DNA from: Candidatus Sulfotelmatobacter sp.
Lineage (GTDB): Bacteria > Acidobacteriota > Terriglobia > Terriglobales > Acidobacteriaceae
DNA length: 64,000 nt
Direction of reading: 5' to 3'
NCBI GenBank assembly: GCA_030041475.1
Contig: JASHNU010000018.1
Span: forward strand, 1-64,000
Below the pieces are notes generated by a model. It had not been told where the DNA came from. It ran no database searches and saw only the letters and a list, made by a program, of their open reading frames with translations. Shown here one piece after another: positions 1-64,000 of the stretch; the first letter of the stretch is position 1; the number at the start of each line of letters is the position of its first letter. Made by a program: the position numbers and the translations under genes.

Positions 1-116
1 GCCAGCAGTTGCGAACGTGAGAATTTCTTACGGAACAGAACCTTGCTTCGCTCTCCTAATGCAACCAGGTGAAAGGTGGTCTTGCCCAGATCGATTCCGA
101 TCGACGCGATGTGCAT
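1..116 (-). CDS. IS110-family transposase, N-terminal fragment (runs off left edge)
   Basis: The first 38 codons of a transposase read leftward out of the window, beginning MHIASIGIDLGKTTFHLVAL. The IDLGK...FHLV start is the first acidic motif of the RuvC-like DEDD catalytic domain of IS110/IS1111 transposases (family knowledge). The start is supported by a good Shine-Dalgarno GGAGG at about 127-131. Only the beginning is visible, so I cannot tell whether the enzyme is intact. Confidence 0.85.
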   Translation of the reverse strand, partial: MHIASIGIDLGKTTFHLVALGERSKVLFRKKFSRSQLL

Positions 117-177
117 TGTGATGATCCTCCTTGTGTGGACTGCCGAGTTGTAATCTACTCGGCGGCGGACCATCTCA
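1..177 (-). mobile_element. End of an IS110-type insertion sequence
   Basis: The transposase start plus about 60 bases of noncoding DNA before it form the left-hand end of the element as seen here. IS110 elements lack clear terminal inverted repeats, so the exact boundary cannot be read. It probably lies just before position 178, where a copy of the local dispersed repeat begins with its left arm altered; this suggests the element inserted into, or next to, that palindrome. Confidence 0.6.
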
Positions 178-250
178 TTAATCCCGATTACACTCACCAT
201 CCGCGCTGCGGTTCCGGGCGTCAATGAGCGTTAACGCCTGTTTTCGTCAA
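178..250. repeat. Dispersed palindromic repeat, copy A
   Basis: The left arm contains GATTACACTCA and the right arm contains TCAATGAGCGTTAACGCCTG; the arms are imperfect inverted copies. The same arms recur at 2721, 5501, 7018, 7671 and 10571. The outer left arm (TTGACGTCAA in other copies) is missing here, next to the IS110 end. Confidence 0.8.
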
Positions 251-331
251 GTATCAATCCACCAGCGTCGAACAAAACGGAGCAAGCCAAACCAGTCGAT
301 CTCAGACAGCCGATCGCGGAGGCGCACTGCG

Positions 332-850
332 TCACGTCGCCACAGACGGATTCTGTGTAGCTCGCGGCGCCGGCCCGGGCAATTGCTGTCCGCAATGCGC
401 GCAATTAGCCCAAGTGGGCTCAAGGGGCTTATCACATTTCGGGCACGTTGGCTGCAGCAAAGTGCCGCAGCGCGGACAGAATGGGAATTTTGCCTTTTCG
501 ACATGCCCGCAGCTGGGGCACGTCTTCGGCAGAGGATCGCGGAGAATGAAGTACAAGATCATCCCGATCGCATGGGGAACGAAGATCGCCAGCAGCGTCC
601 ACATTACGTACCTCATCTGCCGCCGCTTCGCGTCGCCATAGATGTATCCGATCAGCACAACCCAAGTCACCTCGAGCAGCATAAATCCGTAAATGAGCAG
701 CGCTTGTCCCCAGCGCGGCAATTTGGCCATCTCCGGATCCTTTGGCGCCACGAAGAAGAACAACCACACCGTGATGCACAAATAGGCGAACCATGCAAAG
801 ATCCACGCTGCTTCTGGAATCACGCGCAATTCCTTTGTGAAGCGGCTCAT
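332..850 (-). CDS. Membrane protein with C-terminal double zinc ribbon
   Basis: A 172-residue protein with three predicted membrane segments (roughly residues 12-32, 47-68 and 76-98) followed by a soluble tail with four CxxC pairs (CPSC, CPRC, CPKC, CAHC), which is a double zinc ribbon. The frame stays open upstream, but the start chosen at 850 has AGGAGG five bases ahead and overlaps the anti-sigma stop as ATGA, so it is translationally coupled. It is the third gene of the sigma / anti-sigma operon and may be part of the same membrane signalling unit (inference). The specific function is unknown. Confidence 0.8.
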   Translation of the reverse strand: MSRFTKELRVIPEAAWIFAWFAYLCITVWLFFFVAPKDPEMAKLPRWGQALLIYGFMLLEVTWVVLIGYIYGDAKRRQMRYVMWTLLAIFVPHAIGMILYFILRDPLPKTCPSCGHVEKAKFPFCPRCGTLLQPTCPKCDKPLEPTWANCAHCGQQLPGPAPRATQNPSVAT

Positions 851-1320
851 ACCAGCCTCCTTTCGCCGCGCTGCCGGATTGCCAGCATTACTGCGGCCAC
901 ACCTGCCGCGAGCCACTCCAGTGCGGTGAACGCGGCAAAACTGATCCACGTATGGCTGAACTGCGGCCCGAGTAACCTCCCGAAACGTTCGCTCACAACG
1001 TGGAAAACCGCCCAGCTCGCAATCGTCAGCAGCCACGCAAAAGCCACGACAGCAATCATTACGCGGCGGTTCCAATCGTGCTCGGCCTGTTCGGTGAGCT
1101 TCGCCTCCGCACGCGCCAGCGTGGCCTGCACCAGCCACGAAGAAGGCTGCGGCGTCGGCAATCGGCGGAGTTCACTCGCAATCGGCCGCCAAGCCTCCAA
1201 TTCGTTCGAGCAGGCGATGCAAGACCGCACATGCTCCGCAACCTGCTTTTCTTCCGCGCTGGTCAGCGCGCCGGCTGCGGCCAGCGCCAGCAGTTCTCGA
1301 ATCTTGTCGTGCTCGCTCAT
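847..1320 (-). CDS. Anti-sigma factor with zinc-finger (zf-HC2) domain
   Basis: A 157-residue protein. The N-terminus has the anti-sigma zinc motif H...CxxC (HVRSCIAC, about residues 30-37). One clear membrane segment follows near residues 85-110 and a second hydrophobic stretch lies near 125-145. The family binds and holds its cognate ECF sigma factor at the membrane. The start at 1320 overlaps the sigma stop as ATGA with GGAGG nine bases upstream; an ATG two codons earlier (1326) is possible but only three bases from that GGAGG. Lying directly behind the sigma gene and ahead of the zinc-ribbon gene is the standard arrangement for a sigma regulator. Confidence 0.88.
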   Translation of the reverse strand: MSEHDKIRELLALAAAGALTSAEEKQVAEHVRSCIACSNELEAWRPIASELRRLPTPQPSSWLVQATLARAEAKLTEQAEHDWNRRVMIAVVAFAWLLTIASWAVFHVVSERFGRLLGPQFSHTWISFAAFTALEWLAAGVAAVMLAIRQRGERRLV

Positions 1321-1889
1321 TGCCATGTACCTCCGGGATACCGCGCTTCGAGTGCGTAGCGCAATTGTTCCAGCGAACGTCGCAGCCGCGACTTTGCCGT
1401 TGATACCGGAACCGCTGTAACCTGCGCGATTTCCTCAATCTTCATCTCATCCTCAAACCGCAGCGTGAGGACTTCGCGATACATCATCGGCAGCCCCGCC
1501 ATCGCTTCGCCGATCTCTCTTCGACGCTCGTCCGCGAGCGCGTGATCGAGCGGCGTGTGGTCTTTACACGGAATCCGATCCGCCACGGTTTCGCGATGCC
1601 AGCTGTTTGCGAACGGTTCGTCCAGGCTCTGCGGACGAATCCGGCGCAAATGATCGATGGCCAGGTTGCGCGCGAGCGTGAACAGCCAGGCGTCGAAATT
1701 GCGGCTTGTATCAAAGGAACGAATCTTTTCGACCACCCTCAACCATGTTTGCTGGAACAGGTCTTCCGCCTCGGCGGGCTGCCGCACCATGCGCAGCAGG
1801 TACCGATACAGCCGATTCTGGTACCGGGTAATCAGTTCCGAGAGAGCGTTCAGGTCGCCTTGGCGAAGCCGGACGACATCCGCATCCAT
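1317..1889 (-). CDS. ECF-family RNA polymerase sigma factor
   Basis: A 190-residue sigma-70 family protein with only the two ECF domains. Sigma region 2 has the typical AEDLFQQTWLRV and FDAWLFTLARNLAIDHLRR segments, and region 4 is the helix-turn-helix around EVLTLRFEDEMKIEEIAQ and STAKSRLRRSLEQLR. The start at 1889 (MDADVVRL) has GGAGGGG about nine bases upstream; the frame continues 26 codons further but that part does not look like family sequence. It heads a three-gene operon with its anti-sigma factor, and is presumably held inactive until a signal releases it. I could not see a convincing ECF-type promoter upstream. Confidence 0.93.
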   Translation of the reverse strand: MDADVVRLRQGDLNALSELITRYQNRLYRYLLRMVRQPAEAEDLFQQTWLRVVEKIRSFDTSRNFDAWLFTLARNLAIDHLRRIRPQSLDEPFANSWHRETVADRIPCKDHTPLDHALADERRREIGEAMAGLPMMYREVLTLRFEDEMKIEEIAQVTAVPVSTAKSRLRRSLEQLRYALEARYPGGTWQ

Positions 1890-2145
1890 TACCACAAGCC
1901 CCTCCAGCGATAGTGCGGTCGTCCCCACCATACTCGTAATACGGATGAGTGCCCAAAAAAGACGCAAGAGATGCAGTTGCTAGATTGGAGTCGCAGGTAT
2001 CTCAATCACAGAAATTTTCGGATACTCCCTCGTACCTTGCATCCTTTTGATGTTCTCGCCCGTATTCCCAAAGTGCTCAAATGCACAGTACAGAGCGCAG
2101 GAGCGCTACTCAAGATCCTGCATTGCTCTTACATAGGAGGCTGAC

Positions 2146-2601
2146 GTGCATGACAGAAAGGAGCAGTTGTCTCTATTTTGGCTCTTCGCGTTACTCAACT
2201 ACCTGTATGCGGACGTGTTTGCCCTGTTCGATATTGTTGGCTCGCAAGATCCAGCCCCACATTTCCCACAATGGGCGATGCTGGGGTTTGCGGTCTTGAT
2301 GGAAATACCCATCGCCATGATTCCGGCGTCTCGACTGCTTCCGTTTACAGCGAACCGGCTGGCGAATATCATCGCGGGTGCCATTGAGACTTTAGCCGTC
2401 ATTTTGCTGCAACTAGTTGTGCCTTTGGCCAACGGTGCCTGGCACGAGCATATGTTTGCGCTGTACATGTTCTTCGGGACGATCGAAACGGTATGCACCT
2501 CGGTCATCATCTGGCGGGCGTGGACTTGGTCAGGGGGTGAAGACGCAGTTAGTTCGGAGCGTATCGTCCGCCAACCGGAAGCTGGGATCACTTCTTCTTA
2601 A
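2146..2601 (+). CDS. Small polytopic membrane protein, DUF6326-like
   Basis: A 151-residue protein with about four membrane segments (near residues 10-30, 44-62, 70-92 and 100-125) and a short hydrophilic tail. The opening pattern LSLFWLFALLNYLYADV resembles DUF6326 membrane proteins, whose role is unknown. The start is GTG, five bases after a perfect AGGAGG (2135-2140); a nearby ATG is out of frame. It is a single gene, divergent from the sigma operon. Confidence 0.75.
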   Translation: MHDRKEQLSLFWLFALLNYLYADVFALFDIVGSQDPAPHFPQWAMLGFAVLMEIPIAMIPASRLLPFTANRLANIIAGAIETLAVILLQLVVPLANGAWHEHMFALYMFFGTIETVCTSVIIWRAWTWSGGEDAVSSERIVRQPEAGITSS

Positions 2602-2720
2602 CTGCCGGGTTGCTCAAAAATGTGCTCGAGCGATCCGTGTCTTTGGGCGCGGAGGATACCACTTTTTACCGTAGGTTGAGCGTGCCCTGCTCGTCAGCGA
2701 GGTTGCAACATAGTGGGATT

Positions 2721-2762
2721 GTTGGCGTTAAATCCTGATTACACTCATTGACCCCACCCGAT
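2721..2762. repeat. Dispersed palindromic repeat, copy B (left arm only)
   Basis: It contains GGCGTTAAATCCTGATTACA followed by CTCATTGACCCC, matching the left arm of copies C and E. No right arm follows, so it is a half copy. It lies just past the 3' end of the DUF6326-like gene. Confidence 0.75.
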
Positions 2763-2845
2763 TCTCCTCCTCGCCAAAAAGCGGGGTTCGCAGGTTGGCG
2801 TTCAGCTTTCATCGAACTCGTCGGCAAAGTGAGTCGCCTGCATCG

Positions 2846-3005
2846 CTACTGCAGATTCGCGTACTCGGCCTTGGCTCGTTTCAGGATTGGGACATCGGGG
2901 TCGGCGTCTTTCCAAAGGATGGGGAAGTCCTGAGTACGCCGCCTCCGCTGTTGCACCGTCGCCCGGCCAATCGCATACGCGCAGCCCGAGCTGAAGATGG
3001 GCCCG
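2846..3005 (-). pseudogene. Decayed C-terminal tail of a TPR Ser/Thr kinase-type gene
   Basis: Immediately behind the stop of the intact kinase, the minus strand still encodes a tail ending DADPDVPILKRAKAEYANLQ and then a stop at 2846. This is the typical end of acidobacterial TPR-kinase proteins (family knowledge). Further upstream the recognisable pieces (HLQLG, AYAIG, TAEAAY) fall in alternating frames, so the reading frame is broken by small indels. There is no start or ribosome site. It is best explained as the remnant of another kinase gene left after deletion or recombination. Confidence 0.6.
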
Positions 3006-3026
3006 CGCGGGGCGCGAATCCGGCGC

Positions 3027-5426
3027 TCACCAATGTGGCCGCACCTTGTCCATCAGCGCGTTGTAGCGGGGGTCGGAATGCAGGCTTTCGAACTCGGGGT
3101 CGGCGTCCGCAAACGGCAGGAACAGGGAGCGGTCAGCATAGGCTTTTTCCAGAGAAGCGAGCACCTGATCTTTTTCGCCCAGACCGAGGTACACCTCTGC
3201 CAGGTTGTACGGAGGTATATAGATTTTGGCTTGTGGGTCTGTCAGCTGCTTGAGTATCTTCTCTGCGTCATTTCTTCTGCCCATTTTGCCGTAGAGATGT
3301 CCCAACTCCCCAAGTGGGACGGGTATTTCAGCTTCCAGTTCGCTGGCTTTTTGCAGTCCGTCCAGAGCGGCAGAGAAATTCCCCTGTTGTTCGTAACTCA
3401 AAGCCTGCATCATCTGTGGCATCCAGTAGTTCGGCTCCAGTTCGAGAGTCTTGCGAAGCTGTTTTTCTGCTTCGTCATAGCGATGCGCGTAGTAGAGGCT
3501 CCCCCCTAGAAAAGTGTTGGCTTCCAGAGAAGCCGGCTCAACCTCAACCGCAAGCCGAGCTTCGTCGATGCCCCGCTGGACGCGCAGGCCAAGAACGAGG
3601 AAATAGGCGTAAAATGCGTGAGCCTCGCTATTACGCGGGGCGAGTTCGATGGCGCGCTTGAATTCTTTCTCACAGGCTTTCCAGTCGTAGTCATAAATCC
3701 ACTTCACCCAGGCCATCGCGATATGGGCTTCGGGATTCGACTCATCTAGTTGCAGGGCTTTCTCGGCTGCTTCTCTTGCTGGCGGCATCGAGTCTTTTGG
3801 CGACAGGAAAAAATCGTCGGCGATGACGTAGGAATAGGCGATCCCAGCGTAGGCCGCCGCGTAATTAGGATCCAACCGGATCGCTTGACGAAATTCGGCG
3901 ATGCCCAGATTTGTGTCGGCTCGCGTGTATTTTTCAATGTGGTAGCGGCCTTTCAAATAAAGCTGATAGGCTTCCGGGTTCTGTGTGCCAGCCTTGGCAA
4001 CGTTTTGCTTGTCGGTGGGGCTTGAGCCAGGCTGTAATCGCGCAGCAAGTTCGCTCGTTATGGCAGCCTGCAACTGCGATGCGTCGTTCATGGTGCGCTG
4101 ATAATGCTCGCCCCAGAGTTGGGCTCCCGTGGCCACGTTGACCAACTCGGCTTCGACATCGAGTTCATTGCCGTGTTCGGCGACCCGCCCGGTGACCACG
4201 GCATCAACATGCAGATCGCGGCCTACGCCTTGCGGATCATCCTGCCTCGCTCTGTAGCGCGACACGGTGCTGCTGGCCATGACTTTCAGGTTGGGTAGCC
4301 GCGACAGCGAATTGGTGATCTCGGCCGAGATGCCGTCGCTGAGGTAGTCCATCTCTGGATCCTTGCTGGCGTTGGCGAACGGCAGAATGGCGAGGGAGTG
4401 GACACCGGTGCTTTCTACGGCGTGAGCCCGCAAGTAATGCCAGAGAAGGAATCCCACGACGACCAGCGCCACTGCCGCCGGCAAAGCGAATGCAACCCAT
4501 CGAGGACGTTTCCGAATCGCGGGCTCCACCGGAACGGCTGTGGCGCTGTGGCTGTCAAGATCGCGCTTCAGCCGCTTCAGTTCGGCCCGCATTTCGGCGG
4601 CTGACTGGTAGCGGACCTCGCGGTCCTTTTCCAGCGCTCGTTGGATCACCTGCTCGAGCATCGTGGGAACTTCGGGATTGATTCGCACCGGCGGCACGGG
4701 GACGCGGTTGAGAATCGCTTCTAGAATCACTCCTGACGCTTCGCCGCGAAACGGCAAAGTGCCGGTAGCCATCTCGTACAACACCACGCCAAACGAAAAG
4801 AGATCGGTTCTGGCATCCAGCTCCCGGGCCCTCACTTGTTCGGGCGACATGTAGGCGACGGTACCCACAGTGGCGCCGGGGCTGGTAAGGTGCTGCTCAT
4901 CGACCGCGTGCGTCAGTGTGTTTGCAGCGGCGATCTGGCTCGCCGAGCTTCCAGCGGGCGCGACCTTCGCCAGGCCGAAGTCCAGAATCTTGGCGTGGCC
5001 GCGCTCGGTGACGAAAATGTTGGCGGGCTTGATATCGCGATGAACGATTCCCTTCAAGTGCGCAGCGTCGAGGGCATCGGCAACCTCGATCGCCAGACCG
5101 AGCAGGACTTCGGTTTCGAGCGGCTTGCCCGAGATCTTATGCTTCAGTGTGACGCCTTCCAGAAACTCCATGGCGATAAACGCATGGCCATCGTGCTCGC
5201 CAATGTCGTAAATCGTGCAGATATTGGGGTGGTTCAGCGCAGAAGCCGCCTGCGCTTCACGCTGGAAGCGGGCCAGCGCTTGCGGGTCGCGGGCAACTTC
5301 TTCCGGCAGAAACTTGAGGGCCACGAAACGATGCAGCCGCGTGTCCTCGGCCTTGTAGACGACGCCCATTCCGCCTCCGCCCAGCTTCTCGACAATGCGG
5401 TAGTGCGAAATGGTCTGCCCGATCAT
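3027..5426 (-). CDS. Transmembrane Ser/Thr protein kinase with TPR sensor domain
   Basis: A 799-residue protein. Residues 8-275 form a complete Hanks-type kinase: glycine loop at 15-22, ATP-binding Lys38, HRD at 129-131, DFG at 149-151 and an SPEQ activation-segment end. A membrane helix lies at about 310-332. The outside part begins with a FlgO/TolB-N-like domain (from about 343, [11 protein letters not shown]) and continues with several TPR repeats to the C-terminus. It should sense an extracytoplasmic partner and phosphorylate cytoplasmic targets. It is monocistronic and shares its first 28 residues and its promoter with the kinase at 7843-10500, so the two are paralogues. All catalytic residues are present. 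Confidence 0.95.
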
Positions 5427-5435
5427 TGGGCTGAA

Positions 5436-5464
5436 ATGTTAGGACTGGAGAGAGGGCAAGTCAA
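5436..5464 (-). promoter_or_regulatory. Sigma-70-type promoter of the TPR kinase, abutting the ATG
   Basis: Read on the minus strand: TTGACT, 17-base spacer, TAACAT, then only nine bases to the kinase ATG at 5426. The same boxes with the same spacing precede the second kinase although the spacers differ, so the boxes appear conserved by selection. Transcription should start at or within a base or two of the ATG, giving a leaderless mRNA. Confidence 0.7.
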
Positions 5465-5500
5465 TGAAGGTGTGGAAGTTGGCTGCGTTCTAATGAGTCA

Positions 5501-5587
5501 ATTGACGTCAAACCCCATTACACTCATCATCCACCCGTTGGGACTGCTCCGGGGTCAATGAGTGTAAACGCCTGATAGCGTCAGTTG
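5501..5587. repeat. Dispersed palindromic repeat, copy C (complete)
   Basis: A complete copy: left arm TTGACGTCAAACCCCATTAC ACTCAT, right arm GGGGTCAATGAGTGTAAACG CCTGATAGCGTCA. The arms are imperfect inverted repeats about 85 bases end to end. It lies just upstream of the TPR kinase promoter. Confidence 0.85.
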
Positions 5588-5780
5588 AGAACTTACTTCG
5601 CGGCAGCGCACACCGTGGATATTGAAGAAGACTCTCTGCCTGAGCTGCGGCATTCCTCGGGCAGCTCGCTGAGACTCCCGAAGGAGAACTACGAACTCAT
5701 CTCCGCGCAATCACGCTACCCTCGTCGGCTTCGCGGATGGTGACGACGATCTCCTGCGCTTTAGCGCCTGCCCACCGAAC
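5588..5780. other. Intergenic stretch, possible GGDEF-like relic
   Basis: No intact gene is seen. On the minus strand 5681-5707 reads RGDEFVVLL, and 5703-5732 in another frame reads EADEGSVIAR; together they resemble the RxxD...AR-GGDEF core of a diguanylate cyclase with a frameshift and one glycine lost. The match is short and could be chance. Confidence 0.2.
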
Positions 5781-6860
5781 CTAGCGGTTAATGTCTTCCT
5801 TCGCCTGCAGTCGTTTCACATAATTTTGCAGGTTGGCCTTTCTGGTATCGGGAGCGCTAGTAAGAGCTAGCTGCATCTCCTTGACTGCGTTATCGAAGTC
5901 TCCCTGCCCACTATAGACGCGAGCCAAGCCAACATGTGATGTCCAATTATCGGGGAACTTTTTCGCGTTCGCACGAAAAATAGAAAATGCTTCCTCTTGT
6001 TTCTTCTCACCCTGTAACTGCCGGCCGTAAAAGTAAAGTTGCAGCGCGCTTCCCTTATCGAGCGCCTTGGCGCGGAAAACTTCCGCATCCTGCTTGTGGC
6101 CCATGGCCTCCAGAATTGCCGACTTGTTCATCAGGTTGTCGTAGTGCTCTTCGATTTGGATCGACTGATCCTCGTCTTTCAGCGCTTCGTCGAGATCAAT
6201 CTTGTTGGCGAGGAAGTAGCTGGCAGCGTCATCCCAGCTCTCCCAGTAGTAATATCCGCTGAGCCCTTGCAGCTGCTGGTGAATGCTGGTGACGACGATG
6301 TCGTTCACCTTGACCGCGACTTTGAACGGCACCGCGACCTTGTCCCAGCGCATGGTCACGACGGTCGAATCCGGCTTCACGTCGTCGAAATCGTAGGCCA
6401 GCGCGTCGTGGAACTTGGCGGTTTGCGGCTTCACGGTGACGCGCAGGGCGTCTTCCTCCTGCTTGTAGGTGAAGCTTCCCCACGCGTTCGAGTTTTTGGA
6501 GAAAATCACAATCCACTGGTTTTCGCCGGGAATCATGTGTAGGCCGTAGACGCCTTTGTCGAGCGGTTGGCTTTCAATCGCGACCGGGTCGCTGAACGAG
6601 ATTGTCGTGTTCTCGTTCGCTCCCGCGCGCCACACCTCTCCGTAAGGCACGACCTTGCCCCAGATTTGGCGGCCTTTGACGAGCGGCCGGTGATAGTTAA
6701 CGGTGATGTCGGTGATGCCGATGCGCTGCGTCACTTGGGCATGCTGGCTAGCCCGCGGCAGATTGAGCATCACGGTTTCGCCTGTAGCAGTCTGGGCATG
6801 ACAGAAACCTGCAACCAACAAAACACTGGTAGTCAGGACGAGCAGACGGAGTCTGTGCAT
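5781..6860 (-). CDS. Exported DUF2911 protein with TPR-like tail
   Basis: A 359-residue protein with an N-terminal signal peptide (hydrophobic core about residues 5-20, cleavage after CHA). Residues about 40-185 match DUF2911, including the recognisable YHRPLVKGRQIWG and PYGEVWRAGANENTTI segments. The C-terminal third (about 235-350) has helical repeat character like TPRs (LYFYGRQLQGEKKQEEAFSIF). The DUF2911 function is not known; the signal peptide places it outside the cytoplasm. AAGGAGGG lies six bases before the ATG. It is a single gene bounded by repeat copies C and D. Confidence 0.9.
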   Translation of the reverse strand: MHRLRLLVLTTSVLLVAGFCHAQTATGETVMLNLPRASQHAQVTQRIGITDITVNYHRPLVKGRQIWGKVVPYGEVWRAGANENTTISFSDPVAIESQPLDKGVYGLHMIPGENQWIVIFSKNSNAWGSFTYKQEEDALRVTVKPQTAKFHDALAYDFDDVKPDSTVVTMRWDKVAVPFKVAVKVNDIVVTSIHQQLQGLSGYYYWESWDDAASYFLANKIDLDEALKDEDQSIQIEEHYDNLMNKSAILEAMGHKQDAEVFRAKALDKGSALQLYFYGRQLQGEKKQEEAFSIFRANAKKFPDNWTSHVGLARVYSGQGDFDNAVKEMQLALTSAPDTRKANLQNYVKRLQAKEDINR

Positions 6861-7017
6861 AGAGAGCCCTCCTTCTTTGCTGCTGGATCGGGCGGCAGAT
6901 TTCAGCTTACATTAAGCTTTCACTCACGGATTCGGACCAGAAGTTGGAGGTGCCCTATGGTCTGCACCAAGGGCTTAGCTAGAGTAGTCTTCGACACGCA
7001 GACGCACGCATAGCTGG

Positions 7018-7080
7018 CGAAATTAATCCCGATTACACTCATTGACCAAGAGCTAAAACGTGTAATCGCTGTTTGGGACA
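7018..7080. repeat. Dispersed palindromic repeat, copy D (degenerate)
   Basis: The left arm is ATCCCGATTACACTCATTGA CC and the right arm is CGTGTAATCGCTG; the right outer part has decayed. It shares ATTAATCCCGATTACACTCA with copy A. It lies between the DUF2911 and GNAT genes. Confidence 0.75.
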
Positions 7081-7114
7081 GCTACGGTGGATAAAGCTCG
7101 CAGCGGCTGACCGC

Positions 7115-7597
7115 TCATAACTTCTTCTCGAACTCATAAAGACGCATGCCAAAAGAGTCGCGCACTGCGCCGGTCGCAGTGAATCCATTCTTACGATAGA
7201 ACTGTACTGCTCGTTCCAGAGGCTGGGTGGTGTTGAGCGTCACCCGCGAACATCCCCATCCGCGGATCTCTGCCTGTGCGGTTTCAAGAAGCAGTTGGGC
7301 AATCCCTTTTCCATGCCATGCCGGGAGCACCGCCATTCCGCGGAGATGCCCCTGCGATTCGCTCACCCGCCGACAGGCAATGGTTCCAACGATCTCCCCC
7401 TCCGTCGCAGCGGCGACAAAGATCCTCATGGTATGCAGCCGCGTTGCGAGCGTGTCGCTGGTCAGCACGGTGTCGAGAAAAGCTGCTGGAGTGTATCCGT
7501 TGCGATAGGGCTCGAAGGCCTCCCGTAAGCAACGCAGGATTCCAGTCGAGTCCTCCGGTATAGCTGTCCTGACTGCGATTTCCTTCTGCGGTCCCAT
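7115..7597 (-). CDS. GNAT-family N-acetyltransferase
   Basis: A 160-residue single-domain GNAT. The acetyl-CoA binding motif A is visible as GMAVLPAWHGKGIAQLLLE (about residues 87-106; the usual pattern is V.P..rGkGiG..Ll), followed by motif B around VQFYRKNGF near residue 135. The substrate cannot be told from the sequence. It is a single gene between repeat copies D and E. No strong Shine-Dalgarno is seen, but no better start is available. Confidence 0.88.
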   Translation of the reverse strand: MGPQKEIAVRTAIPEDSTGILRCLREAFEPYRNGYTPAAFLDTVLTSDTLATRLHTMRIFVAAATEGEIVGTIACRRVSESQGHLRGMAVLPAWHGKGIAQLLLETAQAEIRGWGCSRVTLNTTQPLERAVQFYRKNGFTATGAVRDSFGMRLYEFEKKL

Positions 7598-7629
7598 TCG
7601 TCCGGCTCTGCGTCAGGGTTCCGTAAGGG

Positions 7630-7646
7630 GCCCCCAAACTGGGGGC
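7630..7646. other. Perfect 6-bp GC hairpin upstream of the GNAT gene
   Basis: GCCCCC, five-base loop AAACT, GGGGGC, about 35 bases before the GNAT start. No T-run follows in either direction, so it is not a typical terminator. Confidence 0.4.
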
Positions 7647-7670
7647 GAAACGCCGAATTTTACTGCATAG

Positions 7671-7756
7671 TTGGCGTCAAATCCCGATTACACTCAAAAC
7701 CCTTCCCCGGACCTTAACCGGGGTCAACGAGTGTAATCGCCTGATTGCGACGGTTA
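7671..7756. repeat. Dispersed palindromic repeat, copy E (complete)
   Basis: The left arm is GGCGTCAAATCCCGATTACA CTCA, and the right arm is GGGGTCAACGAGTGTAATCG CCTGATTGCGACGG. It is the best preserved copy. It sits between the GNAT gene and the 3' end of the second kinase. Confidence 0.85.
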
Positions 7757-7842
7757 ACAGAGATACCGCCGAATATCATGGCCTCGATACGTTCCCTGTG
7801 ACCCGCCAAGCTTTTCTGTTGTGATGAAGCCAAGGCAGACGG

Positions 7843-10500
7843 CTAAGGCAGTTCCCAGTCAAGCGCGTAAATCTCCTGGGTACTCTGATCGCGGAGCACT
7901 ATGGGCTCGTCGTCGAGGGATAAGCCGTTCCACGTGAGGAACTCGGCCCCTGCGACCGCTCGTTGCAATCGGATCTCTGCCAGCCTTTGGTTCGTTTTGC
8001 TCGCAAGCTGGACTCGGTACACCGCCGGATCTGGCACGTCATAAGTTTGAAAATACAGAAAACGGCCATCCCGGGACCACATCGCACAGCCACCCGACAA
8101 ATCTGCAATCTCCGTCCATGCCTTGGTGGTTGAGTCCCAAAGCATCAGCTTACGCGCATTGGTTGTTGAAGCCGAAAGATAGCGGCCGTCCGGAGACCAA
8201 CGCGGACAGTACAGCCCCTCGGCTCCATCCATCTTTGCGACTCGTCCAGTGTCAATGTCAAGCAGAGAGAGCGCGGTCGACTTGGGATCTCCGGATAGGA
8301 CTTCCGGGAACCCGCCGAACACGATGCTACGCCCGTCCGGGGACCAGTCGGGAGATGCTTGATTTTCTTCACCTGTCGTAATCTGTTTCGGTGCGCTCGC
8401 GCCTTCAGCCGGTAGCAAGTAGATGTGCCAGCTTTGTCCAGGCTCACGCCCCATGAACACAATCTGCTTCCCGTCGGGAGACCAGCGCGGCAGGTTCGCC
8501 TCCATGGGAGGAAAGGTAAGCTGCAGCTTCTCGGTTCCGTCAACTCTGCTCCTCCAGAGGATGCGCTCTGGAAACGACACCCAGCTCGCCCACATCCTGT
8601 CTGGTGAGAACGCCAGCCCCGATGCCGAAATGCCGCCCATGTAGGGAAGAAACTGCCCCGTCTTCACATCCAAGCGAAGCAATTCTCCCTTCAGTTGTGT
8701 TCCTAAGGCGAACACTTTCGTACCATCTTTGCTCGGCAGCGGCAAAGAGAAGCTCAGCGGACCGGCCGTGAGCTGCACTGGGCCAGCCGAGGTTCGATCC
8801 CACCAGTGCCTTTTCTCGCGCGACAACCAAAGGTCGGTCCTACCGTTGCGGCTGGACTGAAAAACGAAATACTTTCCGTCGCTCGTCCAATTGCCACAGC
8901 ACTCCGATGCGTGACTCTCCCATTGCGGAAACAACGAGTGCGTCCCGCTGCCTTCGCCCGATGTCTCCCAGAGAGAACTGCTGTCCGTCTTTGGATCGTA
9001 TGAAGAGAAGCGAAGAACATCTTCAAGCGGCGACCACCTCGGCCAAGCCGTCAGTCCCGCCGCTGTCAAGAGGCGATGTGATTCGGTCCCGTCATTTTTG
9101 CTGACATTTATGTCATGGAGCGCGCAGTACGTGACACGTTGTCCGTCGAGAGACCAGGTTGCGTCTTGTGCTGCAAAACTACCCACCCGTCGCGGCGAGC
9201 CTCCGAGCACGGGCACCACCCATATCGGCACGTCAATTTCATCGGAATTCCAGGTATAGGTGAGCAAGTCAGAACCGCTTGTCGAGATGCTGAGGGGAGC
9301 AGTGTTGGTGAAGGTTGAAGGCACGATCGAAGTGTCGCCACCGCTGACCGAAACTTCGCCGACCCCGTAATTGCCGCTACCGCGCCCTTCTGTAAAAAAG
9401 AGGCGTGAACCGTCGCTGACTATTGGTGGCGGAATCTCGCCCACTGACATAATGCTCACCTTGTCTCTTCCATCGTGCGTCAACTGGCTGTAACGCGTAA
9501 TGCGGGGAATGGGATGGGGCGAAACCCACCAAACAACCGCCATCGTCGCCGCTACCGCAGAAGCTACAAGCACCAGAGAGGTCGCCCACGGAGAGCGGCC
9601 CGCTCGAACCGACGGAGTGACTCTCGGGGTGGCCATCCCGGATTGTCTATCGCGCCGCAGACGCTTCAGATCAGCCTTTAGCTCGGCAGCGGATTGGCAC
9701 CGCACATCACGATCCTTCTCCAGCGTCTTGTTGATGATCTGTTCAAGTTCCACGGGCACATCGGGATTCAACCGAACGGGAACTACGGGCGCACATTCCA
9801 GAATAGCGTTGAAGATAAGCGCTGAAGTATCACCGCGAAACGGGAGCGCCCCTGTACACATCTCGTAGAGAACCGCCCCGAACGAGAACAGGTCGGTGCG
9901 CGCGTCGAGTTCTTTCCCGCGCACCTGCTCCGGTGACATGTAGGCGACTGTTCCCAGCGCACTGCCAGGACTCGTCAGATGCTCCTCAAACTCGATAGTG
10001 GGAGCGCTCAGGGCAACGCTCTCTGGCTTGAGCGTGACCTTGGCTAACCCGAAGTCGAGAATCTTCGCCTGACCTCGATTTGTTACAAAGATGTTGGCTG
10101 GCTTGATGTCCCTGTGGATGATCCCTTTCGAGTGCGCTGCATCTAAGGCATCGGCGATCTGGATGCTCAAGTCAAGCACGGTTTCGATTTCCAAGGGCTT
10201 GCCCGCGATCACGTGTCGAAGGGTCTGTCCCTCCAACAATTCCATGGCGATGAAAGTTCGCCCATCCGATTCGTCGATTTCGTGGACCGTGCAGATGTTG
10301 GGGTGGTTCAGCGACGATGCGGCTTTTGCCTCACGTCTGAAACGCGCCAGCGCCTGCGGGTCTTTGGCGAGGTCGTCCGGCAGGAACTTGAGAGCGACAA
10401 ATCGACCGAGCTTCATGTCCTCAGCTTTGTAGACGACACCCATCCCGCCGCCGCCGAGCTTTTCGACGATGCGGTAATGCGAGATGGTCTGTCCGATCAT
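7843..10500 (-). CDS. Transmembrane Ser/Thr protein kinase with TolB-like beta-propeller
   Basis: An 885-residue protein. Residues 8-275 form a complete kinase with the same landmark positions as its paralogue: glycine loop 15-22, Lys38, HRD 129-131, DFG 149-151. One membrane helix lies at about 306-327. The external part carries repeated WSPDG/WSxDG-type PD40 blades (for example [35 protein letters not shown]), as in TolB or WD40-like propellers, which bind proteins or small ligands. The likely role is sensing outside and signalling inside. It is monocistronic with its own leaderless-type promoter. N-terminus and promoter are shared with the TPR kinase, while the sensor domain differs. Confidence 0.95.
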
Positions 10501-10509
10501 TGGCCAGAA

Positions 10510-10538
10510 ATGTTAGGCCCGGACGTAGGGCAAGTCAA
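10510..10538 (-). promoter_or_regulatory. Sigma-70-type promoter of the propeller kinase, abutting the ATG
   Basis: Minus strand: TTGACT, 17 bases, TAACAT, nine bases, ATG at 10500. Box sequences and all spacings equal those of the other kinase gene, while the spacer differs at several positions. A leaderless transcript is predicted. Confidence 0.7.
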
Positions 10539-10570
10539 TGAAGGGGCGGAAGTTGGCTTTTGCGGGAGCG

Positions 10571-10612
10571 TCAATTGACGTTAAATCCGGATTACACTCA
10601 TCGACCCCGGTC
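10571..10612. repeat. Dispersed palindromic repeat, copy F (left arm only)
   Basis: TCAATTGACGTTAAATCCGG then ATTACACTCATCGACCCCGG; no right arm follows. It sits about 35 bases upstream of the kinase -35 box, as copy C does for the other kinase. Confidence 0.8.
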
Positions 10613-11155
10613 ACGGGTTTCTGAGGCCCTTTAGGGCATCGACTCAGAACAGTGAGAAAACATTGAGACTACGGTGAAGTTCCGGCCCCCCCGGCACCGA
10701 GGGCGATGCTAACAAAAGCTAATCTACGCTGCGGTTCAGAATGGTGACCACCCTTGGTGGCCAGGCCACCCCGTTTTCCTAAATGTGGGATCGGAATACG
10801 AGGTAGTTGTTGCGGTTTGCCGCGCCCTCGTCCTCCGGTACCCTGCCGCAGCCAGAACGCCGACAACGACGGTTATTGCTCGGGCAGGCCGTTATCTGCT
10901 GCGATCCATTTGCGATCCGTTAACGCGATTACCGCTGCTTTTGATGCACTTTCATGCCGTCCGTGGCCCTGCATGTTGTTGAATTTACGTTTCTGAGGGG
11001 GTTTCGATTCCTTCCGCGCTCACCACTTCTGCAAACGTTAAGGCTGATTTCGGGGGGAACCCGACAATTTCGCGACCGCTATTTCCAGCAGGGAGCATGC
11101 AACCGTTAGCGACGACGATCGATCCAACTAAAGGCAGCCGGAAGTGTTACCCGAT
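10613..11155. other. Intergenic stretch with no recognisable gene
   Basis: Open frames here are short and compositionally unlike proteins on either strand. A short palindrome GGTGGCCAGGCCACC occurs near 10757. I see no promoter or RNA gene that I can support. Confidence 0.5.
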
Positions 11156-11290
11156 TCACTTAGTAGTGCTGCAATTTGATGAGGAAGCGAGCCAAACGCG
11201 CGATTACGGCGTCGCAAGAAACGCGACGCGTCGCGCGGCTCGCCCAGATTCTTCGGAATGACAACCAAACTGCACCACTACCAGTCACTT
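11156..11290. mobile_element. MITE-like hairpin element with target duplication
   Basis: About 123 bases (11162-11284) are bounded by imperfect inverted repeats: TAGTAGTGCTGCAATTTG at 11161-11178 and its 15-of-18 inverted match at 11266-11283. The direct repeat TCACTT flanks both sides (11156-11161 and 11285-11290). The inside folds further: GCGAGCC/GGCTCGC, GCGCGA/TCGCGC and GCGTCGC/GCGACGC (loop AAGAAAC), plus a separate ATTC-TTCG-GAAT tetraloop hairpin at 11248-11259. There is no coding capacity, so it would need a transposase in trans. A structured noncoding RNA is the alternative reading. Confidence 0.6.
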
Positions 11291-11325
11291 CAGTCACTTG
11301 CCGCTGGTGACTGCAGTTTTATATA

Positions 11326-11350
11326 TTACAGGCGGGGTTGCTGACTGTAA
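11326..11350 (+). promoter_or_regulatory. Candidate operator: TTACAG-N13-CTGTAA dyad
   Basis: A perfect six-base dyad with a 13-base spacer lies immediately before the small membrane protein start at 11359, placed so a bound repressor would block it. Two tandem CAGTCACTT copies lie just upstream (11282-11299). No regulator for it is visible nearby. Confidence 0.35.
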
Positions 11351-11358
11351 CTGCCAGA

Positions 11359-11706
11359 ATGAACCAAGCGAACAACTCAGGGTGCGGATGGCGCCGGCAT
11401 TGGTGCGCGGTGGTAGTTCTGTTGGCGGTGTGCGCCCTGACGGTGAGCGTGGCCACACGCTACTCCTCTGTTGGCCCTTCGGTTCCGTCAGCCGCAGCGG
11501 TCCAGAAACAGTCTCCGCCCGACCCCAGTCGGCAGCGTCTGCTGAAAAATGCACCCGCATGGCAACCGCCCGTGGTAAGTTCTGCGCTGCTTTGGGCACC
11601 CACCTTTTATGCTCGCGTCGCACCGACAAGGGCGACCATGCCGAGCGCTGTGTTCGAAGAGTGGCTCTACAACCGGCCACCTCCTTCTCCTGAAACCCTG
11701 CTTTAA
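11359..11706 (+). CDS. Small single-pass membrane protein, unknown function
   Basis: A 115-residue protein with one membrane segment near the N-terminus (WCAVVVLLAVCALTVSVAT) and a proline-rich external tail ending EEWLYNRPPPSPETLL. Small anchored proteins with an FYxRVAP...E.LYNRPPP-type tail are, to my recollection, common unannotated proteins in Acidobacteria. I chose the second ATG (11359) because the earlier one (11338) lies inside the TTACAG-N13-CTGTAA dyad. No clear Shine-Dalgarno is seen. No function can be assigned. Confidence 0.55.
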   Translation: MNQANNSGCGWRRHWCAVVVLLAVCALTVSVATRYSSVGPSVPSAAAVQKQSPPDPSRQRLLKNAPAWQPPVVSSALLWAPTFYARVAPTRATMPSAVFEEWLYNRPPPSPETLL

Positions 11707-11860
11707 TATCCATCATCCCAGTGTCCGGCATCTAGTACTGCGTTGTAGAGGGTGATTCAGTGTGGTCAAATCTGACCGTTTGAAGCCTGCAGGCTTCCGC
11801 TCCGGTGAGGAAGGAATTGCCGCTCCCTCCCCATGCGCGATCCCTGAGAGGAAGACAAAC

Positions 11861-12559
11861 ATGAGCGTTTCTGCCCGGTTAACCGAAGAAGAGTTGGACG
11901 CACTTCGCCAGTTCGACACTTGTATGGTCGCGAACGCGGTGGAAACCTTCCGGGTTCGATTGCGCAACACAGGATTCACGGATTCCCGCGTGCGCTGTAT
12001 GTTCGACGACGTTCCACCGATGGTCGGGTATGCGGCAACCGCCCGGCTGCGCAGCGGAGAACCGCCCACATATGGCCCGACGTTTCATGACCGCGCCGAG
12101 TTTTGGAACCGCATTCTGGAAATTCCCGCACCGCGCATTCTCGTTTTGGAAGATATGGATGACCCGCCGGGGCGCGGGGCTTTCGTCGGAGATATGCACG
12201 CGGCGATTTTGAAGGCTCTGGGCTGCATCGGTTACGTGACCAATGGCGCGGTGCGCGAATTGCCGTCGGTGCGCAGCATGGGAATTCAGCTGTTTGCCGG
12301 CAGCGTTGCGGTTTCCCATGCCTATGCCCATATTTTTGACGTCGCGGCTCCCATCTCCGTGGGTGGAATGGACGTTCGTCCCGGAGACCTGCTGCACGGA
12401 GACCGGCATGGCGTGCTCACGATTCCGATGGAGATTGCGGCCGAAGTTCCGGCCGCGGCGAATGCACTGGCAGAACGAGAGCAAAAAGTGATCGATTTCT
12501 CCCGATCGAGCGCATTTTCCGTACGGAAGCTCAGTGAAGTGCTGAAGACGATAGGCTAG
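11861..12559 (+). CDS. RraA-family protein (aldolase / dimethylmenaquinone-methyltransferase-like fold)
   Basis: A 232-residue protein of the RraA superfamily. Family features are the D.C..ANA-type opening (FDTCMVANAVETF), the central GD.....A...G..G.VTNGAVRE segment (about residues 105-135, where the Arg of VRE is a metal/substrate-site residue in class II pyruvate aldolases) and GDLLHGDRHGV near the C-terminus. Members are 4-hydroxy-4-methyl-2-oxoglutarate / oxaloacetate lyases or RNase E regulators; which applies cannot be read. The start has GAGAGGAAG about eight bases upstream; 33 further upstream codons are open but unlikely. It may be co-transcribed with the efflux genes that follow. 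Confidence 0.85.
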   Translation: MSVSARLTEEELDALRQFDTCMVANAVETFRVRLRNTGFTDSRVRCMFDDVPPMVGYAATARLRSGEPPTYGPTFHDRAEFWNRILEIPAPRILVLEDMDDPPGRGAFVGDMHAAILKALGCIGYVTNGAVRELPSVRSMGIQLFAGSVAVSHAYAHIFDVAAPISVGGMDVRPGDLLHGDRHGVLTIPMEIAAEVPAAANALAEREQKVIDFSRSSAFSVRKLSEVLKTIG

Positions 12560-12608
12560 GCCCATACTTAAGACGAGATGGAACAGCGAAGGCATTTAGA
12601 GGAAGGCA

Positions 12609-13895
12609 ATGAGCCAAGATGACCGTGAAGGCAGGGCAGTGAGAGTCAGACGCAGCAGGTGGGGTGCATATGCTCAGTTGGTGTCTGCGGCGACTGCGAT
12701 CGCGACAATGATAGGCCTGTCTTCCTGTTCGGGAAACCGGCCGAGCGACGTTCAGGCCAGCGGACCGACGATCACGGTCGGGGTGGCGAAGGTGGTGAAG
12801 AAGTCTCTGGGCCGCGAACTGACGCTCTCGTCGGAACTGGTGCCCTTTCAGGAGATCGATGTGTATGCCAAGGAGTCTGGCTACGTCAAGGATTTGAAAG
12901 TGGACTACGGAACCCACGTAAAAGCGGGCGAAGTGATGGCCGTGCTGGAAATTCCCGAGTTGCAGGCGCAGTTGGAAGAAGACCAGGCACAGATCAAGAA
13001 CGCAACGAACCAGGTCACGCGGGCGCAGCATGATGTGGCGCGGTATCAGGCGCAATACAAGGCGCTGCATCTTGAGTACACGCGCCTGAACGAGGTGTTC
13101 CAGAGCCAGCCGGGAATCGTCGCGCAGCAGGAAGTCGATGATGCGCAAGGAAAGGATCTGGCGGCTTCGTCACAGGTAGATGCGTCGCAGGCAGCCCTGG
13201 AAGCGGCGCAGAGCCAGCTGGCTGCAGCCAAGGCGAAGCTCGCCCATGACCAGAGTCTGTTCGATTATTCGCGAATCACCGCGCCATTTCCCGGCGTAGT
13301 CACCGAACGCTACGCGAACCTGGGTACGCTGGTGCAAGCCGGCACTGGCTCGAGCACGCAGGCCATGCCGCTGGTGCGCCTGTCGGAGGACGACCTGTTT
13401 CGACTGGTCATTCCTGTGCCGGAAAGCTACGTGCAATACATCAAGATTGGAGATCCGGTGAACGTTCGCGTTCCGTCCCTGAGCCGAACGTTTCCCGGCA
13501 AGGTGGCGCGCTTCTCGGTGGATGTGCGCGCCGACACTCGAACCATGCACACCGAGGTAGACGTCCTCAACCCGCGGCGAGTCCTGCTGCCGGGGCTGTA
13601 TGCGGAAGCCGATCTTCAGCTCGACCGCAAGGACAACATTCCTTGCATTCCGGTGCAGGGGTTGAGCCATCGCGGCGGGGAGACCAGCGTTTTTGTAGTG
13701 AACTCTATGGGCACTTTGGAAGAACGCAAAGTGCAAGTCGGAATCGAAACCAGCACCGACGCCGAAATCACTTCAGGGCTGAGCGAGGGTGAGGAGGTTG
13801 TGGTCAGCGACCGCGCTGGGCTGAAAGCGGGAGAAAAAGTGCGCGCCAAAGTCGTCACCGTGCCGGAGTACAACCCCGCAAGCGGGCAACAGTAG
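12609..13895 (+). CDS. RND efflux periplasmic adaptor lipoprotein (MFP)
   Basis: A 428-residue membrane-fusion protein. The hydrophobic start ends in the lipobox LSSC (Cys40), so it should be a lipoprotein. It continues with a biotinyl-lipoyl-like half (YVKDLKVDYGTHVKAGEVMAVLEIPELQAQL), a long alpha-helical hairpin rich in Ala/Gln (about residues 120-225), the second lipoyl half (FDYSRITAPFPGVVTERYANLGTLVQAG) and beta-barrel and membrane-proximal domains. It links the RND pump to the outer-membrane channel. AGGAAGG precedes the ATG. It is the first gene of the efflux operon; the pump starts 65 bases after its stop. Confidence 0.95.
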   Translation: MSQDDREGRAVRVRRSRWGAYAQLVSAATAIATMIGLSSCSGNRPSDVQASGPTITVGVAKVVKKSLGRELTLSSELVPFQEIDVYAKESGYVKDLKVDYGTHVKAGEVMAVLEIPELQAQLEEDQAQIKNATNQVTRAQHDVARYQAQYKALHLEYTRLNEVFQSQPGIVAQQEVDDAQGKDLAASSQVDASQAALEAAQSQLAAAKAKLAHDQSLFDYSRITAPFPGVVTERYANLGTLVQAGTGSSTQAMPLVRLSEDDLFRLVIPVPESYVQYIKIGDPVNVRVPSLSRTFPGKVARFSVDVRADTRTMHTEVDVLNPRRVLLPGLYAEADLQLDRKDNIPCIPVQGLSHRGGETSVFVVNSMGTLEERKVQVGIETSTDAEITSGLSEGEEVVVSDRAGLKAGEKVRAKVVTVPEYNPASGQQ

Positions 13896-13960
13896 GAAGC
13901 CTCGACCAGCAATGATTTCGGAAGTGGCTGGGAGAGGAAGGAAGATGGGATAGGTTTCTT

Positions 13961-16900
13961 ATGCCAGGGTTTTCAATTCGCAATCCGTATTTCATCATCG
14001 TGATTTGTCTGGCGCTGCTCGTGATCGGGGTGACCAGCGTCACGCGCATGCCGGTCGATCTGTTCCCTCCGATCAATCTGCCGGAAGCGGTGGTGGCGAC
14101 GTTCTACAGCGGCATGCCGCCAGAGGATATCGAGTTCGACATCACCGATCCCCTGGAGCGCTTCTTCACGTTGGCGGCGGGCGTCGATCACATGGAGTCG
14201 CGATCGCTGCTGGGCGTGAGCATTATCAAAGTTTACTTCCAGGCTGGAACGAATCCTGACACCGATGCGAGCGAACTCGCCAACCTGGCTTTGGCCGATC
14301 TGAAGCGCCTGCCGCCGGGCACGTTGCCCCCGGTTGTGCTGAAATTCGATGCGTCGAGCCTCCCCGTGGCGCTGGTTACGGTGAAAGGCGAGGGGCTGAC
14401 GGAAACGCAGCTTCACGACTACGCTCAGTTCCAGATCCGCAACCAGATCGCGGTCGTGCCCGGGGCGGAGATTCCGATTCCGTTCGGCGGCAAGTACCGC
14501 CAGATCATGGTGTATGTGGATCCCTACAAGCTGTCGTCGCGCCAGCTCAGCTTGATGGACGTGGTGGGAGCGGTCAACGACACCAACCTGATTCTGCCCG
14601 CGGGCGATGTGAAGATGGGCCCCTACGACTACTTCGTGTACTCGAACAGCCTAGTCGACAACATGAACCAGCTGGGCCAGGTGCCGATCAAAGTCAAAGG
14701 AAATTCCTGGGTCACGGTCAATGATGTCGGCAAAGCCGAAGATGCCAACCAGATCCAATACAACGAGGTCCGCATCGACGGCCAGAAATCGGTCTACATT
14801 CCCATCATGAAGCAGGGCGGCGACACCAACACGATCGCCGTGGTGGACGGCGTTCGCCAGCTCATCAAACATCTTTACGACATTCCCGAGCAATTGAAGA
14901 CCAGCATCGTGTTCGACCAGTCGGTTTATGTGAAGGACGCGATTGATACGGTGCTGCACGAAGGCTTTCTCGGCCTGATTCTGACCAGCCTGATGATTCT
15001 GATTTTCCTCGGCAGCTTTCGCGCGACGTCGGCGGTGTTGCTGTCCATTCCACTGTCCGGGCTGGCTGCGTTCGTGGTGTTGGCCCTGCTCGGCGGCACC
15101 GTGAACACGATGGTCCTGGGCGGAATGGCGCTGGCGTTCTCGAGAGTCATCGACAACTCCGTGATCTCGCTGGAAAACATTTACCGCCATCTCGAGATGG
15201 GAGCCGTACCCATGGTGGCCGCGGAAGTGGGCGGCGCGGAGGTCAACCTCGCGGTCCTGGCGGCCACGCTGGTCGACGTGGTGGACTTCTTCCCGGTCGT
15301 TTTTCTGTACGGCGTGGGCAAGTTCCTGTTCTCTGCTCTGGCCCTGGCGTTCTGTCTGTCGCTGCTGGCTTCGTTCGTGGTAGCGATGACGGTGATTCCG
15401 CTGTTCTGCTCGCGATATTTGAAGCCGCACCCTCACAGCGAGGTTCACGACGACAAGGCGTATCACCCGGAGGAGCGCAAGGTCTCATGGATGGACCGGT
15501 TCAACAACCGCTTCAACCACATGTTCAACAAGGTTCTCGATTACTACGAGTACTGGGTGCGGCGTGCCGTGCAGCGCCCCGGGCTTACGGTCGTCATTTT
15601 GAGCGGCGTGTTCGTCGCCAGCCTGGCGATCTATCCGCTGCTCGGCTTGGCGTTCTTCCCGAAAACCGATGCCGGGCAGTTCACCATCAATCTGAAGGTT
15701 CCGACCGGTACCCGCATCGAAGTGACCGATCAGTATGTCGCGAAAGTGGAAGACCTGATTCGGCAGGAGGTCAAGCCCGGGGACTTCAAACGAGTTGTCT
15801 CGAACATCGGCGTGGTTCCCGATTTCTCGGCGCTCTACACGACGAATGCCGGTCCGTACACGGCGACGGTTCAGGTGCAGTTAAACGAGTCGCACAAGTT
15901 GAGCAGTTTCGAGTACATGGACCGCATTCAACACCGCATGGCGAAGGACTTTCCTGAGATTCGCACCTTCTTTTCCACCGGCTCGATGGTTGACGCCATC
16001 CTAGACCAGGGTGCACAGGCGCCGATCGACGTGCAGGTCAGCAGCCCGGATCTCGACCAGATTTACGGCATCGCACAGAGCCTGGCGTCACGCATCCGGG
16101 AAATCCACGGGGTCAGCGAGACTTATATCCCGCAGGACATGAACTACCCGGCTTTGCGCCTGGATGTGGATCGCGTGCACGCCGGCGAAATGGGCCTGAC
16201 GCAGAAAGAGGTCGTGGACAACGTCATCACCGCGCTGAACTCCAACTACATGATTGCGCCCAACTACTGGGTCGACCGCCACACCGGCAACGACTATTAC
16301 CTGACGGTGCAATATTTCGAGAAGGGCGATGCGGCCATTCACAATGTCGCTGATCTCGGCCAGATTCCATTGCGCGATCCCGGCCAGGGGTCGGTCAATT
16401 GTGGACCATCGCGGCCGCCTTCGCCGGGAAATGGCGAGCCTTCGTGGAACTGCTGGCAAGGACGGCCGACGACCGTGCTCAACAACGTGGTCAAGGTGGA
16501 GCAGATTCAAACTCCGACGGAAATCGACCACTATCAGATTCAGCGCATCGCCGACATTTACGTCACCCCTTCCGGCGAAGACCTGCAGAAGGTAACGAGT
16601 TCGATCCGCGATATTCTGTCGGGCGAGAGAGCGAAGGGAGCCATTCCCACCAACGTGCGCATCAATCTGCGCGGGATGGTGAATGGCATGGAGCAATCGT
16701 TCAAGAGTTTTGCTCTCGGATTCCTGATCTCGTTCATGTTGCTGTATCTGATCCTGACGGCGCAATTCAAGTCGTTCATCGATCCCTTCCTGATCATGCT
16801 GGCGATTCCGATGGGATTCGTCGGCGTCTTCATCATTCTGCCGCTGACAGGCTCCACATTGAACGTCATGTCGCTGATGGGGGTGTTGATGCTGGTTGGC

Positions 16901-17233
16901 ATCGCCGACTCGAACAGCATTCTGATCGTGGACTTCGCACACAATCTGGAGAAGCAGGGAATGTCGCCGAAGGACGCGGTGATCACGGCGTGCCGCGTGC
17001 GCCTGCGGCCGATTCTGATGACCTCGCTGGCCACGATCATCGGCATGATTCCCATGGCGATGAAGCTGGGAACAGGCGCGGAACAGTACTCGCCGATGGC
17101 GAAGGCCATCATCGGGGGCCTGACCTCTTCGGTGTTACTGACGATTTTCATTGTGCCCGCGGCGTACCTGTTGGTGTATGGCAAACGCACTGCGCAAAGC
17201 GAGGCCGCTGTGGCGACGGAGACGGCGGAATGA
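13961..17233 (+). CDS. RND efflux pump, HAE1-type inner-membrane permease
   Basis: A 1090-residue protein, slightly long for the HAE1 group. Twelve membrane helices are expected: TM1 in RNPYFIIVICLALLVIG, TM2-6 at about 330-490, TM7 at about 545-565 and TM8-12 at about 910-1075, with two large periplasmic loops. TM4 carries ALAFSRVIDNSVISLENIY, with a single Asp where AcrB has an Asp pair, and TM10 carries GIADSNSILIVDF where AcrB has a Lys. The proton path therefore differs in detail from AcrB. The substrate is unknown. It sits between the adaptor and the TolC-like gene. About 30 residues near 805-840 (rich in Pro, Gly and Trp) look like an extra loop. Confidence 0.95.
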   Translation: MPGFSIRNPYFIIVICLALLVIGVTSVTRMPVDLFPPINLPEAVVATFYSGMPPEDIEFDITDPLERFFTLAAGVDHMESRSLLGVSIIKVYFQAGTNPDTDASELANLALADLKRLPPGTLPPVVLKFDASSLPVALVTVKGEGLTETQLHDYAQFQIRNQIAVVPGAEIPIPFGGKYRQIMVYVDPYKLSSRQLSLMDVVGAVNDTNLILPAGDVKMGPYDYFVYSNSLVDNMNQLGQVPIKVKGNSWVTVNDVGKAEDANQIQYNEVRIDGQKSVYIPIMKQGGDTNTIAVVDGVRQLIKHLYDIPEQLKTSIVFDQSVYVKDAIDTVLHEGFLGLILTSLMILIFLGSFRATSAVLLSIPLSGLAAFVVLALLGGTVNTMVLGGMALAFSRVIDNSVISLENIYRHLEMGAVPMVAAEVGGAEVNLAVLAATLVDVVDFFPVVFLYGVGKFLFSALALAFCLSLLASFVVAMTVIPLFCSRYLKPHPHSEVHDDKAYHPEERKVSWMDRFNNRFNHMFNKVLDYYEYWVRRAVQRPGLTVVILSGVFVASLAIYPLLGLAFFPKTDAGQFTINLKVPTGTRIEVTDQYVAKVEDLIRQEVKPGDFKRVVSNIGVVPDFSALYTTNAGPYTATVQVQLNESHKLSSFEYMDRIQHRMAKDFPEIRTFFSTGSMVDAILDQGAQAPIDVQVSSPDLDQIYGIAQSLASRIREIHGVSETYIPQDMNYPALRLDVDRVHAGEMGLTQKEVVDNVITALNSNYMIAPNYWVDRHTGNDYYLTVQYFEKGDAAIHNVADLGQIPLRDPGQGSVNCGPSRPPSPGNGEPSWNCWQGRPTTVLNNVVKVEQIQTPTEIDHYQIQRIADIYVTPSGEDLQKVTSSIRDILSGERAKGAIPTNVRINLRGMVNGMEQSFKSFALGFLISFMLLYLILTAQFKSFIDPFLIMLAIPMGFVGVFIILPLTGSTLNVMSLMGVLMLVGIADSNSILIVDFAHNLEKQGMSPKDAVITACRVRLRPILMTSLATIIGMIPMAMKLGTGAEQYSPMAKAIIGGLTSSVLLTIFIVPAAYLLVYGKRTAQSEAAVATETAE

Positions 17234-17318
17234 CACAAAAAGACTGCGCATTCTGGGATCGCTCCTTCGCTCAGCGAGCGTCTTGGCACCTCATGCCAGG
17301 AGATCGCGAGGCAACCCA

Positions 17319-18836
17319 ATGAAGAGGGCCAACACATTGCTATGGACGCTGCTTTTATTGTGGCCGACACTTCTGTCCGCACAGGCGCCCGACAAACCAG
17401 CCGATGGCCTACCGTCGGCGCCGCAACCGCAGTCGTTGTCACTACCGGCGCCCGCCGTCGAGGCTCCGCGCTTGGAAGTATCGCTGGTTGCAGGCTTCGC
17501 TCGCGGCACGGGATCGCAGCCGGCTTCGGCTTCCGCTTCGTCCATGGGCCAGGCGTCAGGGCAACAGGCGCCTCAAGCTCCCGCCGGCACAATGCGTCTG
17601 ACGCGCACGCAGGCGGAGCAGCTCGCCTTGAAGAACAATCCCCGCATTAGCGTGGGACGCCTGATCGCCCTGGCGCAGCATCAGATTTATCGCGAGACCA
17701 GAGCTGCCGCACTCCCTAATTTCAACGGCGCCATGACGGCCGTCGACGCGAATGAAGGCACCCGGATTGGAGCCGGCTCTCTGACGGCATCGCGGCTGCT
17801 GGAACATGCTGGAACCGGCGTGACTATGAGCCAGCTCATCACCGATTTCGGACGCACCATAAACCTGGTGTCGTCCGCGAAGCTGCAGGAAAAAGCCCAA
17901 AACGCAAATGCGCTTGCCACCGTTGAAGACATCGTTCTGGCCACGGATCAGGCTTTTTTCAGTGCCCTGCAGGCCCAGGCCCTGCTCAAGGTCGCGCAAC
18001 AAACGGTTACGACGCGGCAGTCGGTGGAACATCAGGTCGACGAACTGGCCAAGAACAAGCTGAAGTCAAACCTGGACTTGGCTTTTGCGCAAGTGAACCT
18101 CTCGCAGGCCAAACTGTTGTTACTCGATGCGCAGAACAACGTCGATTCGACGATCGCGGCACTTTCGGCGGTGCTGGGGTTCGACAAGCAAGTTAGCTAC
18201 GAGCTAAGCGATGAGGATTCGCAACCTCCGGCGCCGCCGCCCGACGTGGACGTGCTTATCAACACCGCTTTGGGTCAGCGCCCCGATCTACAGGCGCTGA
18301 CGTATGAACAGCAGGCGGCAGAGAAGTTCCGCCGCGCCCAGCGTGATCAACTTTTGCCGACGATCAGTACACTCGGCCTAGTGGGAGTGACCCCGGTGCG
18401 TCCGGACTGCTTCGGAAACTGTTTCCCCAACTATTTCATCTCCAGCTGGTACGGAGCCATCGGCGTGAACATGAGCATCCCCATCTTCAATGGCTTTCTG
18501 TTCACGGCGCAGGCGTCGGAAGCAAATTACAAGGCCCAGGCGGCCGCGGAGAGCACGCGCGACCTGCGCGACCGGGTGGTGCGCGACGTGCGCACGGCGT
18601 GGCTCTCCACTAATACGGCGTTTCAGCGAGTGGGCGTGGAAGCGGAATTGGTCAAGGAGGCCGACCTGGGGTTGAGTCTCGCTCAGAGCCGGTACCGGCT
18701 TGGTCTGGGGTCGATTGTCGAACTGAGTCAAGCACAGTTGCAGCAAACCGATGCCGCAATCGGCTACGTGAACGCGCAATATCAGTACCGCCTGTCTCTC
18801 TCGACGTTGAACTTTGAGATTGGCGTGCAGCCATGA
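17319..18836 (+). CDS. TolC-family outer-membrane efflux channel
   Basis: A 505-residue protein with a signal peptide (hydrophobic core LLWTLLLLWPTLLSA, cleavage after AQA). A Pro/Ala-rich linker covers about residues 25-90, then two TolC-type repeats begin at about 90 (MRLTRTQAEQLALKNNP) and 285, with long amphipathic helices and Ala/Gln heptads. It would form the trimeric exit duct for the RND pump just upstream. The start at 17319 gives the signal peptide; 56 earlier codons are open but overlap the pump gene and look non-protein. Confidence 0.93.
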   Translation: MKRANTLLWTLLLLWPTLLSAQAPDKPADGLPSAPQPQSLSLPAPAVEAPRLEVSLVAGFARGTGSQPASASASSMGQASGQQAPQAPAGTMRLTRTQAEQLALKNNPRISVGRLIALAQHQIYRETRAAALPNFNGAMTAVDANEGTRIGAGSLTASRLLEHAGTGVTMSQLITDFGRTINLVSSAKLQEKAQNANALATVEDIVLATDQAFFSALQAQALLKVAQQTVTTRQSVEHQVDELAKNKLKSNLDLAFAQVNLSQAKLLLLDAQNNVDSTIAALSAVLGFDKQVSYELSDEDSQPPAPPPDVDVLINTALGQRPDLQALTYEQQAAEKFRRAQRDQLLPTISTLGLVGVTPVRPDCFGNCFPNYFISSWYGAIGVNMSIPIFNGFLFTAQASEANYKAQAAAESTRDLRDRVVRDVRTAWLSTNTAFQRVGVEAELVKEADLGLSLAQSRYRLGLGSIVELSQAQLQQTDAAIGYVNAQYQYRLSLSTLNFEIGVQP

Positions 18837-18909
18837 ATATCCGTTCCCGGTCGCGAGTGCGATGTGCTCTTTTGACGCGTCGGAAAGGGCGGTTTGTGGG
18901 GAGGCCCCG

Positions 18910-19080
18910 ATGAAGAGAATCCTGCTGGTTTCTACGTTCATCGTTTCGAGCGTGTTGTTCGGCATGGAGCGCGCCCTCATTTATGTCCTCCCCGCAGTCG
19001 GGTCTCTGGCGATGTACATTTTGTTTGCGGTTGCGCATAAGTCGGATGCCCACCACAAGCAGCCGCAAAGTCGCCACTAG
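18910..19080 (+). CDS. 56-residue membrane protein behind the efflux operon
   Basis: It starts MKRILLVSTFIVSSVLFG and has two hydrophobic stretches (about residues 3-19 and 24-43) separated by a short loop with ER, then a His/Lys-rich tail (AHKSDAHHKQPQSRH). GGGGAGG lies five bases before the ATG, so translation is well supported. It follows the TolC gene by 73 bases on the same strand and may be an accessory of the pump, as small membrane proteins are for some RND systems (inference). I recognise no family. Confidence 0.55.
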   Translation: MKRILLVSTFIVSSVLFGMERALIYVLPAVGSLAMYILFAVAHKSDAHHKQPQSRH

Positions 19081-19117
19081 CGAGGGCTGCACTGCCAACC
19101 CTCGGCGTGATTCCCTC

Positions 19118-19126
19118 TGTTACACT
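19118..19126 (+). promoter_or_regulatory. Extended -10 promoter (TGTTACACT) for the isomerase-like gene
   Basis: TG-T-TACACT ends seven bases before the ATG at 19134, so the transcript would be leaderless or nearly so. No good -35 box is seen. Confidence 0.4.
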
Positions 19127-19133
19127 GTCGCGC

Positions 19134-20093
19134 ATGAGTGCCGGCACCCGCAGACAGTTTCTTAAGCATTGCGCGGGAGCGTTGGCCGGGACTTGCTTCC
19201 TGCCTGAATTCCTGCGCGCGGAAAGTGCGCAGCCTTCGGTTCATTTTCCTTCTGAGCCCCGCCAGCGGATTGCTGTCGCGGCGTACCCATTTCGCGAATT
19301 CATTGTGGGATGGAAGGGATGGGACGGCAAGACGGCCAGCCCCGTTCCGGCTGCACAGCAAGTCGAACTCAAGGACTTCGCCGCACACGTGGCGCAGAGG
19401 TTCAAGATCCACCATATTGAGCCCTGGAGCCGCGTTTTTCCTGCGACAGACCCGGCGTATCTCGAGCAGTTTCGCGTGGCCGCTGAGAAAGCGCACTCCG
19501 CAGTCGTGAACATTGCGGTGGATGAAGAATTCAGCCAGTACGCAAACGACGCGCTCGAGCGCGAACGGGCTGTGACATCGAGCAGGCGATGGGTGGACGT
19601 GGGAGCGGCACTCGGCTCGCCGAGCATTCGCACGCATATCGAACAAGCGCGGGACTCGAAGCCCCACGTGGACCGCGCGGCCGATACGCTTTTGCGCGTG
19701 GTCGAATATGCGCAGAAGAAGAATGTCGTAGTGCACCTCGAAAACGACGATCCCGTGAGCGAAGATCCGTTTTTTATTGTGAAAGTCATCGAAAAGGTGA
19801 ACAGCCCGTGGTTGCGCGGTCTGCCGGATTTCGGCAACTCGCTGGCGGCCCACGATGAAGACTTCGCTTATCGCGCTGTGGATGCGATGTTTGCGCATTC
19901 GTATGGCATTTGCCACGTGAAGGATGGCGAAGTGAACGAGCAGGGCAAGGCCGTACATGTCGATCTAGCGCGTACGTTTCGCATCCTGAAAAAGAACGGT
20001 TACAAGGGATATTGCTCGATCGAGTACGATGCGCCGGGCGATCCGTACCAGCCAACAGCTGACCTGATCCAAAAGACAGTGGAATTTCTCTGA
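19134..20093 (+). CDS. Tat-exported sugar phosphate isomerase/epimerase-like protein
   Basis: A 319-residue protein. The N-terminus TRRQFLKHCAGALAG is a Tat signal (S/T-R-R-x-F-L-K followed by a mild hydrophobic stretch), so it is probably folded and exported with a bound metal. The body is an AP-endonuclease-2-type TIM barrel: conserved metal-site segments are visible as VVHLENDDPVSE, PDFGN, GICHVKDGE and YCSIEYDAPGD near the end. Such proteins act on sugars or cyclitols in the periplasm. The start was chosen at the ATG directly before the Tat motif. It has its own promoter, so it may not belong to the efflux operon. Confidence 0.85.
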   Translation: MSAGTRRQFLKHCAGALAGTCFLPEFLRAESAQPSVHFPSEPRQRIAVAAYPFREFIVGWKGWDGKTASPVPAAQQVELKDFAAHVAQRFKIHHIEPWSRVFPATDPAYLEQFRVAAEKAHSAVVNIAVDEEFSQYANDALERERAVTSSRRWVDVGAALGSPSIRTHIEQARDSKPHVDRAADTLLRVVEYAQKKNVVVHLENDDPVSEDPFFIVKVIEKVNSPWLRGLPDFGNSLAAHDEDFAYRAVDAMFAHSYGICHVKDGEVNEQGKAVHVDLARTFRILKKNGYKGYCSIEYDAPGDPYQPTADLIQKTVEFL

Positions 20094-20097
20094 AACA

Positions 20098-20208
20098 ATG
20101 CGTTTCTTTTTTCGTGCGAGACTTGCCGTGCTGATGTGCCTGCTTTTTCTTCTGGTGTCCGGCAGCCGCCCCCAGCCAGCGGTGAGACCTGACAGAAAAC
20201 CATGGTGA
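20098..20208 (+). CDS. Possible 36-residue leader peptide before chrA
   Basis: ATG at 20098, four bases after the isomerase stop, opens a short frame MRFFFRARLAVLMCLLFLLV continuing to PDRKPW, with a strong signal-like hydrophobic core. It ends seven bases before the chrA start. No clear Shine-Dalgarno is present. It could be a translated leader coupling expression to chrA, or chance. Confidence 0.3.
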   Translation: MRFFFRARLAVLMCLLFLLVSGSRPQPAVRPDRKPW

Positions 20209-20215
20209 GCTCCGA

Positions 20216-21415
20216 ATGAGTGCCCCGCAGGCAGCGCTTCCCTCGGCATCGCCACCGTCGTTCGCCGCTCGGCTGCGAGAGCTCGTATTTTTGTTCCTAA
20301 AGCTGGGGGCAATCAGTTTTGGCGGGCCGGCGGCGCACATTGCGCTGATTGAGGCGGAAGTCGTCCGCAAGCGGCAGTGGCTGACGCGACAACAATTTCT
20401 TGACATGCTTGGCGCGGCGAATCTCATTCCCGGCCCCACTTCCACGGAGATGGCCATCAACGTGGGTTTCGTGCGAGCGGGCTGGGCGGGGCTGTGTTTT
20501 GCTGGAGCGTGTTTTATTTTGCCGGCTGCTCTGATCACGGGAGCGTTCGCGTGGGCCTACGTCCGATTTGGCGCGTTGCCGCAGGCCGCATCTGTGTTGT
20601 ACGGAATCAAGCCGGCGGTGATCGCGGTTATAGCAATCGCGATCTGGCGGTTGGGAAGAACGGCCGTGAAGGATGCGGGACTTGCGGTGCTCGGCGCATT
20701 GGCGCTGGCAACGTTCTTTCTCGCGCTGAATCCCATTGTGATTTTGTTCGGCGGCGCGGTTGTTGGCATGCTTGCGCGGCGAGCATCGGCGTTGCGCGCC
20801 AGTGCGATGATGCGGGTTCTGCCTATGTGGATGCGGCCGCGATTTTTCGCGCTTGCTACACTCGCTTCCGCGGCTCTCCCACTGACTAAACCATCCCTCG
20901 GCAAGGTTGCGGTTTTTTTTCTGCGCGTCGGCGCGGTGCTTTACGGCGGCGGATACGTGCTGCTGGCATTTCTGGAGGATGGATTGATCCGGCAGCATGC
21001 CTGGCTCACCCAGCAGCAATTGCTGGATGCGGTCGCGATAGGGCAATTCACGCCGGGGCCGGTGCTCTCGACGGCAACGTTTATTGGATACATTCTCGGC
21101 GGCGTGCCGGGAGCGGCGGTCGCCACGTTTGCCATTTTTCTGCCGTCGTTTTTCTTCGTGGCGATGCTGGCGCCGGTGTTGTTCCGGCTGCGGCAGTCCC
21201 CGTGGATGGCGGCGTTTCTCGATGCGGTCAATGTGTGTGCTGTGGCGTTGATGGCGGGCGTAACCGTCAAGCTGGCCGCTGACGCGCTACACGGCTGGCA
21301 GGCATTGGTAATTGCCGCGGCGGCGTTGGCCGCGCTGTTGCGGTGGAGGGTGAATCCGGCGTGGGTAGTGCTGGGAGGCGGAGGCGCCGGACTGCTGTTG
21401 GCCGCCTGGCGCTAA
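20216..21415 (+). CDS. chrA: ChrA-family chromate (anion) transporter, two-domain type
   Basis: A 399-residue polytopic protein with two tandem CHR domains. The first has FGGPAAHIALIEAEVV...RQWLTRQQFLDMLGAAN and IPGPTSTEMA; the second, from about residue 235, has YGGGYVLLAFLEDGLI...AWLTQQQLLDAVAIG and TPGPVLSTATFIGY. Both halves keep the paired G-G and PGP motifs, as in long-chain ChrA proteins of about 400 residues. The family exports chromate by anion exchange, but other anions are possible. It lies on the same strand as the isomerase-like gene. Confidence 0.93.
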   Translation: MSAPQAALPSASPPSFAARLRELVFLFLKLGAISFGGPAAHIALIEAEVVRKRQWLTRQQFLDMLGAANLIPGPTSTEMAINVGFVRAGWAGLCFAGACFILPAALITGAFAWAYVRFGALPQAASVLYGIKPAVIAVIAIAIWRLGRTAVKDAGLAVLGALALATFFLALNPIVILFGGAVVGMLARRASALRASAMMRVLPMWMRPRFFALATLASAALPLTKPSLGKVAVFFLRVGAVLYGGGYVLLAFLEDGLIRQHAWLTQQQLLDAVAIGQFTPGPVLSTATFIGYILGGVPGAAVATFAIFLPSFFFVAMLAPVLFRLRQSPWMAAFLDAVNVCAVALMAGVTVKLAADALHGWQALVIAAAALAALLRWRVNPAWVVLGGGGAGLLLAAWR

Positions 21416-21463
21416 GGGTGTAATCTGCAGGCCTAATACTGAATCTCTTTTGCGAGGACAACC

Positions 21464-21928
21464 ATGAAAGTTTGCAGCATGAAATTTCGCAGAATCCTGG
21501 CGGCAGTTTTGTTGCTCACGGCTTGTGTTCCGGCGTCCGGTGCGGACCGCAAGTTTATTGTGAAGCCCCGGCCCGCCGACGCCCAGGCGTTGCCGTTCAG
21601 CGACGCGGTGCTGGTCGGAAACACGCTTTACATTGCGGGACATCTGGGGCTGGAGAAGACCGGTCAACCGCCAGCCGGCGCGGAAGACGAAGCACGCCTG
21701 GTTATGGAGGGCATCAAGTCTACGGTTGAGGCGGCGGGAATGTCCATGGAAGATGTGGTGTCGGTACAGATTTTTTGTACCGACCTGAAGTTCTACGACA
21801 CTTTCAACACCGTGTACAAGACGTATTTTCACGGCGACTACCCGGCGCGGGCGTTCATCGGCACCGATAAACTGGTGCGCGGGGGAAGATTTGAAGTGAT
21901 GGGAATCGCGATCAAGAGGCCGCAATAG
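21464..21928 (+). CDS. Exported RidA/YjgF-family lipoprotein
   Basis: A 154-residue protein. The first 21 residues are a lipoprotein signal ending in the lipobox LTAC (Cys21). The rest is a RidA fold: FSDAVLVGNTLYIAGHLG, VSVQIFCTDL and YPARAFIG, with the conserved Arg of PAR kept. At the place where RidA has IEIEAIA with its catalytic Glu, this protein has FEVMGIA, so that Glu is Met and ordinary imine deaminase activity is doubtful. RidA enzymes are normally cytosolic, so export is unusual. GAGGAC precedes the ATG. Confidence 0.88.
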   Translation: MKVCSMKFRRILAAVLLLTACVPASGADRKFIVKPRPADAQALPFSDAVLVGNTLYIAGHLGLEKTGQPPAGAEDEARLVMEGIKSTVEAAGMSMEDVVSVQIFCTDLKFYDTFNTVYKTYFHGDYPARAFIGTDKLVRGGRFEVMGIAIKRPQ

Positions 21929-22014
21929 GAGCCGCGCGAGCTGGGATATGTTCTTTCCGATGCTATTCGTGTTTTGTTCGCCCAGAGACGGCTTTTGTGG
22001 TAAACCTATAGGGC

Positions 22015-22614
22015 ATGCGAAAAGCACTCGCGCACCTCAAGAAAGCCGATCCCATTCTGTGCTCGATCATCGAGCGCGTGGGCCCGTTCCGCATGGAGTA
22101 TGGGCCGCCGGAGTTTCACAGTCTGGCCGAATCGATCCTCTATCAGCAGTTGAACGGCAAAGCCGCGGCGACGATCTTCAAGCGCTTCACCGATCTCGCC
22201 GGCGACCCGCTTGCGCCGGAGGGAATCCTGAAGCTCAGCGACGAGCAGCTACGCGGTGTGGGGCTTTCGAAGCAGAAATCGGCGTATTTGAAGGATCTGG
22301 CGATCAAGACGCGCGACGGATTGCTGAATTTCGCGCGATTGCCCGACATGACCGACGAGGAAGTGATCCAGCACCTGACCCAGGTGAAAGGCATCGGCGT
22401 GTGGACGGCGCACATGTTCTTGATGTTCACGCTGCGGCGTCCGGATGTGCTGCCCACGGGGGATTACGGTGTGCAGGCGGCGATCAAGAAGCACTACCGC
22501 AAGCGCACACTGCCCAAGCCACACATCATGGAGAAAATAGCGAAACCATGGGCGCCGTATCGCAGTATAGCGTGCTGGTATTTGTGGCGGAGTCTGGATA
22601 TCAAAACTTTGTAG
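22015..22614 (+). CDS. AlkA-type DNA-3-methyladenine glycosylase
   Basis: A 199-residue HhH-GPD protein. The helix-hairpin-helix is VKGIGVWTAHMFLMF (about residues 122-136), followed by the catalytic Asp in LPTGDYGVQ. The substrate-side helix FHSLAESILYQQLNGKAAATI is typical of AlkA-like enzymes. It removes alkylated purines in base-excision repair. It is short, lacking the N-terminal domain of E. coli AlkA, as many bacterial members do. The ATG lies eight bases after a TGGTAAACC box, so it may be leaderless. Confidence 0.88.
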   Translation: MRKALAHLKKADPILCSIIERVGPFRMEYGPPEFHSLAESILYQQLNGKAAATIFKRFTDLAGDPLAPEGILKLSDEQLRGVGLSKQKSAYLKDLAIKTRDGLLNFARLPDMTDEEVIQHLTQVKGIGVWTAHMFLMFTLRRPDVLPTGDYGVQAAIKKHYRKRTLPKPHIMEKIAKPWAPYRSIACWYLWRSLDIKTL

Positions 22615-22707
22615 ACAACAGGTTTTACAATTGGCAATCGGCAGCAGTTAGCTTATGCGAGCTTGCCGGCTCATTATGAATCGCGCTCATCAGGAGAGAA
22701 GAGATTT

Positions 22708-23007
22708 GTGAAGTTGCTTCCAAAGTCTCGCATTAGACGGGCCATTCTTATGGGGATCATCGTTACACTGTCAAGTGGTGCTTTTTCCGCCGCATTTCCG
22801 CAAACGAGCAACTACGTGTTCTTGCCAGGCATGATGGTTGTGTATATCGCAAGTGGAGGTGTGCACGGTTATGCGAGCGGGGTTTACCTCCCAAGCCTGC
22901 CTCTTTGGTACACGCTGGGTGCAGTCGTCAACGTGCTGGTCTATTCGGGTCTCGCATTTCTAATATTGGCAGTTCTCGGCATTAAGAAAAACAGAAACGC
23001 TGTGTGA
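22708..23007 (+). CDS. Small membrane protein, unknown
   Basis: About 99 residues with two or three membrane segments ([33 protein letters not shown] and [23 protein letters not shown]) and a short basic end. I chose GTG at 22708 with AGGAG eleven bases ahead; an ATG at 22663 and one at 22750 are alternatives. No family is recognised. It ends before the B12-binding gene. Confidence 0.55.
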
Positions 23008-23022
23008 AGACTGTGCCCTCTG

Positions 23023-23031
23023 TGGTTAAAT
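23023..23031 (+). promoter_or_regulatory. Extended -10 promoter (TGGTTAAAT) for the B12-binding subunit
   Basis: TG-G-TTAAAT ends eight bases before the ATG at 23040, predicting a leaderless message for the first gene of the acyl-CoA region. The -35 box is weak. Confidence 0.4.
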
Positions 23032-23039
23032 GTTCTGTC

Positions 23040-23459
23040 ATGTCTGATCCCAAAATCCGCGTCCTAGTGGCCAAGCCTGGGCTTGACGGGCACGATCGCG
23101 GGGCGAAAGTGATTGCGCGCGCGCTGCGCGATGCCGGTATGGAGGTCATTTACACCGGCCTGCGGCAGACGCCGGAGATGATCGTGAACGCGGCGCTGCA
23201 GGAAGACGTGCAGGTTATTGGACTGTCGATCCTTTCCGGCGCGCACAACGCCATCGTGCCGCGCGTGATGGATTTGCTCAAGCAGAACAGAATGGACGAC
23301 GTGATCGTACTGGTCGGTGGCATCATTCCAGATCAGGACGTGGACGGCCTCAAGAAGGCGGGGGTCGCAGCAATCTTCCAGCCGGGCACGGCGATGGATG
23401 ACATCGTGCAGTTCATTCGCGGGCACGTGAAGGGGCCGCGAGTGCCTGCGGCAGGATAA
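23040..23459 (+). CDS. Stand-alone B12-binding subunit of methylmalonyl-CoA-type mutase
   Basis: A 139-residue protein that is only the C-terminal cobalamin domain of acyl-CoA mutases. The base-off/His-on motif DxHxxG is present as GLDGHDRG (about residues 16-23), followed by LSILSGAHN (the SxL motif) and VLVGGIIP (the GG motif). Paired with a separate catalytic subunit it isomerises methylmalonyl-CoA to succinyl-CoA, or a related branched acyl-CoA. The large subunit is not in this window. The start at 23040 matches the family; the frame is open 12 codons further from a GTG. Confidence 0.93.
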
Positions 23460-23493
23460 TCTCCGATCTCTCACCCTCCACTAGCGCTACTGC

Positions 23494-24156
23494 ATGAAGG
23501 ACTCTTCGTTTTTCATTGTGGAAAGCCTGCCTCAAGCCTTCCTCTTGCGAATGCGTTCTGAGGACGGAACCAACCGACTTACTCGAGAGCGCGTGCTGGC
23601 GCTCACAAATGCAATTCGGCATTTGGCAAGCGAAGGATTGCCGCTCGTGATCACGGGAAACACAAAGTTTTTTTCCGCCGGAGCGGAACTGGACGAAATC
23701 GCGGCTCTCGATGGTCCTGCGGCATTTGAATTTTCCAAGATGGGTCAAGAGCTAATGCAGTTGGTGGATGAGTTCCCTGCTTCAGTAGGCGCCGCGATCT
23801 CCGGATATTGCATGGGCGGCGGCCTGGATCTGGCGCTGGCGTGCAGCTATCGCGTTGCCTCGCCCCATGCGATCTTCGGCCATCGCGGGGCCGCTCTGGG
23901 TCTGATTACGGGGTGGGGTGGGACGCAGCGGTTGCCTCGGCTGATCGGCAAGGCGCGTGCTGTGGAGATGTTTGTTGCTGCCGAGAAAATCACCGCATCG
24001 CGGGCTTTGAGTCTGAGACTGGTCGACGCGATCGCCGAAAATCCCGTGGCTGAGGCCGTGCGTCGAGTCTCCGGTGCTGTGCAGCCGCCTAACTCTGCTC
24101 CTGCCGGCGGCGACTGGCGTGGGTTTGCGCCTTTCCACCGTCGTGGTATACCGTAA
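23494..24156 (+). CDS. Enoyl-CoA hydratase/isomerase family protein
   Basis: A 220-residue crotonase-fold protein, shorter than the usual 255-260. The oxyanion-hole segments are FFSAGAELDEI and SGYCMGGGLDLALACS; the usual first catalytic Glu (GGGxEL) is Asp here. The C-terminal trimerisation helices are truncated and end in an atypical Pro/Arg-rich tail. The reaction is uncertain. No Shine-Dalgarno is evident. It lies between the mutase subunit and the carboxylase. Confidence 0.85.
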   Translation: MKDSSFFIVESLPQAFLLRMRSEDGTNRLTRERVLALTNAIRHLASEGLPLVITGNTKFFSAGAELDEIAALDGPAAFEFSKMGQELMQLVDEFPASVGAAISGYCMGGGLDLALACSYRVASPHAIFGHRGAALGLITGWGGTQRLPRLIGKARAVEMFVAAEKITASRALSLRLVDAIAENPVAEAVRRVSGAVQPPNSAPAGGDWRGFAPFHRRGIP

Positions 24157-24182
24157 TCAGTCCGCTCTTCGTTCATGCGCCC

Positions 24183-25892
24183 ATGGCCAACCGCGACGAA
24201 ACTTCCACGATGAACTCGTCTGCGCCGTCGAATGCGCTTACGACACGTGTCGACCCGACTTCAGCGCGCTTTGAGGCCAACATGCGGTTTCTGGCCGACC
24301 TGATGTCGCAGGTACGCAACGAGGAAGAAAAAATCCGCGAGGGCGGCGGCAGCAAAGCGATCGAGAGCCAGCACGCCAAAGGACGGCTCACGGCGCGCGA
24401 GCGTCTCGAACTGCTGATCGATCCCGAGACGTTCTTCGAACTGGGCCTGTACGCCGCGCACGGCATGTACGAAGAATGGGGCGGTGCGCCGGCCGCGGGC
24501 GTGATCACTGGCTTGGCGCGCATTCATACCCGTCTTGTGATGATCATCGGCAATGACGCGACAGTAAAGGCGGGCGCGTTTTTTCCCATGACGTCGAAGA
24601 AGGTGATTCGCGCCCAGAACATCGCGATCGAGAATCGTATCCCAACGATTTACCTGGTCGACTCAGCGGGAGTATTTCTGCCGCTGCAGGAAGATGTGTT
24701 TCCCGATACCGACGATTTTGGCCGCGTGTTCCGCAACAATGCGGTGATGTCGGCGATGGGGATTCCGCAGATTGCGGCCATCATGGGCATGTGCGTGGCC
24801 GGAGGGGGCTATCTGCCGGTGATGTGCGACCATCTGCTCATGACCGATGGCAGCGGGCTGTTTCTGGCCGGACCCGCGCTGGTGCAGGCGGCGATTGGGC
24901 AGAAAATTTCCGCCGACGAACTCGGCGGAGCAGGGATGCATTCGGCGATTAGCGGCACCATCGACTTCCGCGAAGCCAATGACGAAGCTTGTATCGCACG
25001 GATTCGTTCCATCGTCGAGAAATGGGGCTACCGGAGGCTTTCACCGTGGGATCGAAAAAAACCAGTCGAACCGGAATTGGCCGCAGAGGAAATTTACGGA
25101 ATCTACGATTCCTCGCCGGCGCGGCCATATGACATGAAGGAGATTTTGGCGCGTGTGCTCGATGGTAGCCGCTTCGACGAATACAAGCCGGAGTATGGCA
25201 AGACGCTGCTCTGCGGCTACGGGCGAATCGGCGGCTTTGCCGTAGGCATTGTCGCCAACCAGAAGTTGCATGCGCAGCAGATAGATCATGAAGGACACAA
25301 GCGCATAGAGTTTGGCGGTGTCATCTACACCGAGTCGGCGGAAAAGGCCGCGCGTTTCATCATGGATTGCAACCAGAACCTGATCCCGCTGATTTTTTTT
25401 CACGATGTGAATGGATTCATGGTCGGGCGGGATGCGGAATGGAGCGGCATCATCAAGGCGGGCGCGAAAATGGTGAATGCGGTGTCGAATTCTGTTGTGC
25501 CCAAGATTACGGTGATCGTGGGCGGATCGTTCGGCGCCGGCCATTACGCCATGTGCGGCAAAGCGTACGACCCGCGCTTTGTATTTGCCTGGCCTACGGC
25601 GCGATATGCCGTGATGAGCGGCGATTCGGCCGCAGGGACACTGGTGGAGATCAAGGTGAAGCAGCTCGAGCGCGGCGGAAAACAATTGACCGAGGAAGAA
25701 AAAAAGGCGCTCTACGAATCGGTGAAAAATACTTACGACGAGCAGACCGATCCTCGCTACGGTGCCGCGCGCTTGTGGATCGATAAGATCATCGACCCGA
25801 TCGAGACGCGCGACGCTATCGCGCAGGCGCTCGAAGCGGCGGCGCTGAATCCGGACGTTCCGGAGTTCAAGGTGGGTGTGCTGCAGACGTAA
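24183..25892 (+). CDS. Acyl-CoA carboxylase, carboxyltransferase (beta) subunit
   Basis: A 569-residue carboxyltransferase of the propionyl-/methylcrotonyl-/geranyl-CoA carboxylase group. The N-terminal half has the acyl-CoA site (GGGSKAIESQHAKGRLTARE, DSAGVFLPLQ, GMCVAGGGYLPVM) and the C-terminal half the biotin site (FFHDVNGFMVG, GGSFGAGHYAMCGKAYDPR, MSGDSAAGTL). It transfers CO2 from carboxybiotin to the acyl-CoA. No biotin carboxylase / carrier subunit is encoded nearby, so it must use one from elsewhere. HMG-CoA lyase directly after it favours a 3-methylcrotonyl-CoA role in leucine breakdown (inference). An extended -10-like TGGTATACC lies at 24144-24152. Confidence 0.93.
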   Translation: MANRDETSTMNSSAPSNALTTRVDPTSARFEANMRFLADLMSQVRNEEEKIREGGGSKAIESQHAKGRLTARERLELLIDPETFFELGLYAAHGMYEEWGGAPAAGVITGLARIHTRLVMIIGNDATVKAGAFFPMTSKKVIRAQNIAIENRIPTIYLVDSAGVFLPLQEDVFPDTDDFGRVFRNNAVMSAMGIPQIAAIMGMCVAGGGYLPVMCDHLLMTDGSGLFLAGPALVQAAIGQKISADELGGAGMHSAISGTIDFREANDEACIARIRSIVEKWGYRRLSPWDRKKPVEPELAAEEIYGIYDSSPARPYDMKEILARVLDGSRFDEYKPEYGKTLLCGYGRIGGFAVGIVANQKLHAQQIDHEGHKRIEFGGVIYTESAEKAARFIMDCNQNLIPLIFFHDVNGFMVGRDAEWSGIIKAGAKMVNAVSNSVVPKITVIVGGSFGAGHYAMCGKAYDPRFVFAWPTARYAVMSGDSAAGTLVEIKVKQLERGGKQLTEEEKKALYESVKNTYDEQTDPRYGAARLWIDKIIDPIETRDAIAQALEAAALNPDVPEFKVGVLQT

Positions 25893-25911
25893 TGGAACGT
25901 GCGATTTCCTA

Positions 25912-26790
25912 ATGACTGATTCCGTCAAACTGATCGAGTGTCCGCGGGATGCGTGGCAAGGACTGAAAGGGATGATCCCCGTTGATCTTAAGGTCGACTA
26001 CCTGAAGGCTCTCATCAGTGCTGGCTTCAAGCACATCGACGCGGCTTCGTTCGTTTCACCCAAAGCCGTGCCGCAGATGGCGGACTCGGAGGAAGTTCTG
26101 AAGGAACTGGACCCGCCCGATGATGTCGAGATTATCGGCATCGTGGTAAATGAAAAAGGCGCCACGCGAGCAATCGCGACGCAGGCGGTTTCGACTCTCG
26201 GTTTTCCGTATTCGATTTCAGAGACTTTTCTACGCAAGAATCAGAACCAGTCGCCTGAGGACGCGCTCGATGAATTGGAAAAAATCCAGAAAAAAGCTGA
26301 CGATGCGGGACTGGACGTTGCGGTTTATATTTCGATGGCATTTGGCAATCCCTATGGAGACGGATGGAGCGTCGATGAAGTGGTGGACGCCATTGACCTG
26401 CTGGAGGCCGAAGATCTGCACGTAATTTCGCTCGCCGACACAGTTGGAATGGCCACCCCGCAGCAGATCAGTGCACTGGTCGGCGTTGTCATGGCGAAGT
26501 ACGACTATCTGGAGATTGGCGTCCACCTGCACAGCAGCCCAGACCAGGCGGCAGAAAAAGTGTTGGCGGCATACGATGCTGGTTGCCGCCGTTTCGATTC
26601 GGCGTTGGGCGGACTCGGCGGTTGTCCGTTTGCGCAGAGTAGCATGGTTGGTAATATTCCGACCGAGATCGCGATCGATGCGCTGGCCAAGCGTGGAGCG
26701 AAGCTGCCTCCACTCAAGCCGCTGGACGCGTTGCTCAAAGCGACTACCGGAATCGGAGCAAAATATTTGGACTCTCACGCGGCGGACTGA
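25912..26790 (+). CDS. Hydroxymethylglutaryl-CoA lyase
   Basis: A 292-residue TIM-barrel lyase of the HMGL family. The catalytic Arg-Asp pair is in CPRDAWQG near residue 10, SFVSPKAVPQMAD is conserved, the metal-binding HLHS is near residue 205, and the family signature with its catalytic Cys is GGLGGCPFA near 235. It cleaves HMG-CoA to acetyl-CoA and acetoacetate, the last step of leucine catabolism. It starts 19 bases after the carboxylase stop, and its TGA overlaps the next ATG by one base. Confidence 0.94.
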   Translation: MTDSVKLIECPRDAWQGLKGMIPVDLKVDYLKALISAGFKHIDAASFVSPKAVPQMADSEEVLKELDPPDDVEIIGIVVNEKGATRAIATQAVSTLGFPYSISETFLRKNQNQSPEDALDELEKIQKKADDAGLDVAVYISMAFGNPYGDGWSVDEVVDAIDLLEAEDLHVISLADTVGMATPQQISALVGVVMAKYDYLEIGVHLHSSPDQAAEKVLAAYDAGCRRFDSALGGLGGCPFAQSSMVGNIPTEIAIDALAKRGAKLPPLKPLDALLKATTGIGAKYLDSHAAD

Positions 26791-27572
26791 TGAACTATAA
26801 GACTGTACAAATTGCTTCTCAGGGCGGCGTGGCGACGGTCACGCTGAACCGGCCCGACAAGCGTAACGCCATTAGCTTCGAATTGATCGACGATCTGCTG
26901 GGCGCTCTCAACGATGTTGGGAAGTCCGATGATCGCATTCTTATTCTGACCGGGGCTGGCACCGCGTTCTGTTCCGGCCTGGATCTGGAAAATCTGAAAG
27001 TGCTTCTGGGGCGAACTCCCGAGCAGAATCTGAAAGACTCTGAGACGATGGTCCGGCTGTTTCGCTCACTGTATGAGTTTCCCAAGGTGACCATCGCCGC
27101 CGTGAACGGACCGGCCATCGCGGGCGGCACGGGTCTCGCGTTGCTGTGCGACTTCACGCTGGCCGTGCCGGAAGCGAAATTTGGCTACACAGAGGTTCGC
27201 ATCGGCTTTGTGCCGGCCATCGTTTCCACTTTTCTATTGCGCCAGGTCGGGGAGAAACAGGCGCGCGATTTGTTGCTTACTGGACGCATCTTTGACGCGG
27301 CGGAGGCTCTGCGCCTCGGACTGGTGAACGAAATTGTTCCCGCGGACGTCCTGATGGCCAAGGCGCACGAGTTGGCTGCCACATTAATGCAGAACAGTCC
27401 GACATCCTTACGGGCAACCAAGAAGTTGCTGAATGACCACGCGCGCGCAGAGCTCGATCTGCAGATCGACGCTGCTGTCAGAGAAAATGCTGCCATCCGC
27501 ACGACGCCTGACTTCCGCGAAGGAATTCTGTCGTTCCTGGAAAAGCGGCGACCCACGTGGACGGGGAAATGA
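26790..27572 (+). CDS. Enoyl-CoA hydratase, probably 3-methylglutaconyl-CoA hydratase
   Basis: A 260-residue crotonase-fold protein with the oxyanion segments AFCSGLDLENL and VNGPAIAGGTGLALLCD. The Glu pair of classical enoyl-CoA hydratase is not conserved (GGTGLA; VRIGFVPAIVS); the same RIGFVPAIVS version occurs, from memory, in LiuC-type proteins. Its coupling to HMG-CoA lyase (one-base overlap) supports the hydratase step between the carboxylase and the lyase in leucine breakdown. The assignment is by context more than by sequence. Confidence 0.88.
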   Translation: MNYKTVQIASQGGVATVTLNRPDKRNAISFELIDDLLGALNDVGKSDDRILILTGAGTAFCSGLDLENLKVLLGRTPEQNLKDSETMVRLFRSLYEFPKVTIAAVNGPAIAGGTGLALLCDFTLAVPEAKFGYTEVRIGFVPAIVSTFLLRQVGEKQARDLLLTGRIFDAAEALRLGLVNEIVPADVLMAKAHELAATLMQNSPTSLRATKKLLNDHARAELDLQIDAAVRENAAIRTTPDFREGILSFLEKRRPTWTGK

Positions 27573-28003
27573 ATTCGAACCATCACCGGACTGTGAACGA
27601 AACCCGGCTGCGTGTCCGCTACGCGGAGACGGACCAGATGGGGGTGGTCTATCATTCGAATCATCTCATCTGGTTCGAAGTTGGCCGGGTCGAATTGATG
27701 CGGCAGATGGGATTCTCCTATCGCGACATGGAGCGCAAGGACGGCCGCTTCATCGCCGTAGCCGAGGCCACCTGCCGCTATCGAGCGCCTGTGTATTACG
27801 ACGAGGAAGTGATTGTGCGGACGCGGCTGAAATCGGTGCGCGAGTCCGTCGTCGCCTTCAGCTATGAATTGCTGCGTGCCGATAATGGAGCGCTGCTGGC
27901 CGAGGGCGAGACTTTGCATATCGTGACGGATACGAGCATGAAGATTGCGGCATTGCCCGAGAAATATTTGAAAGTCTTTCGTGCGACGGCTGGTAAGCAG
28001 TAG
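27569..28003 (+). CDS. YbgC/FadM-type acyl-CoA thioesterase (4HBT hot-dog fold)
   Basis: A 144-residue hot-dog protein. The active-site segment YAETDQMGVVYHSNHLIWFE (about residues 19-38) has the Asp and the following helix of the 4-hydroxybenzoyl-CoA thioesterase class. It hydrolyses acyl-CoAs, perhaps clearing dead-end intermediates of this pathway. The ATG at 27569 overlaps the hydratase stop as ATGA; a GTG four codons earlier is possible. Confidence 0.9.
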   Translation: MNSNHHRTVNETRLRVRYAETDQMGVVYHSNHLIWFEVGRVELMRQMGFSYRDMERKDGRFIAVAEATCRYRAPVYYDEEVIVRTRLKSVRESVVAFSYELLRADNGALLAEGETLHIVTDTSMKIAALPEKYLKVFRATAGKQ

Positions 28004-28021
28004 TGGCATCGCACGCTGTTC

Positions 28022-29596
28022 GTGTGCTTCGTCACATCTGTGACTTCCGAAAAGTCTGGGGATCGTTTGAACGCACTTCATATCAACGGAAACGATCTGA
28101 GCCTGGAATCGGTGCGTGAAGTCGCAACGGAACATCGCGCCGTGCTCCTTGCACCCGACGCGCGAGAAGCCGTGGTGCTGGCGCGCTCCGTCGTGGACGA
28201 CATTGTGGCCAGCGATAAGGTGGCTTACGCAATTACGACAGGCGTGGGCAAGCTGAGCGATCTGCGCATCGCGGCTGACCAGATTCGCGAGTTGCAGGTA
28301 AATCTGGTCCGCTCGCATGCAGTCGGCGTGGGAGAACCACTGTCCCAGCCGGAGACGCGCGCCATGATGCTGCTGCGGGCGAATTCGCTCGCCAAGGGCC
28401 ATTCGGGCGTGAGGCCCGTTGTCATCGACACGCTCTGCGAGATGCTGAATCGCGGCGTCACTCCAGTCATCCCTTCCCAGGGAAGCGTAGGCGCGAGCGG
28501 CGATCTGGCTCCGCTGGCGCATCTGGCGCTGGCCTTGATTGGCGAAGGCGAGTGCTTCGATGAGAAGGGCGCGCAGGTTTTCAGCGCCGACGCGCTGAAG
28601 CGGGCGCAGGTAAAACCCCTCATACTCGAAGCGAAGGAAACAATCTCGCTGATTAACGGCACGCAGGCGATGCTTGCCGTGGGGACTCTCGCCCTGTTAG
28701 CGACGGAAACGCTGGTCGACTCTGCAGACGTGCTCGGCGGTCTCAGTTGCGATGCGCTAAAGGGAACCGACGCGGCCTTCGACGAACGCATTCACCAGGC
28801 GCGTCCGCACCGAGGCCAGATCAAAAGCGCGGCCAATCTGCGGCGCATGCTGGAAGGCAGCCAGATTCGTGAGTCGCATCGGGCGTGCGGCCGCGTGCAA
28901 GACGCGTATTCCCTGCGCTGCATTCCGCAAGTCCATGGCGCAGTGCGCGACACACTGGCGCACTGCCGTAGCGTGCTTGAGACCGAGGCCAATTCTGCGG
29001 TTGATAATCCGCTGGTTTTCATTCGTGACAAGAAGAACGCACAGGGGGACGTAATCTCTGGTGGAAACTTTCACGGGGAGCCGTTAGCGTTTGCTCTCGA
29101 TTTTCTTGCTATCGCTCTTAGCGCGCTGGCCGGTATCAGCGAGCGACGGATCGAGCGACTGGTAAATCCAGCTCTTAGCGAGGGCTTGCCTCCGTTCCTG
29201 GCATCGGACGCCGGCCTGAACTCCGGCTTCATGATGCCGCAGGTCACTGCGGCAGCTTTGGTCAGCGAGAACAAGGTGCTGGCGCATCCCGCCTCGGTCG
29301 ACTCGATTACGACTTCGGGCAACAAAGAAGATTTCGTTTCGATGGGCATGACAGCCGCGATCAAGTTAAGGCGCGTCGTCGAGAACACACGAAGCGTGTT
29401 GGCCATCGAGGCAATGACTGTGGCTCAGGCTCTTGACATGCTCGCACCACTGAAGAGTTCGAAGCGCGGCCAAGCGGCCCATGCTGCAATCCGCTCGGTG
29501 TGTTCCATGATGGAGAAGGATCGAGTCATGTATCCAGATATGGCGCGAATTTCCCAACTGATCGCGAGCGGCAAACTGGCAGAAGTGCTGAGCTAA
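28022..29596 (+). CDS. hutH: Histidine ammonia-lyase
   Basis: A 524-residue HAL/PAL-family enzyme. The Ala-Ser-Gly that forms the MIO prosthetic group is in [14 protein letters not shown], the loop with the catalytic Tyr is [12 protein letters not shown], and other conserved segments are [20 protein letters not shown] and [11 protein letters not shown]. It deaminates histidine to urocanate. No other hut gene is nearby. The start is unsure: a GTG at 28022 opens the frame, but family alignment would suit a TTG at 28067 ([11 protein letters not shown]). Confidence 0.93.
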
Positions 29597-29631
29597 GGTC
29601 TTTGCGCAGTTTTGACGCGCACACGAGTGTT

Positions 29632-30045
29632 ATGAAAACCTTCACCGAATACCTGAAATTCCACACCAAGACGCACCGCGCTTATGTGCACATTACGCCG
29701 CAGGTGGAGGAAATTGTCCGCAAGAGCGGAGTGCAGGAAGGCATGGTGCTGGTCTCAGCGATGCACATTACCGCCGGCGTCTACGTCAACGACAATGAAA
29801 GCGGCCTGATTGAAGACATCGATCAATGGCTGGAGCATTTGGCTCCATTTCGCAAGGACTACAAGCATCACGAGACCGGCGAGGACAACGGCGACTCGCA
29901 CCTGAAGGCGCTGCTCATCCATCATGAAGTGATTGTGCCGATTACAGCCGGCAAACTTGATCTGGGAACATGGCAACGTATTTTCTATGCGGAGTTCGAC
30001 GGACAAAGAAGCAAGCGGGTCATCGTGAAAGCTATAGGAGAGTAA
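29632..30045 (+). CDS. yjbQ: YjbQ/UPF0047 family protein
   Basis: A 137-residue protein matching the UPF0047 family: [20 protein letters not shown], then the signature [20 protein letters not shown], then [18 protein letters not shown] with the closing Arg-rich KRVIVKA. Members carry weak thiamine-phosphate synthase activity and bind metal through conserved Asp/His. The start at 29632 is the only one that fits the family; upstream frame overlaps hutH. It ends 20 bases from the convergent carbamoyltransferase gene. Confidence 0.92.
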
Positions 30046-30065
30046 GCACTTCGTCAGGGATCATG

Positions 30066-31841
30066 CTAAGTGTTCCGGCTCTCACGCGATGCCACAAGAG
30101 ATTCCGCTTCCCTTCCCGGCTTCACCACGACAAAAGGTCCGATGGCCAGCACATCCATGCGAGTGCGCTGGAAGCAATCGATGGCCTCCTCGGGAGTGCA
30201 GACGATCGGCTCGTTCTCATTGAAACTCGTATTGAGAAGGACCGGAATTCCGGTCTTACGGTGAAAGGCCGAGATCAGGTCGTAGTAAAGCGGATTTTCG
30301 TCGCGCGCGACCGTTTGCAGGCGTCCAGTGTTGTCGACGTGGTTCACCGCGCACAAGCTCTCCCGCTTCTCCGGTCGGATCTTGTAGACATGCAGCATGA
30401 ACGGCGACGGGTGGTCGTGCTCGAAGTATTCATGCTGATGCTCCGCGAGGATGGACGGCGCGAAGGGACGGAACCACTCGCGGTGTTTGATGCGGGCGTT
30501 GAGAACGTCTTTCATGTCGGGCAAGCCAGGATGCGCGACGATGGAGCGATTGCCCAAGGCGCGGGGGCCCCACTCCATGCGGCCTTGAAACCATCCGACT
30601 ACATTGCCGGCGGCAATCTGGTCCGCCACGGTGCCCAACAACTCGCTTCTCTCAAGTTTGCGAAAAAGCAATCCTGCGCTACCCAGTGCGGTTCGAATAC
30701 GAGAGTCTGAAAATTCCGGTCCCAGATATGAATTCTTCAACTCGTGCCTGCGGGGCTGTTTGAGCACCGAGTGATGGGTGTGCAGAGCGGCTCCAATGGC
30801 CAGGCCTTCATCGCCGGCAGCCGGCTGAATGTAGTTTCGGCGAAAAGGAGTGCGATCGAAAATCTTGCCATTGGCTACGCTGTTGAGCGCGCATCCTCCC
30901 GCCAGCGCGAGATCCTCAAGAGGGACGCGCCGGTAAAGTTGATTCAGCAGTGGGAAGACAATCTCCTCGAAACGGTGCTGCAGTGCGAAGGCCAAATCCA
31001 TGTCGCGCTGCGTAATCTCCGAATACGGGCGGCGTGGCTCACCGAAAAGTTCTTGCATGCGATCCGAGAAATGGCGCGCCAGCCGCACCGTTCCATCGGG
31101 CAAAACCTGCATGCCCTGGTTGCTGCCGAGAGGTTTGAAGTAGCTCAGATTCAGCTGAAAACCGCCGTCTCGCGGCGCCACGATTTTTCCAATCTGATCG
31201 CAGTAGGTGCTCTTGCCATACGGAGCGAGGCCCATGACTTTGCCTTCGTCTCCGTATTTTGTGTAGCCGATGAACTCGCAAATCATCGTGTACAGGCTGC
31301 CGAGTGAGTGCGGCAGGTAAACGCGGTCGAGCACCTCAATGTCGTTGCCCTCGCAGCGCGCCATCATGGTGGAAACGAAGTCGCCCGAGCCGTCGTAACT
31401 GAAACCGGCACATTTCTCCCACGGCGAACAGTAGTACGCACTGGCGATGTGAGCGATGTGGTGCTCGAGATGATGCTCCTGGAAACGGAGGAGACTAGCG
31501 TCGACCTGGAGCGCGTTGGCCAGCAGCGAACGTACATCGCGCATCGCTTCCTTGCGCTGGCGCAAGCGGATGAAGTTCAGGATCTTCGCCGGATTAGCGA
31601 GCGCATATCGAACTTTCTTTGCGAGGTTTGCGTCGCTATCCTGCCCGACCGCGACGTGGTCGACGTCTGAAATCTTCGCGCCCACCGCGTCCAGGCACGC
31701 TTTGACTGCCAGCGCAGGGAACCCGCCGAAGTGTTTATGCCGGTTCAGGCGCTCCTCGGCCACGGCGAATTGGATCTCGCCGTCGAGCACGATCGCCGCT
31801 GAGGCATCGGCATGAAACATGTTGAGGCCCAAAATAAGCAT
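30066..31841 (-). CDS. NodU/CmcH-type carbamoyltransferase
   Basis: A 591-residue enzyme. The N-terminal Kae1/TsaD-like domain has HADASAAIVLDG and the metal-binding His cluster in EHHLEHHIAHIASAYY; the C-terminal domain has WFQGRMEWGPRALGNRSI and NTSFNENEPIVCTPEEAI, both signatures of the family. It makes a carbamoyl adenylate from carbamoyl phosphate and transfers it to a hydroxyl group, here probably on a sugar of the surface polysaccharide. It is the last gene of the minus-strand block from wecE down; 41 bases separate it from the fusion dehydrogenase. Confidence 0.94.
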   Translation of the reverse strand: MLILGLNMFHADASAAIVLDGEIQFAVAEERLNRHKHFGGFPALAVKACLDAVGAKISDVDHVAVGQDSDANLAKKVRYALANPAKILNFIRLRQRKEAMRDVRSLLANALQVDASLLRFQEHHLEHHIAHIASAYYCSPWEKCAGFSYDGSGDFVSTMMARCEGNDIEVLDRVYLPHSLGSLYTMICEFIGYTKYGDEGKVMGLAPYGKSTYCDQIGKIVAPRDGGFQLNLSYFKPLGSNQGMQVLPDGTVRLARHFSDRMQELFGEPRRPYSEITQRDMDLAFALQHRFEEIVFPLLNQLYRRVPLEDLALAGGCALNSVANGKIFDRTPFRRNYIQPAAGDEGLAIGAALHTHHSVLKQPRRHELKNSYLGPEFSDSRIRTALGSAGLLFRKLERSELLGTVADQIAAGNVVGWFQGRMEWGPRALGNRSIVAHPGLPDMKDVLNARIKHREWFRPFAPSILAEHQHEYFEHDHPSPFMLHVYKIRPEKRESLCAVNHVDNTGRLQTVARDENPLYYDLISAFHRKTGIPVLLNTSFNENEPIVCTPEEAIDCFQRTRMDVLAIGPFVVVKPGREAESLVASRESRNT

Positions 31842-31882
31842 GAACTAGCTGCGTCTCCTGCGGACTTGCAATTGTCGGTGGG

Positions 31883-34141
31883 TCATTCCTTCAGATTGGC
31901 GTTCAGGCTTGACGTTCGCAACGCCGCATTGAGAAATGCCGGCGTGTCAACGGCGAGTCGCGCTCCCGTGGCGATGGACTCCGCGGCGCGCAGCGTCGAC
32001 AGCGTGGAACCTACGATGTCTTCGAAAAGTATCGGCAGTTCTCTCTTCTGCTGCAGGCATTGCACAAACGCCGACCACTCGGCGCGATGGCCTTTGTCTT
32101 GATGCCATCGGGCATGTGCGGTTCTCTTTCGCCCTTCGCGCATAAGTTCGAGTCGACGAAAATCGTCCATAATCGCTACGCTGCCCCCGCCGAACACTTC
32201 AATGCGCTCTTTGGAAAATGACCGATCGCCATTGGCCAGATAGCTGATCGTCCCCTGGGATCCATTGGTAAATCCGAGCGATAGCACGACGTTGTCGCCA
32301 CTGTATCGTCCCGCATCGCCAAGTGCGCGGCCTTCGAGTTCCATGACCGGCGAGCCGGCGAGGAACTTCAGCAGATCCACAAAATGGCAGACCTCACCGA
32401 GAACGCGGCCGCCTCCCTGCTCACGGTCGTTGACCCAATGATCGGGGGAGAGATAACCGGCGTTGATTCGATAATGCAACGCGAGAGGCTCGGAAATTGA
32501 CGCAAGGAATAGCTTCATCTGTTCGATCATGGGTGCGAAGCGGCGGTTGAAACCTACCATCAGTACCGGCCTTCGAGCAGCAGCGATCCCGAGATACGCG
32601 CGAACGATTTGCGACAATTCCGCCTCGTTCAGGCACAACGGCTTTTCGCAGAAGACGTGCTTCCCGGCTGCAAGAGCGGCGATCACTTGCCTGGCGTGGA
32701 GGTGATGGCGGGTGACGACGACCACCGTACTGATATCAGGGTCGTGCAGAAGCCGAGATTCGTCGGTGGTGCAATAACGGAAGCCAAACTTTTTCGCCGC
32801 GCTTTGCGCGCGTGCGCCGGTAGCCGCGCAGATACCGACCAAGGTCGCGTCCGAAGAGGCCGTCACTGCTGGAATGAGTGTGCCCGTGGCAAAAACTCCA
32901 GCGCCAAGTACGCCAATGGAAACGCCGGCTGCGCGAGCCGACTCACGCGGCCCAGATGTGGGTGGAACCGGCGCGAGCGTGGGGGAATCATCGCCTGCTT
33001 CGGAATACTGAATGACAATCCCCAGAAACGATTCGCCGGCTTCGCCAGTAACGAGCTTGTAAGCGGCTTTGGCATCAATGATGGGAAAGTGATGTGTAAC
33101 CAGCGCGCCGACGTTTATCTTCTTCTCGGCGAGCAACCGCAGAAATTCGCCCATGTTGCGAGTCTCGGTCCAGCGCACGTAGCCGATCGGATAATCCCGG
33201 CCCTTCTGTTCATAAGCTACGTCATAACGGCCCGGACCGTAGGATCGCGAAACACGAAAATCGAGCTCCTTTTCGTAGTATGCCTTGCGCTCGATATCCA
33301 GGCCCACGGTACCGACCGCGACGATGATGGCCCGGTCACGCGCGATCGCTCCGGCCAGGTTGACGGGATCGCTGCTCGAAGTTTCTGCTGTGATAATGAC
33401 AGAATCCACGCCAAGACCATACGAGCCGTCCCTGCAAATGTCGCGAAACGCCGCAGCCGAGGTGGCAATCGCGTCGGCCCCCATCTCACGCGCAAAGCCG
33501 GCGCGAGAAGCATCCAGGTCGATGCCAAAAACGCGGCAGCCAGCTGCTTTCAGCAGTTGCACCGTGAGCTGGCCGAGCAGACCCAAACCGATGACGGCGA
33601 CCAAATCTCCGAGCTTGGCCTCGGCAGTTCGGATGCCATGAAGAGCGACGGCGCCGAGCGTTGCGAAGGCTGCCTGGTCGAAGGGAAGTTCTTCGCCGAT
33701 CAGGGGATCGGTTGAAGGAATGCGCGCGACGAGCAAGCGCGGGATAGAGGCGACCTCCGCATGGACGGCAAATCCCGCGCCCGCGCAGGCAACGCGGTCA
33801 CCGGGTCGAAGATCGGTGATGCCGTCAGCCACCGCAATGACTGTTCCGGCGCTGCTGTAGCCCGGGGTCTGCGGCTGATCGAGCCGGCTGCGCACTGCAC
33901 GAATCGCGGACAGGATTCCGTCGCGCTGCACTTTGCCTAGAACTTCGCGGACAAGGTCAGGCCTGGACTGGGCTTTTTGCAGGATGTTTTTTCGCGCGAA
34001 TTCTGCCGCGGCGCGCTCTGTGCCGGCAGACACGACGGAAGCGGCAATCCGCACCAGCACGCAACCGGGCAGCAACTGCGGCGCGGGAACGTCTTCCACC
34101 GTAATTTCGCCGGTGCGGGCGTGTTGGAGAATCTGTTTCAT
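31883..34141 (-). CDS. Two-domain dehydrogenase: alcohol dehydrogenase-like + Gfo/Idh/MocA
   Basis: A 752-residue fusion. Residues 1-380 are a medium-chain alcohol-dehydrogenase-like unit (GYSSAGTVIAVADG, then the nucleotide-binding VIGLGLLGQL). From about 405 comes a Gfo/Idh/MocA unit with its own Rossmann motif (GVLGAGVFATGTLIPAV), the family EKPLCL near 490 and the C-terminal sheet domain. The classical zinc-ligand pattern is not obvious in the first unit. Such fusions occur in surface-polysaccharide loci and are thought to oxidise or epimerise nucleotide sugars. It overlaps the asparagine-synthetase stop as ATGA. Confidence 0.92.
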   Translation of the reverse strand: MKQILQHARTGEITVEDVPAPQLLPGCVLVRIAASVVSAGTERAAAEFARKNILQKAQSRPDLVREVLGKVQRDGILSAIRAVRSRLDQPQTPGYSSAGTVIAVADGITDLRPGDRVACAGAGFAVHAEVASIPRLLVARIPSTDPLIGEELPFDQAAFATLGAVALHGIRTAEAKLGDLVAVIGLGLLGQLTVQLLKAAGCRVFGIDLDASRAGFAREMGADAIATSAAAFRDICRDGSYGLGVDSVIITAETSSSDPVNLAGAIARDRAIIVAVGTVGLDIERKAYYEKELDFRVSRSYGPGRYDVAYEQKGRDYPIGYVRWTETRNMGEFLRLLAEKKINVGALVTHHFPIIDAKAAYKLVTGEAGESFLGIVIQYSEAGDDSPTLAPVPPTSGPRESARAAGVSIGVLGAGVFATGTLIPAVTASSDATLVGICAATGARAQSAAKKFGFRYCTTDESRLLHDPDISTVVVVTRHHLHARQVIAALAAGKHVFCEKPLCLNEAELSQIVRAYLGIAAARRPVLMVGFNRRFAPMIEQMKLFLASISEPLALHYRINAGYLSPDHWVNDREQGGGRVLGEVCHFVDLLKFLAGSPVMELEGRALGDAGRYSGDNVVLSLGFTNGSQGTISYLANGDRSFSKERIEVFGGGSVAIMDDFRRLELMREGRKRTAHARWHQDKGHRAEWSAFVQCLQQKRELPILFEDIVGSTLSTLRAAESIATGARLAVDTPAFLNAALRTSSLNANLKE

Positions 34142-36144
34142 GCCGTGGCAACCTGGTTGGGAGCCAGCAGCTCCGATTCGTACGTGGCCGCGCCGCCATC
34201 AAGAAAGTTTTGCATCCACAATTCCAAGGTCAGCATTTGCCAAAGTTGCATCGACCAATCTTGGCGGCCGCGACGGTGCTCGTTCACGAGAGCCTGCACT
34301 GCTTCCGGACGAAACAGTCCCCGTCTACGCACTCTTTCACCGGAGAGCAGATCATCGATCATTTCTCTGAGATCGTTGGCCAACCAATAGTCTACGGGAG
34401 CGGCAAAGCCGGCTTTTGGTTGTTGCAACACTTCACGCGGCAACATGCCGCGCATGGCGCGGCGGAAAATGTATTTCGTCGTGGGCGCGAAGAATCCCTT
34501 CAGTTTCAGATTCGGCGGAACGTTCCAGGCCACGAACTCGGCTAGTTCACGGTCGAGAAATGGCACTCGGACTTCAACCGATGAAGCCATGCTCATCTTG
34601 TCGTTGTAGGTGAGGTTAAGGCTAGTCATGAAAATCTTCGTATCCAGGTAAAGCATCTGGTGCAGGAAATCCGCGTTGTTTACGCGCTCGAACGCGGCTC
34701 GGTGCGGACCCGCCGGATCCCACTGCGACGTCTCGGCCGCGAGATCGGAAGTATAAAGGCCCAGCTTCTGGTTGCCGTCGAAATAGGTACAGTTGGTGAT
34801 GAATCGGTCGACTGGAGCCAATGACGCACTGCGCGCCATTTTTTTGAAAAGGCGCAGCCTCCCTTTCACGGGAGTGCCCCGTAAGCCGGGCAGTGCCGCG
34901 AGAGCCGCCTCAGCAAGGCCGCGTGCCATGGGTGGAGTCTTGGCATATGCCTGCGCCCAGTAGTGGGCGAGATGCTTGCGGTATCCGGCAAACAGTTCGT
35001 CGCCGCCAACGCCGGAGAGAAGAACGGTGGCCTGTTTCCGGGCTTCGCGGCAGACCAGATAAGCCGTGATGATGGCGGGGTCGGCCGTAGGCTCGTCCAT
35101 ATGCCACACAAGTCGCGGGAGCAGGCCAGTGACATCAGGTTCGACCACGATCCGCTGGTTCTCGCATCCCAAATGGCGGGCGAGCCGGGTAGCGACCTCG
35201 GGATCGTCGAGCGTGGTTTCGCCGACGCGGTACTTCTGCGGAAAAGTAACCGTGTAGGTGTGCACCGGCTCGTTTGTCGCTTTGCTCATCGTCCCCTTGC
35301 TCATCATGGCGACGATGCTCGACGAATCAAGACCAGCGCTGAGAAAGGCGCCGATCGGAACGTCGCTCACCATCTGCGCTTCGACCGAGCGGCGAAAGCG
35401 CTCGCGGATTTCCTCTTCCAGATCGGCTTCGGAGCGTGCGTAAGTCTGGTTCGCGGGTGGAAATGTCAGGTCCCAGTATTGCCTGAGCTTGAAATCGCCA
35501 TCGCGCAAAGTCGCGTAATGACCCGCGGGAAGCTTCAGGATTCGCCGGAACATCGTCTTGGGATCGGGGACCCAAAGGAATGTCAGATATTGATGAAGTG
35601 ATTCGGGGTCGAGTTCCGCTTCGATCTGCGCGACTTGCAGGAGCGCCTTGACCTCAGAGGCAAACGCGAACCGGGTGCCATCGTGAAAGTAATAAAACGG
35701 CTTGATGCCAAAATGATCGCGCGCCATAAAAAGCGTGGGCGTCGCCAGACGCAGATCGCAGATGGCGAAAGCAAACATGCCGTTGAGCCGCTTCACGCAA
35801 TCCGTACCTTCTTGTTCGTACAGGTGGATGATGACTTCCGTGTCAGTGTGGGAAGCGAAGCTGTGCCCCTCGCTCTCGAGTTCGCGGCGAAGTTCGGCAA
35901 AGTTGTAGATTTCGCCGTTGTACGTAATCCAGATAGTGCGGTCCTCGTTGCACATGGGCATGTGCCCCTCGCTGGACAGATCGAGGATAGCAAGCCGCCG
36001 GCTGCCTAGACCAACGTACGAACCGTCAGGGAATCTGCGCTCCCAGAGTCCGGAATCGTCGGGGCCGCGATGCGCCTGGACGTGGGTCATCCGCGCCAGC
36101 GTTTCATGATCCCCGCAGTTCACCAACCCACTGATTCCGCACAT
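34138..36144 (-). CDS. asnB: Class-B asparagine synthetase homologue 1 (probable sugar amidotransferase)
   Basis: A 668-residue protein. Cys2 of MCGISG is the glutaminase nucleophile; the class-II glutaminase residues are present (RGPDDSG, YNGEIYN, DTEVI). The synthase half has the ATP-pyrophosphatase loop at 269-274 as SAGLDS, where the usual form is SGGxDS. Asparagine synthetase homologues in O-antigen loci (WbpS type) amidate uronic acids rather than aspartate, and that is the likely role here (inference). It has a four-base overlap with the fusion dehydrogenase and a six-base gap from the glycosyltransferase upstream. Confidence 0.9.
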   Translation of the reverse strand: MCGISGLVNCGDHETLARMTHVQAHRGPDDSGLWERRFPDGSYVGLGSRRLAILDLSSEGHMPMCNEDRTIWITYNGEIYNFAELRRELESEGHSFASHTDTEVIIHLYEQEGTDCVKRLNGMFAFAICDLRLATPTLFMARDHFGIKPFYYFHDGTRFAFASEVKALLQVAQIEAELDPESLHQYLTFLWVPDPKTMFRRILKLPAGHYATLRDGDFKLRQYWDLTFPPANQTYARSEADLEEEIRERFRRSVEAQMVSDVPIGAFLSAGLDSSSIVAMMSKGTMSKATNEPVHTYTVTFPQKYRVGETTLDDPEVATRLARHLGCENQRIVVEPDVTGLLPRLVWHMDEPTADPAIITAYLVCREARKQATVLLSGVGGDELFAGYRKHLAHYWAQAYAKTPPMARGLAEAALAALPGLRGTPVKGRLRLFKKMARSASLAPVDRFITNCTYFDGNQKLGLYTSDLAAETSQWDPAGPHRAAFERVNNADFLHQMLYLDTKIFMTSLNLTYNDKMSMASSVEVRVPFLDRELAEFVAWNVPPNLKLKGFFAPTTKYIFRRAMRGMLPREVLQQPKAGFAAPVDYWLANDLREMIDDLLSGERVRRRGLFRPEAVQALVNEHRRGRQDWSMQLWQMLTLELWMQNFLDGGAATYESELLAPNQVATA

Positions 36145-36150
36145 TGGCTG

Positions 36151-37086
36151 CTAGTTCCCCGTCCGACTTTCCGCACTTCGGCGTGCCTTCAATTCGTGAG
36201 TCTTCAACTCGTACATCTTGGACTTGGTATGAAACATCTGCACGGCCTGAAATCCGCAGTAGATCAGGCCCGGAATGCCATCGAGAAATCCTAATCGCAG
36301 AAAATAACGATAAAGGAAAAGTAGCACCGGCGACCCGGGAACGGCATAAAGTTTGTTCTTGAGCCAGCGTCGCCGCTGTGCCTGCGTTCCAAAGAGCGCT
36401 GCCGGAAGGTCCGTGCTGCTTCGCTCGCCCTCAAGCAAAACTCGCGCCTCCCAGTTCGAATACTCGTCATGCTTTTGGATGTAGCGCGAGAGCGACTCCA
36501 CGTTGTGATGAAGCAAAGGATTTTCGAGCCGCGATGTTGCACCTTCAACCACGACGTGCTCGTGGACTTCCATGTCAGCCATGGATGAATCCTGATCCCG
36601 AAGGCGGCACTCGTAACGGCCTTTTCCGCGGCGGAAAAGCGCCAGTTTCCAAAAACTGGCATCGCCATGCCGAAGAATCGCGCCCAGAAAACACATGCGC
36701 AGGGAAATGTAGTAGCCGTTGATGCTCGGATCCGCGATGGCACGACGAATTTCTGCGGCGAGTTCCGGCGTCATCGCTTCGTCGGCATCGATCAGCAGAA
36801 TCCACTCGAATTCCAGCGGCAGATTCTCCATGGCCCACTGGCGTTTCTTGGGCCAGCCGCCCTGATAGCGAAATTGCACGACCTTGGCACCGAACGAGCG
36901 CGCAATTTCCGGTGTCGCGTCGGCGCTCTGCGAGTCGATGACATAAACTTCACCGGCGTCACGCAGCGCCTCGAGACAACGCGACAGATTTTTCTCCTCG
37001 TTTCGTGCAGCCACAATCACGCTCACCGGTAATTTTGCGGTTTGCGCGGTGAGAGGAGACTTGACGACTTCTTCAACTTTTGGCAT
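36151..37086 (-). CDS. Family-2 glycosyltransferase
   Basis: About 311 residues, GT-A fold. SVIVAARNEEKNLSRCLEAL starts the domain, IDSQSADAT and the metal-binding ILLIDADEAM follow. The C-terminal part has weak hydrophobic stretches (LLFLYRYFLRLGFL) suggesting membrane contact. It is similar in layout to WaaE/KdtX-like transferases of lipooligosaccharide loci. I prefer the start MPKVEEVV at 37086: the 19 codons before it are Cys-rich, overlap the upstream stop and look non-family. Confidence 0.88.
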   Translation of the reverse strand: MPKVEEVVKSPLTAQTAKLPVSVIVAARNEEKNLSRCLEALRDAGEVYVIDSQSADATPEIARSFGAKVVQFRYQGGWPKKRQWAMENLPLEFEWILLIDADEAMTPELAAEIRRAIADPSINGYYISLRMCFLGAILRHGDASFWKLALFRRGKGRYECRLRDQDSSMADMEVHEHVVVEGATSRLENPLLHHNVESLSRYIQKHDEYSNWEARVLLEGERSSTDLPAALFGTQAQRRRWLKNKLYAVPGSPVLLFLYRYFLRLGFLDGIPGLIYCGFQAVQMFHTKSKMYELKTHELKARRSAESRTGN

Positions 37087-37126
37087 CCACTTTTGCGCGC
37101 AACCTTCTGCGCGTACACAAGGAAAG

Positions 37127-39043
37127 TTACAAATGCAGTTCACACCAGCGCTGCAGCACGTACAGCGACCACGGCCGCGACCACGACATTGCTCCCCGCA
37201 GAAACTGTTGCCAAACTCGTTGCGCCTGGCTCCCGTCGAGCAATCCGCCGAGGGGGCCGGCGTTGATCCTTTGAGCGCTCAGCACCGGGTCGATTTCGGA
37301 CGGAAGTTCCTGGCGCATCCAATGCTCGAAGGGCAAAGTAAAGCCGCGCTTCGGACGATGAACAATTTCTTCCGGAAGTGATTTTTCGAGCGCCCCAACG
37401 AGCAACTTCTTCGGCGTGTGGTTGAGCTTCCAGGCTCCAGGCAGCGCCAGCACCGTTCTAGCCAACTGATGATCGATCAGGGGAACACGGACCTCCAGGC
37501 CATGCTCCATGCTCATGAAATCAGCGTCGCGCAGCAGTGTATTGAGCATATAACAGCGTGACTCAAGATAGGAAACCTGATTGACGGGGTCGAGCGAAAA
37601 TGCCCGCTGCAAGCTGCTTCGGAGCGATTCTGCAGCGGCATCGTTGGCACCGGCGCTCGCCTTGGGGAACAAAACATCGCGCTGACTCGGTGTGAAGAGC
37701 ATACGAGTCAGAAAGTATGGATGAAGAATCCGGCCGTTGCCGCTCACCAGACTGCGCAGCTTGCGATTTTGATCATTGTCAGGCGATAGAGCCGCAAACG
37801 CCGCGGCCAGTGAGCCGCGGGCGAACGGGGGAAGGTGACTCCAGAAGTTTGCGAAGCGCTGCATGCGCGGGACCGAGCGGAAACTGGCGTATCCGGCGAA
37901 AATCTCATCGCCCCCAAGCCCGGAAAGCGTGACCTTCACACCGGCGCGGCGCGCCTCGCGCGATACGAAAAATGTGTTTACGCCGTCCATCGTCGGCAGG
38001 TCCATGGCGCGCAGGGCGTCGGGGATGGCGGCCAGAACATCTGCCTGGGAGACGCTGATCTCGTGATGATCGGTTCGGAACTTCGCGGCCACGGCACGCG
38101 AGTGTTGCGCCTCAGAAAAATCAGCTTCTTTGAAAACAATGGAGAATGTGCTCGGCGTGACCCCGCCACGGCTGAGAATGCTCACGAGGGCGCTCGAATC
38201 GATGCCACCGGAAAGGAACACCCCCACTGGTACGTCACTGACCAATTGCATGCGGACCGCTTCTTCGAGAATTGGCTTCAGTCGCTGCTCGGCGCGCATC
38301 CGATCGCTAGCGGTTCTTTGCATTTCCACTTGGCGCGAGCCTGCTTCGTCGCCGACCAGGTCCCAATATCGCGACGTGTAAAGCGTGCCGTCTATCCAAC
38401 TCAGGCTGTAGCCGGCCGGAAGCGCATGCACACCTTCGACCAATGTGAGCGGATCGTATGCAGAGCCGAAAGTCAGATAGTTGGTGAGCCCGGCATGGTC
38501 GATGCTCTTCGGCAAAAGCCCCGTCCCGAGCAGCGTTCGCACTTCCGAGGCGAAAAGAAAATGTGTGCCGGCCTGAGCGTAGTACAGCGGCTTAATGCCC
38601 ATCGGATCGCGGGCCAGGAACAGGCGGTGGCCTCGCGCGTCCCAAATGGCAAATGCGAACATTCCCCGAAACTTCCCGAGGCACGCCTCGCCCCAGCGAG
38701 CGTACGCCTTGAGCACGACTTCGGTGTCAGAGTGGCTGACGAAAGTTGTTCCTGCACTTTCCAGTTCTTTGCGGACATCACGAAAGTTGTAGATCTCGCC
38801 GTTGTAGACGATCCAGTTGCCGGTGTCGGGATCGTGCATGGGTTGGTGGGCGAGGGGCGAGAGGTCGAGAATCGCAAGGCGACGGTTGCCCAGCCCAACC
38901 TGAACTTCGCCAGCGGTTGAATCCTGCAGAACGACCGTGCCCGAGTCGTCAGGGCCGCGATGCGCCAGCGACTCAGTCGCACGCTCCACGAGACCCGGAT
39001 CCAACCGGGAATTACGCGTCAGAATGCCAACGATTCCACACAT
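37127..39043 (-). CDS. asnB: Class-B asparagine synthetase homologue 2
   Basis: A 638-residue protein with intact Cys2 (MCGIVG), glutaminase signatures (HRGPDDSG, YNGEIYNF) and a canonical SGGIDS pyrophosphatase loop at 278-283. All catalytic elements are therefore conserved, unlike homologue 1. Amide transfer to a sugar carboxylate is the likely role in this polysaccharide setting, though real asparagine synthesis is not excluded. It lies between wecE and the GT2 on the same strand. Confidence 0.9.
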   Translation of the reverse strand: MCGIVGILTRNSRLDPGLVERATESLAHRGPDDSGTVVLQDSTAGEVQVGLGNRRLAILDLSPLAHQPMHDPDTGNWIVYNGEIYNFRDVRKELESAGTTFVSHSDTEVVLKAYARWGEACLGKFRGMFAFAIWDARGHRLFLARDPMGIKPLYYAQAGTHFLFASEVRTLLGTGLLPKSIDHAGLTNYLTFGSAYDPLTLVEGVHALPAGYSLSWIDGTLYTSRYWDLVGDEAGSRQVEMQRTASDRMRAEQRLKPILEEAVRMQLVSDVPVGVFLSGGIDSSALVSILSRGGVTPSTFSIVFKEADFSEAQHSRAVAAKFRTDHHEISVSQADVLAAIPDALRAMDLPTMDGVNTFFVSREARRAGVKVTLSGLGGDEIFAGYASFRSVPRMQRFANFWSHLPPFARGSLAAAFAALSPDNDQNRKLRSLVSGNGRILHPYFLTRMLFTPSQRDVLFPKASAGANDAAAESLRSSLQRAFSLDPVNQVSYLESRCYMLNTLLRDADFMSMEHGLEVRVPLIDHQLARTVLALPGAWKLNHTPKKLLVGALEKSLPEEIVHRPKRGFTLPFEHWMRQELPSEIDPVLSAQRINAGPLGGLLDGSQAQRVWQQFLRGAMSWSRPWSLYVLQRWCELHL

Positions 39044-39096
39044 CGGGCAGGCCGTTCGTTAGGAACAATATTACGCGATTATCGGCCGATCACCGG

Positions 39097-40257
39097 CTAA
39101 CCGGCTCGAATGCTCAACGAGCGTATACGGAATCTGAGCAGTGTGCTCGTCACCTGGTTCTGCTCGTCACTGGTTAAGTCACTGTAGAAAGGCAAGCGCA
39201 GCAACCGCTCGCTGATGTCTTCGGTAACCGGGCAACTCGAGGCGCGGGCTGAGAACTTGCGCCCGGCTTCCGAAAGATGAAGGGGCGTGTAATGAAACAC
39301 GCTCAAAATGCTCTCGGACTTGAGATGCGAGATCAGTGCGTCGCGGTGCTCCAGCGAGGGCAGGAGCAGGTAGAACATGTGATACGCCTGTTCGCAATCG
39401 GCAGGAACCACCGGCAGTCTCACGTCGTTGCTATCGGCCCAATCGGCTAGGGATTCGTGATACTGGTTCCAGATGCGCCTGCGCTTTTCCTGAATCTTCT
39501 CTTTGGCCTCAAACTGCGCCAGCAGAAATGCCGACAGCAGATCGGAAGGGAGATAGCTTGAGCCGAGATCGACCCAGGTGTATTTGTCCACCTCCCCGCG
39601 AAAAAAGCGGCTGCGGTTGGTGCCTTTTTCGCGAATCACAAGCGCACGTTCGATCAAGGCCGCATCATTGATGATCAGCGCGCCGCCTTCGCCGCAGGTG
39701 AAATTCTTGGTCTCATGGAAGCTCTGCGTGGCAAGACAACCGATCGTTCCCGTGTACACGCCCTTGTAGCGGGAGAATAGAGCGTGAGCATTGTCCTCGA
39801 CGACGCGAACTCCGTGGCGGGCCGCGACGGCAAGAATCGAATCCATCTCGCAGGGAACACCTGCATAGTGAACGACCACGATAGCCTTGGTGCGCGATGT
39901 AATCAGGCGCCCCAGACAGCTCTCGTCGAGATTCAACGTGTCAGGCCGGATGTCTGCATATACCAGCCGCGCTCCACGCAAAGCGAACGCGTTCGCGGTC
40001 GAGACGAAAGTGAACGATGGCACGATCACCTCATCGTCAGGGCCGCAGTCGAGCAGAAGCGCCGCCATTTCGAGCGCGTGGGTACACGAAGTCGTCAACA
40101 AGGCTCGCGGGACGCCCAATTCTTTCTGCAGGAATTCATGACAACGGCGCGTAAACGGACCATCTCCGGAGGCATGCCCATTGGCAATTGCTTCCGCAAT
40201 GTACTTGTACTCGTTGCCTGCGAGGCACGGCCGGTTGAATGGGATTCGATAGCTCAT
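39097..40257 (-). CDS. wecE: dTDP-4-amino-4,6-dideoxygalactose transaminase (WecE/RffA type)
   Basis: A 386-residue PLP enzyme of the DegT/DnrJ family, subgroup WecE: the start IPFNRPCLAGNEYKYIAEAI, LTTSCTHALEMAALLL, VPSFTFVSTANAFALRG and the PLP Lys in SFHETKNFTCGEGGAL match. It converts dTDP-4-keto-6-deoxyglucose to dTDP-Fuc4N using glutamate. It is divergent from the WecD-like acyltransferase 148 bases away, which would act on its product. Confidence 0.93.
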   Translation of the reverse strand: MSYRIPFNRPCLAGNEYKYIAEAIANGHASGDGPFTRRCHEFLQKELGVPRALLTTSCTHALEMAALLLDCGPDDEVIVPSFTFVSTANAFALRGARLVYADIRPDTLNLDESCLGRLITSRTKAIVVVHYAGVPCEMDSILAVAARHGVRVVEDNAHALFSRYKGVYTGTIGCLATQSFHETKNFTCGEGGALIINDAALIERALVIREKGTNRSRFFRGEVDKYTWVDLGSSYLPSDLLSAFLLAQFEAKEKIQEKRRRIWNQYHESLADWADSNDVRLPVVPADCEQAYHMFYLLLPSLEHRDALISHLKSESILSVFHYTPLHLSEAGRKFSARASSCPVTEDISERLLRLPFYSDLTSDEQNQVTSTLLRFRIRSLSIRAG

Positions 40258-40340
40258 CAGCTAAAAGACGTGTGGAGAGTATAGTACGAGTGGCCGGTCT
40301 CGAAAGCAGTTCAGCACCAGCTTTTCTGCACGGACCCGTC

Positions 40341-40349
40341 TGTTACAAT
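40341..40349 (+). promoter_or_regulatory. Extended -10 promoter (TGTTACAAT) of the acyltransferase cassette
   Basis: TG-T-TACAAT in the 148-base divergent gap before the WecD-like gene, 56 bases ahead of its ATG. The -35 region is weak (TTTTCT). It would drive the four-gene cassette 40406-43332. Confidence 0.45.
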
Positions 40350-40405
40350 TTCCACTTCAGCGATTCGGTCAGTCGCCGGCTTCGCAATCGCAAACGGTTG
40401 TTGCC

Positions 40406-41236
40406 ATGCCATTAGCGCGGACGGGATATCAGTTATGTTTTGATGAGATCCTCCCCGGGAAGCCAGCCCTTGGCTCGGCCTCGATAGTGCCCTGGGATAC
40501 CGAGATCTTCGGTTTTCCAGTGGCGGTTTACCGGGTGGGAGCCGAGCGCCTCGATGCCGCTGCTCAGAAAAAGTTCGTGGAACGATTTTGCCTGTGGGCC
40601 AAACGAAACCACATTTCTCTCTGTGCCTGTGCGATACCGGTGAACGAGTCTCATTCTTCGTGGAAGCTCTATCTGAGCGAGGCGGGCTTCCACGTTGTTG
40701 ATCTCAGCTTGCAAGGGACGCTCAATGTTTTGCAGGACGCGCGCCTCCCAGAAGCCCGCTCAGAGTTGCGCCCGGCCCGGTTGGATGACCGCAACGCGAT
40801 CGAGGCCATCGCTGAACAATCTTTCCGCAATGGCCGTTACCACGCCGACCCGTTGTTCCCGCGCGAACTTGCTGACAAGAGGTACGGCCACTGGGTCAGG
40901 AACGCGCTGGCGGAGGAAGACGCGATCGATCGCGTGTATGTGATGGGCGAACCGGGTGACGTACAAGGTTTCTTTCACGTCACTATAGAAGAAGGCGTTT
41001 CCGACCTGCGGCTGGCTGCCACTGCACCGGCCCTTCGAGGAACGCTGCTGGGATTCGATCTCTATGTTTCGGTCCTGCACTTGCTAAAAGGATTGGGTGT
41101 CCGGCGCGTGGTGAGCAGCATTTCCGCCGGAAATACCGCGGTCATGAATGTTCTCGCCGAGCTGGGGTTTTCATTTTCCGCTCCTGAAATGATTTTTCAC
41201 TGGCATGGTGAGGCCTTGGGCGGGAAGGACCGATGA
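40406..41236 (+). CDS. WecD/RffC-like GNAT acyltransferase
   Basis: A 276-residue protein. The opening WDTEIFGFPVAVYRV and the middle segment SFRNGRYHADPLF...KRYGHWVRNAL are hallmarks of WecD-like TDP-fucosamine acyltransferases, and the end carries a GNAT core (LGFDLYVSVLHLLKGLG...NTAVMNVLAELGFSF). It should acylate the 4-amino group of the WecE product. The two downstream genes FkbH and ACP suggest the donor may be an acyl-ACP instead of acetyl-CoA (inference). It overlaps the next small gene as ATGA. Confidence 0.85.
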   Translation: MPLARTGYQLCFDEILPGKPALGSASIVPWDTEIFGFPVAVYRVGAERLDAAAQKKFVERFCLWAKRNHISLCACAIPVNESHSSWKLYLSEAGFHVVDLSLQGTLNVLQDARLPEARSELRPARLDDRNAIEAIAEQSFRNGRYHADPLFPRELADKRYGHWVRNALAEEDAIDRVYVMGEPGDVQGFFHVTIEEGVSDLRLAATAPALRGTLLGFDLYVSVLHLLKGLGVRRVVSSISAGNTAVMNVLAELGFSFSAPEMIFHWHGEALGGKDR

Positions 41237-41361
41237 GACTGCACCACATAGTTGTCGAAAACCCAAGCCTGAATCGCCTCTGCGACGAAGTTGGACGCTG
41301 CGTTGCTGGCTTGTTCTTCCGCAAAATGTATCTCATGGAACTTGTGGAGGCCCAACGATAA
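41233..41361 (+). CDS. 42-residue mini VOC-like protein, coupled at both ends
   Basis: Too short to be picked up easily, but its ATG overlaps the acyltransferase stop (ATGA) and its TAA overlaps the FkbH ATG (TAATG), so it fills the gap exactly. The N-terminus MRLHHIVVEN is like the first strand of VOC/glyoxalase enzymes with its metal His, and the end MYLMELVEAQR is like the last strand with its metal Glu (E36). The middle of a normal VOC protein (about 80-100 residues) is missing. It is either an internally deleted VOC gene kept for translational coupling, or a genuine small protein. Confidence 0.5.
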   Translation: MRLHHIVVENPSLNRLCDEVGRCVAGLFFRKMYLMELVEAQR

Positions 41362-43109
41362 TGATTGGCCAGCCAAGTTCGCCGATCTCGATGGCTTTGC
41401 TGTCGAGTTCTGGAACCCAGTTGCTGGCGGATGCTATCGATAGCGAACTGCGTGCCTGGGGGTGGGACGTCCGAATCTGGCAGTCAGGCTTCAACCAGTA
41501 TCGCCAAGACATCGCCAATCCCGGATCGCCAATCTATCTCGATCCACCGCAAGTTTTGGTCCTCCACCTGGATGCTGAGGATCTTTTTGCCGATTTGCTG
41601 CGGGATCCCTTTAGTCACGAAGGGCCAGCTCGTCTGCAGCGGGCAAAAGAAGCCGCCATCGAGGTGGAAGGCTACTTAGCCGTGCTCCGGGACCGCTTGC
41701 CAGAAACGCTGGTCATCTTGAACACGGTCTACCTGCCCCCGGTTCACAGCCTCACAGGCTTGGAGTATCACTCTTGTTGGGGTATGGCTGACCTGACGGC
41801 CAACTACAACGGCGAACTGGCACGCATCGCCCGGCGGTCTTCCAATGTTCTGGTGAACGACGTTGCTTCCCTCGCCTTCCAAATCGGCTATGGAGACTGG
41901 TACGACCCGCGCCTTTGGCACCTCGCTCGATGCCGACTTAGCGGAAAGGCGATTAAGGCTTTGGCGGCACAAACGGGAAGTCTTCTCCGTGGCTGGAAAG
42001 GGCAAACACGCAAGTGCCTCGTTCTCGACCTCGATAACACGTTGTGGGGCGGTGTCATCGGCGAGGATGGTATCGCGGGCATCGCACTCGGCGAAGACGG
42101 CCCAGGTATGGCCTTCATGGAATTTCAACAGGAGTTGCTGAATCTTTCCCGCAAAGGCGCACTCCTCGCCATTTGCAGTAAGAACAACGAGGAGGACGCG
42201 CTCGAGGTCCTGCGACAGCACCCCTCCATGCGGCTGAGGGAGGATGCTTTTGCCGCAACAAGAATCAACTGGCGCGACAAAGCCACCAACTTGCGGGAAC
42301 TGGCGGAAGAACTCAATATCGGGTTGGACACTTTCGTCTTCATCGATGACAACGCCGCCGAGCGCGCCCTGGTGAAAGCCACGCTACCTGAGGTCTGTGT
42401 TCCCGATTGGCCGCAGGAACCTTCCTGTTTCAAAGCCGCCCTACTCGAGTTGTCCATCCAGTATTTTCCTAGGGTCGCCGTAACCGGCGAGGATAGAGCC
42501 AGGTCTGCCCTATACCGGGCCGATGGCGAACGGCGGAGAGAAGCCGTCTCGACCGGGAGCCTCGAGGACTATTACCGTTCCCTCCAAATGCGCGCCGAAA
42601 TCGGCTACGGCGATCCCGTATCGACTCCACGGATCGCCCAGCTGACCCAGAAGACCAACCAGTTCAATCTCACCAGCCGCCGCTACACAGAAGCTGAAAT
42701 CCGAATGCTCACGGAAGCTACCGATGCCATGGTGATGTGGCTGCGTCTCAGGGATCGTTTTTCGGATGACGGCATCGTTGCCGCAATGATCCTGCGCCAG
42801 TGCGACGGCCGGTCTTGGATGATAGACACATTTGTGATGAGTTGCCGCATCATTGGCCGCACGGTTGAAAGCGCCTTTCTCGGTTATGTCTGTCACGTGA
42901 TGAAGCAACGCGGCGTCCGGGAGCTGGTCGGTGAATATATCCCCACCCGGAAAAACAATCTAACAGTCAATCTCTATCGGGATCTTGGTTTCGAAGTGAT
43001 CGACAGCCCACAGGGGGCGACGCGCTGGCGGCTTCCGCTGAACGAAAGGTTAGTACCGATACCCGAGTGGATTGGAATTGCGGTTGCGGAAGAGACGGCT
43101 CATGCTTGA
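41361..43109 (+). CDS. FkbH-like HAD-IIIC family enzyme
   Basis: A 582-residue protein. The N-terminal part (about 1-215) resembles the SGNH-like region of FkbH proteins; the HAD nucleophile motif is VLDLDNTLWGGVIGEDG (about 220-240), with CSKNNEEDA and FIDDNAAERALV as later motifs; the C-terminal part is GNAT-like (TRKNNLTVNLYRDLGFEVI). FkbH enzymes take 1,3-bisphosphoglycerate, dephosphorylate it and load a glyceryl group on an acyl carrier protein; the next gene is an ACP. The start at 41361 has GGAGG ten bases upstream. Its stop lies inside the ACP start region. Confidence 0.92.
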   Translation: MIGQPSSPISMALLSSSGTQLLADAIDSELRAWGWDVRIWQSGFNQYRQDIANPGSPIYLDPPQVLVLHLDAEDLFADLLRDPFSHEGPARLQRAKEAAIEVEGYLAVLRDRLPETLVILNTVYLPPVHSLTGLEYHSCWGMADLTANYNGELARIARRSSNVLVNDVASLAFQIGYGDWYDPRLWHLARCRLSGKAIKALAAQTGSLLRGWKGQTRKCLVLDLDNTLWGGVIGEDGIAGIALGEDGPGMAFMEFQQELLNLSRKGALLAICSKNNEEDALEVLRQHPSMRLREDAFAATRINWRDKATNLRELAEELNIGLDTFVFIDDNAAERALVKATLPEVCVPDWPQEPSCFKAALLELSIQYFPRVAVTGEDRARSALYRADGERRREAVSTGSLEDYYRSLQMRAEIGYGDPVSTPRIAQLTQKTNQFNLTSRRYTEAEIRMLTEATDAMVMWLRLRDRFSDDGIVAAMILRQCDGRSWMIDTFVMSCRIIGRTVESAFLGYVCHVMKQRGVRELVGEYIPTRKNNLTVNLYRDLGFEVIDSPQGATRWRLPLNERLVPIPEWIGIAVAEETAHA

Positions 43110-43332
43110 CGTGCGGTTGGTTCAACTGATTTCTCGAGTGTTTGGTATTCCAGAGGAGAAGGTAACGCCCGGACTGAGCCGTGAGACGGTCGAGGCTTGG
43201 GATTCACTTAGCCACTTCAAGCTGATTTTGCGGATCGAGGAAGCTTTTCGCCTGCGATTTCCGACGGCTGAGATACCGAACCTGGTATCTGTGGAACGTA
43301 TTCAGGAAGCGTTGAGCCGACTTGCAAAGTAG
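43102..43332 (+). CDS. Acyl carrier protein
   Basis: A 76-residue ACP. The phosphopantetheine Ser is Ser35 in EAWDSLSHFKLI, the usual DSL signature, with acidic helices around it. It overlaps FkbH by eight bases, and the start MLDVRLVQLIS is the family-like one. It is probably loaded by FkbH and used by the WecD-like acyltransferase (inference). Its 3' end overlaps the end of the convergent methyltransferase gene by 116 bases. Confidence 0.9.
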   Translation: MLDVRLVQLISRVFGIPEEKVTPGLSRETVEAWDSLSHFKLILRIEEAFRLRFPTAEIPNLVSVERIQEALSRLAK

Positions 43333-44272
43333 TGCGCTCGGAAGCCGCCGACGGCCGCCGGATGACGACTTCCCATCCACCCACCAAGCGGTAACTCGAT
43401 CCCAGAACATACCAGGGTGCCTTGAGGGCATATGCCGCAATGGCGCGAATGGGGTTGTGCAAGAACGATGTCTCCACCACGGAGGGCCGAGATGAGATCA
43501 ACTGGAGAGTTCCGGCTTCGGCTTCCACCAACCGCGGCACTTGCTCCCAGAACTCCTGGCCGAGATCGTGTACGTGGGCCGGGAAGGTGAAATCATAGGG
43601 CAGCCGGAGAAACTGAAAGATGCGCAGGATCGACGCCGCGCTCGGAGTGCGCGCATAAAAAACGCCTCCTGGCTTCACGCGCGACAAGAGGTCGATCAGC
43701 GCCGGGCGGAGAAAGGGAATATGTTCCAAAATCGCGCTTGCAAGAACCAGGTCAAACTGTTTTTCCTTCACCTCGGCCAAGGTCTGGTGCGGTTCAAGGG
43801 CAAGGCCCGCCGTCGGCTCCATTCGGCTGAGATTGCTGTTGTAATCGACCAGATCGATTTGGGCATTTGACGTGCCGCTGGCCAGGAGCAGCCCGGCAAT
43901 CGCCCGGGAGAGATCGCCCCCGCCGCCGCCAAAGTCGAGAATGGAAATGGATCGTTCTCTTAAGAACGGCCCGGCATAAGCCATCACGTGCCGTGCGAAT
44001 GTCAGTGGATTATCACAAGTGACGGTGGTATCCAAATGTTTGTAGTAACCGCCATAGTATCGGCGCAGCGTCTCTTCCGTTGGCAGCCGCGAGGCGGAAT
44101 ACCCGCCGCATCTCCGGCACTTCAGCAGGTATACGTCAGGTTCGGCCTGCAAGAGCAACACTCTTTTTCGCTCATCCTCCCCGAGACAAACCGGGCAGCG
44201 AAAATCGGCAGACAGGAGATCTTCCTCCTTCACGTGAACGCCAGCATGGTACTTAGTGAGGTTTACGGCCAT
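43217..44272 (-). CDS. Class I SAM methyltransferase with N-terminal zinc-binding Cys cluster
   Basis: About 351 residues. The N-terminus has CPVC...LLKCRRCG, a four-Cys zinc site, followed by an unusual linker, then the methyltransferase core: SAM motif ILDFGGGGGDLSRAI, the acidic LVDYN, and LVLASAILEHIPF. This layout occurs in sugar C-methyltransferase-like proteins. The last 50 residues run past GGWEVVIRRP through Ser/Pro-rich sequence antisense to the ACP gene and may be a late extension after loss of an earlier stop. I took the ATG at 44272 (MAVNLTKYHAG); earlier codons look non-family. Confidence 0.85.
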   Translation of the reverse strand: MAVNLTKYHAGVHVKEEDLLSADFRCPVCLGEDERKRVLLLQAEPDVYLLKCRRCGGYSASRLPTEETLRRYYGGYYKHLDTTVTCDNPLTFARHVMAYAGPFLRERSISILDFGGGGGDLSRAIAGLLLASGTSNAQIDLVDYNSNLSRMEPTAGLALEPHQTLAEVKEKQFDLVLASAILEHIPFLRPALIDLLSRVKPGGVFYARTPSAASILRIFQFLRLPYDFTFPAHVHDLGQEFWEQVPRLVEAEAGTLQLISSRPSVVETSFLHNPIRAIAAYALKAPWYVLGSSYRLVGGWEVVIRRPSAASERTTLQVGSTLPEYVPQIPGSVSQPSEIAGEKLPRSAKSA

Positions 44273-44375
44273 AAAGTCGCGATCATAACAGAACCAAAAC
44301 TCAAACCTGCGCCGCTCCGGGCTGTGTGTTGACCATCTTCTTGCGCCCATCTCGCGTAGTGGCAACGCCAGCACG

Positions 44376-45392
44376 CTAAGAATGCGATCGCAGCTTCGAA
44401 ATGGATTCCGAATCCGCTGTTGCAGTGGTGGTATTCTCCCGGCCCGCGTCCTCACGGATCACATAGCTGGGACGGTCCATCATGCGAAAATGCATGCGCG
44501 CCAAATACTCCCCAATGATCCCCAACGCGAACAACTGTGCGCCCGAAAAGAGCGCGATGATGGATGCGAGAAATGGAAATCCTGGCACGCTCCCCCCGGC
44601 CCACAGGTATCGGCCCACGACATAGATCAGGACGCCTATGCCGAAAAGCGTAAAAACAAAGCCCACCAGGCTGGCAAACTGCAGCGGCACCGTGCTGAAG
44701 CCGGTCATCATGTTCATCGCATGCGTCATCAGGCGGCGGAAAGTATAGCCAGAGGCGCCTTGTCTCCGCGGCTGATGATCGACAGGGATGGCGGTGAAAC
44801 GGTTCGTCCCCCAGGTCAGGAGAACGTCGATCGAAACGAAAGCCCCCTCGTAATGCTGAAAGGCTTTGGCTACTTCGGCGCGAAACGCGCGGAATGCACT
44901 CACTTTCCGCGCGATCTCGGCTCCCATTATGTTTTGCAGAGCAATCTTTGTGATCCACGAGGCAAAGTCGCGGCCGATTCCGTGCTGCTCCTGCATAGGA
45001 GTGCCGTAGACGACGTCATACCCCTCCGCCAACGTGGCCAGCAGTTTGGGAATCTCCTCCGGCGGGTGTTGCAGATCGTCGTCCATGGTGACGATGACGC
45101 CGTAACAAGCTTCGCGGATGCCGCACAAGAGCGCGTTGTGCTGTCCGTAGTTGCGCATAAGGTTGAACGGACGTATCCAGGGATGTTGGACGGCGAGTTC
45201 AGTAATAACGTCCCAACTGCGATCCGGGCTGCAATCGTTGACCAGGATAAGTTCATACCTGTCGGCGATGCCGGCCAACACCGCCTCCAGGCGGCCCACT
45301 AACTCGGGCAGAATTTTTTCGCTGCGGTACACAGGAACGACAACCGACACCCGCCGCGGCGCCGGCGGAACCTCACTCGGCACCCTGCTCAT
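44376..45392 (-). CDS. Family-2 glycosyltransferase with two C-terminal membrane helices (GtrB/ArnC-like)
   Basis: A 338-residue protein. The catalytic domain has VSVVVPVYRSEKILPELV, VNDCSPDRSWDV and the metal motif VTMDDDLQHPPEEI. Then come QPRRQGASGYTFRRLM and two membrane helices (LQFASLVGFVFTLFGIGVLIY and FLASIIALFSGAQLFALGIIG), ending YLARMHFRMMDRPSYVI. That is the layout of polyprenyl-phosphate sugar transferases such as GtrB or DPM1. It probably loads a sugar onto undecaprenyl phosphate for modification outside. The ATG at 45392 has AAGGG nine bases ahead; a GTG at 45416 is an alternative. Confidence 0.92.
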   Translation of the reverse strand: MSRVPSEVPPAPRRVSVVVPVYRSEKILPELVGRLEAVLAGIADRYELILVNDCSPDRSWDVITELAVQHPWIRPFNLMRNYGQHNALLCGIREACYGVIVTMDDDLQHPPEEIPKLLATLAEGYDVVYGTPMQEQHGIGRDFASWITKIALQNIMGAEIARKVSAFRAFRAEVAKAFQHYEGAFVSIDVLLTWGTNRFTAIPVDHQPRRQGASGYTFRRLMTHAMNMMTGFSTVPLQFASLVGFVFTLFGIGVLIYVVGRYLWAGGSVPGFPFLASIIALFSGAQLFALGIIGEYLARMHFRMMDRPSYVIREDAGRENTTTATADSESISKLRSHS

Positions 45393-45527
45393 CAGGATTG
45401 GCCCTTCAGGACTCACTTGTGCGATTCTCCCGTGTCCCGCGTCAGTCGCGCAATCTCAAATGTGCATGATACAGAGGATTTGTCGTGTTGATCCAGTGTG
45501 TTTGTACACTCGCCCGTCCTGTCACAC

Positions 45528-46358
45528 TCATTCCGTCTTACGGGCGACGACCACAAGCGATGTTCCAATAGGACATCGCCGTCCGCGTGCGACCCAGTCG
45601 GCCTCTGCAGTCAGCAGCGTGGTCAGGATCGGATTCACCACGGGCGCGATGCGGAATTCGTTGCTGGTCCGCACTCGCACTGCTAGAGGATCTGACCCTT
45701 GTTTCCGCAGCTTGCGGTAGATCCAAACCATGGGAAAGGCGCACGCCATGAACTGGCTGAGGAAGTCGATCTGGAACCCGGCTTCCAATAGTTTTTGGCG
45801 AATGCTCTGGGGGGAATAACGGCGGCAGTGCTTGGCTGCTTCGTCGAAATGACTCCACAGAGATTGGTGAGCGGGAACCGTGAGCAGCAGCTTTCCGCCC
45901 GCAGCCAGGCAGCGCCACACCGCAGCCAGCGTTTCGCGATCGTCAGGAATGTGCTCCAGTACGTCGAACATACCGACGAGACCGAATGGCTTGCCAAACG
46001 GCAAGTTTCGAATGTCGGCCTGAACCAGAGCGGCACCGGTTCGCCCGCGAGCATGTCTGAGGCCCTCCGACCAAAGTTCCAAACCGATCACCAGAGATTG
46101 CGGGCAGGCTTTCTCCAGCACACGAAGCACGTTGCCGGTGCCGCAGCCGACCTCCAACACGCGATTGCACGCCAGGAGGGATGGCGAAATCCTGCGGACC
46201 AGCGAGAAGATCAGATGATTACGGGCCCGAAACCAGAAGTGCTCATCTTCGATGCGGGCCAACAGATCGAAGAACTCTGGATCGTAGCCCCCCGCCCCTT
46301 CATGGAATGATTCTCCCGCAGGCTTCTCCGCTTCCGCTGATTCTGGCCTTGAAATCAT
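45528..46358 (-). CDS. Class I SAM-dependent methyltransferase
   Basis: A 276-residue protein. Before the core lies the segment FFDLLARIEDEHFWFRARN common in methyltransferases of sugar loci. The core has VLEVGCGTGNVLRVLE, an acidic strand end (IGLELW), VGMFDVLEHIPDD and GGKLLLTVPAH. A hydrophobic stretch (FMACAFPMVWIYR) lies near the C-terminus. The substrate is unknown. It is divergent from the large membrane protein with only 42 bases between their starts. Confidence 0.9.
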   Translation of the reverse strand: MISRPESAEAEKPAGESFHEGAGGYDPEFFDLLARIEDEHFWFRARNHLIFSLVRRISPSLLACNRVLEVGCGTGNVLRVLEKACPQSLVIGLELWSEGLRHARGRTGAALVQADIRNLPFGKPFGLVGMFDVLEHIPDDRETLAAVWRCLAAGGKLLLTVPAHQSLWSHFDEAAKHCRRYSPQSIRQKLLEAGFQIDFLSQFMACAFPMVWIYRKLRKQGSDPLAVRVRTSNEFRIAPVVNPILTTLLTAEADWVARGRRCPIGTSLVVVARKTE

Positions 46359-46400
46359 GCGTGTACAATAAACGATCGCCTTGATGCCGACCTAGCAATC
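46359..46400. promoter_or_regulatory. 42-bp divergent start region with overlapping -10-like boxes
   Basis: TGTACAAT (about 46362-46369) is TACAAT on the plus strand, and its complement ATTGTA serves as a -10-like box for the minus gene about five bases from that ATG. Two opposite promoters may share these bases. The -35 elements are not clear. Confidence 0.3.
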
Positions 46401-48215
46401 ATGACTCCGTCCGTCCCTGAACAAGCCATCGCTGACTCCGCGTCAGTCACAACAGCAGACTCGCCGGTCCGTTCCAGGTCAACGCGTCGCGTCGCGTATC
46501 TGATTTTCATTCTCGTCATCCTAAGTGTGTATTCCTACCCTGCTTTGCGCACGGCTTCCATCACAGGATCATGGCGCTTGCCCGCTGCTTCGGCGCCGGA
46601 CTTGGCATTGTATCTGAGCTTGAGCAGGATTGAACATGACAGCGCCGGGGTCGATCTGAATCCCTACTATCGAGTTGGCGTGCCAGGCAACGCGCTCGGA
46701 GCCCTAAAGTTCAGGCTGGGACCGGTTTTGTTTGGGCTCCTGGCTCATCTGTTTGGCGGGCGGCTGTGGCCAGCTTTGTTTGTGTGGAACCTGCTCTGGT
46801 GGAGCTGTTTGTGTCTGGTAGCAATCTGGTTGTTCCAGCGGTTTCTGCCGCAAGCGCCAACAGAATTTGTAGTGGGTGGCCTGGCGCTGCTGATGCTGTT
46901 CAATTTCGGGATGCTGACGCAATCCATCCGCGCCTGGATGCACTTCCCGTCCCTGTCGGGATTCGAATCCTTGCAGCTCACGTATATCCGTCCGTTCTAT
47001 CCGCAGATCGCCATTCCGCTTCTGATTTGCTATGTGGGCCTGCAGATCCATGCCTTGCGGAAGAGGACAATCGCCCCTTGGGTGCTTATGGCGCTGGTGC
47101 AGTGCTCCGCTTTCGCCACTTTCCCTTACGCCGTGGTCATGATGGCCGGCACTACGGCAGTTGCTGCATGTTGGTATGTGCTTTCGCGCGCCCACAAGGT
47201 AGCGTGGCGAATCGTGCTCGGCTACGCACTGTTGTGTTTTGTCCTGGACTCGGCCTTCTTGTTTTACAAGTTCACCGGCTTCCGCACTGGTTTGCCGGGT
47301 CAAAAGTCCTTAATTCACATTCAACTCTCGCTGCTGCCTCTGATGATCGGGAAACTTTGGATTCTCATGGGGGTGCTTGTTGTCGCGACGCTTGTCAGCC
47401 GCAAGCTGGCGCCGGAAGTGAAATGGACTCTGGCAGGCATGGGGGTTACGAGTATGCTGTTTGTACTGGCGGATGCGGTCGTGCCGGAGTCAACGCTGAT
47501 GCTGAGCGACCACGCCGGCTATTTCGTCCATTCCACAATTGTCATCCTCTTGACGTTTGCAGTGTCGGCCTATACTCCCTCACCGGAGAGAGCGTCAATT
47601 CTGCTGCGGCGGGTTGCACTCGCGGTCTCCTGCTCTTGCCTGTTAAACGCAGTGCTGGTGGCAGAAGCGAGCACTCGCCAGAATCTGCCCGAGAATCTCG
47701 AGCAGGCTGACATGGTGCGCTGGTTTGAGCGCGGACAAGTTGCGCACGACGACCTGGTCATCGCGCAGTACGATTCGTGCGCCTGGGTTCCTCTGTTATC
47801 GGATGCGGAAAGCCTTTTTTGCCGGCCAGCACAAGTTCTGCTGACGCCCCAGCAGAACCTCCAGTTGCAGCGCTTTCGTGAGGTCCTCTACCTGTACTTC
47901 ATTGGCAGGGATCACCAGTGGCTTGAGACGACCACCCAACTCGAGCGATACGGATTTTACTTTGAACTTACCGGCAAGGGGGCCGGGCGTGAGCAGCGAC
48001 TCGACGAAGTGCGTAGTGAGATGCGGCCATTCTTCGAGCAGGTCGAGCGCGGCGATCCCGCGGTCAAGGAATTCTTTCACCGCTTCCGAAAGGTCTGGAT
48101 CGTGCAGGAGGCGCAGAGCCCCCTATTTGTGGACTCGCGCCTCAGTTCGTATCTTGACCTTCAGGCACGAGAGCCTATTGGAGGCCTCGTCATCACGTCG
48201 TCCATTCCAAAGTAG
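46401..48215 (+). CDS. Large polytopic membrane protein of unknown family, GT-C-like layout
   Basis: A 604-residue protein. The first about 430 residues contain roughly 10-11 membrane helices (for example VAYLIFILVILSVYSYPAL, VVGGLALLMLFNFGML, IAIPLLICYVGLQIHAL and LWILMGVLVVATLV), with a first outer loop that includes APDLALYLSLSRI and NPYYRVGVPGN. A soluble C-terminal domain follows (about 440-604). Acidic residues in the first loop and a soluble tail are the layout of GT-C glycosyltransferases and related polyprenyl-sugar enzymes, which would suit the locus. I do not recognise a specific family. Confidence 0.75.
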   Translation: MTPSVPEQAIADSASVTTADSPVRSRSTRRVAYLIFILVILSVYSYPALRTASITGSWRLPAASAPDLALYLSLSRIEHDSAGVDLNPYYRVGVPGNALGALKFRLGPVLFGLLAHLFGGRLWPALFVWNLLWWSCLCLVAIWLFQRFLPQAPTEFVVGGLALLMLFNFGMLTQSIRAWMHFPSLSGFESLQLTYIRPFYPQIAIPLLICYVGLQIHALRKRTIAPWVLMALVQCSAFATFPYAVVMMAGTTAVAACWYVLSRAHKVAWRIVLGYALLCFVLDSAFLFYKFTGFRTGLPGQKSLIHIQLSLLPLMIGKLWILMGVLVVATLVSRKLAPEVKWTLAGMGVTSMLFVLADAVVPESTLMLSDHAGYFVHSTIVILLTFAVSAYTPSPERASILLRRVALAVSCSCLLNAVLVAEASTRQNLPENLEQADMVRWFERGQVAHDDLVIAQYDSCAWVPLLSDAESLFCRPAQVLLTPQQNLQLQRFREVLYLYFIGRDHQWLETTTQLERYGFYFELTGKGAGREQRLDEVRSEMRPFFEQVERGDPAVKEFFHRFRKVWIVQEAQSPLFVDSRLSSYLDLQAREPIGGLVITSSIPK

Positions 48216-48360
48216 CCATGCGGAGACCTCTTCGTCGGGCCATGTCATTCCGCAACATCGGCTGATGACGGGGCTTGCCCCAAGGCACCACTAATCAGCA
48301 TTGCGCACGGGTTGATACGCCATCTGATTCTGTTGTATTGTCCGGTTGAATACATTTTCC

Positions 48361-49494
48361 ATGCCAAATTCTCCCATCCGCGTTCCCTATCTCGATCTGA
48401 AAGCGCAATACAAGAGCATCAAACCTGAGATTGACGCCGCGATTGCAAGAGTGCTCGACAGTTGCCAATTTGTCCTGGGCGCAGAGGTCTCGAGCTTTGA
48501 GCAGGAGTTCGCAGCTTATGCGGGCGCGGCCGACTGCATTGCTTTGAATTCAGGCACCAGCGCGCTGCATCTGGCGCTGCTGGCTGCGGGCGTAGGACCC
48601 GGTGACGAAGTCATCACGGTTCCTTTCACCTTTGTCGCCAGCGTTGCGGCTGTGCTCTACACCGGAGCACGACCTATTCTGATCGACATTGATCCCCGCA
48701 CGTTCACCATGGAACCCGGCGCCATCGAAGCTGCCATCACGCTTCGCACCAAGGCCATCTTGCCCGTGCATCTTTACGGCCACCCCGCCGACATGGATCC
48801 GATCATGGAAGTAGCACGGCGCCACGGCCTGGTCGTGATCGAGGACGCGGCGCAGGCCCACGGGGCGAAATACAAAGGACACCCGGTCGGCAATATCGCT
48901 GATATGACCTGTTTCAGCTTTTATCCCACAAAGAATCTGGGCGCCTACGGCGAGGGCGGCGCCGTCACAACCAGTAATGCTGAGTACGCGAAAAAGGTTC
49001 GTTCCCTGCGCGATTGGGGACAGGACCGGAAATATCACCACGTGCTGCGCGGCTACAACTACCGCATGGAAGGTTTTCAGGGCGCAATCTTGGGTGTCAA
49101 GCTGCGTCACCTGGAAGCCTGGACCGAGACGCGCCGCGCCATCGTGAGCAGGTACAACGAATTGCTGGCCGATTGCGGCGTGGAACGGCCCGGGGAAATG
49201 CCCTGGGCACGCCACGCTTATCATGTCTACACGCTGCGCACACAGGACCGCGACGGCCTGCAGGCAGCCTTGCTCGCGGATGGAATCCAGACTTCCGTTC
49301 ACTACGCTCTGCCGGTGCATCTCCAACCGGCCTATGCCGACCTCGGGTACAGACGCGGAGATCTTCCCAAGGCCGAAGCAGCAGCACAACAAGTGCTGTC
49401 GCTTCCGCTCTACCCTGAGCTGTCACCGTCCGCTATCGCCGAGGTTGCCGATGCGGTGTGCAAAGCCGCTTCGCGCAACGTACAGATAGTCTGA
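48361..49494 (+). CDS. DegT/DnrJ/EryC1-family sugar aminotransferase
   Basis: A 377-residue PLP enzyme. VPYLDLKAQYKSIKPEID opens the domain; NSGTSALHLALLAAGVGPGD, VPFTFVASVAAVLYTGA, VIEDAAQAHGAKYKG and the PLP Lys in SFYPTKNLGAYGEGGAV are conserved. It belongs to the 3-keto- or 4-keto-sugar aminotransferase group (WlbE/QdtB/FdtB-like), distinct from the WecE enzyme in this locus, so the polymer may carry two amino sugars. The start follows a 145-base gap after the membrane protein gene. Confidence 0.93.
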   Translation: MPNSPIRVPYLDLKAQYKSIKPEIDAAIARVLDSCQFVLGAEVSSFEQEFAAYAGAADCIALNSGTSALHLALLAAGVGPGDEVITVPFTFVASVAAVLYTGARPILIDIDPRTFTMEPGAIEAAITLRTKAILPVHLYGHPADMDPIMEVARRHGLVVIEDAAQAHGAKYKGHPVGNIADMTCFSFYPTKNLGAYGEGGAVTTSNAEYAKKVRSLRDWGQDRKYHHVLRGYNYRMEGFQGAILGVKLRHLEAWTETRRAIVSRYNELLADCGVERPGEMPWARHAYHVYTLRTQDRDGLQAALLADGIQTSVHYALPVHLQPAYADLGYRRGDLPKAEAAAQQVLSLPLYPELSPSAIAEVADAVCKAASRNVQIV

Positions 49495-49513
49495 AGCGCT
49501 GATTGATTTGGGA

Positions 49514-50674
49514 TTAGTTCCTGGCCAGGGTCCGCGCCAACTCGACAATTTGTTCTACATGCGTCTTCCAGGAAAACTGGCGCGAGCGTTCCCTTCCGAA
49601 TGCGGCCATCCCTGTTGCGGTTTCCGGCAAATTGGCAATTTGCATGACGCAGCCGGCCAGCGCTTCAGAGGAGAAGCGCGGAAAGTAAACGGCGGCATCT
49701 CCACAGATTTCACGATGAACGGCGATGTCGGCCGCGACCACAGGTAAACCGCTGGCCATCGCTTCCACTAAAGGATGAGCGAAAGTTTCCGTGTAGGCCG
49801 GCGTGATATAAATGTCAGCCCGCCGGTAGAGGTGATGAAGCTGCTGGTACGGGATCGATCCGAGTTCGATCACCATGTCTGAGACGCCGAGGTTCTCGAT
49901 GATTCTTTTTGCTCGTTCGGGATTGTAGGCACCGGGATTTTCTCCTTTCGCCAGCTTGCAAGTCAGCAAAAGCCTGATAGGGCGATCGCCCGCAGCCTGG
50001 CGCAGAAGCGGCAGGGCACAAATCAGCGTCTCGAAATTCCGGTAGTAGTTGTAATGGCTGACAAAAAGAAGCTTCAGAGAATTCCCGGTGGCACGCAATT
50101 TCTCTTCAACCGTTTCCGACAGAAGAACTGGGTCACGGACAAACGCCTCGTAGTCAAATCCGTGGTGAATGGTCAGGATGCGGGCGCCGGTCCAGCGCCT
50201 CAGCTCGTCCGCAAAGGCCTGACTGGGCGCGATGGTCGCTTCGGCCCAATGAATGGACTGCCTGGCCAGAATTGCCCTGAAGTGTGTATCCACCCACGCC
50301 CGATACTCACGACGCGACCACAGGTCGCAATAGAAGTCGGCGGAAGTGTAAATGGAATTGCGCGAAAGCAGGATTTGCGGCACCGGTGAGCGGCGCAGCG
50401 CAAAATTCCCCGCCGCCAGCAAAACATTGGCGCCCATTTTGCGAATCAGGCCGGGCAGCCTGGTCTGCTCGTACCAGAAACGGCGGCGCAAAGCCCAGTT
50501 CAGTTCCAGCAGATCGACGTTGGAGAATCCACGAAGGTCACTGCAGAGATCGGGATTCGCCGCAACCGTGACCTGCAGTTCCGGCTGAACTGCCAAGTGT
50601 GGAATCACATTGCGGATGTACGTGAGGCCGCCGCCTGCACTGGCAGCCAGGGAATTGATGAACAAATGCATCAT
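49514..50674 (-). CDS. GT4-family glycosyltransferase (a)
   Basis: A 386-residue GT-B enzyme. The N-terminal acceptor domain has AGGGLTYIRNVIPHLA; the C-terminal donor domain has LLFVSHYNYYRNFETLICALPLL, LGSIPYQQLHHLYRRADIYITPAYTETFAHPLVEAMASGLPVVA, which is the usual E-x7-E nucleotide-sugar site. It is the last gene of the long minus-strand operon, overlapping the polymerase stop as ATGA, and faces the convergent aminotransferase 19 bases away. Confidence 0.92.
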   Translation of the reverse strand: MMHLFINSLAASAGGGLTYIRNVIPHLAVQPELQVTVAANPDLCSDLRGFSNVDLLELNWALRRRFWYEQTRLPGLIRKMGANVLLAAGNFALRRSPVPQILLSRNSIYTSADFYCDLWSRREYRAWVDTHFRAILARQSIHWAEATIAPSQAFADELRRWTGARILTIHHGFDYEAFVRDPVLLSETVEEKLRATGNSLKLLFVSHYNYYRNFETLICALPLLRQAAGDRPIRLLLTCKLAKGENPGAYNPERAKRIIENLGVSDMVIELGSIPYQQLHHLYRRADIYITPAYTETFAHPLVEAMASGLPVVAADIAVHREICGDAAVYFPRFSSEALAGCVMQIANLPETATGMAAFGRERSRQFSWKTHVEQIVELARTLARN

Positions 50675-52095
50675 CGCGTGGGCGCGACATCAGCTAGCGT
50701 GCGGCGCATCAGGCGCGGCGGCGAGACGGAAAACATTTGTTGCACGGGCGATGCCGGCACAAGGTCCACAAAGACAAAAGCCAGACTCCAGAAGAACACA
50801 CAGAGGTAGTAGCCCGGGGCGAATAGCCAATCTTCGAAACCGGCATGAATGAGGCCAGCAACCGTGAGCATGGCCAGAGGAATCGCGGGGTGGACCGGAT
50901 TTCCGTTGTTCAGCATCCAGCGCACGGTACGGAGGATCTTGAACACGAGCATGAGCAGCAGACAGAGAAATGGGAACACACCCAGCATTCCCACCCAGGT
51001 AAGGATGGTCAGATAACTGCTCCCGTTTTCGGCGATGATGCCATCGCCGCTCGAGAACCGGGAAAGGTGAGCGCTGGCATCGGCTCCGTTGTCGGTCGTG
51101 CCGAACCCGGTTCCGAACCAGAAATGCGTCTTTATCGACTCCACTGCAGTCTGCCACGGTGACTGTCGCGAAAGAAATACTCCTAAAGTCGGGTCCTTGC
51201 CCTTGTAAACCACCGACGCAGTCAGCGATGACATGGTCCTGGAAAATCCTTCCGGATTGAAGATTGCCGAGGCGGTCATCGCGATCAGGATGATGAGAAT
51301 GCCCTGACCGAGTAAGCGATAGCGGCGTAGCGCGAGGCAGAGCAGCCCGCAGGCAATCAGAGCCGCAATCATTGCCGCTCGCGCCAGACTATGGAACATC
51401 AGGTACGCGCTCAACCCTAATAGCACGAGCCTGCGTTGGTGAACAATGGGCTTCTCGTCAAGCAAGGTTCCCCACAACAGAATCGGGCAGCCCACCACTC
51501 CTGTGACAGCGCCCAGCGAGTTCGGGTTGCCCATGACCTCGATGCCGACGAGATAGAAAGCCCCGATGACGCCAACAAATACCTCGCAGCCCAGCAGCAA
51601 CCCGCGGAAGAAACGTATTTCGCGTCCAGCTATTGCCAGCCTCGCACCCGTAGCCGCGTAGCCAAACAAGAGCAACAAGCTTACCGCCTTCAAAAGAGCG
51701 AAATCGGGATAACGCGAAACCGCCGACGAAACGATTGCCGACAGGACGGCAAACAATGCCAGCGCGTGGAATAACCCGAACCGATGTTGGCGCTCCCTCA
51801 GCATGATGAAGGCGCCGACCAGGAATCCGGCGCACAGGAAAAACCAGCGCACGATGTTCCACACACCTCCCACCGGCAAATTTACGCCGGCCAGAAGAAA
51901 TGTCAGAACTATAAGCGGGAAAAAGATGCGCCGGAACGCCCAGATGGAGGCCAGAAGAAACTCCAGAAGAAGCAGGCCGCCAAGATAGGTTTGACTCGTG
52001 AAGTACCCGGGACGGGAATACGCCAGAAACGCCAACACGAGCACGCCCAGGATCGAGCCAGCAATCAGGACGCTTTTGGATAGATTGTCGCTCAT
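50671..52095 (-). CDS. O-antigen ligase/polymerase (Wzy/WaaL-like) membrane protein
   Basis: A 474-residue protein with about ten or more membrane segments (such as VLIAGSILGVLVLAFLAY and LFHALALFAVLSAIVSSAV). It has a large periplasmic loop around residues 300-385 holding the family region (TAVESIKTHFWFGTGFGTTDNGA...NGSSYLTILTWVGMLG). This is the layout of the Wzy_C/O-antigen-ligase family, which polymerises or ligates undecaprenyl-linked repeats. The start at 52095 (MSDNLSK) forms ATGA with the upstream glycosyltransferase; an 81-codon upstream extension is open but is antisense-like. Confidence 0.88.
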   Translation of the reverse strand: MSDNLSKSVLIAGSILGVLVLAFLAYSRPGYFTSQTYLGGLLLLEFLLASIWAFRRIFFPLIVLTFLLAGVNLPVGGVWNIVRWFFLCAGFLVGAFIMLRERQHRFGLFHALALFAVLSAIVSSAVSRYPDFALLKAVSLLLLFGYAATGARLAIAGREIRFFRGLLLGCEVFVGVIGAFYLVGIEVMGNPNSLGAVTGVVGCPILLWGTLLDEKPIVHQRRLVLLGLSAYLMFHSLARAAMIAALIACGLLCLALRRYRLLGQGILIILIAMTASAIFNPEGFSRTMSSLTASVVYKGKDPTLGVFLSRQSPWQTAVESIKTHFWFGTGFGTTDNGADASAHLSRFSSGDGIIAENGSSYLTILTWVGMLGVFPFLCLLLMLVFKILRTVRWMLNNGNPVHPAIPLAMLTVAGLIHAGFEDWLFAPGYYLCVFFWSLAFVFVDLVPASPVQQMFSVSPPRLMRRTLADVAPTR

Positions 52096-53234
52096 GTGGA
52101 TCTGCTCATTATTGCCCGAACAATGCCCTGGGACCACTCCTGCGGCGAATAGCGGGCAATGTGCGCCGCGCTGTTGGCGCCCATGGTTGCGCGAAGGCTT
52201 GGGTCGCTCGCGAGCCCCTGCATCGCCGAGACCAGAGACGTCACATCCTTCGGAGAAATCAGCAATCCGTTCCAGTTCTCCCGCACCAGGTCTGCGGCGC
52301 ATCCTGCAACCGAGCTGAGAATGACAGGGAGGCCGCACGCCGAAGCTTCATTCACTACCAGTCCCCAAGTATCGGTGTGGGTTGGCAGAATCAGCATTTC
52401 TGCGAGAGCATAATAGGTCACGAGTTGTTCCCGGTGGGTGAAACCAGCAAATTTTATCACCCCCGGCGAGATCATTGCGGCCTCCCGCTCCAGTTGTGCA
52501 CGAGCGGCACCGTCGCCGACGAACACCATCCCGACTCGTTGTCGCATCCGTTCATCGAGCTTCGCATAAGCCGCCAGCAAATCAAACACCCCTTTTTCGG
52601 CTACCAGGCGCCCAACAAACAAGAAGTAACGGTCGGGGAGGCTCAATTCCCTGCGGTACTCGTCTCCATGTTGACAAGCCGCCGCAGCACCCGCGGCGAA
52701 GAAGTCATTGTCCACTGCATTCGGTGCGGTAAAAATAAGCTCATCCTTGATTTTGTGAACCCGCAGATACTCCGCGGCCGATTTTCCCGGAACCACAAAT
52801 CCGCTGCAAAGGCGAAAGAATTCTTCCTTCAGCATTTCCACTGCTGCATGTCCGTGGCGCTGGTCCTGCAGATTGCTCTCGGACCACAAGAGAAACGGAA
52901 TGCGGCGCGACCGCGCCCAGAACAACGCCCGCCAGGAGGCAAGGTAGTTGTAGCCGCCGCATAGAATTGCATTCGGCGCGGCAGTTCCCAGGGCCGATCC
53001 TACGCCGCGATTAAGCAGCAAATTGTACCTGCCCACGCGCTTCCGCCACGACTGCAGAACCACGTACGGAAACTTTATTTCTTCCCGGTAGACCGGCCAC
53101 TGCCGCAACTCAGGATCCGTCTCCGCCAGAAAGATCACCTGCAGATCGACTTCCTCCAGACCGGCGAGCGCGTTGAACAGTGGAATCCGGTAGGGAGAAA
53201 TAATTTCGGTAAGAATAGCCAGCCGGCGCTTCAT
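52092..53234 (-). CDS. GT4-family glycosyltransferase (b)
   Basis: A 380-residue GT-B enzyme. Acceptor domain: LTEIISPYRIPLFNALAGL. Donor domain: YFLFVGRLVAEKGVFDLLAAYAKL, then VKFAGFTHREQLVTYYALAEMLILPTHTDTWGLVVNEASACGLPVI, in which the catalytic Glu region ends the sugar-nucleotide site. It resembles PimA/WbaZ-type enzymes of polysaccharide loci. ATGA overlap with its upstream neighbour, and its TGA overlaps the polymerase start. Confidence 0.92.
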   Translation of the reverse strand: MKRRLAILTEIISPYRIPLFNALAGLEEVDLQVIFLAETDPELRQWPVYREEIKFPYVVLQSWRKRVGRYNLLLNRGVGSALGTAAPNAILCGGYNYLASWRALFWARSRRIPFLLWSESNLQDQRHGHAAVEMLKEEFFRLCSGFVVPGKSAAEYLRVHKIKDELIFTAPNAVDNDFFAAGAAAACQHGDEYRRELSLPDRYFLFVGRLVAEKGVFDLLAAYAKLDERMRQRVGMVFVGDGAARAQLEREAAMISPGVIKFAGFTHREQLVTYYALAEMLILPTHTDTWGLVVNEASACGLPVILSSVAGCAADLVRENWNGLLISPKDVTSLVSAMQGLASDPSLRATMGANSAAHIARYSPQEWSQGIVRAIMSRST

Positions 53235-54463
53235 GCGGCGGACTCCCCGTAGATTCGCGCGAGAGTCTCCGCCTGCTGGGCTAGTGTGAGTCTTTCGAGT
53301 ACGGTGTCTCGCGCTGCTCTTCCCAGACTGCGGCGGCGGGACTCGTCGCGCAGCAGCATGGCGAGCGCCAGGGCCAGTTCTCTTTCGTTCTCAGGGCCAA
53401 CAAGAAATCCGTTGGTCCCGTGCTGAATGATCTCGGCAATTCCTTGCCCGCGACAACCGATCACCGGTTTACCCGTCGCCATAGCTTCGAGATATACGCA
53501 TCCCAGGCCTTCATACCGACTGGGCAGCGCGAACAGCATGCAGCGGCGCATCGCTGCGGCAACCTCGTGCCGCGGCTGCCTTCCGAGGAATCGCACTCGA
53601 TCTGAAATGTGCAGCTCGCGGGCCAGGGCCTGCAAACGCGAGAGTTCCGGCCCCTCGCCGATGATCTCCAGCGCAAGGGCTGGAAAGTCGCCTGCCAGTG
53701 AGGCAACGGCGCGGATCAACACAGCGTGTCCTTTGATCGGGATCAGGTTGCCGACACTCAGGATGCTCTGCGAGACGTTCGCCGGTCCGCCGGAGTCGGC
53801 CTCACTTCCCGGTGAGAATAATTCCGGATCGACCGCGTTAAACACCACCGAAGTGCGGGCTGCCCGGCCAATACCTTCGAGAACCAGTTCGCGCACGTGC
53901 TCGCTGATGCAGATCACACGCCGCGAACTTCGATAAACACGCTGCGAAATGCGGCGGCACCATTGACCCGCTCGGCCGCCGACTTGTTCCGTCGAAAAGG
54001 CATCGAGCCCATGCACGGACACGACATACGGAATCCCGAGTTCTGTGCTCAGCAGCATGGCCGCATGGCCACAGGGCAGCGCTGCGTGTGCATGAATCAA
54101 ATCGATCCGTTGCCAGCGCTGCAGTTTGCGCACGCGTCCCACAATCCGCGCAAATAAGAACGCGCCAGCCGTCGGAAGACCGAAGCCTCCGGGAAGAGAA
54201 AAATAGCGCAGCCACTCCGACGGCACTGCCGACGTCCGCGGGCAGTGCTTCTCACGATAAAAGGGCTGCACCGCGAATACGGTATTCGTCACTCCGATCG
54301 TAGCCAGGACTTCAAGCGGCTCTGAGACAAAGCAGCCCCCGGCTTCGTCGCGCTCGCTGGGATAAAACGGCGTCAGGGTGAGAAGGTGGATCGGCTTGCG
54401 GTGCGCCCCAGTACGGCCCACGCTTTGGGCGAGCACGGGCGGCAGCTGTGGATTCGAGTTCAC
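53231..54463 (-). CDS. GT4-family glycosyltransferase (c)
   Basis: A 410-residue GT-B enzyme: PIHLLTLTPFYPSERDEAGGCFVSE near the start, IHAHAALPCGHAA, VHGLDAF, then the donor domain ILSVGNLIPIKGHAVLIRAVA and RCMLFALPSRYEGLGCVYLEAMATGKPVIG. I place the start at GTG 54463, where it overlaps the asparagine-synthetase stop as GTGA, in line with the operon. The frame is open 83 codons further but that stretch is antisense to the neighbour's 3' end and not protein-like. Confidence 0.9.
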   Translation of the reverse strand: MNSNPQLPPVLAQSVGRTGAHRKPIHLLTLTPFYPSERDEAGGCFVSEPLEVLATIGVTNTVFAVQPFYREKHCPRTSAVPSEWLRYFSLPGGFGLPTAGAFLFARIVGRVRKLQRWQRIDLIHAHAALPCGHAAMLLSTELGIPYVVSVHGLDAFSTEQVGGRAGQWCRRISQRVYRSSRRVICISEHVRELVLEGIGRAARTSVVFNAVDPELFSPGSEADSGGPANVSQSILSVGNLIPIKGHAVLIRAVASLAGDFPALALEIIGEGPELSRLQALARELHISDRVRFLGRQPRHEVAAAMRRCMLFALPSRYEGLGCVYLEAMATGKPVIGCRGQGIAEIIQHGTNGFLVGPENERELALALAMLLRDESRRRSLGRAARDTVLERLTLAQQAETLARIYGESAA

Positions 54464-56331
54464 GCGGGCAGCGCCTCGCGGCAGCGTCGGCTCAACACCA
54501 GCCAGCGAAACAACTGATCGCTGCGATCTGCGCCCGCCTGGTGTTCCTGAAACAGTTGCCACGCTGGCGCCACGTCCAGCACATTTCGCAAAACACAAGG
54601 GAACTCGTTTAAAGCCTGCTCCATCGCGGCGCGGAGGCTGGTTCGAAACCATGTAGCCAGAGGCGGAGTGAAGCCACGCTTTTCGCGCCACCGGATTTGC
54701 TCCGGCACCCAATCCGGCAGAGCGCGCCGCAACAGCGCCTTCCCGAGATTGCGCTCGAAGTGATAATGCGGCGGCAGGTTGCGCACATAGTCCATCAGAT
54801 CACGATCCAGAAAAGGCGTACGGCACTCTAGCGCTGACCGCATGCTGGCGCGATCCACCTTCACCAGAATTTGTTCGGGAAGGTACATGGCAGTCATCGC
54901 TTCGATGGCCGATTCAGGGTATGGAAGGCGAGCGTGATGCTGAGCGCAAATACGCAATTCATCGAGCCCTTCGGCAGCGGCGGACTTCGACGAAGCGAGG
55001 AACAAATTGAGCATACCGTCGCGCTGCGCCTGCGGATAGAGGAGGCTCCAGTCTGAACCAGCGAGAAACGACAACAGTCCCACGCCGCGCCAGGAACCAT
55101 TCCACAGCGACAACGTTGCGCCCGCGAGCGCGTTTACGCCCGGCAGCCGACGCAGGCTATGAAGTGAATAGTAGCGAAAAAACTCGCGATAGCCGGCGAA
55201 GCACTCGTCTCCGCCGTCGCCCGACAACATCACCTTGCAGTGCTCGCGCGCAGCACGGCATACCGCGAAGGTCGGGAACATGGAAGCGTCGGCAAATGGC
55301 TCGTCGTAGTGTTCAATCAACGCATCGAAGGAACTCAGCATCTGCTCGGAGCTGAAGTGGACTTCCTGGTGATCCGAGCCAATTCGCTCTGCGACCAGGC
55401 GGGCATACGGCGATTCATCCAGTTCATCGTCGTCGAAAGACGCACAGAATGTGCTGAGCTTCGCGCCCGGCATCAGCTCGCGCATCACACTCACCACGAA
55501 CGTCGAGTCGATCCCGCCCGACAGAAATGCAGCGAGCGGCACATCGCTGCGCAACCGGAGTCGAACTGACTCGCGTACGCGATGACGAATCTCTTCCACC
55601 GCTTCTGCTTTGCTGATGGACGTGCCCGAACGATGTGCCGGCAGCTCCGGCTCCCAGTAACGCCAGCAGCGGATTCCTCTGTCGGCTTCTACAGTCAGCG
55701 CCTCTCCGGCCATTAATTTGCGCACTCCCTGCAGATGAGTTCGCGGCGCCGGAATGTATCGCAGCGCCAGAAACTGCGCCACGGCAGCCACGTCGAGCCG
55801 GCGGTCCAACTGCGGCAGTAGCATCAACGCTTTCAGCTCGGATCCGAACGCAATCCCGTGCCCAAAAATCGGCGCCCAGTAGAGTGGCTTCTCGCCGAAA
55901 GGGTCGCGGGCGGCAAAGAGGAGTTTTTTCTTTTCGTCCAACAAAACGAAGGCGAACATTCCGACGAGTTCATCGAGCAGCGCAGTTCCTTTCTCCTCGT
56001 ACAGATGAACCAGCACTTCGCAATCGCTGTGCGTGCGGAAATGGTGCCCCTGTTCGATCAGCCGTGCACGCAACTCAATGTAGTTGTAGATTTCCCCGTT
56101 GCAGATGACCCAGACGGTTTCATCTTCATTGCGCAGCGGCTGTTTGCCGCCTTCAACGTCAATGATCGAAAGCCGCGTGTGGCCGAGCAGGCACCGGCCC
56201 TCGAGCCGCTCTTCACATCCGCGATCGTCAGGCCCGCGATGGTGGATTAACTCCTGCGCCCGCTGGGACCAAGCCCGCATGGCGTCGTCGAGACGCGATG
56301 ACGGGTCGAAAACTCCGTAGATTCCGCACAT
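54460..56331 (-). CDS. asnB: Class-B asparagine synthetase homologue 3
   Basis: A 623-residue protein with Cys2 (MCGIYG), HRGPDDRG, CNGEIYNY and a canonical SGGIDS loop near residue 265. The start must be the ATG at 56331 so that Cys2 is exposed after Met removal; nine upstream codons are ignored. It is the third such enzyme of the locus and the only one in the right-hand operon. Probably an amidotransferase for a uronic acid or similar sugar, by analogy with WbpS. It follows the GT4 (d) stop by a single base. Confidence 0.9.
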   Translation of the reverse strand: MCGIYGVFDPSSRLDDAMRAWSQRAQELIHHRGPDDRGCEERLEGRCLLGHTRLSIIDVEGGKQPLRNEDETVWVICNGEIYNYIELRARLIEQGHHFRTHSDCEVLVHLYEEKGTALLDELVGMFAFVLLDEKKKLLFAARDPFGEKPLYWAPIFGHGIAFGSELKALMLLPQLDRRLDVAAVAQFLALRYIPAPRTHLQGVRKLMAGEALTVEADRGIRCWRYWEPELPAHRSGTSISKAEAVEEIRHRVRESVRLRLRSDVPLAAFLSGGIDSTFVVSVMRELMPGAKLSTFCASFDDDELDESPYARLVAERIGSDHQEVHFSSEQMLSSFDALIEHYDEPFADASMFPTFAVCRAAREHCKVMLSGDGGDECFAGYREFFRYYSLHSLRRLPGVNALAGATLSLWNGSWRGVGLLSFLAGSDWSLLYPQAQRDGMLNLFLASSKSAAAEGLDELRICAQHHARLPYPESAIEAMTAMYLPEQILVKVDRASMRSALECRTPFLDRDLMDYVRNLPPHYHFERNLGKALLRRALPDWVPEQIRWREKRGFTPPLATWFRTSLRAAMEQALNEFPCVLRNVLDVAPAWQLFQEHQAGADRSDQLFRWLVLSRRCREALPA

Positions 56332-56332
56332 T

Positions 56333-57388
56333 TCAGTGCTCTCGCCGCCTGGCTGCAACCTGTTCGAACGCTTCTTGCCACTTTCCTGCGATCACGTCCC
56401 AGTCGAATTTCTGCGCGTGCGCAATCGCCGCCTGCGCCATGGCAAGTCGTATCTCGGGCTGCCGGATCAACAAGTCTAACTTTTCACCGAGCTCACCGTC
56501 CGTGTCGGCGAGGAAACCGGTTGAGCCATCGACCACATAGTCGGGACAGTAAATTCTCATCGCGACAAGGGGAAGTCCGCTGGCCGCCGCTTGTCCCAGA
56601 ACCTGCGGATGTCCTTCCACGACGCTTGGGAAAAAGAAAATGTTGGCGCGCCGCATTTCATCTCCTAGCTGCGCGAGCGACAGATGCCCCAGGAACTCCA
56701 CATTGCCGAACCCAGTCTGTGCCGCGAGATCCTTGCAGACCTGCTCTTCTTCCCCAGTGCCGGCGATACGAAACCGCACTTCGGGCCATCGTGCTGCGTG
56801 CCGGACGACCAGCGGCACGCGCTTATACGGCCGAAACGATCCGGCATAGAGAACCACGAGCGGAGCTCCAGAGGTGCGTTCGGAGCTCGATGGAAAAAAG
56901 TTGCGACGGTCGATGCCGCTGTGAAGTGTTGCGGCGTCGACGCCGAGTTTTTCTCGCAGCAACTGAGCCAAGTAGCCGTTGTTGGCAAAGACCGCGTCTG
57001 CTTCACGAATATTGCGTTCGCGTGCCGGCGCATACGGCCCGGAATACAACCCTCCGGAAACAACGTATGTGACCATCGCTGTCTTGAATCCGAAGTATCG
57101 GCGTGCGGTGAGAAAATACCTGTCCAGCAGGCCCTCCCGCGGAAAGAAATACACGTCCGGCACGTCTCGGAGAATCCGCACGAGTGTACGCGCAGTATTT
57201 CCGTGTTTGTGCCAGCGCAGCAACCGTGTGTTCGGACGTGACGCGATGCGCGGATCGACCACGCCTTCATATAGCATGGTCACGGCGGCGCGCCGCGGAT
57301 CGAGGCGTACAACAATTTCCTTTACGGAGAGATTTTGCGCGTTGGTATCAGCTTCGTCCGCAAACGACGGCGTGAAGATCTTTATCAT
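56333..57388 (-). CDS. GT4-family glycosyltransferase (d)
   Basis: A 351-residue GT-B enzyme, slightly compact. Donor domain signatures: VVLYAGSFRPYKRVPLVVRHA, then FLGHLSLAQLGDEMRRANIFFFPSVVEGHPQVLGQAAASGLPLVA, in which the usual second Glu of E-x7-E is Gln (EGHPQVLGQA). The sugar specificity is unknown. The start is 13 bases after the stop of the alkaline-phosphatase-superfamily gene. Confidence 0.9.
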   Translation of the reverse strand: MIKIFTPSFADEADTNAQNLSVKEIVVRLDPRRAAVTMLYEGVVDPRIASRPNTRLLRWHKHGNTARTLVRILRDVPDVYFFPREGLLDRYFLTARRYFGFKTAMVTYVVSGGLYSGPYAPARERNIREADAVFANNGYLAQLLREKLGVDAATLHSGIDRRNFFPSSSERTSGAPLVVLYAGSFRPYKRVPLVVRHAARWPEVRFRIAGTGEEEQVCKDLAAQTGFGNVEFLGHLSLAQLGDEMRRANIFFFPSVVEGHPQVLGQAAASGLPLVAMRIYCPDYVVDGSTGFLADTDGELGEKLDLLIRQPEIRLAMAQAAIAHAQKFDWDVIAGKWQEAFEQVAARRREH

Positions 57389-57401
57389 TCCCGGCGTAAG
57401 G

Positions 57402-58928
57402 TCAGTGGGCAGGCTGAGAGATTACTGGCGAAGCCCGGTTCGCTGGTTTTTCCCATTCTAGCCGAAGTTCGTGGAGGCGAGCCTGCGCCCGCAGCCTTTC
57501 GTCTCTCGCCCGCTGCAAATGCAGGTAAGCGATTTCAAGCAGGTGCCGCCGCACGGGCTTCTGTGCCGCGGGCGCCAGAGGCGCGTTCTCGCCGGGATCG
57601 GCTTCGAGGTCGTAGAGTTCATCACGCTTCGTGTCGAAGTGCAGGCTGAGCTTGAAGCGCGCTTCTCTGACCGACAAAACACGCGGCCGCAGACGATTCT
57701 CCGGGTGGAGGGGATTGGTGCAGCCCGCCACGCTTTCCGAAATGGCAATCGCATCGAAGTTTTCTGCCGCGTACATTTGCGGCCAATAACTGCGCCCTTG
57801 AAAGGCAGCAGGGGCGAGTAGTTGCGCCGCCTCCAGCAACGTTGGCGCCAGATGTAGCATGCTGAAGACGCCTTTCACCCCGTTTTTCTTGCTGTTCCCC
57901 GCGCGGCCCGGCACGCGCACCAGCAGCGGCACGCGAATCAATTCCTCCGACAATCGCGACGGCGGGTGAAAGCGGCCACCATGGTCCAGAAACTCTTCTC
58001 CGTGGTCAGCGGTGAAGGCAAAGATGCAGTCGTCCCATTTCTTCGACAGCCGCAACGTCTCGATCAATCGCCTAGTCTGTTCGTCCACCCAGCGAATTCC
58101 GGCATCATAGAGATTCATCACTTCGTCGCGATGCCAAGCCAGTCGCCGCGGCCCGATATCGGATCGATTCCAAAATGAATTGAGATAGCGCACCCGAAAG
58201 GGCGTGACCGGATCGCACTCCATGAGTCTGAGTGCTTGCTCTTTTGGGCAGTAGGGCGCGTGCGGGTCCATCAAGTGCAGCCAGAGAAAAAAGGGCTTGT
58301 CACCGACAGACGCCAGCCAGTTGCAGGCATGATCGACAATGATTTCGGCTGCTGGGAACCGACGCAGCGCATCGAGCGATTCGGCGGCCGGAGTCACCCG
58401 CTGGCAATACTGAAAATATAGTTCGTCGTAAGCCAACCTCAGCGGTCCCAGGCTGGGGCGAACTTTCTGGATAGCCCGATTCAGGCGGCTCATCCAGCCA
58501 CTAACTGGAACAGCATGCGCCTGAGGGTCGGCATGCTTTCGGTCGAAAGGCGCTGTCAACTCATCTTTCAGAAAATCGCGGAAGGTATCAAATCCCAGTT
58601 CATAGCCGAAACGCGAGGAGATGTACGGATTGGCCGCGCCGAACGACGCCGTGGCGTATCCAGCCTGTTTCAAAACGGACGCCAGGGTCGGTTCGCCGGG
58701 CGCCAGGCCCAGCACATCGCGCCCCAGCGCCAGCGGGTATCGCGATGCCAGGATCGCGGGAAACGAATAATAAGTTGGCGCGCCGGCGACAATCGCTGCC
58801 GGAAAAACGAAACTTTCGGCCGCGAGCGCGTCCAGAAAGGGAGTCGTCGCGCGCCCATAGCCCATAAAGCCAACGTGGTCTGCCCGTAAACAATCCACCG
58901 TGAGCAGCAGGATTGATTTCCGCATCAT
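57402..58928 (-). CDS. Alkaline-phosphatase-superfamily hydrolase/transferase, annotated type 'sulfatase' but without the sulfatase nucleophile motif
   Basis: A 508-residue protein. The first metal Asp is in ILLLTVDCLRADHVGFMGY, and the second metal site is FTADHGEEFLDHGG. A type-I sulfatase would show C/S-x-P-x-R at about residues 50-60, but here the segment reads GAPTYYSFPAILASRYP, with no such motif, so formylglycine sulfatase activity is unlikely. Thr/Ser nucleophiles of phosphoglycerol- or phosphoethanolamine-transferase type are possible. No signal peptide is evident. It abuts the NodB-like gene (stop 58929, start 58928). Confidence 0.85.
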   Translation of the reverse strand: MMRKSILLLTVDCLRADHVGFMGYGRATTPFLDALAAESFVFPAAIVAGAPTYYSFPAILASRYPLALGRDVLGLAPGEPTLASVLKQAGYATASFGAANPYISSRFGYELGFDTFRDFLKDELTAPFDRKHADPQAHAVPVSGWMSRLNRAIQKVRPSLGPLRLAYDELYFQYCQRVTPAAESLDALRRFPAAEIIVDHACNWLASVGDKPFFLWLHLMDPHAPYCPKEQALRLMECDPVTPFRVRYLNSFWNRSDIGPRRLAWHRDEVMNLYDAGIRWVDEQTRRLIETLRLSKKWDDCIFAFTADHGEEFLDHGGRFHPPSRLSEELIRVPLLVRVPGRAGNSKKNGVKGVFSMLHLAPTLLEAAQLLAPAAFQGRSYWPQMYAAENFDAIAISESVAGCTNPLHPENRLRPRVLSVREARFKLSLHFDTKRDELYDLEADPGENAPLAPAAQKPVRRHLLEIAYLHLQRARDERLRAQARLHELRLEWEKPANRASPVISQPAH

Positions 58929-60116
58929 CTACGCTTCCCGCTGTGCCATCGTTTCAGCCCGTGTAAATTTCTTCCGGATGACCCTCACTTGTGTCGCACC
59001 GGCATTGCCGCTCAAAGTCTGGCATGAACCTTTGGTGAGCAACTCGTAAAGCTCTTCGTCGCGCAAGTACAGCAGATCGGGATACCTGGACTCGAGAGCT
59101 ACCAGGAACTCGTCCAGAACTCGCAGCGTGGCGCTGCGAAAATCCCTTACCGTGGAATGAAAATTGATGGAGTGGACGCAAACGACCGCCGGCATGCCGC
59201 GCGCAAAGGCGGCTTCCGCGCGCCGCACACACCTTTCAACCGAAAAATTCGGATCTACCGCCGGCTCAAACTCCACCGTGCGCGAAATGTGCAGAATGCC
59301 GTAGCGATCGAAGTGTGGGGGCGCAGGTGCTCCCGGACCGTTCTGCGCCACGCGAATTCCGTGCTGCGCCCACGCATTGTGCGTGTCGCCATTAGCGCGG
59401 TATCCGGGAGCACAGGCCGACCCCGGCAGCATCCTGAACAATGCGGCAAACGCTCCCACCGAGTGTCCAATCAGTTGCCGTTGAGTTTCCACGTGCAAGA
59501 ACCTCTTGTCCTCCGGTTTCTCCGGATCCCAATATTCGTAGCCGATCCAAGGCGCACGCCAGAAGATGTAAGGCGTTCCGGCCTGCCAGAGCATTCGCAT
59601 GAAATGGGCCCGCTCGCCGTCTCCAGCCAAATTGCGCTGCATCGAGAGGGGGCAAAAGTGCGTCGTGCCGTGCAAAGCCGGATGAAACACCCGGTCTCGA
59701 ATGCCTTCGCGATAAGCCTCAATCAGCCCCGGCCGCCTCCATCCCTGAGGCAGGCCCTCAGCCAGCGCCAGAAGATGAATTTCCCGAAAATCTGCCGCGC
59801 GCATTTTGGCGAAGTCCAGGTTCGCCACGATGAAATTCATCTGCAAGCAAGGATGTCGGCCGCCCGAGTCGCGGTGCACCTTCAGGGTCGAGTTCAAGGC
59901 CGCCACATCTTCCGCCGTTTCGAGCGTGTAGAAATCGTACGGCTGGTCGCCCAGCGTCAGCCCCGCCGCCTGCAGTTGTTCCAGTCCCTCGTGATCGCGC
60001 AGGCCCACGCGTCCCCAGTCGTCACTCTGGAAGAGCACGAGCGGCCGCGTGAAATGAAAACCGGTCACAGGCAACAGATCGCGGCCCAACTGCCGAAGCT
60101 TTCGCACGAAACTCAT
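58929..60116 (-). CDS. NodB-like (polysaccharide-deacetylase superfamily) protein
   Basis: A 395-residue protein. FQSDDWGRVG holds an Asp-Asp pair like the first motif of carbohydrate esterase family 4, and FHPALHGTTHF and VCVHSINFHST supply His residues that could bind the metal. The overall match is distant, so N-deacetylation of a sugar is only a suggestion. It sits in the operon between a methyltransferase (61-base gap) and the phosphatase-superfamily gene, both of which could act on the same polymer. Confidence 0.6.
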   Translation of the reverse strand: MSFVRKLRQLGRDLLPVTGFHFTRPLVLFQSDDWGRVGLRDHEGLEQLQAAGLTLGDQPYDFYTLETAEDVAALNSTLKVHRDSGGRHPCLQMNFIVANLDFAKMRAADFREIHLLALAEGLPQGWRRPGLIEAYREGIRDRVFHPALHGTTHFCPLSMQRNLAGDGERAHFMRMLWQAGTPYIFWRAPWIGYEYWDPEKPEDKRFLHVETQRQLIGHSVGAFAALFRMLPGSACAPGYRANGDTHNAWAQHGIRVAQNGPGAPAPPHFDRYGILHISRTVEFEPAVDPNFSVERCVRRAEAAFARGMPAVVCVHSINFHSTVRDFRSATLRVLDEFLVALESRYPDLLYLRDEELYELLTKGSCQTLSGNAGATQVRVIRKKFTRAETMAQREA

Positions 60117-60177
60117 CGTGATGCGACCCCAGCCGTCATTTCCGGGCCATTAAGTTTGGACCGCCAAGTCCAAAGCT

Positions 60178-60891
60178 TTATTTCTTCGCCCATGCGCTGT
60201 AATTCGCCGTAAATTGATCGTTGTTGCTGCTTGCCATATGTTCCAGCACTTCGCCCCACAAATTCAACATCGGGCAGATCGTCCATCGGTAAACTTTGCG
60301 CAGCGCCTCGTAGCGAGCAAAGATACTGAGACAAACATTCACGGTGCGAAAGAAGCCGAGCAGGCTGCCACCTTCAGGAACAATTTCCGACTGGCTGAAA
60401 ACCGCGAGGAGTTGCCGTATCGCGGCGGGAAGAAAGCGCCATGCGTCTTCGTCGGCGTCGCGCACGCTCGCCGCCGGCACACTTAAGAACAGGCAACCGC
60501 CGGGCTTGAGCACACGATGGATTTCCGCGATCGCTACTGCAGGTTCGGGAATGTACTCCAAAACCTGCGTGCAGATCACGAGGTCGAATCGATCGCTGGC
60601 CAATGGAATCTGTTCACCGCGCGCCACGATGTTCACCAACGGCGTCTGCCTCAAATCAACGGCGACATAACGGCGCAGGCTTCCCGCGAGCAACGGACGA
60701 TACGGTTGAATGCGCCCGCCCAGGTCGAGCACGTCAAGTTCGCGCGGCTCCAACTGCGCCAGCCATTTTTGGAAAATGTCGCGCCGGCGCCGCAGTACGG
60801 GCCAGCTGGGATTGGTCAGCGACGGATACAATCGCTCCTTTGCCTCGCGCTCGACGTCCTCCAGTCTCTCCATATGCTCGGCGTTCGCCAC
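60178..60891 (-). CDS. Class I SAM methyltransferase
   Basis: A 237-residue protein. VLDLGGRIQPYRPLL is a variant SAM motif I with GG instead of GxGxG, followed by an acidic strand end (AVDLRQ), FDLVICTQVLEYIPEP and LKPGGCLFLSVPAA. It belongs to the Methyltransf_11 group. It is read from GTG at 60891; an ATG six codons in (60873) is an alternative. The target is probably a sugar of the polymer. Confidence 0.85.
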   Translation of the reverse strand: MANAEHMERLEDVEREAKERLYPSLTNPSWPVLRRRRDIFQKWLAQLEPRELDVLDLGGRIQPYRPLLAGSLRRYVAVDLRQTPLVNIVARGEQIPLASDRFDLVICTQVLEYIPEPAVAIAEIHRVLKPGGCLFLSVPAASVRDADEDAWRFLPAAIRQLLAVFSQSEIVPEGGSLLGFFRTVNVCLSIFARYEALRKVYRWTICPMLNLWGEVLEHMASSNNDQFTANYSAWAKK

Positions 60892-60918
60892 AACGGCGGC
60901 CGCGGCTCATATCTCCTT

Positions 60919-61116
60919 TCAGAGATAACCCAGTTCCCGCAGCCGATCTTCGACCAGACGCTGCTCGGCCTGATCGAATTGAGCGCCTTCGTCGTGCAAC
61001 AACTCACGCAACACGAAAGTGAGCAATTCCTCCACGCTCGCGAAGGTTCGCCCGAATTTCTTCTCCGCTTCCGCGCAAAGGTCGGCGGGAAGTTGCACAT
61101 CCCTGGTTTCGGTCAC
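60919..61116 (-). CDS. 65-residue ribbon-helix-helix-like small protein
   Basis: MTETRDVQLPADLCAEAEKK has the strand-plus-helix start of CopG/RHH proteins (V-x-L-P), followed by two helices, and the end is EQRLVEDRLRELGYL. Tails like RLRxLGYL also end some alkaline-phosphatase-superfamily proteins (recollection, not checked). It overlaps the flippase stop as ATGA, so it is clearly translated with the operon. Function is unknown; DNA binding or a partner for the enzyme downstream are both conceivable. Confidence 0.6.
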   Translation of the reverse strand: MTETRDVQLPADLCAEAEKKFGRTFASVEELLTFVLRELLHDEGAQFDQAEQRLVEDRLRELGYL

Positions 61117-62699
61117 GCTTCCACTCCAGCACGGGTCGTGAGCACATTGCGAATCCGCGTCCAGATCGCAGTTGCAATCATTCGGTCGTCGGCATCCAAT
61201 CCAACCTTGAGATTAACGATAACGAAAATTCCATAGGCCGCGGCGAGGGCGACGCCCACGGCAAGCCAGTCGTGATGAAAAATCTCGGAATACGTCTTCA
61301 GCACGAGCGTCACAGTCAGTGCAGCCGCCACCGGAGCCAGCAGCCGCAGATATCCGCGATTGTACGGAGAGAGTTTCAACGCTCTGCGCACCTCGATCAG
61401 GCTCCACGCATTCACGCCCGCATTGGTCGCCGCAGCCGCAACCGCTGCACCGACAATTCCCCAGAACGGCACCAGCCCGGCGCTCAAAGCCACCATCACT
61501 GCAGCCATCACGACTTGCACCTTCATCAATCGGCGTTCGTTGCCCGACATCAGAAGCAGGTACCCCGCGGAGCCGACCCCGCAGTTTACCAGTTGGCCGC
61601 AGGTGCCCACGATCAGGATAGGCCAACCGATTTCGAAATCGTGCCCAAAGATGCGCATGATCGGCCGCGCAAAAATGAGGATCACCAGGGCAAGGGGCAA
61701 TGTCAGCCCAAGCGCTGATTTGGTGAGCGACTGGTAGAGTCGCGACAACAAGGCGCGATCACCACGGGTATGCAGATCGGAAATAGTGGGCGCAAAAACC
61801 TGATTAACCGACGTCAAGACCAGCGGCACGTAAACTACAAAAGCCGCCGCCACAGAGTAGATGCCGACTTCCCGCGTGCTGCGATAAAAGCCCAGAGCGA
61901 TCTTGTCGACCTGGGTCATCAGGAATTCCATGACGCTGATTCCCAGTGCGGTCGCGGAGAACGACCAGACGTGCCGCTGCGGATACGATCCCTGCTGCGC
62001 GGCAAATCGCGCTTCCGGCGGCGTGAACCGGCGAACCGCGATGAGCAGAAGCAGGCAGACGACAGCCGCACTCACAACGTTCGCCGTCAGATAACCGCGA
62101 AGTCCCCAACCCAACTCGATCAACAAGACCGCAATGAGCATGTTCAGCGGACTGCCCACAAAATTTACGATCAACGTTCGCAGTTTCAGATCGCGGTATC
62201 CTGCCAGCACCTTGCCGTAAAAGGTACCGACAACGCCGAACACCATGACCAACGCAAACAGCGGCAAGTACCGCACCAGCCGGGGCGCGTGGTAGAAGTG
62301 AAGTGACAGGAACCGGCCCACAGCGAGGAAGACCACGGCCAGAACTACATTCGCCGCCAGGAGCAGTCCGGCTCCGCGCCACAACAAGGCATGCAACTCC
62401 TTAAGCTTCCCGGCGGCCTGGTAAGCAGCTACAAAGCGCATCGCCGACTGTGGCAGGCCGAGCGAATTGAAGATGCCGATGAATCCAATCAGCGTGATGC
62501 CGAGGGTGTACAGGCCCAACTGCTCCGCTCCGAGGACACGGGCCAGGTACACCTTGAAGGCATAGCCGAAGAACATCGAGAAGAGTGTGCCGGCAAAAAA
62601 CACTCCCGACTCACGCGAGATGTGTCCCACTTGGGAGCGAAATCGCTGGCTAGCCACGGCAGCGCTTTCGGGCGCCGAGTTGGCCGTTTGATGGCTCAC
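61113..62699 (-). CDS. Polysaccharide flippase (Wzx/MOP superfamily)
   Basis: A 528-residue protein with 12-14 membrane helices, starting GVFFAGTLFSMFFGYAFKVYLARVLGAEQLGLYTLGITL, which is the usual first helix pair and YLARVLG of Wzx/RfbX/MATE-like flippases. Later regions (SVMEFLMTQVDKIALGFYRS, VNQVFAPTISDLHTRGD) are typical. It would flip undecaprenyl-linked repeat units. The start at GTG 62699 overlaps the previous stop as GTGA; 98 upstream codons are open but antisense to the neighbour. Confidence 0.92.
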   Translation of the reverse strand: MSHQTANSAPESAAVASQRFRSQVGHISRESGVFFAGTLFSMFFGYAFKVYLARVLGAEQLGLYTLGITLIGFIGIFNSLGLPQSAMRFVAAYQAAGKLKELHALLWRGAGLLLAANVVLAVVFLAVGRFLSLHFYHAPRLVRYLPLFALVMVFGVVGTFYGKVLAGYRDLKLRTLIVNFVGSPLNMLIAVLLIELGWGLRGYLTANVVSAAVVCLLLLIAVRRFTPPEARFAAQQGSYPQRHVWSFSATALGISVMEFLMTQVDKIALGFYRSTREVGIYSVAAAFVVYVPLVLTSVNQVFAPTISDLHTRGDRALLSRLYQSLTKSALGLTLPLALVILIFARPIMRIFGHDFEIGWPILIVGTCGQLVNCGVGSAGYLLLMSGNERRLMKVQVVMAAVMVALSAGLVPFWGIVGAAVAAAATNAGVNAWSLIEVRRALKLSPYNRGYLRLLAPVAAALTVTLVLKTYSEIFHHDWLAVGVALAAAYGIFVIVNLKVGLDADDRMIATAIWTRIRNVLTTRAGVEA

Positions 62700-64000
62700 G
62701 ACGCCGACCTCGCGTCGGACTGTTCGCGCCGTCGGGTCAGCCACGACTCCAGCATGGCCGCGTCGGCACTTGTCGCAAGCGCCGATTGGGGTAAAGGATT
62801 CGGCTTCGCGTCCGCCCGCTGTGGAATTTCCGCAATCTGTTTCGCGTCCTGAAGCATCTCCCCGACTCCAAACCGCGCGTACTGTTGGACATATTCGTAC
62901 GGAGAAAGCCTCAGCCATCCGCACAGAAAACAGCGAATACTTCTCTGTACACAGTCCATGACGCAGCTGGATTCGACTGTGATGCCGAACCACGCCTGCG
63001 ACATCAACTCTTCCGTAAGCGGTCCGTCGACCACGCTCACCAGTTTGCAGTCCTCCGAACTCAGAATCTCGTGGACCAACTTGCAGCGCTGGGAGCGACT
63101 TTCGAATGGATGGAGCTTGATGATCAGGCCGCCCCTTTGTTCACGGACCGTGCGGCACAGCGGTGGCAGGAGTTCACGATACACCTCTTCGGCGCGCATG
63201 CCTGCGCTTTCGTAGGGCTCGGAAAAGAAAATCGCTGAAGCCTCCGGCCTCTTCTCGCTCGCCAGTTTCCGGCTCGCCGGGCGCAGGAAAACGGGTGAAG
63301 GCGACCCAATGGCGACTCTATCGGCGGGGAGACCGCAGACCCGCAACAGGTAGTCGCGCTCCATCTCATTCTTCGCCAGATAAACGTCGCAGGCCAGAGT
63401 CTTCAGCAAATAGCGCCCATCGAACGCACCGTGATGAAAATCGACAGTCGGAATTTTCCTTCTGGCGCCCAGCAGAACCGGTAGGCGCGTATACCGATTG
63501 CTGTCATCGCCACACAAAATTCCAGTTACTGGTTCGCTCTCCAGCACGTTGCGCCACGCATTTCGCGCCCCGATGCCGTCTCGAATCCAGCCAGGAACTG
63601 AAGCTAACCCTCCAGCCCGCGAGAGCGCATGCAGTTCCGCAAACGATTCCAGTTCGCTCTTCAACTCCGCCCACCGTTCAAGCAGCGACACGGCTTCCGC
63701 CGACCGAGCCTCGGCTTTGGCGTAAGAGGCAAGGTCCCGCACCACCATGTTGGAGGACGGCACAAAATTCCTTCCGCTCTGACGCGTGGCCACGACCAGA
63801 AATGTCTGCTGCGGAAGCAGCTGTGCATACGACGCGGCCATGCGCGAGACGTTTCCATAGGCGCTCGGCACGAGTACTGCAGAATCGGCACACCGCTTTG
63901 ACCTTCCGGCAAAACGCGAGCGCCACCGGTATCCCGAATCGTACTTATCGAGGATGATCTCTTTGATTTGCTCCGGAGGAAAACGGCGGAACATCCCAGC
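62696..64000 (-). CDS. Capsule-type GT-B glycosyltransferase-like protein (may continue past right edge)
   Basis: At least 432 residues. The N-terminal half is unfamiliar; the C-terminal half has VDFHHGAFDGRYLL, then VAIGSPSP, LIIKLHPFESRSQ and VVDGPLTEELMSQAWFGITVESS, a set of motifs seen in capsule and poly-glycerolphosphate type GT-B enzymes (HP as nucleotide-binding part). Only an ATG at 63994 lies inside the window and the frame stays open to the edge, so the true start may lie beyond. Its stop overlaps the flippase start as GTGA. Confidence 0.7.
   Translation of the reverse strand, partial: AGMFRRFPPEQIKEIILDKYDSGYRWRSRFAGRSKRCADSAVLVPSAYGNVSRMAASYAQLLPQQTFLVVATRQSGRNFVPSSNMVVRDLASYAKAEARSAEAVSLLERWAELKSELESFAELHALSRAGGLASVPGWIRDGIGARNAWRNVLESEPVTGILCGDDSNRYTRLPVLLGARRKIPTVDFHHGAFDGRYLLKTLACDVYLAKNEMERDYLLRVCGLPADRVAIGSPSPVFLRPASRKLASEKRPEASAIFFSEPYESAGMRAEEVYRELLPPLCRTVREQRGGLIIKLHPFESRSQRCKLVHEILSSEDCKLVSVVDGPLTEELMSQAWFGITVESSCVMDCVQRSIRCFLCGWLRLSPYEYVQQYARFGVGEMLQDAKQIAEIPQRADAKPNPLPQSALATSADAAMLESWLTRRREQSDARSAS

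Follow-up and report, generated by a model that had tools for sequence, protein, structure and literature searches.

A candidate FkbH–ACP-fed acyltransferase cassette beside wecE that may decorate a surface amino sugar

The stretch of DNA analyzed here, a window of 64,000 nucleotides, carries a gene set that we read, with reasonable though not high confidence, as an acyl-ACP-fed cassette for amino-sugar decoration, in which a glyceryl group supplied by FkbH and an acyl carrier protein (ACP) would be transferred to Fuc4N by a WecD-like GNAT acyltransferase. Within this reading we infer the acyl group, the dependence on the ACP, and the polymer. The relevant genes are as follows.

39097-40257, minus strand, wecE, divergent from the GNAT–42-codon ORF–fkbH–ACP set
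40406-41236, plus strand, WecD-like GNAT, the proposed ACP-dependent N-acyltransferase
41233-41361, plus strand, 42-codon ORF with likeness to a VOC profile
41361-43109, plus strand, FkbH, HAD-IIIC glyceryl-ACP synthetase-like (TIGR01686)
43102-43332, plus strand, ACP, from its predicted fold, with a phosphopantetheine site at Ser35
43217-44278, minus strand, methyltransferase (MT43), convergent with the ACP gene
44376-45416, minus strand, ArnC-like GT2, a putative polyprenyl-phosphate sugar transferase, below the NF007986 equivalog cut-off
45528-46358, minus strand, second methyltransferase of the WecE/GT2 core, with homologs in L179 and L217

The coordinates confirm two features described in the sequence-only reading: wecE and the acyltransferase gene are divergent, with a gap of 148 bp, and every junction downstream of the acyltransferase gene is an overlap, namely ATGA before the 42-codon ORF, TAATG between that ORF and fkbH, and eight bases, ATGCTTGA, between fkbH and the ACP gene. 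The FkbH start was chosen by homology; a longer ORF begins at 41205. Scans for promoters and terminators found none. The cassette host is a soil-type bacterium.

The order GNAT–FkbH–ACP is kept in three genomes, that of the window, L092, and L265. The L092 proteins are 54% (GNAT), 56% (FkbH), and 63% (ACP) identical to those of the window, the L265 GNAT is likewise 54% identical, and fkbH and the ACP gene of L092 share the same eight-base overlap. Because order and overlap recur in L092, and the order again in L265, the grouping is not due to chance. A search for other genomes with this gene order had been proposed as a check on the original reading, and these two rule out an arrangement unique to this strain. 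In L268, genes for an ACP-like protein, an SDR resembling 3-oxoacyl-ACP reductases, and an AMP-ligase accompany a member of the same GNAT clade (100/100 support with this member included), and an ArnC-like GT2 and wecE come next; relative to the window, the acid-loading enzyme appears to have been exchanged and the carrier retained. The L268 set may be nearer to the tetronate-perosamine type of Vibrio cholerae O1. An independent parallel is found in L097, where one operon encodes PseC, PseH, a VOC protein, FkbH, an ACP, and PseI. PseH of L097 keeps its P-loop, and the coupling there may therefore differ.

In the two components proposed to supply the acyl group, the FkbH catalytic residues and the ACP fold are intact. 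FkbH scores 289.3 bits against TIGR01686 (cut-off 146.65), and all family-invariant catalytic residues checked are kept: D223, D225, S273, K307, D329, D330, and C495, which include the HAD residues and the SCR cysteine. From its invariance, C495 would be the acyl-carrying cysteine. The ACP is weak by sequence, with a PF00550 score of 17.7 bits that lies below the gathering score of 20.8, while its L092 ortholog passes at 25.7 bits. We nevertheless regard it as a genuine ACP because of its predicted four-helix fold (pLDDT 95.5), its best PDB matches, which are Escherichia coli AcpP complexes (TM about 0.8), and its Asp34-Ser35 motif, invariant among 23 FkbH-linked ACPs. FkbH had no match in viral contigs, and its plasmid matches were all below 60% identity. 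FkbH-like enzymes place glyceryl on an ACP in tetronate pathways, and polyketide clusters are the setting in which FkbH is best known (PMC7489565); together with the several carrier domains encoded elsewhere in the genome, this could suggest that the FkbH–ACP pair has its role in polyketide or peptide synthesis and lies near wecE incidentally. However, in none of 80 loci with related FkbH genes does a ketosynthase motif lie within 6 kb of the gene, the neighbors are glycan genes, and the pairing with the GNAT is conserved. Nor is a ketosynthase or FabH-like partner present among the annotated neighbors in the window. The lack of ketosynthases near the related FkbH genes leads us to reject a polyketide role, a reading that is largely refuted and that we consider extremely improbable.

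The proposed acceptor rests on the assignment of WecE, which passes both curated cut-offs (NF008687, 561.8 bits against 375; TIGR02379, 522.6 against 434.85). By this family assignment it would be a dTDP-4-amino-4,6-dideoxygalactose transaminase, making the 4-amino sugar nucleotide. Elsewhere in the same genome, rmlA and rmlB also score above their cut-offs. WecE is encoded in all six genomes that have the GNAT subfamily, as against 30 of 297 genomes sampled from the phylum. It adjoins the GNAT in the window, L266, and L267, shares a locus with it in L268, and lies on another contig of the same genome in L092 and L265.

The GNAT matches PF13302 (E 3.9e-5) and was first described as WecD-like, a label that holds for its WecD-type motifs, which are kept, but not for its family: it falls far below the curated WecD cut-offs (28.6 against 219 bits for NF008212; 24.2 against 195.1 for TIGR02382), and on phylogeny and these models it is assigned to a sister clade of WecD and not to WecD itself. 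Its P-loop, RGTLLG, is without the glycine of the CoA pyrophosphate loop, the acetyl-CoA P-loop having been tested as R/Q-x-x-G-x-G/A. At the corresponding position the WecE-linked WecDs in the alignment have G or S. The glycine is absent from all four ACP-linked GNATs and from 1 of 16 unlinked ones (Fisher p 0.001, among few, interrelated genomes). The position of the proposed catalytic Tyr of WecD is occupied by Leu. No further close GNAT of this kind was found in the window genome, and none matching it among plasmids; a structure prediction from two sequences (pLDDT 44) was too poor to use.

These observations bear on the possibility that the GNAT is an ordinary WecD using acetyl-CoA on dTDP-Fuc4N, with FkbH and the ACP serving another acceptor, for instance through O-acylation or in a nonulosonate pathway. 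The close coupling of GNAT, FkbH, and ACP, which occur together in three genomes, the renewed company of an ACP in L268, and the missing P-loop glycine of the ACP-linked GNATs all argue against it. In its favor, the GNAT stands beside WecE without FkbH or ACP in L266 and L267, Pse-like genes, including a PseG–GNAT fusion, lie further along the contig (C92, 64-84 kb), and FkbH is tied to pseudaminic acid in L097 and in a Campylobacter locus. The L266 GNAT, of the same clade, has an intact P-loop and no FkbH. Moreover, since the WecE-adjoining GNAT of L267 has a degenerate P-loop in a genome that lacks FkbH, loss of this loop is not specific to ACP use. On this evidence we judge the acetyl-CoA alternative unlikely.

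The 42-codon ORF had been counted in the sequence-only reading as a mini-VOC component of the cassette, a view that did not survive comparison. The ORF resembles a VOC profile (P about 2e-4 to 5e-4), aligning at the C-terminal end of the profile and with likeness at the N-terminal end only, has no Pfam match, and is not a complete VOC domain (about 130 aa). A full-length VOC gene occupies the same slot between GNAT and FkbH in L097. The ORF is absent from the two nearest cassettes, with a 36-nt gap between GNAT and FkbH in L092 and a direct ATGA overlap of the two genes in L265; because neither has it, we regard it as a probable relic and not a working part, and a role as a functional gene was rejected. 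It is probably what remains of an internally deleted, methylmalonyl-CoA-epimerase-like VOC gene. The GGAGG of the FkbH ribosome site sits inside it.

The GT2 (NF007986, E 1.2e-55; 188.8 bits against an equivalog cut-off of 529) is by these scores a member of the ArnC superfamily and not ArnC itself. It is 61% identical to the GT2 adjoining the L092 GNAT, and ArnC-like GT2s occur also in L266 and L268, beside WecE in L214 and L215, and near WecE in L217. Judged by this recurrence, it is a conserved partner of WecE and of the GNAT clade that had been missed before. In antisense, the MT43 ORF overlaps the ACP gene by 116 bases, which suggests that the cassette was inserted into a standing locus. 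A longer MT43 ORF reaches 44455, and the L179 homolog of MT43 stops at the point from which the window ORF is extended. MT43 was rejected as a marker of the cassette, since the genomes sampled from the phylum contain no close relative of it. GC3 of the GNAT and FkbH genes resembles that of neighboring genes, so there is no sign of recent foreign origin; base composition was thus discarded as an indication of horizontal transfer. The two adjoining methyltransferases raise a variant of the same route in which the acyl group is altered on the ACP, being O-methylated by a neighboring methyltransferase, oxidized, or replaced by a lactyl-type acid. In Campylobacter, Pse bears di-O-methyl-glyceric acid, and an fkbH-domain gene is present in the locus for flagellin glycosylation (PMC3068675, PMC7099621). 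Yet methyltransferases are part of the WecE–GT2 core also where FkbH is absent (L179, L217), and no tailoring gene lies beside the L092 and L265 cassettes; we hold the altered-acyl variant to be rather improbable.

In the favored glyceryl route, RmlA/RmlB and WecE would, by family assignment, make dTDP-Fuc4N, and FkbH would transfer glyceryl from 1,3-bisphosphoglycerate to the Ser35-linked phosphopantetheine arm of the ACP. The GNAT would then move the glyceryl to the 4-amino group in place of the usual acetyl, so that the product is likely dTDP-4-N-glyceryl-Fuc4N, and the ArnC-like GT2 would hand the sugar to undecaprenyl phosphate for a polymer made by the Wzx/Wzy encoded in the surroundings. 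The cassette would have been placed into a pre-existing WecE–GT2–methyltransferase locus, and VOC, a frequent companion of FkbH–ACP, would have been lost, with the 42-codon scar remaining. The original proposal, transfer of a C3 acyl group from FkbH/ACP to the WecE product by the GNAT, is strengthened by conservation of the cassette, the loader exchange in L268, the co-occurrence with WecE, the loss of the P-loop glycine, and the L097 parallel. More broadly, we lean slightly toward a model in which this GNAT clade gave up CoA for carrier-protein donors, and in which exchangeable loaders, FkbH for glyceryl and an AMP-ligase with an SDR for a different hydroxy acid, diversify surface amino sugars while the aminotransferase and acceptor enzyme stay constant. 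If true, these proposals would connect a polyketide starter-unit system, FkbH–ACP, to surface sugar decoration, add a route to N-glyceryl amino sugars besides PglB2, and mark out, among WecD-like GNATs, a branch that uses ACP, with loss of the P-loop glycine as a signature by which others might be found and tested.

No description of the FkbH–ACP–GNAT–Fuc4N combination was found in the open-access literature, where FkbH and O-antigen gave no joint result and FkbH and lipopolysaccharide only a lipopeptide review. Several known systems nevertheless resemble parts of it. WecD/RffC of the enterobacterial common antigen (2FS5/2FT0) has in common with the window GNAT the fold family, the WecE partner, the presumed acceptor, and the WD-x-x-x-FGF and R-[YF]-x-x-D-P type motifs, but it stands alone, whereas the window GNAT is of a separate clade, has lost the P-loop glycine, and is coupled to FkbH/ACP. 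The FkbH/OzmB-type glyceryl-ACP synthetases (Mad7/Mad8, Mad14/Mad12) share the FkbH domain, the invariant residues, and an adjacent stand-alone ACP; in contrast to those polyketide systems, the window is without ketosynthase, dehydrogenases, or FabH-like partner, and the proposed acceptor is an amino sugar. The L097 Pse operon (in a MAG named Melioribacter roseus, DYJK01000010.1) has a 4-aminotransferase, GNAT, VOC, FkbH, and ACP in the order of the window, but belongs to the pseudaminic pathway, with a PseH that is over its cut-off and a VOC of full length. In V. cholerae O1, whose tetronate-perosamine genes are VC0248-VC0252, a hydroxy acid is likewise attached to a 4,6-dideoxy sugar of a surface polymer at its 4-amino group, but the acid is different and FkbH is not mentioned (PMC3441752). 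The Campylobacter jejuni flagellin locus combines an fkbH-domain gene, cj1302, with a glycerate-derived acyl group (PMC7099621, PMC3068675), on a nonulosonic acid (pseudaminic) instead of Fuc4N; a link between cj1302 and the glycerate group was not found in the open-access literature. In Neisseria, PglB2 makes 4-glyceramido-2-acetamido-trideoxyhexose (GATDH), which is similar in carrying N-glyceryl on a 4-amino-6-deoxy sugar for an undecaprenyl-linked surface glycan and differs in its sugar and in its enzyme, a C-terminal domain of PglB2; the passages on it mention neither FkbH nor ACP (PMC6959607). Neisseria offers a precedent for the type of product, and Campylobacter one for an FkbH gene among glycan genes.

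The cassette is made up of a WecD-like GNAT gene, a 42-codon ORF, fkbH and an acyl carrier protein (ACP) gene, divergent from wecE, and the positions and junctions given for it by the sequence-only reading (ATGA, TAATG and an 8-base overlap) were confirmed on re-reading the window.

39097-40257, minus strand: wecE, over the curated cut-offs
40406-41236, plus strand: GNAT, matching WecD models only far below their cut-offs
41233-41361, plus strand: 42-codon ORF between GNAT and fkbH
41361-43109, plus strand: fkbH, over the curated cut-off
43102-43332, plus strand: ACP gene, under the Pfam threshold

FkbH would load a glyceryl group on the ACP, the GNAT would move the acyl group from there to the amine of the WecE product, and the ArnC-like glycosyltransferase GT2 (44376-45416, minus strand; below its equivalog cut-off) would transfer the sugar to Und-P. 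The best PDB match of the GNAT is Escherichia coli WecD (E 1.2e-4). FkbH keeps D223, D225, S273, K307, D329, D330 and C495, all invariant across its family; structure prediction gives the ACP a four-helix fold with high confidence, and its Asp-Ser is invariant in it and in 22 other FkbH-linked ACPs.

A profile scan for FkbH covering 84,980 genomes gave, among the matches listed, one close relative (56% identity; others may exist), in an Acidobacteriaceae MAG (L092). Its order is GT2, GNAT, FkbH, ACP; fkbH and the ACP gene overlap by ATGCTTGA just as they do in the window, and its GT2 is 61% identical to the window's. Running a profile of these two GNATs against relatives added four members, whose gene contexts were then read. 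L265 has GNAT, FkbH (61%) and ACP together, so that the gene order for which the sequence-only reading proposed a search recurs in two other genomes. In L268, GNAT sits with a small gene for an ACP-like protein that carries a GGDS motif and weakly matches DltC/AsbD (E 0.004), with an SDR resembling 3-oxoacyl-ACP-reductase and with an AMP-ligase; then come an ArnC-like GT2, a methyltransferase and WecE. L266 has GT2, GNAT and WecE side by side, and L267 WecE and GNAT; FkbH is absent from both genomes. The six GNATs form one clade separate from the phylum's WecDs (support 100/100), and WecE is encoded in all six genomes versus 30 of 297 sampled genomes of the phylum, a suggestive co-occurrence, the six being related and so no independent test.

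The donor side of the GNAT was assessed in the CoA pyrophosphate loop (R/Q-x-x-G-x-G/A), whose fourth residue is G or S in aligned WecD-type GNATs and L, T, M or F in the ACP-linked ones. L266, with no ACP neighbour, has QGRGVG; L267 (RELKLG) is the exception. Loss of the glycine is seen in 4/4 ACP-linked GNATs versus 1/16 others (Fisher p 0.001, for related sequences and a comparison chosen after looking). From what is known of GNAT structures, an ACP-bound thioester would need no such loop. The motifs WDx[DE]xFGF and RYHxDPxFP, common to WecDs and presumably on the acceptor side, are kept.

The 42-codon ORF had been read as a mini-VOC component of the cassette. The likeness stands: its C-terminal 21 residues align in register with the VOC profile, and the N-terminal end shows an LHHI-VV resemblance (P ~2e-4 by model, 10 in 20,000 shuffles, another short window ORF scoring nearly as high). 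A working part it does not appear to be, as it is absent from both nearest cassettes, L092 and L265. The FkbH ribosome site lies inside it, and it is probably an internally deleted VOC relic. A methylmalonyl-CoA-epimerase-like VOC protein neighbours FkbH in 20 of 80 FkbH loci. L097 (944-8973; DYJK01000010.1, a MAG named Melioribacter roseus) is a PseC/PseG/PseH/VOC/FkbH/ACP/PseI operon in which VOC, FkbH and ACP are inserted between PseH and PseI and VOC takes the slot of the 42-codon ORF. Its PseH keeps the CoA loop; the operon is a candidate for making glyceryl-modified Pse. Elsewhere, three Bacteroidales loci (L151, L161, L163) conserve the order VOC, GT2, FkbH, ACP with a DegT aminotransferase upstream, and on two Asgard archaeal MAG contigs (L093; L094, 5400-7950) FkbH-ACP is preceded by a ~148-aa gene whose start, by eye, resembles a phosphopantetheinyl transferase. 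A nonulosonate (Pse-like) gene run also lies next to the window on its own contig (64001-84000; locus L181, 5924-13481, minus strand). It encodes a PseB-like dehydratase, a DegT aminotransferase and two fusion proteins, one combining a cytidylyltransferase with a class III aminotransferase and the other a PseG-like glycosyltransferase-28 domain with a GNAT.

On the acceptor side, rmlB and rmlA are over cut-off at another locus of the genome, and Wzx- and Wzy-type genes lie within the window. GT2 adjoins WecE in L214 and L215 and is one gene away in L217, whose order of GT2, canonical WecD, WecE, methyltransferase looks like a window-type locus with a plain WecD where the cassette would be. L179, in L092's own genome, has WecE, GT2 and both methyltransferase types and no FkbH. 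Because L217 and L179 have the WecE-GT2-methyltransferase core without the cassette, the core occurs both with and without it. In the window a methyltransferase ORF at 43217 overlaps the ACP gene tail to tail (43217-43332, 116 bases); its last ~40 residues, antisense to ACP, have no counterpart in the L179 homologue, which ends close to the point where the overlap starts. Insertion of the cassette into a locus already in place would be expected to leave this pattern. The same polysaccharide cluster holds three separate asparagine-synthase-like amidotransferases (34138-36144, 37127-39043 and 54460-56358, minus strand), each scoring below cut-off against the XrtA-associated amidotransferase model. 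Also on the minus strand are a gene for a 752-aa protein that joins a zinc-type alcohol dehydrogenase to a Gfo/Idh/MocA oxidoreductase (31883-34141) and, at the cluster edge, a carbamoyltransferase (30066-31841; PF02543/PF16861), suggesting sugar O-carbamoylation.

Gene content, order, conservation and residues are observed, and the ACP fold is predicted. It is very likely that the GNAT acts on the WecE product and likely that its donor is an ACP thioester; given that donor, unmodified glyceryl would be the favored acyl group. Against this count L267, the loop-keeping L097 PseH, and Leu in the window GNAT at the position of WecD's proposed catalytic Tyr (Tyr in L092 and L265). Taken jointly, the general logic of the cassette is somewhat favored, the exact acyl group being the weakest step.

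No paper joining FkbH and O-antigen was found in the open-access literature. Within that literature the GNAT-FkbH-ACP cassette is new as a variant of known themes: N-glyceryl 4-amino sugars are made in Neisseria via PglB2 (PMC6959607), in Vibrio cholerae O1 a 4-amino sugar is acylated by a hydroxy acid (PMC3441752), and the Campylobacter flagellin locus has an fkbH-domain gene, its sugar being able to bear di-O-methyl-glyceric acid (PMC7099621, PMC3068675).
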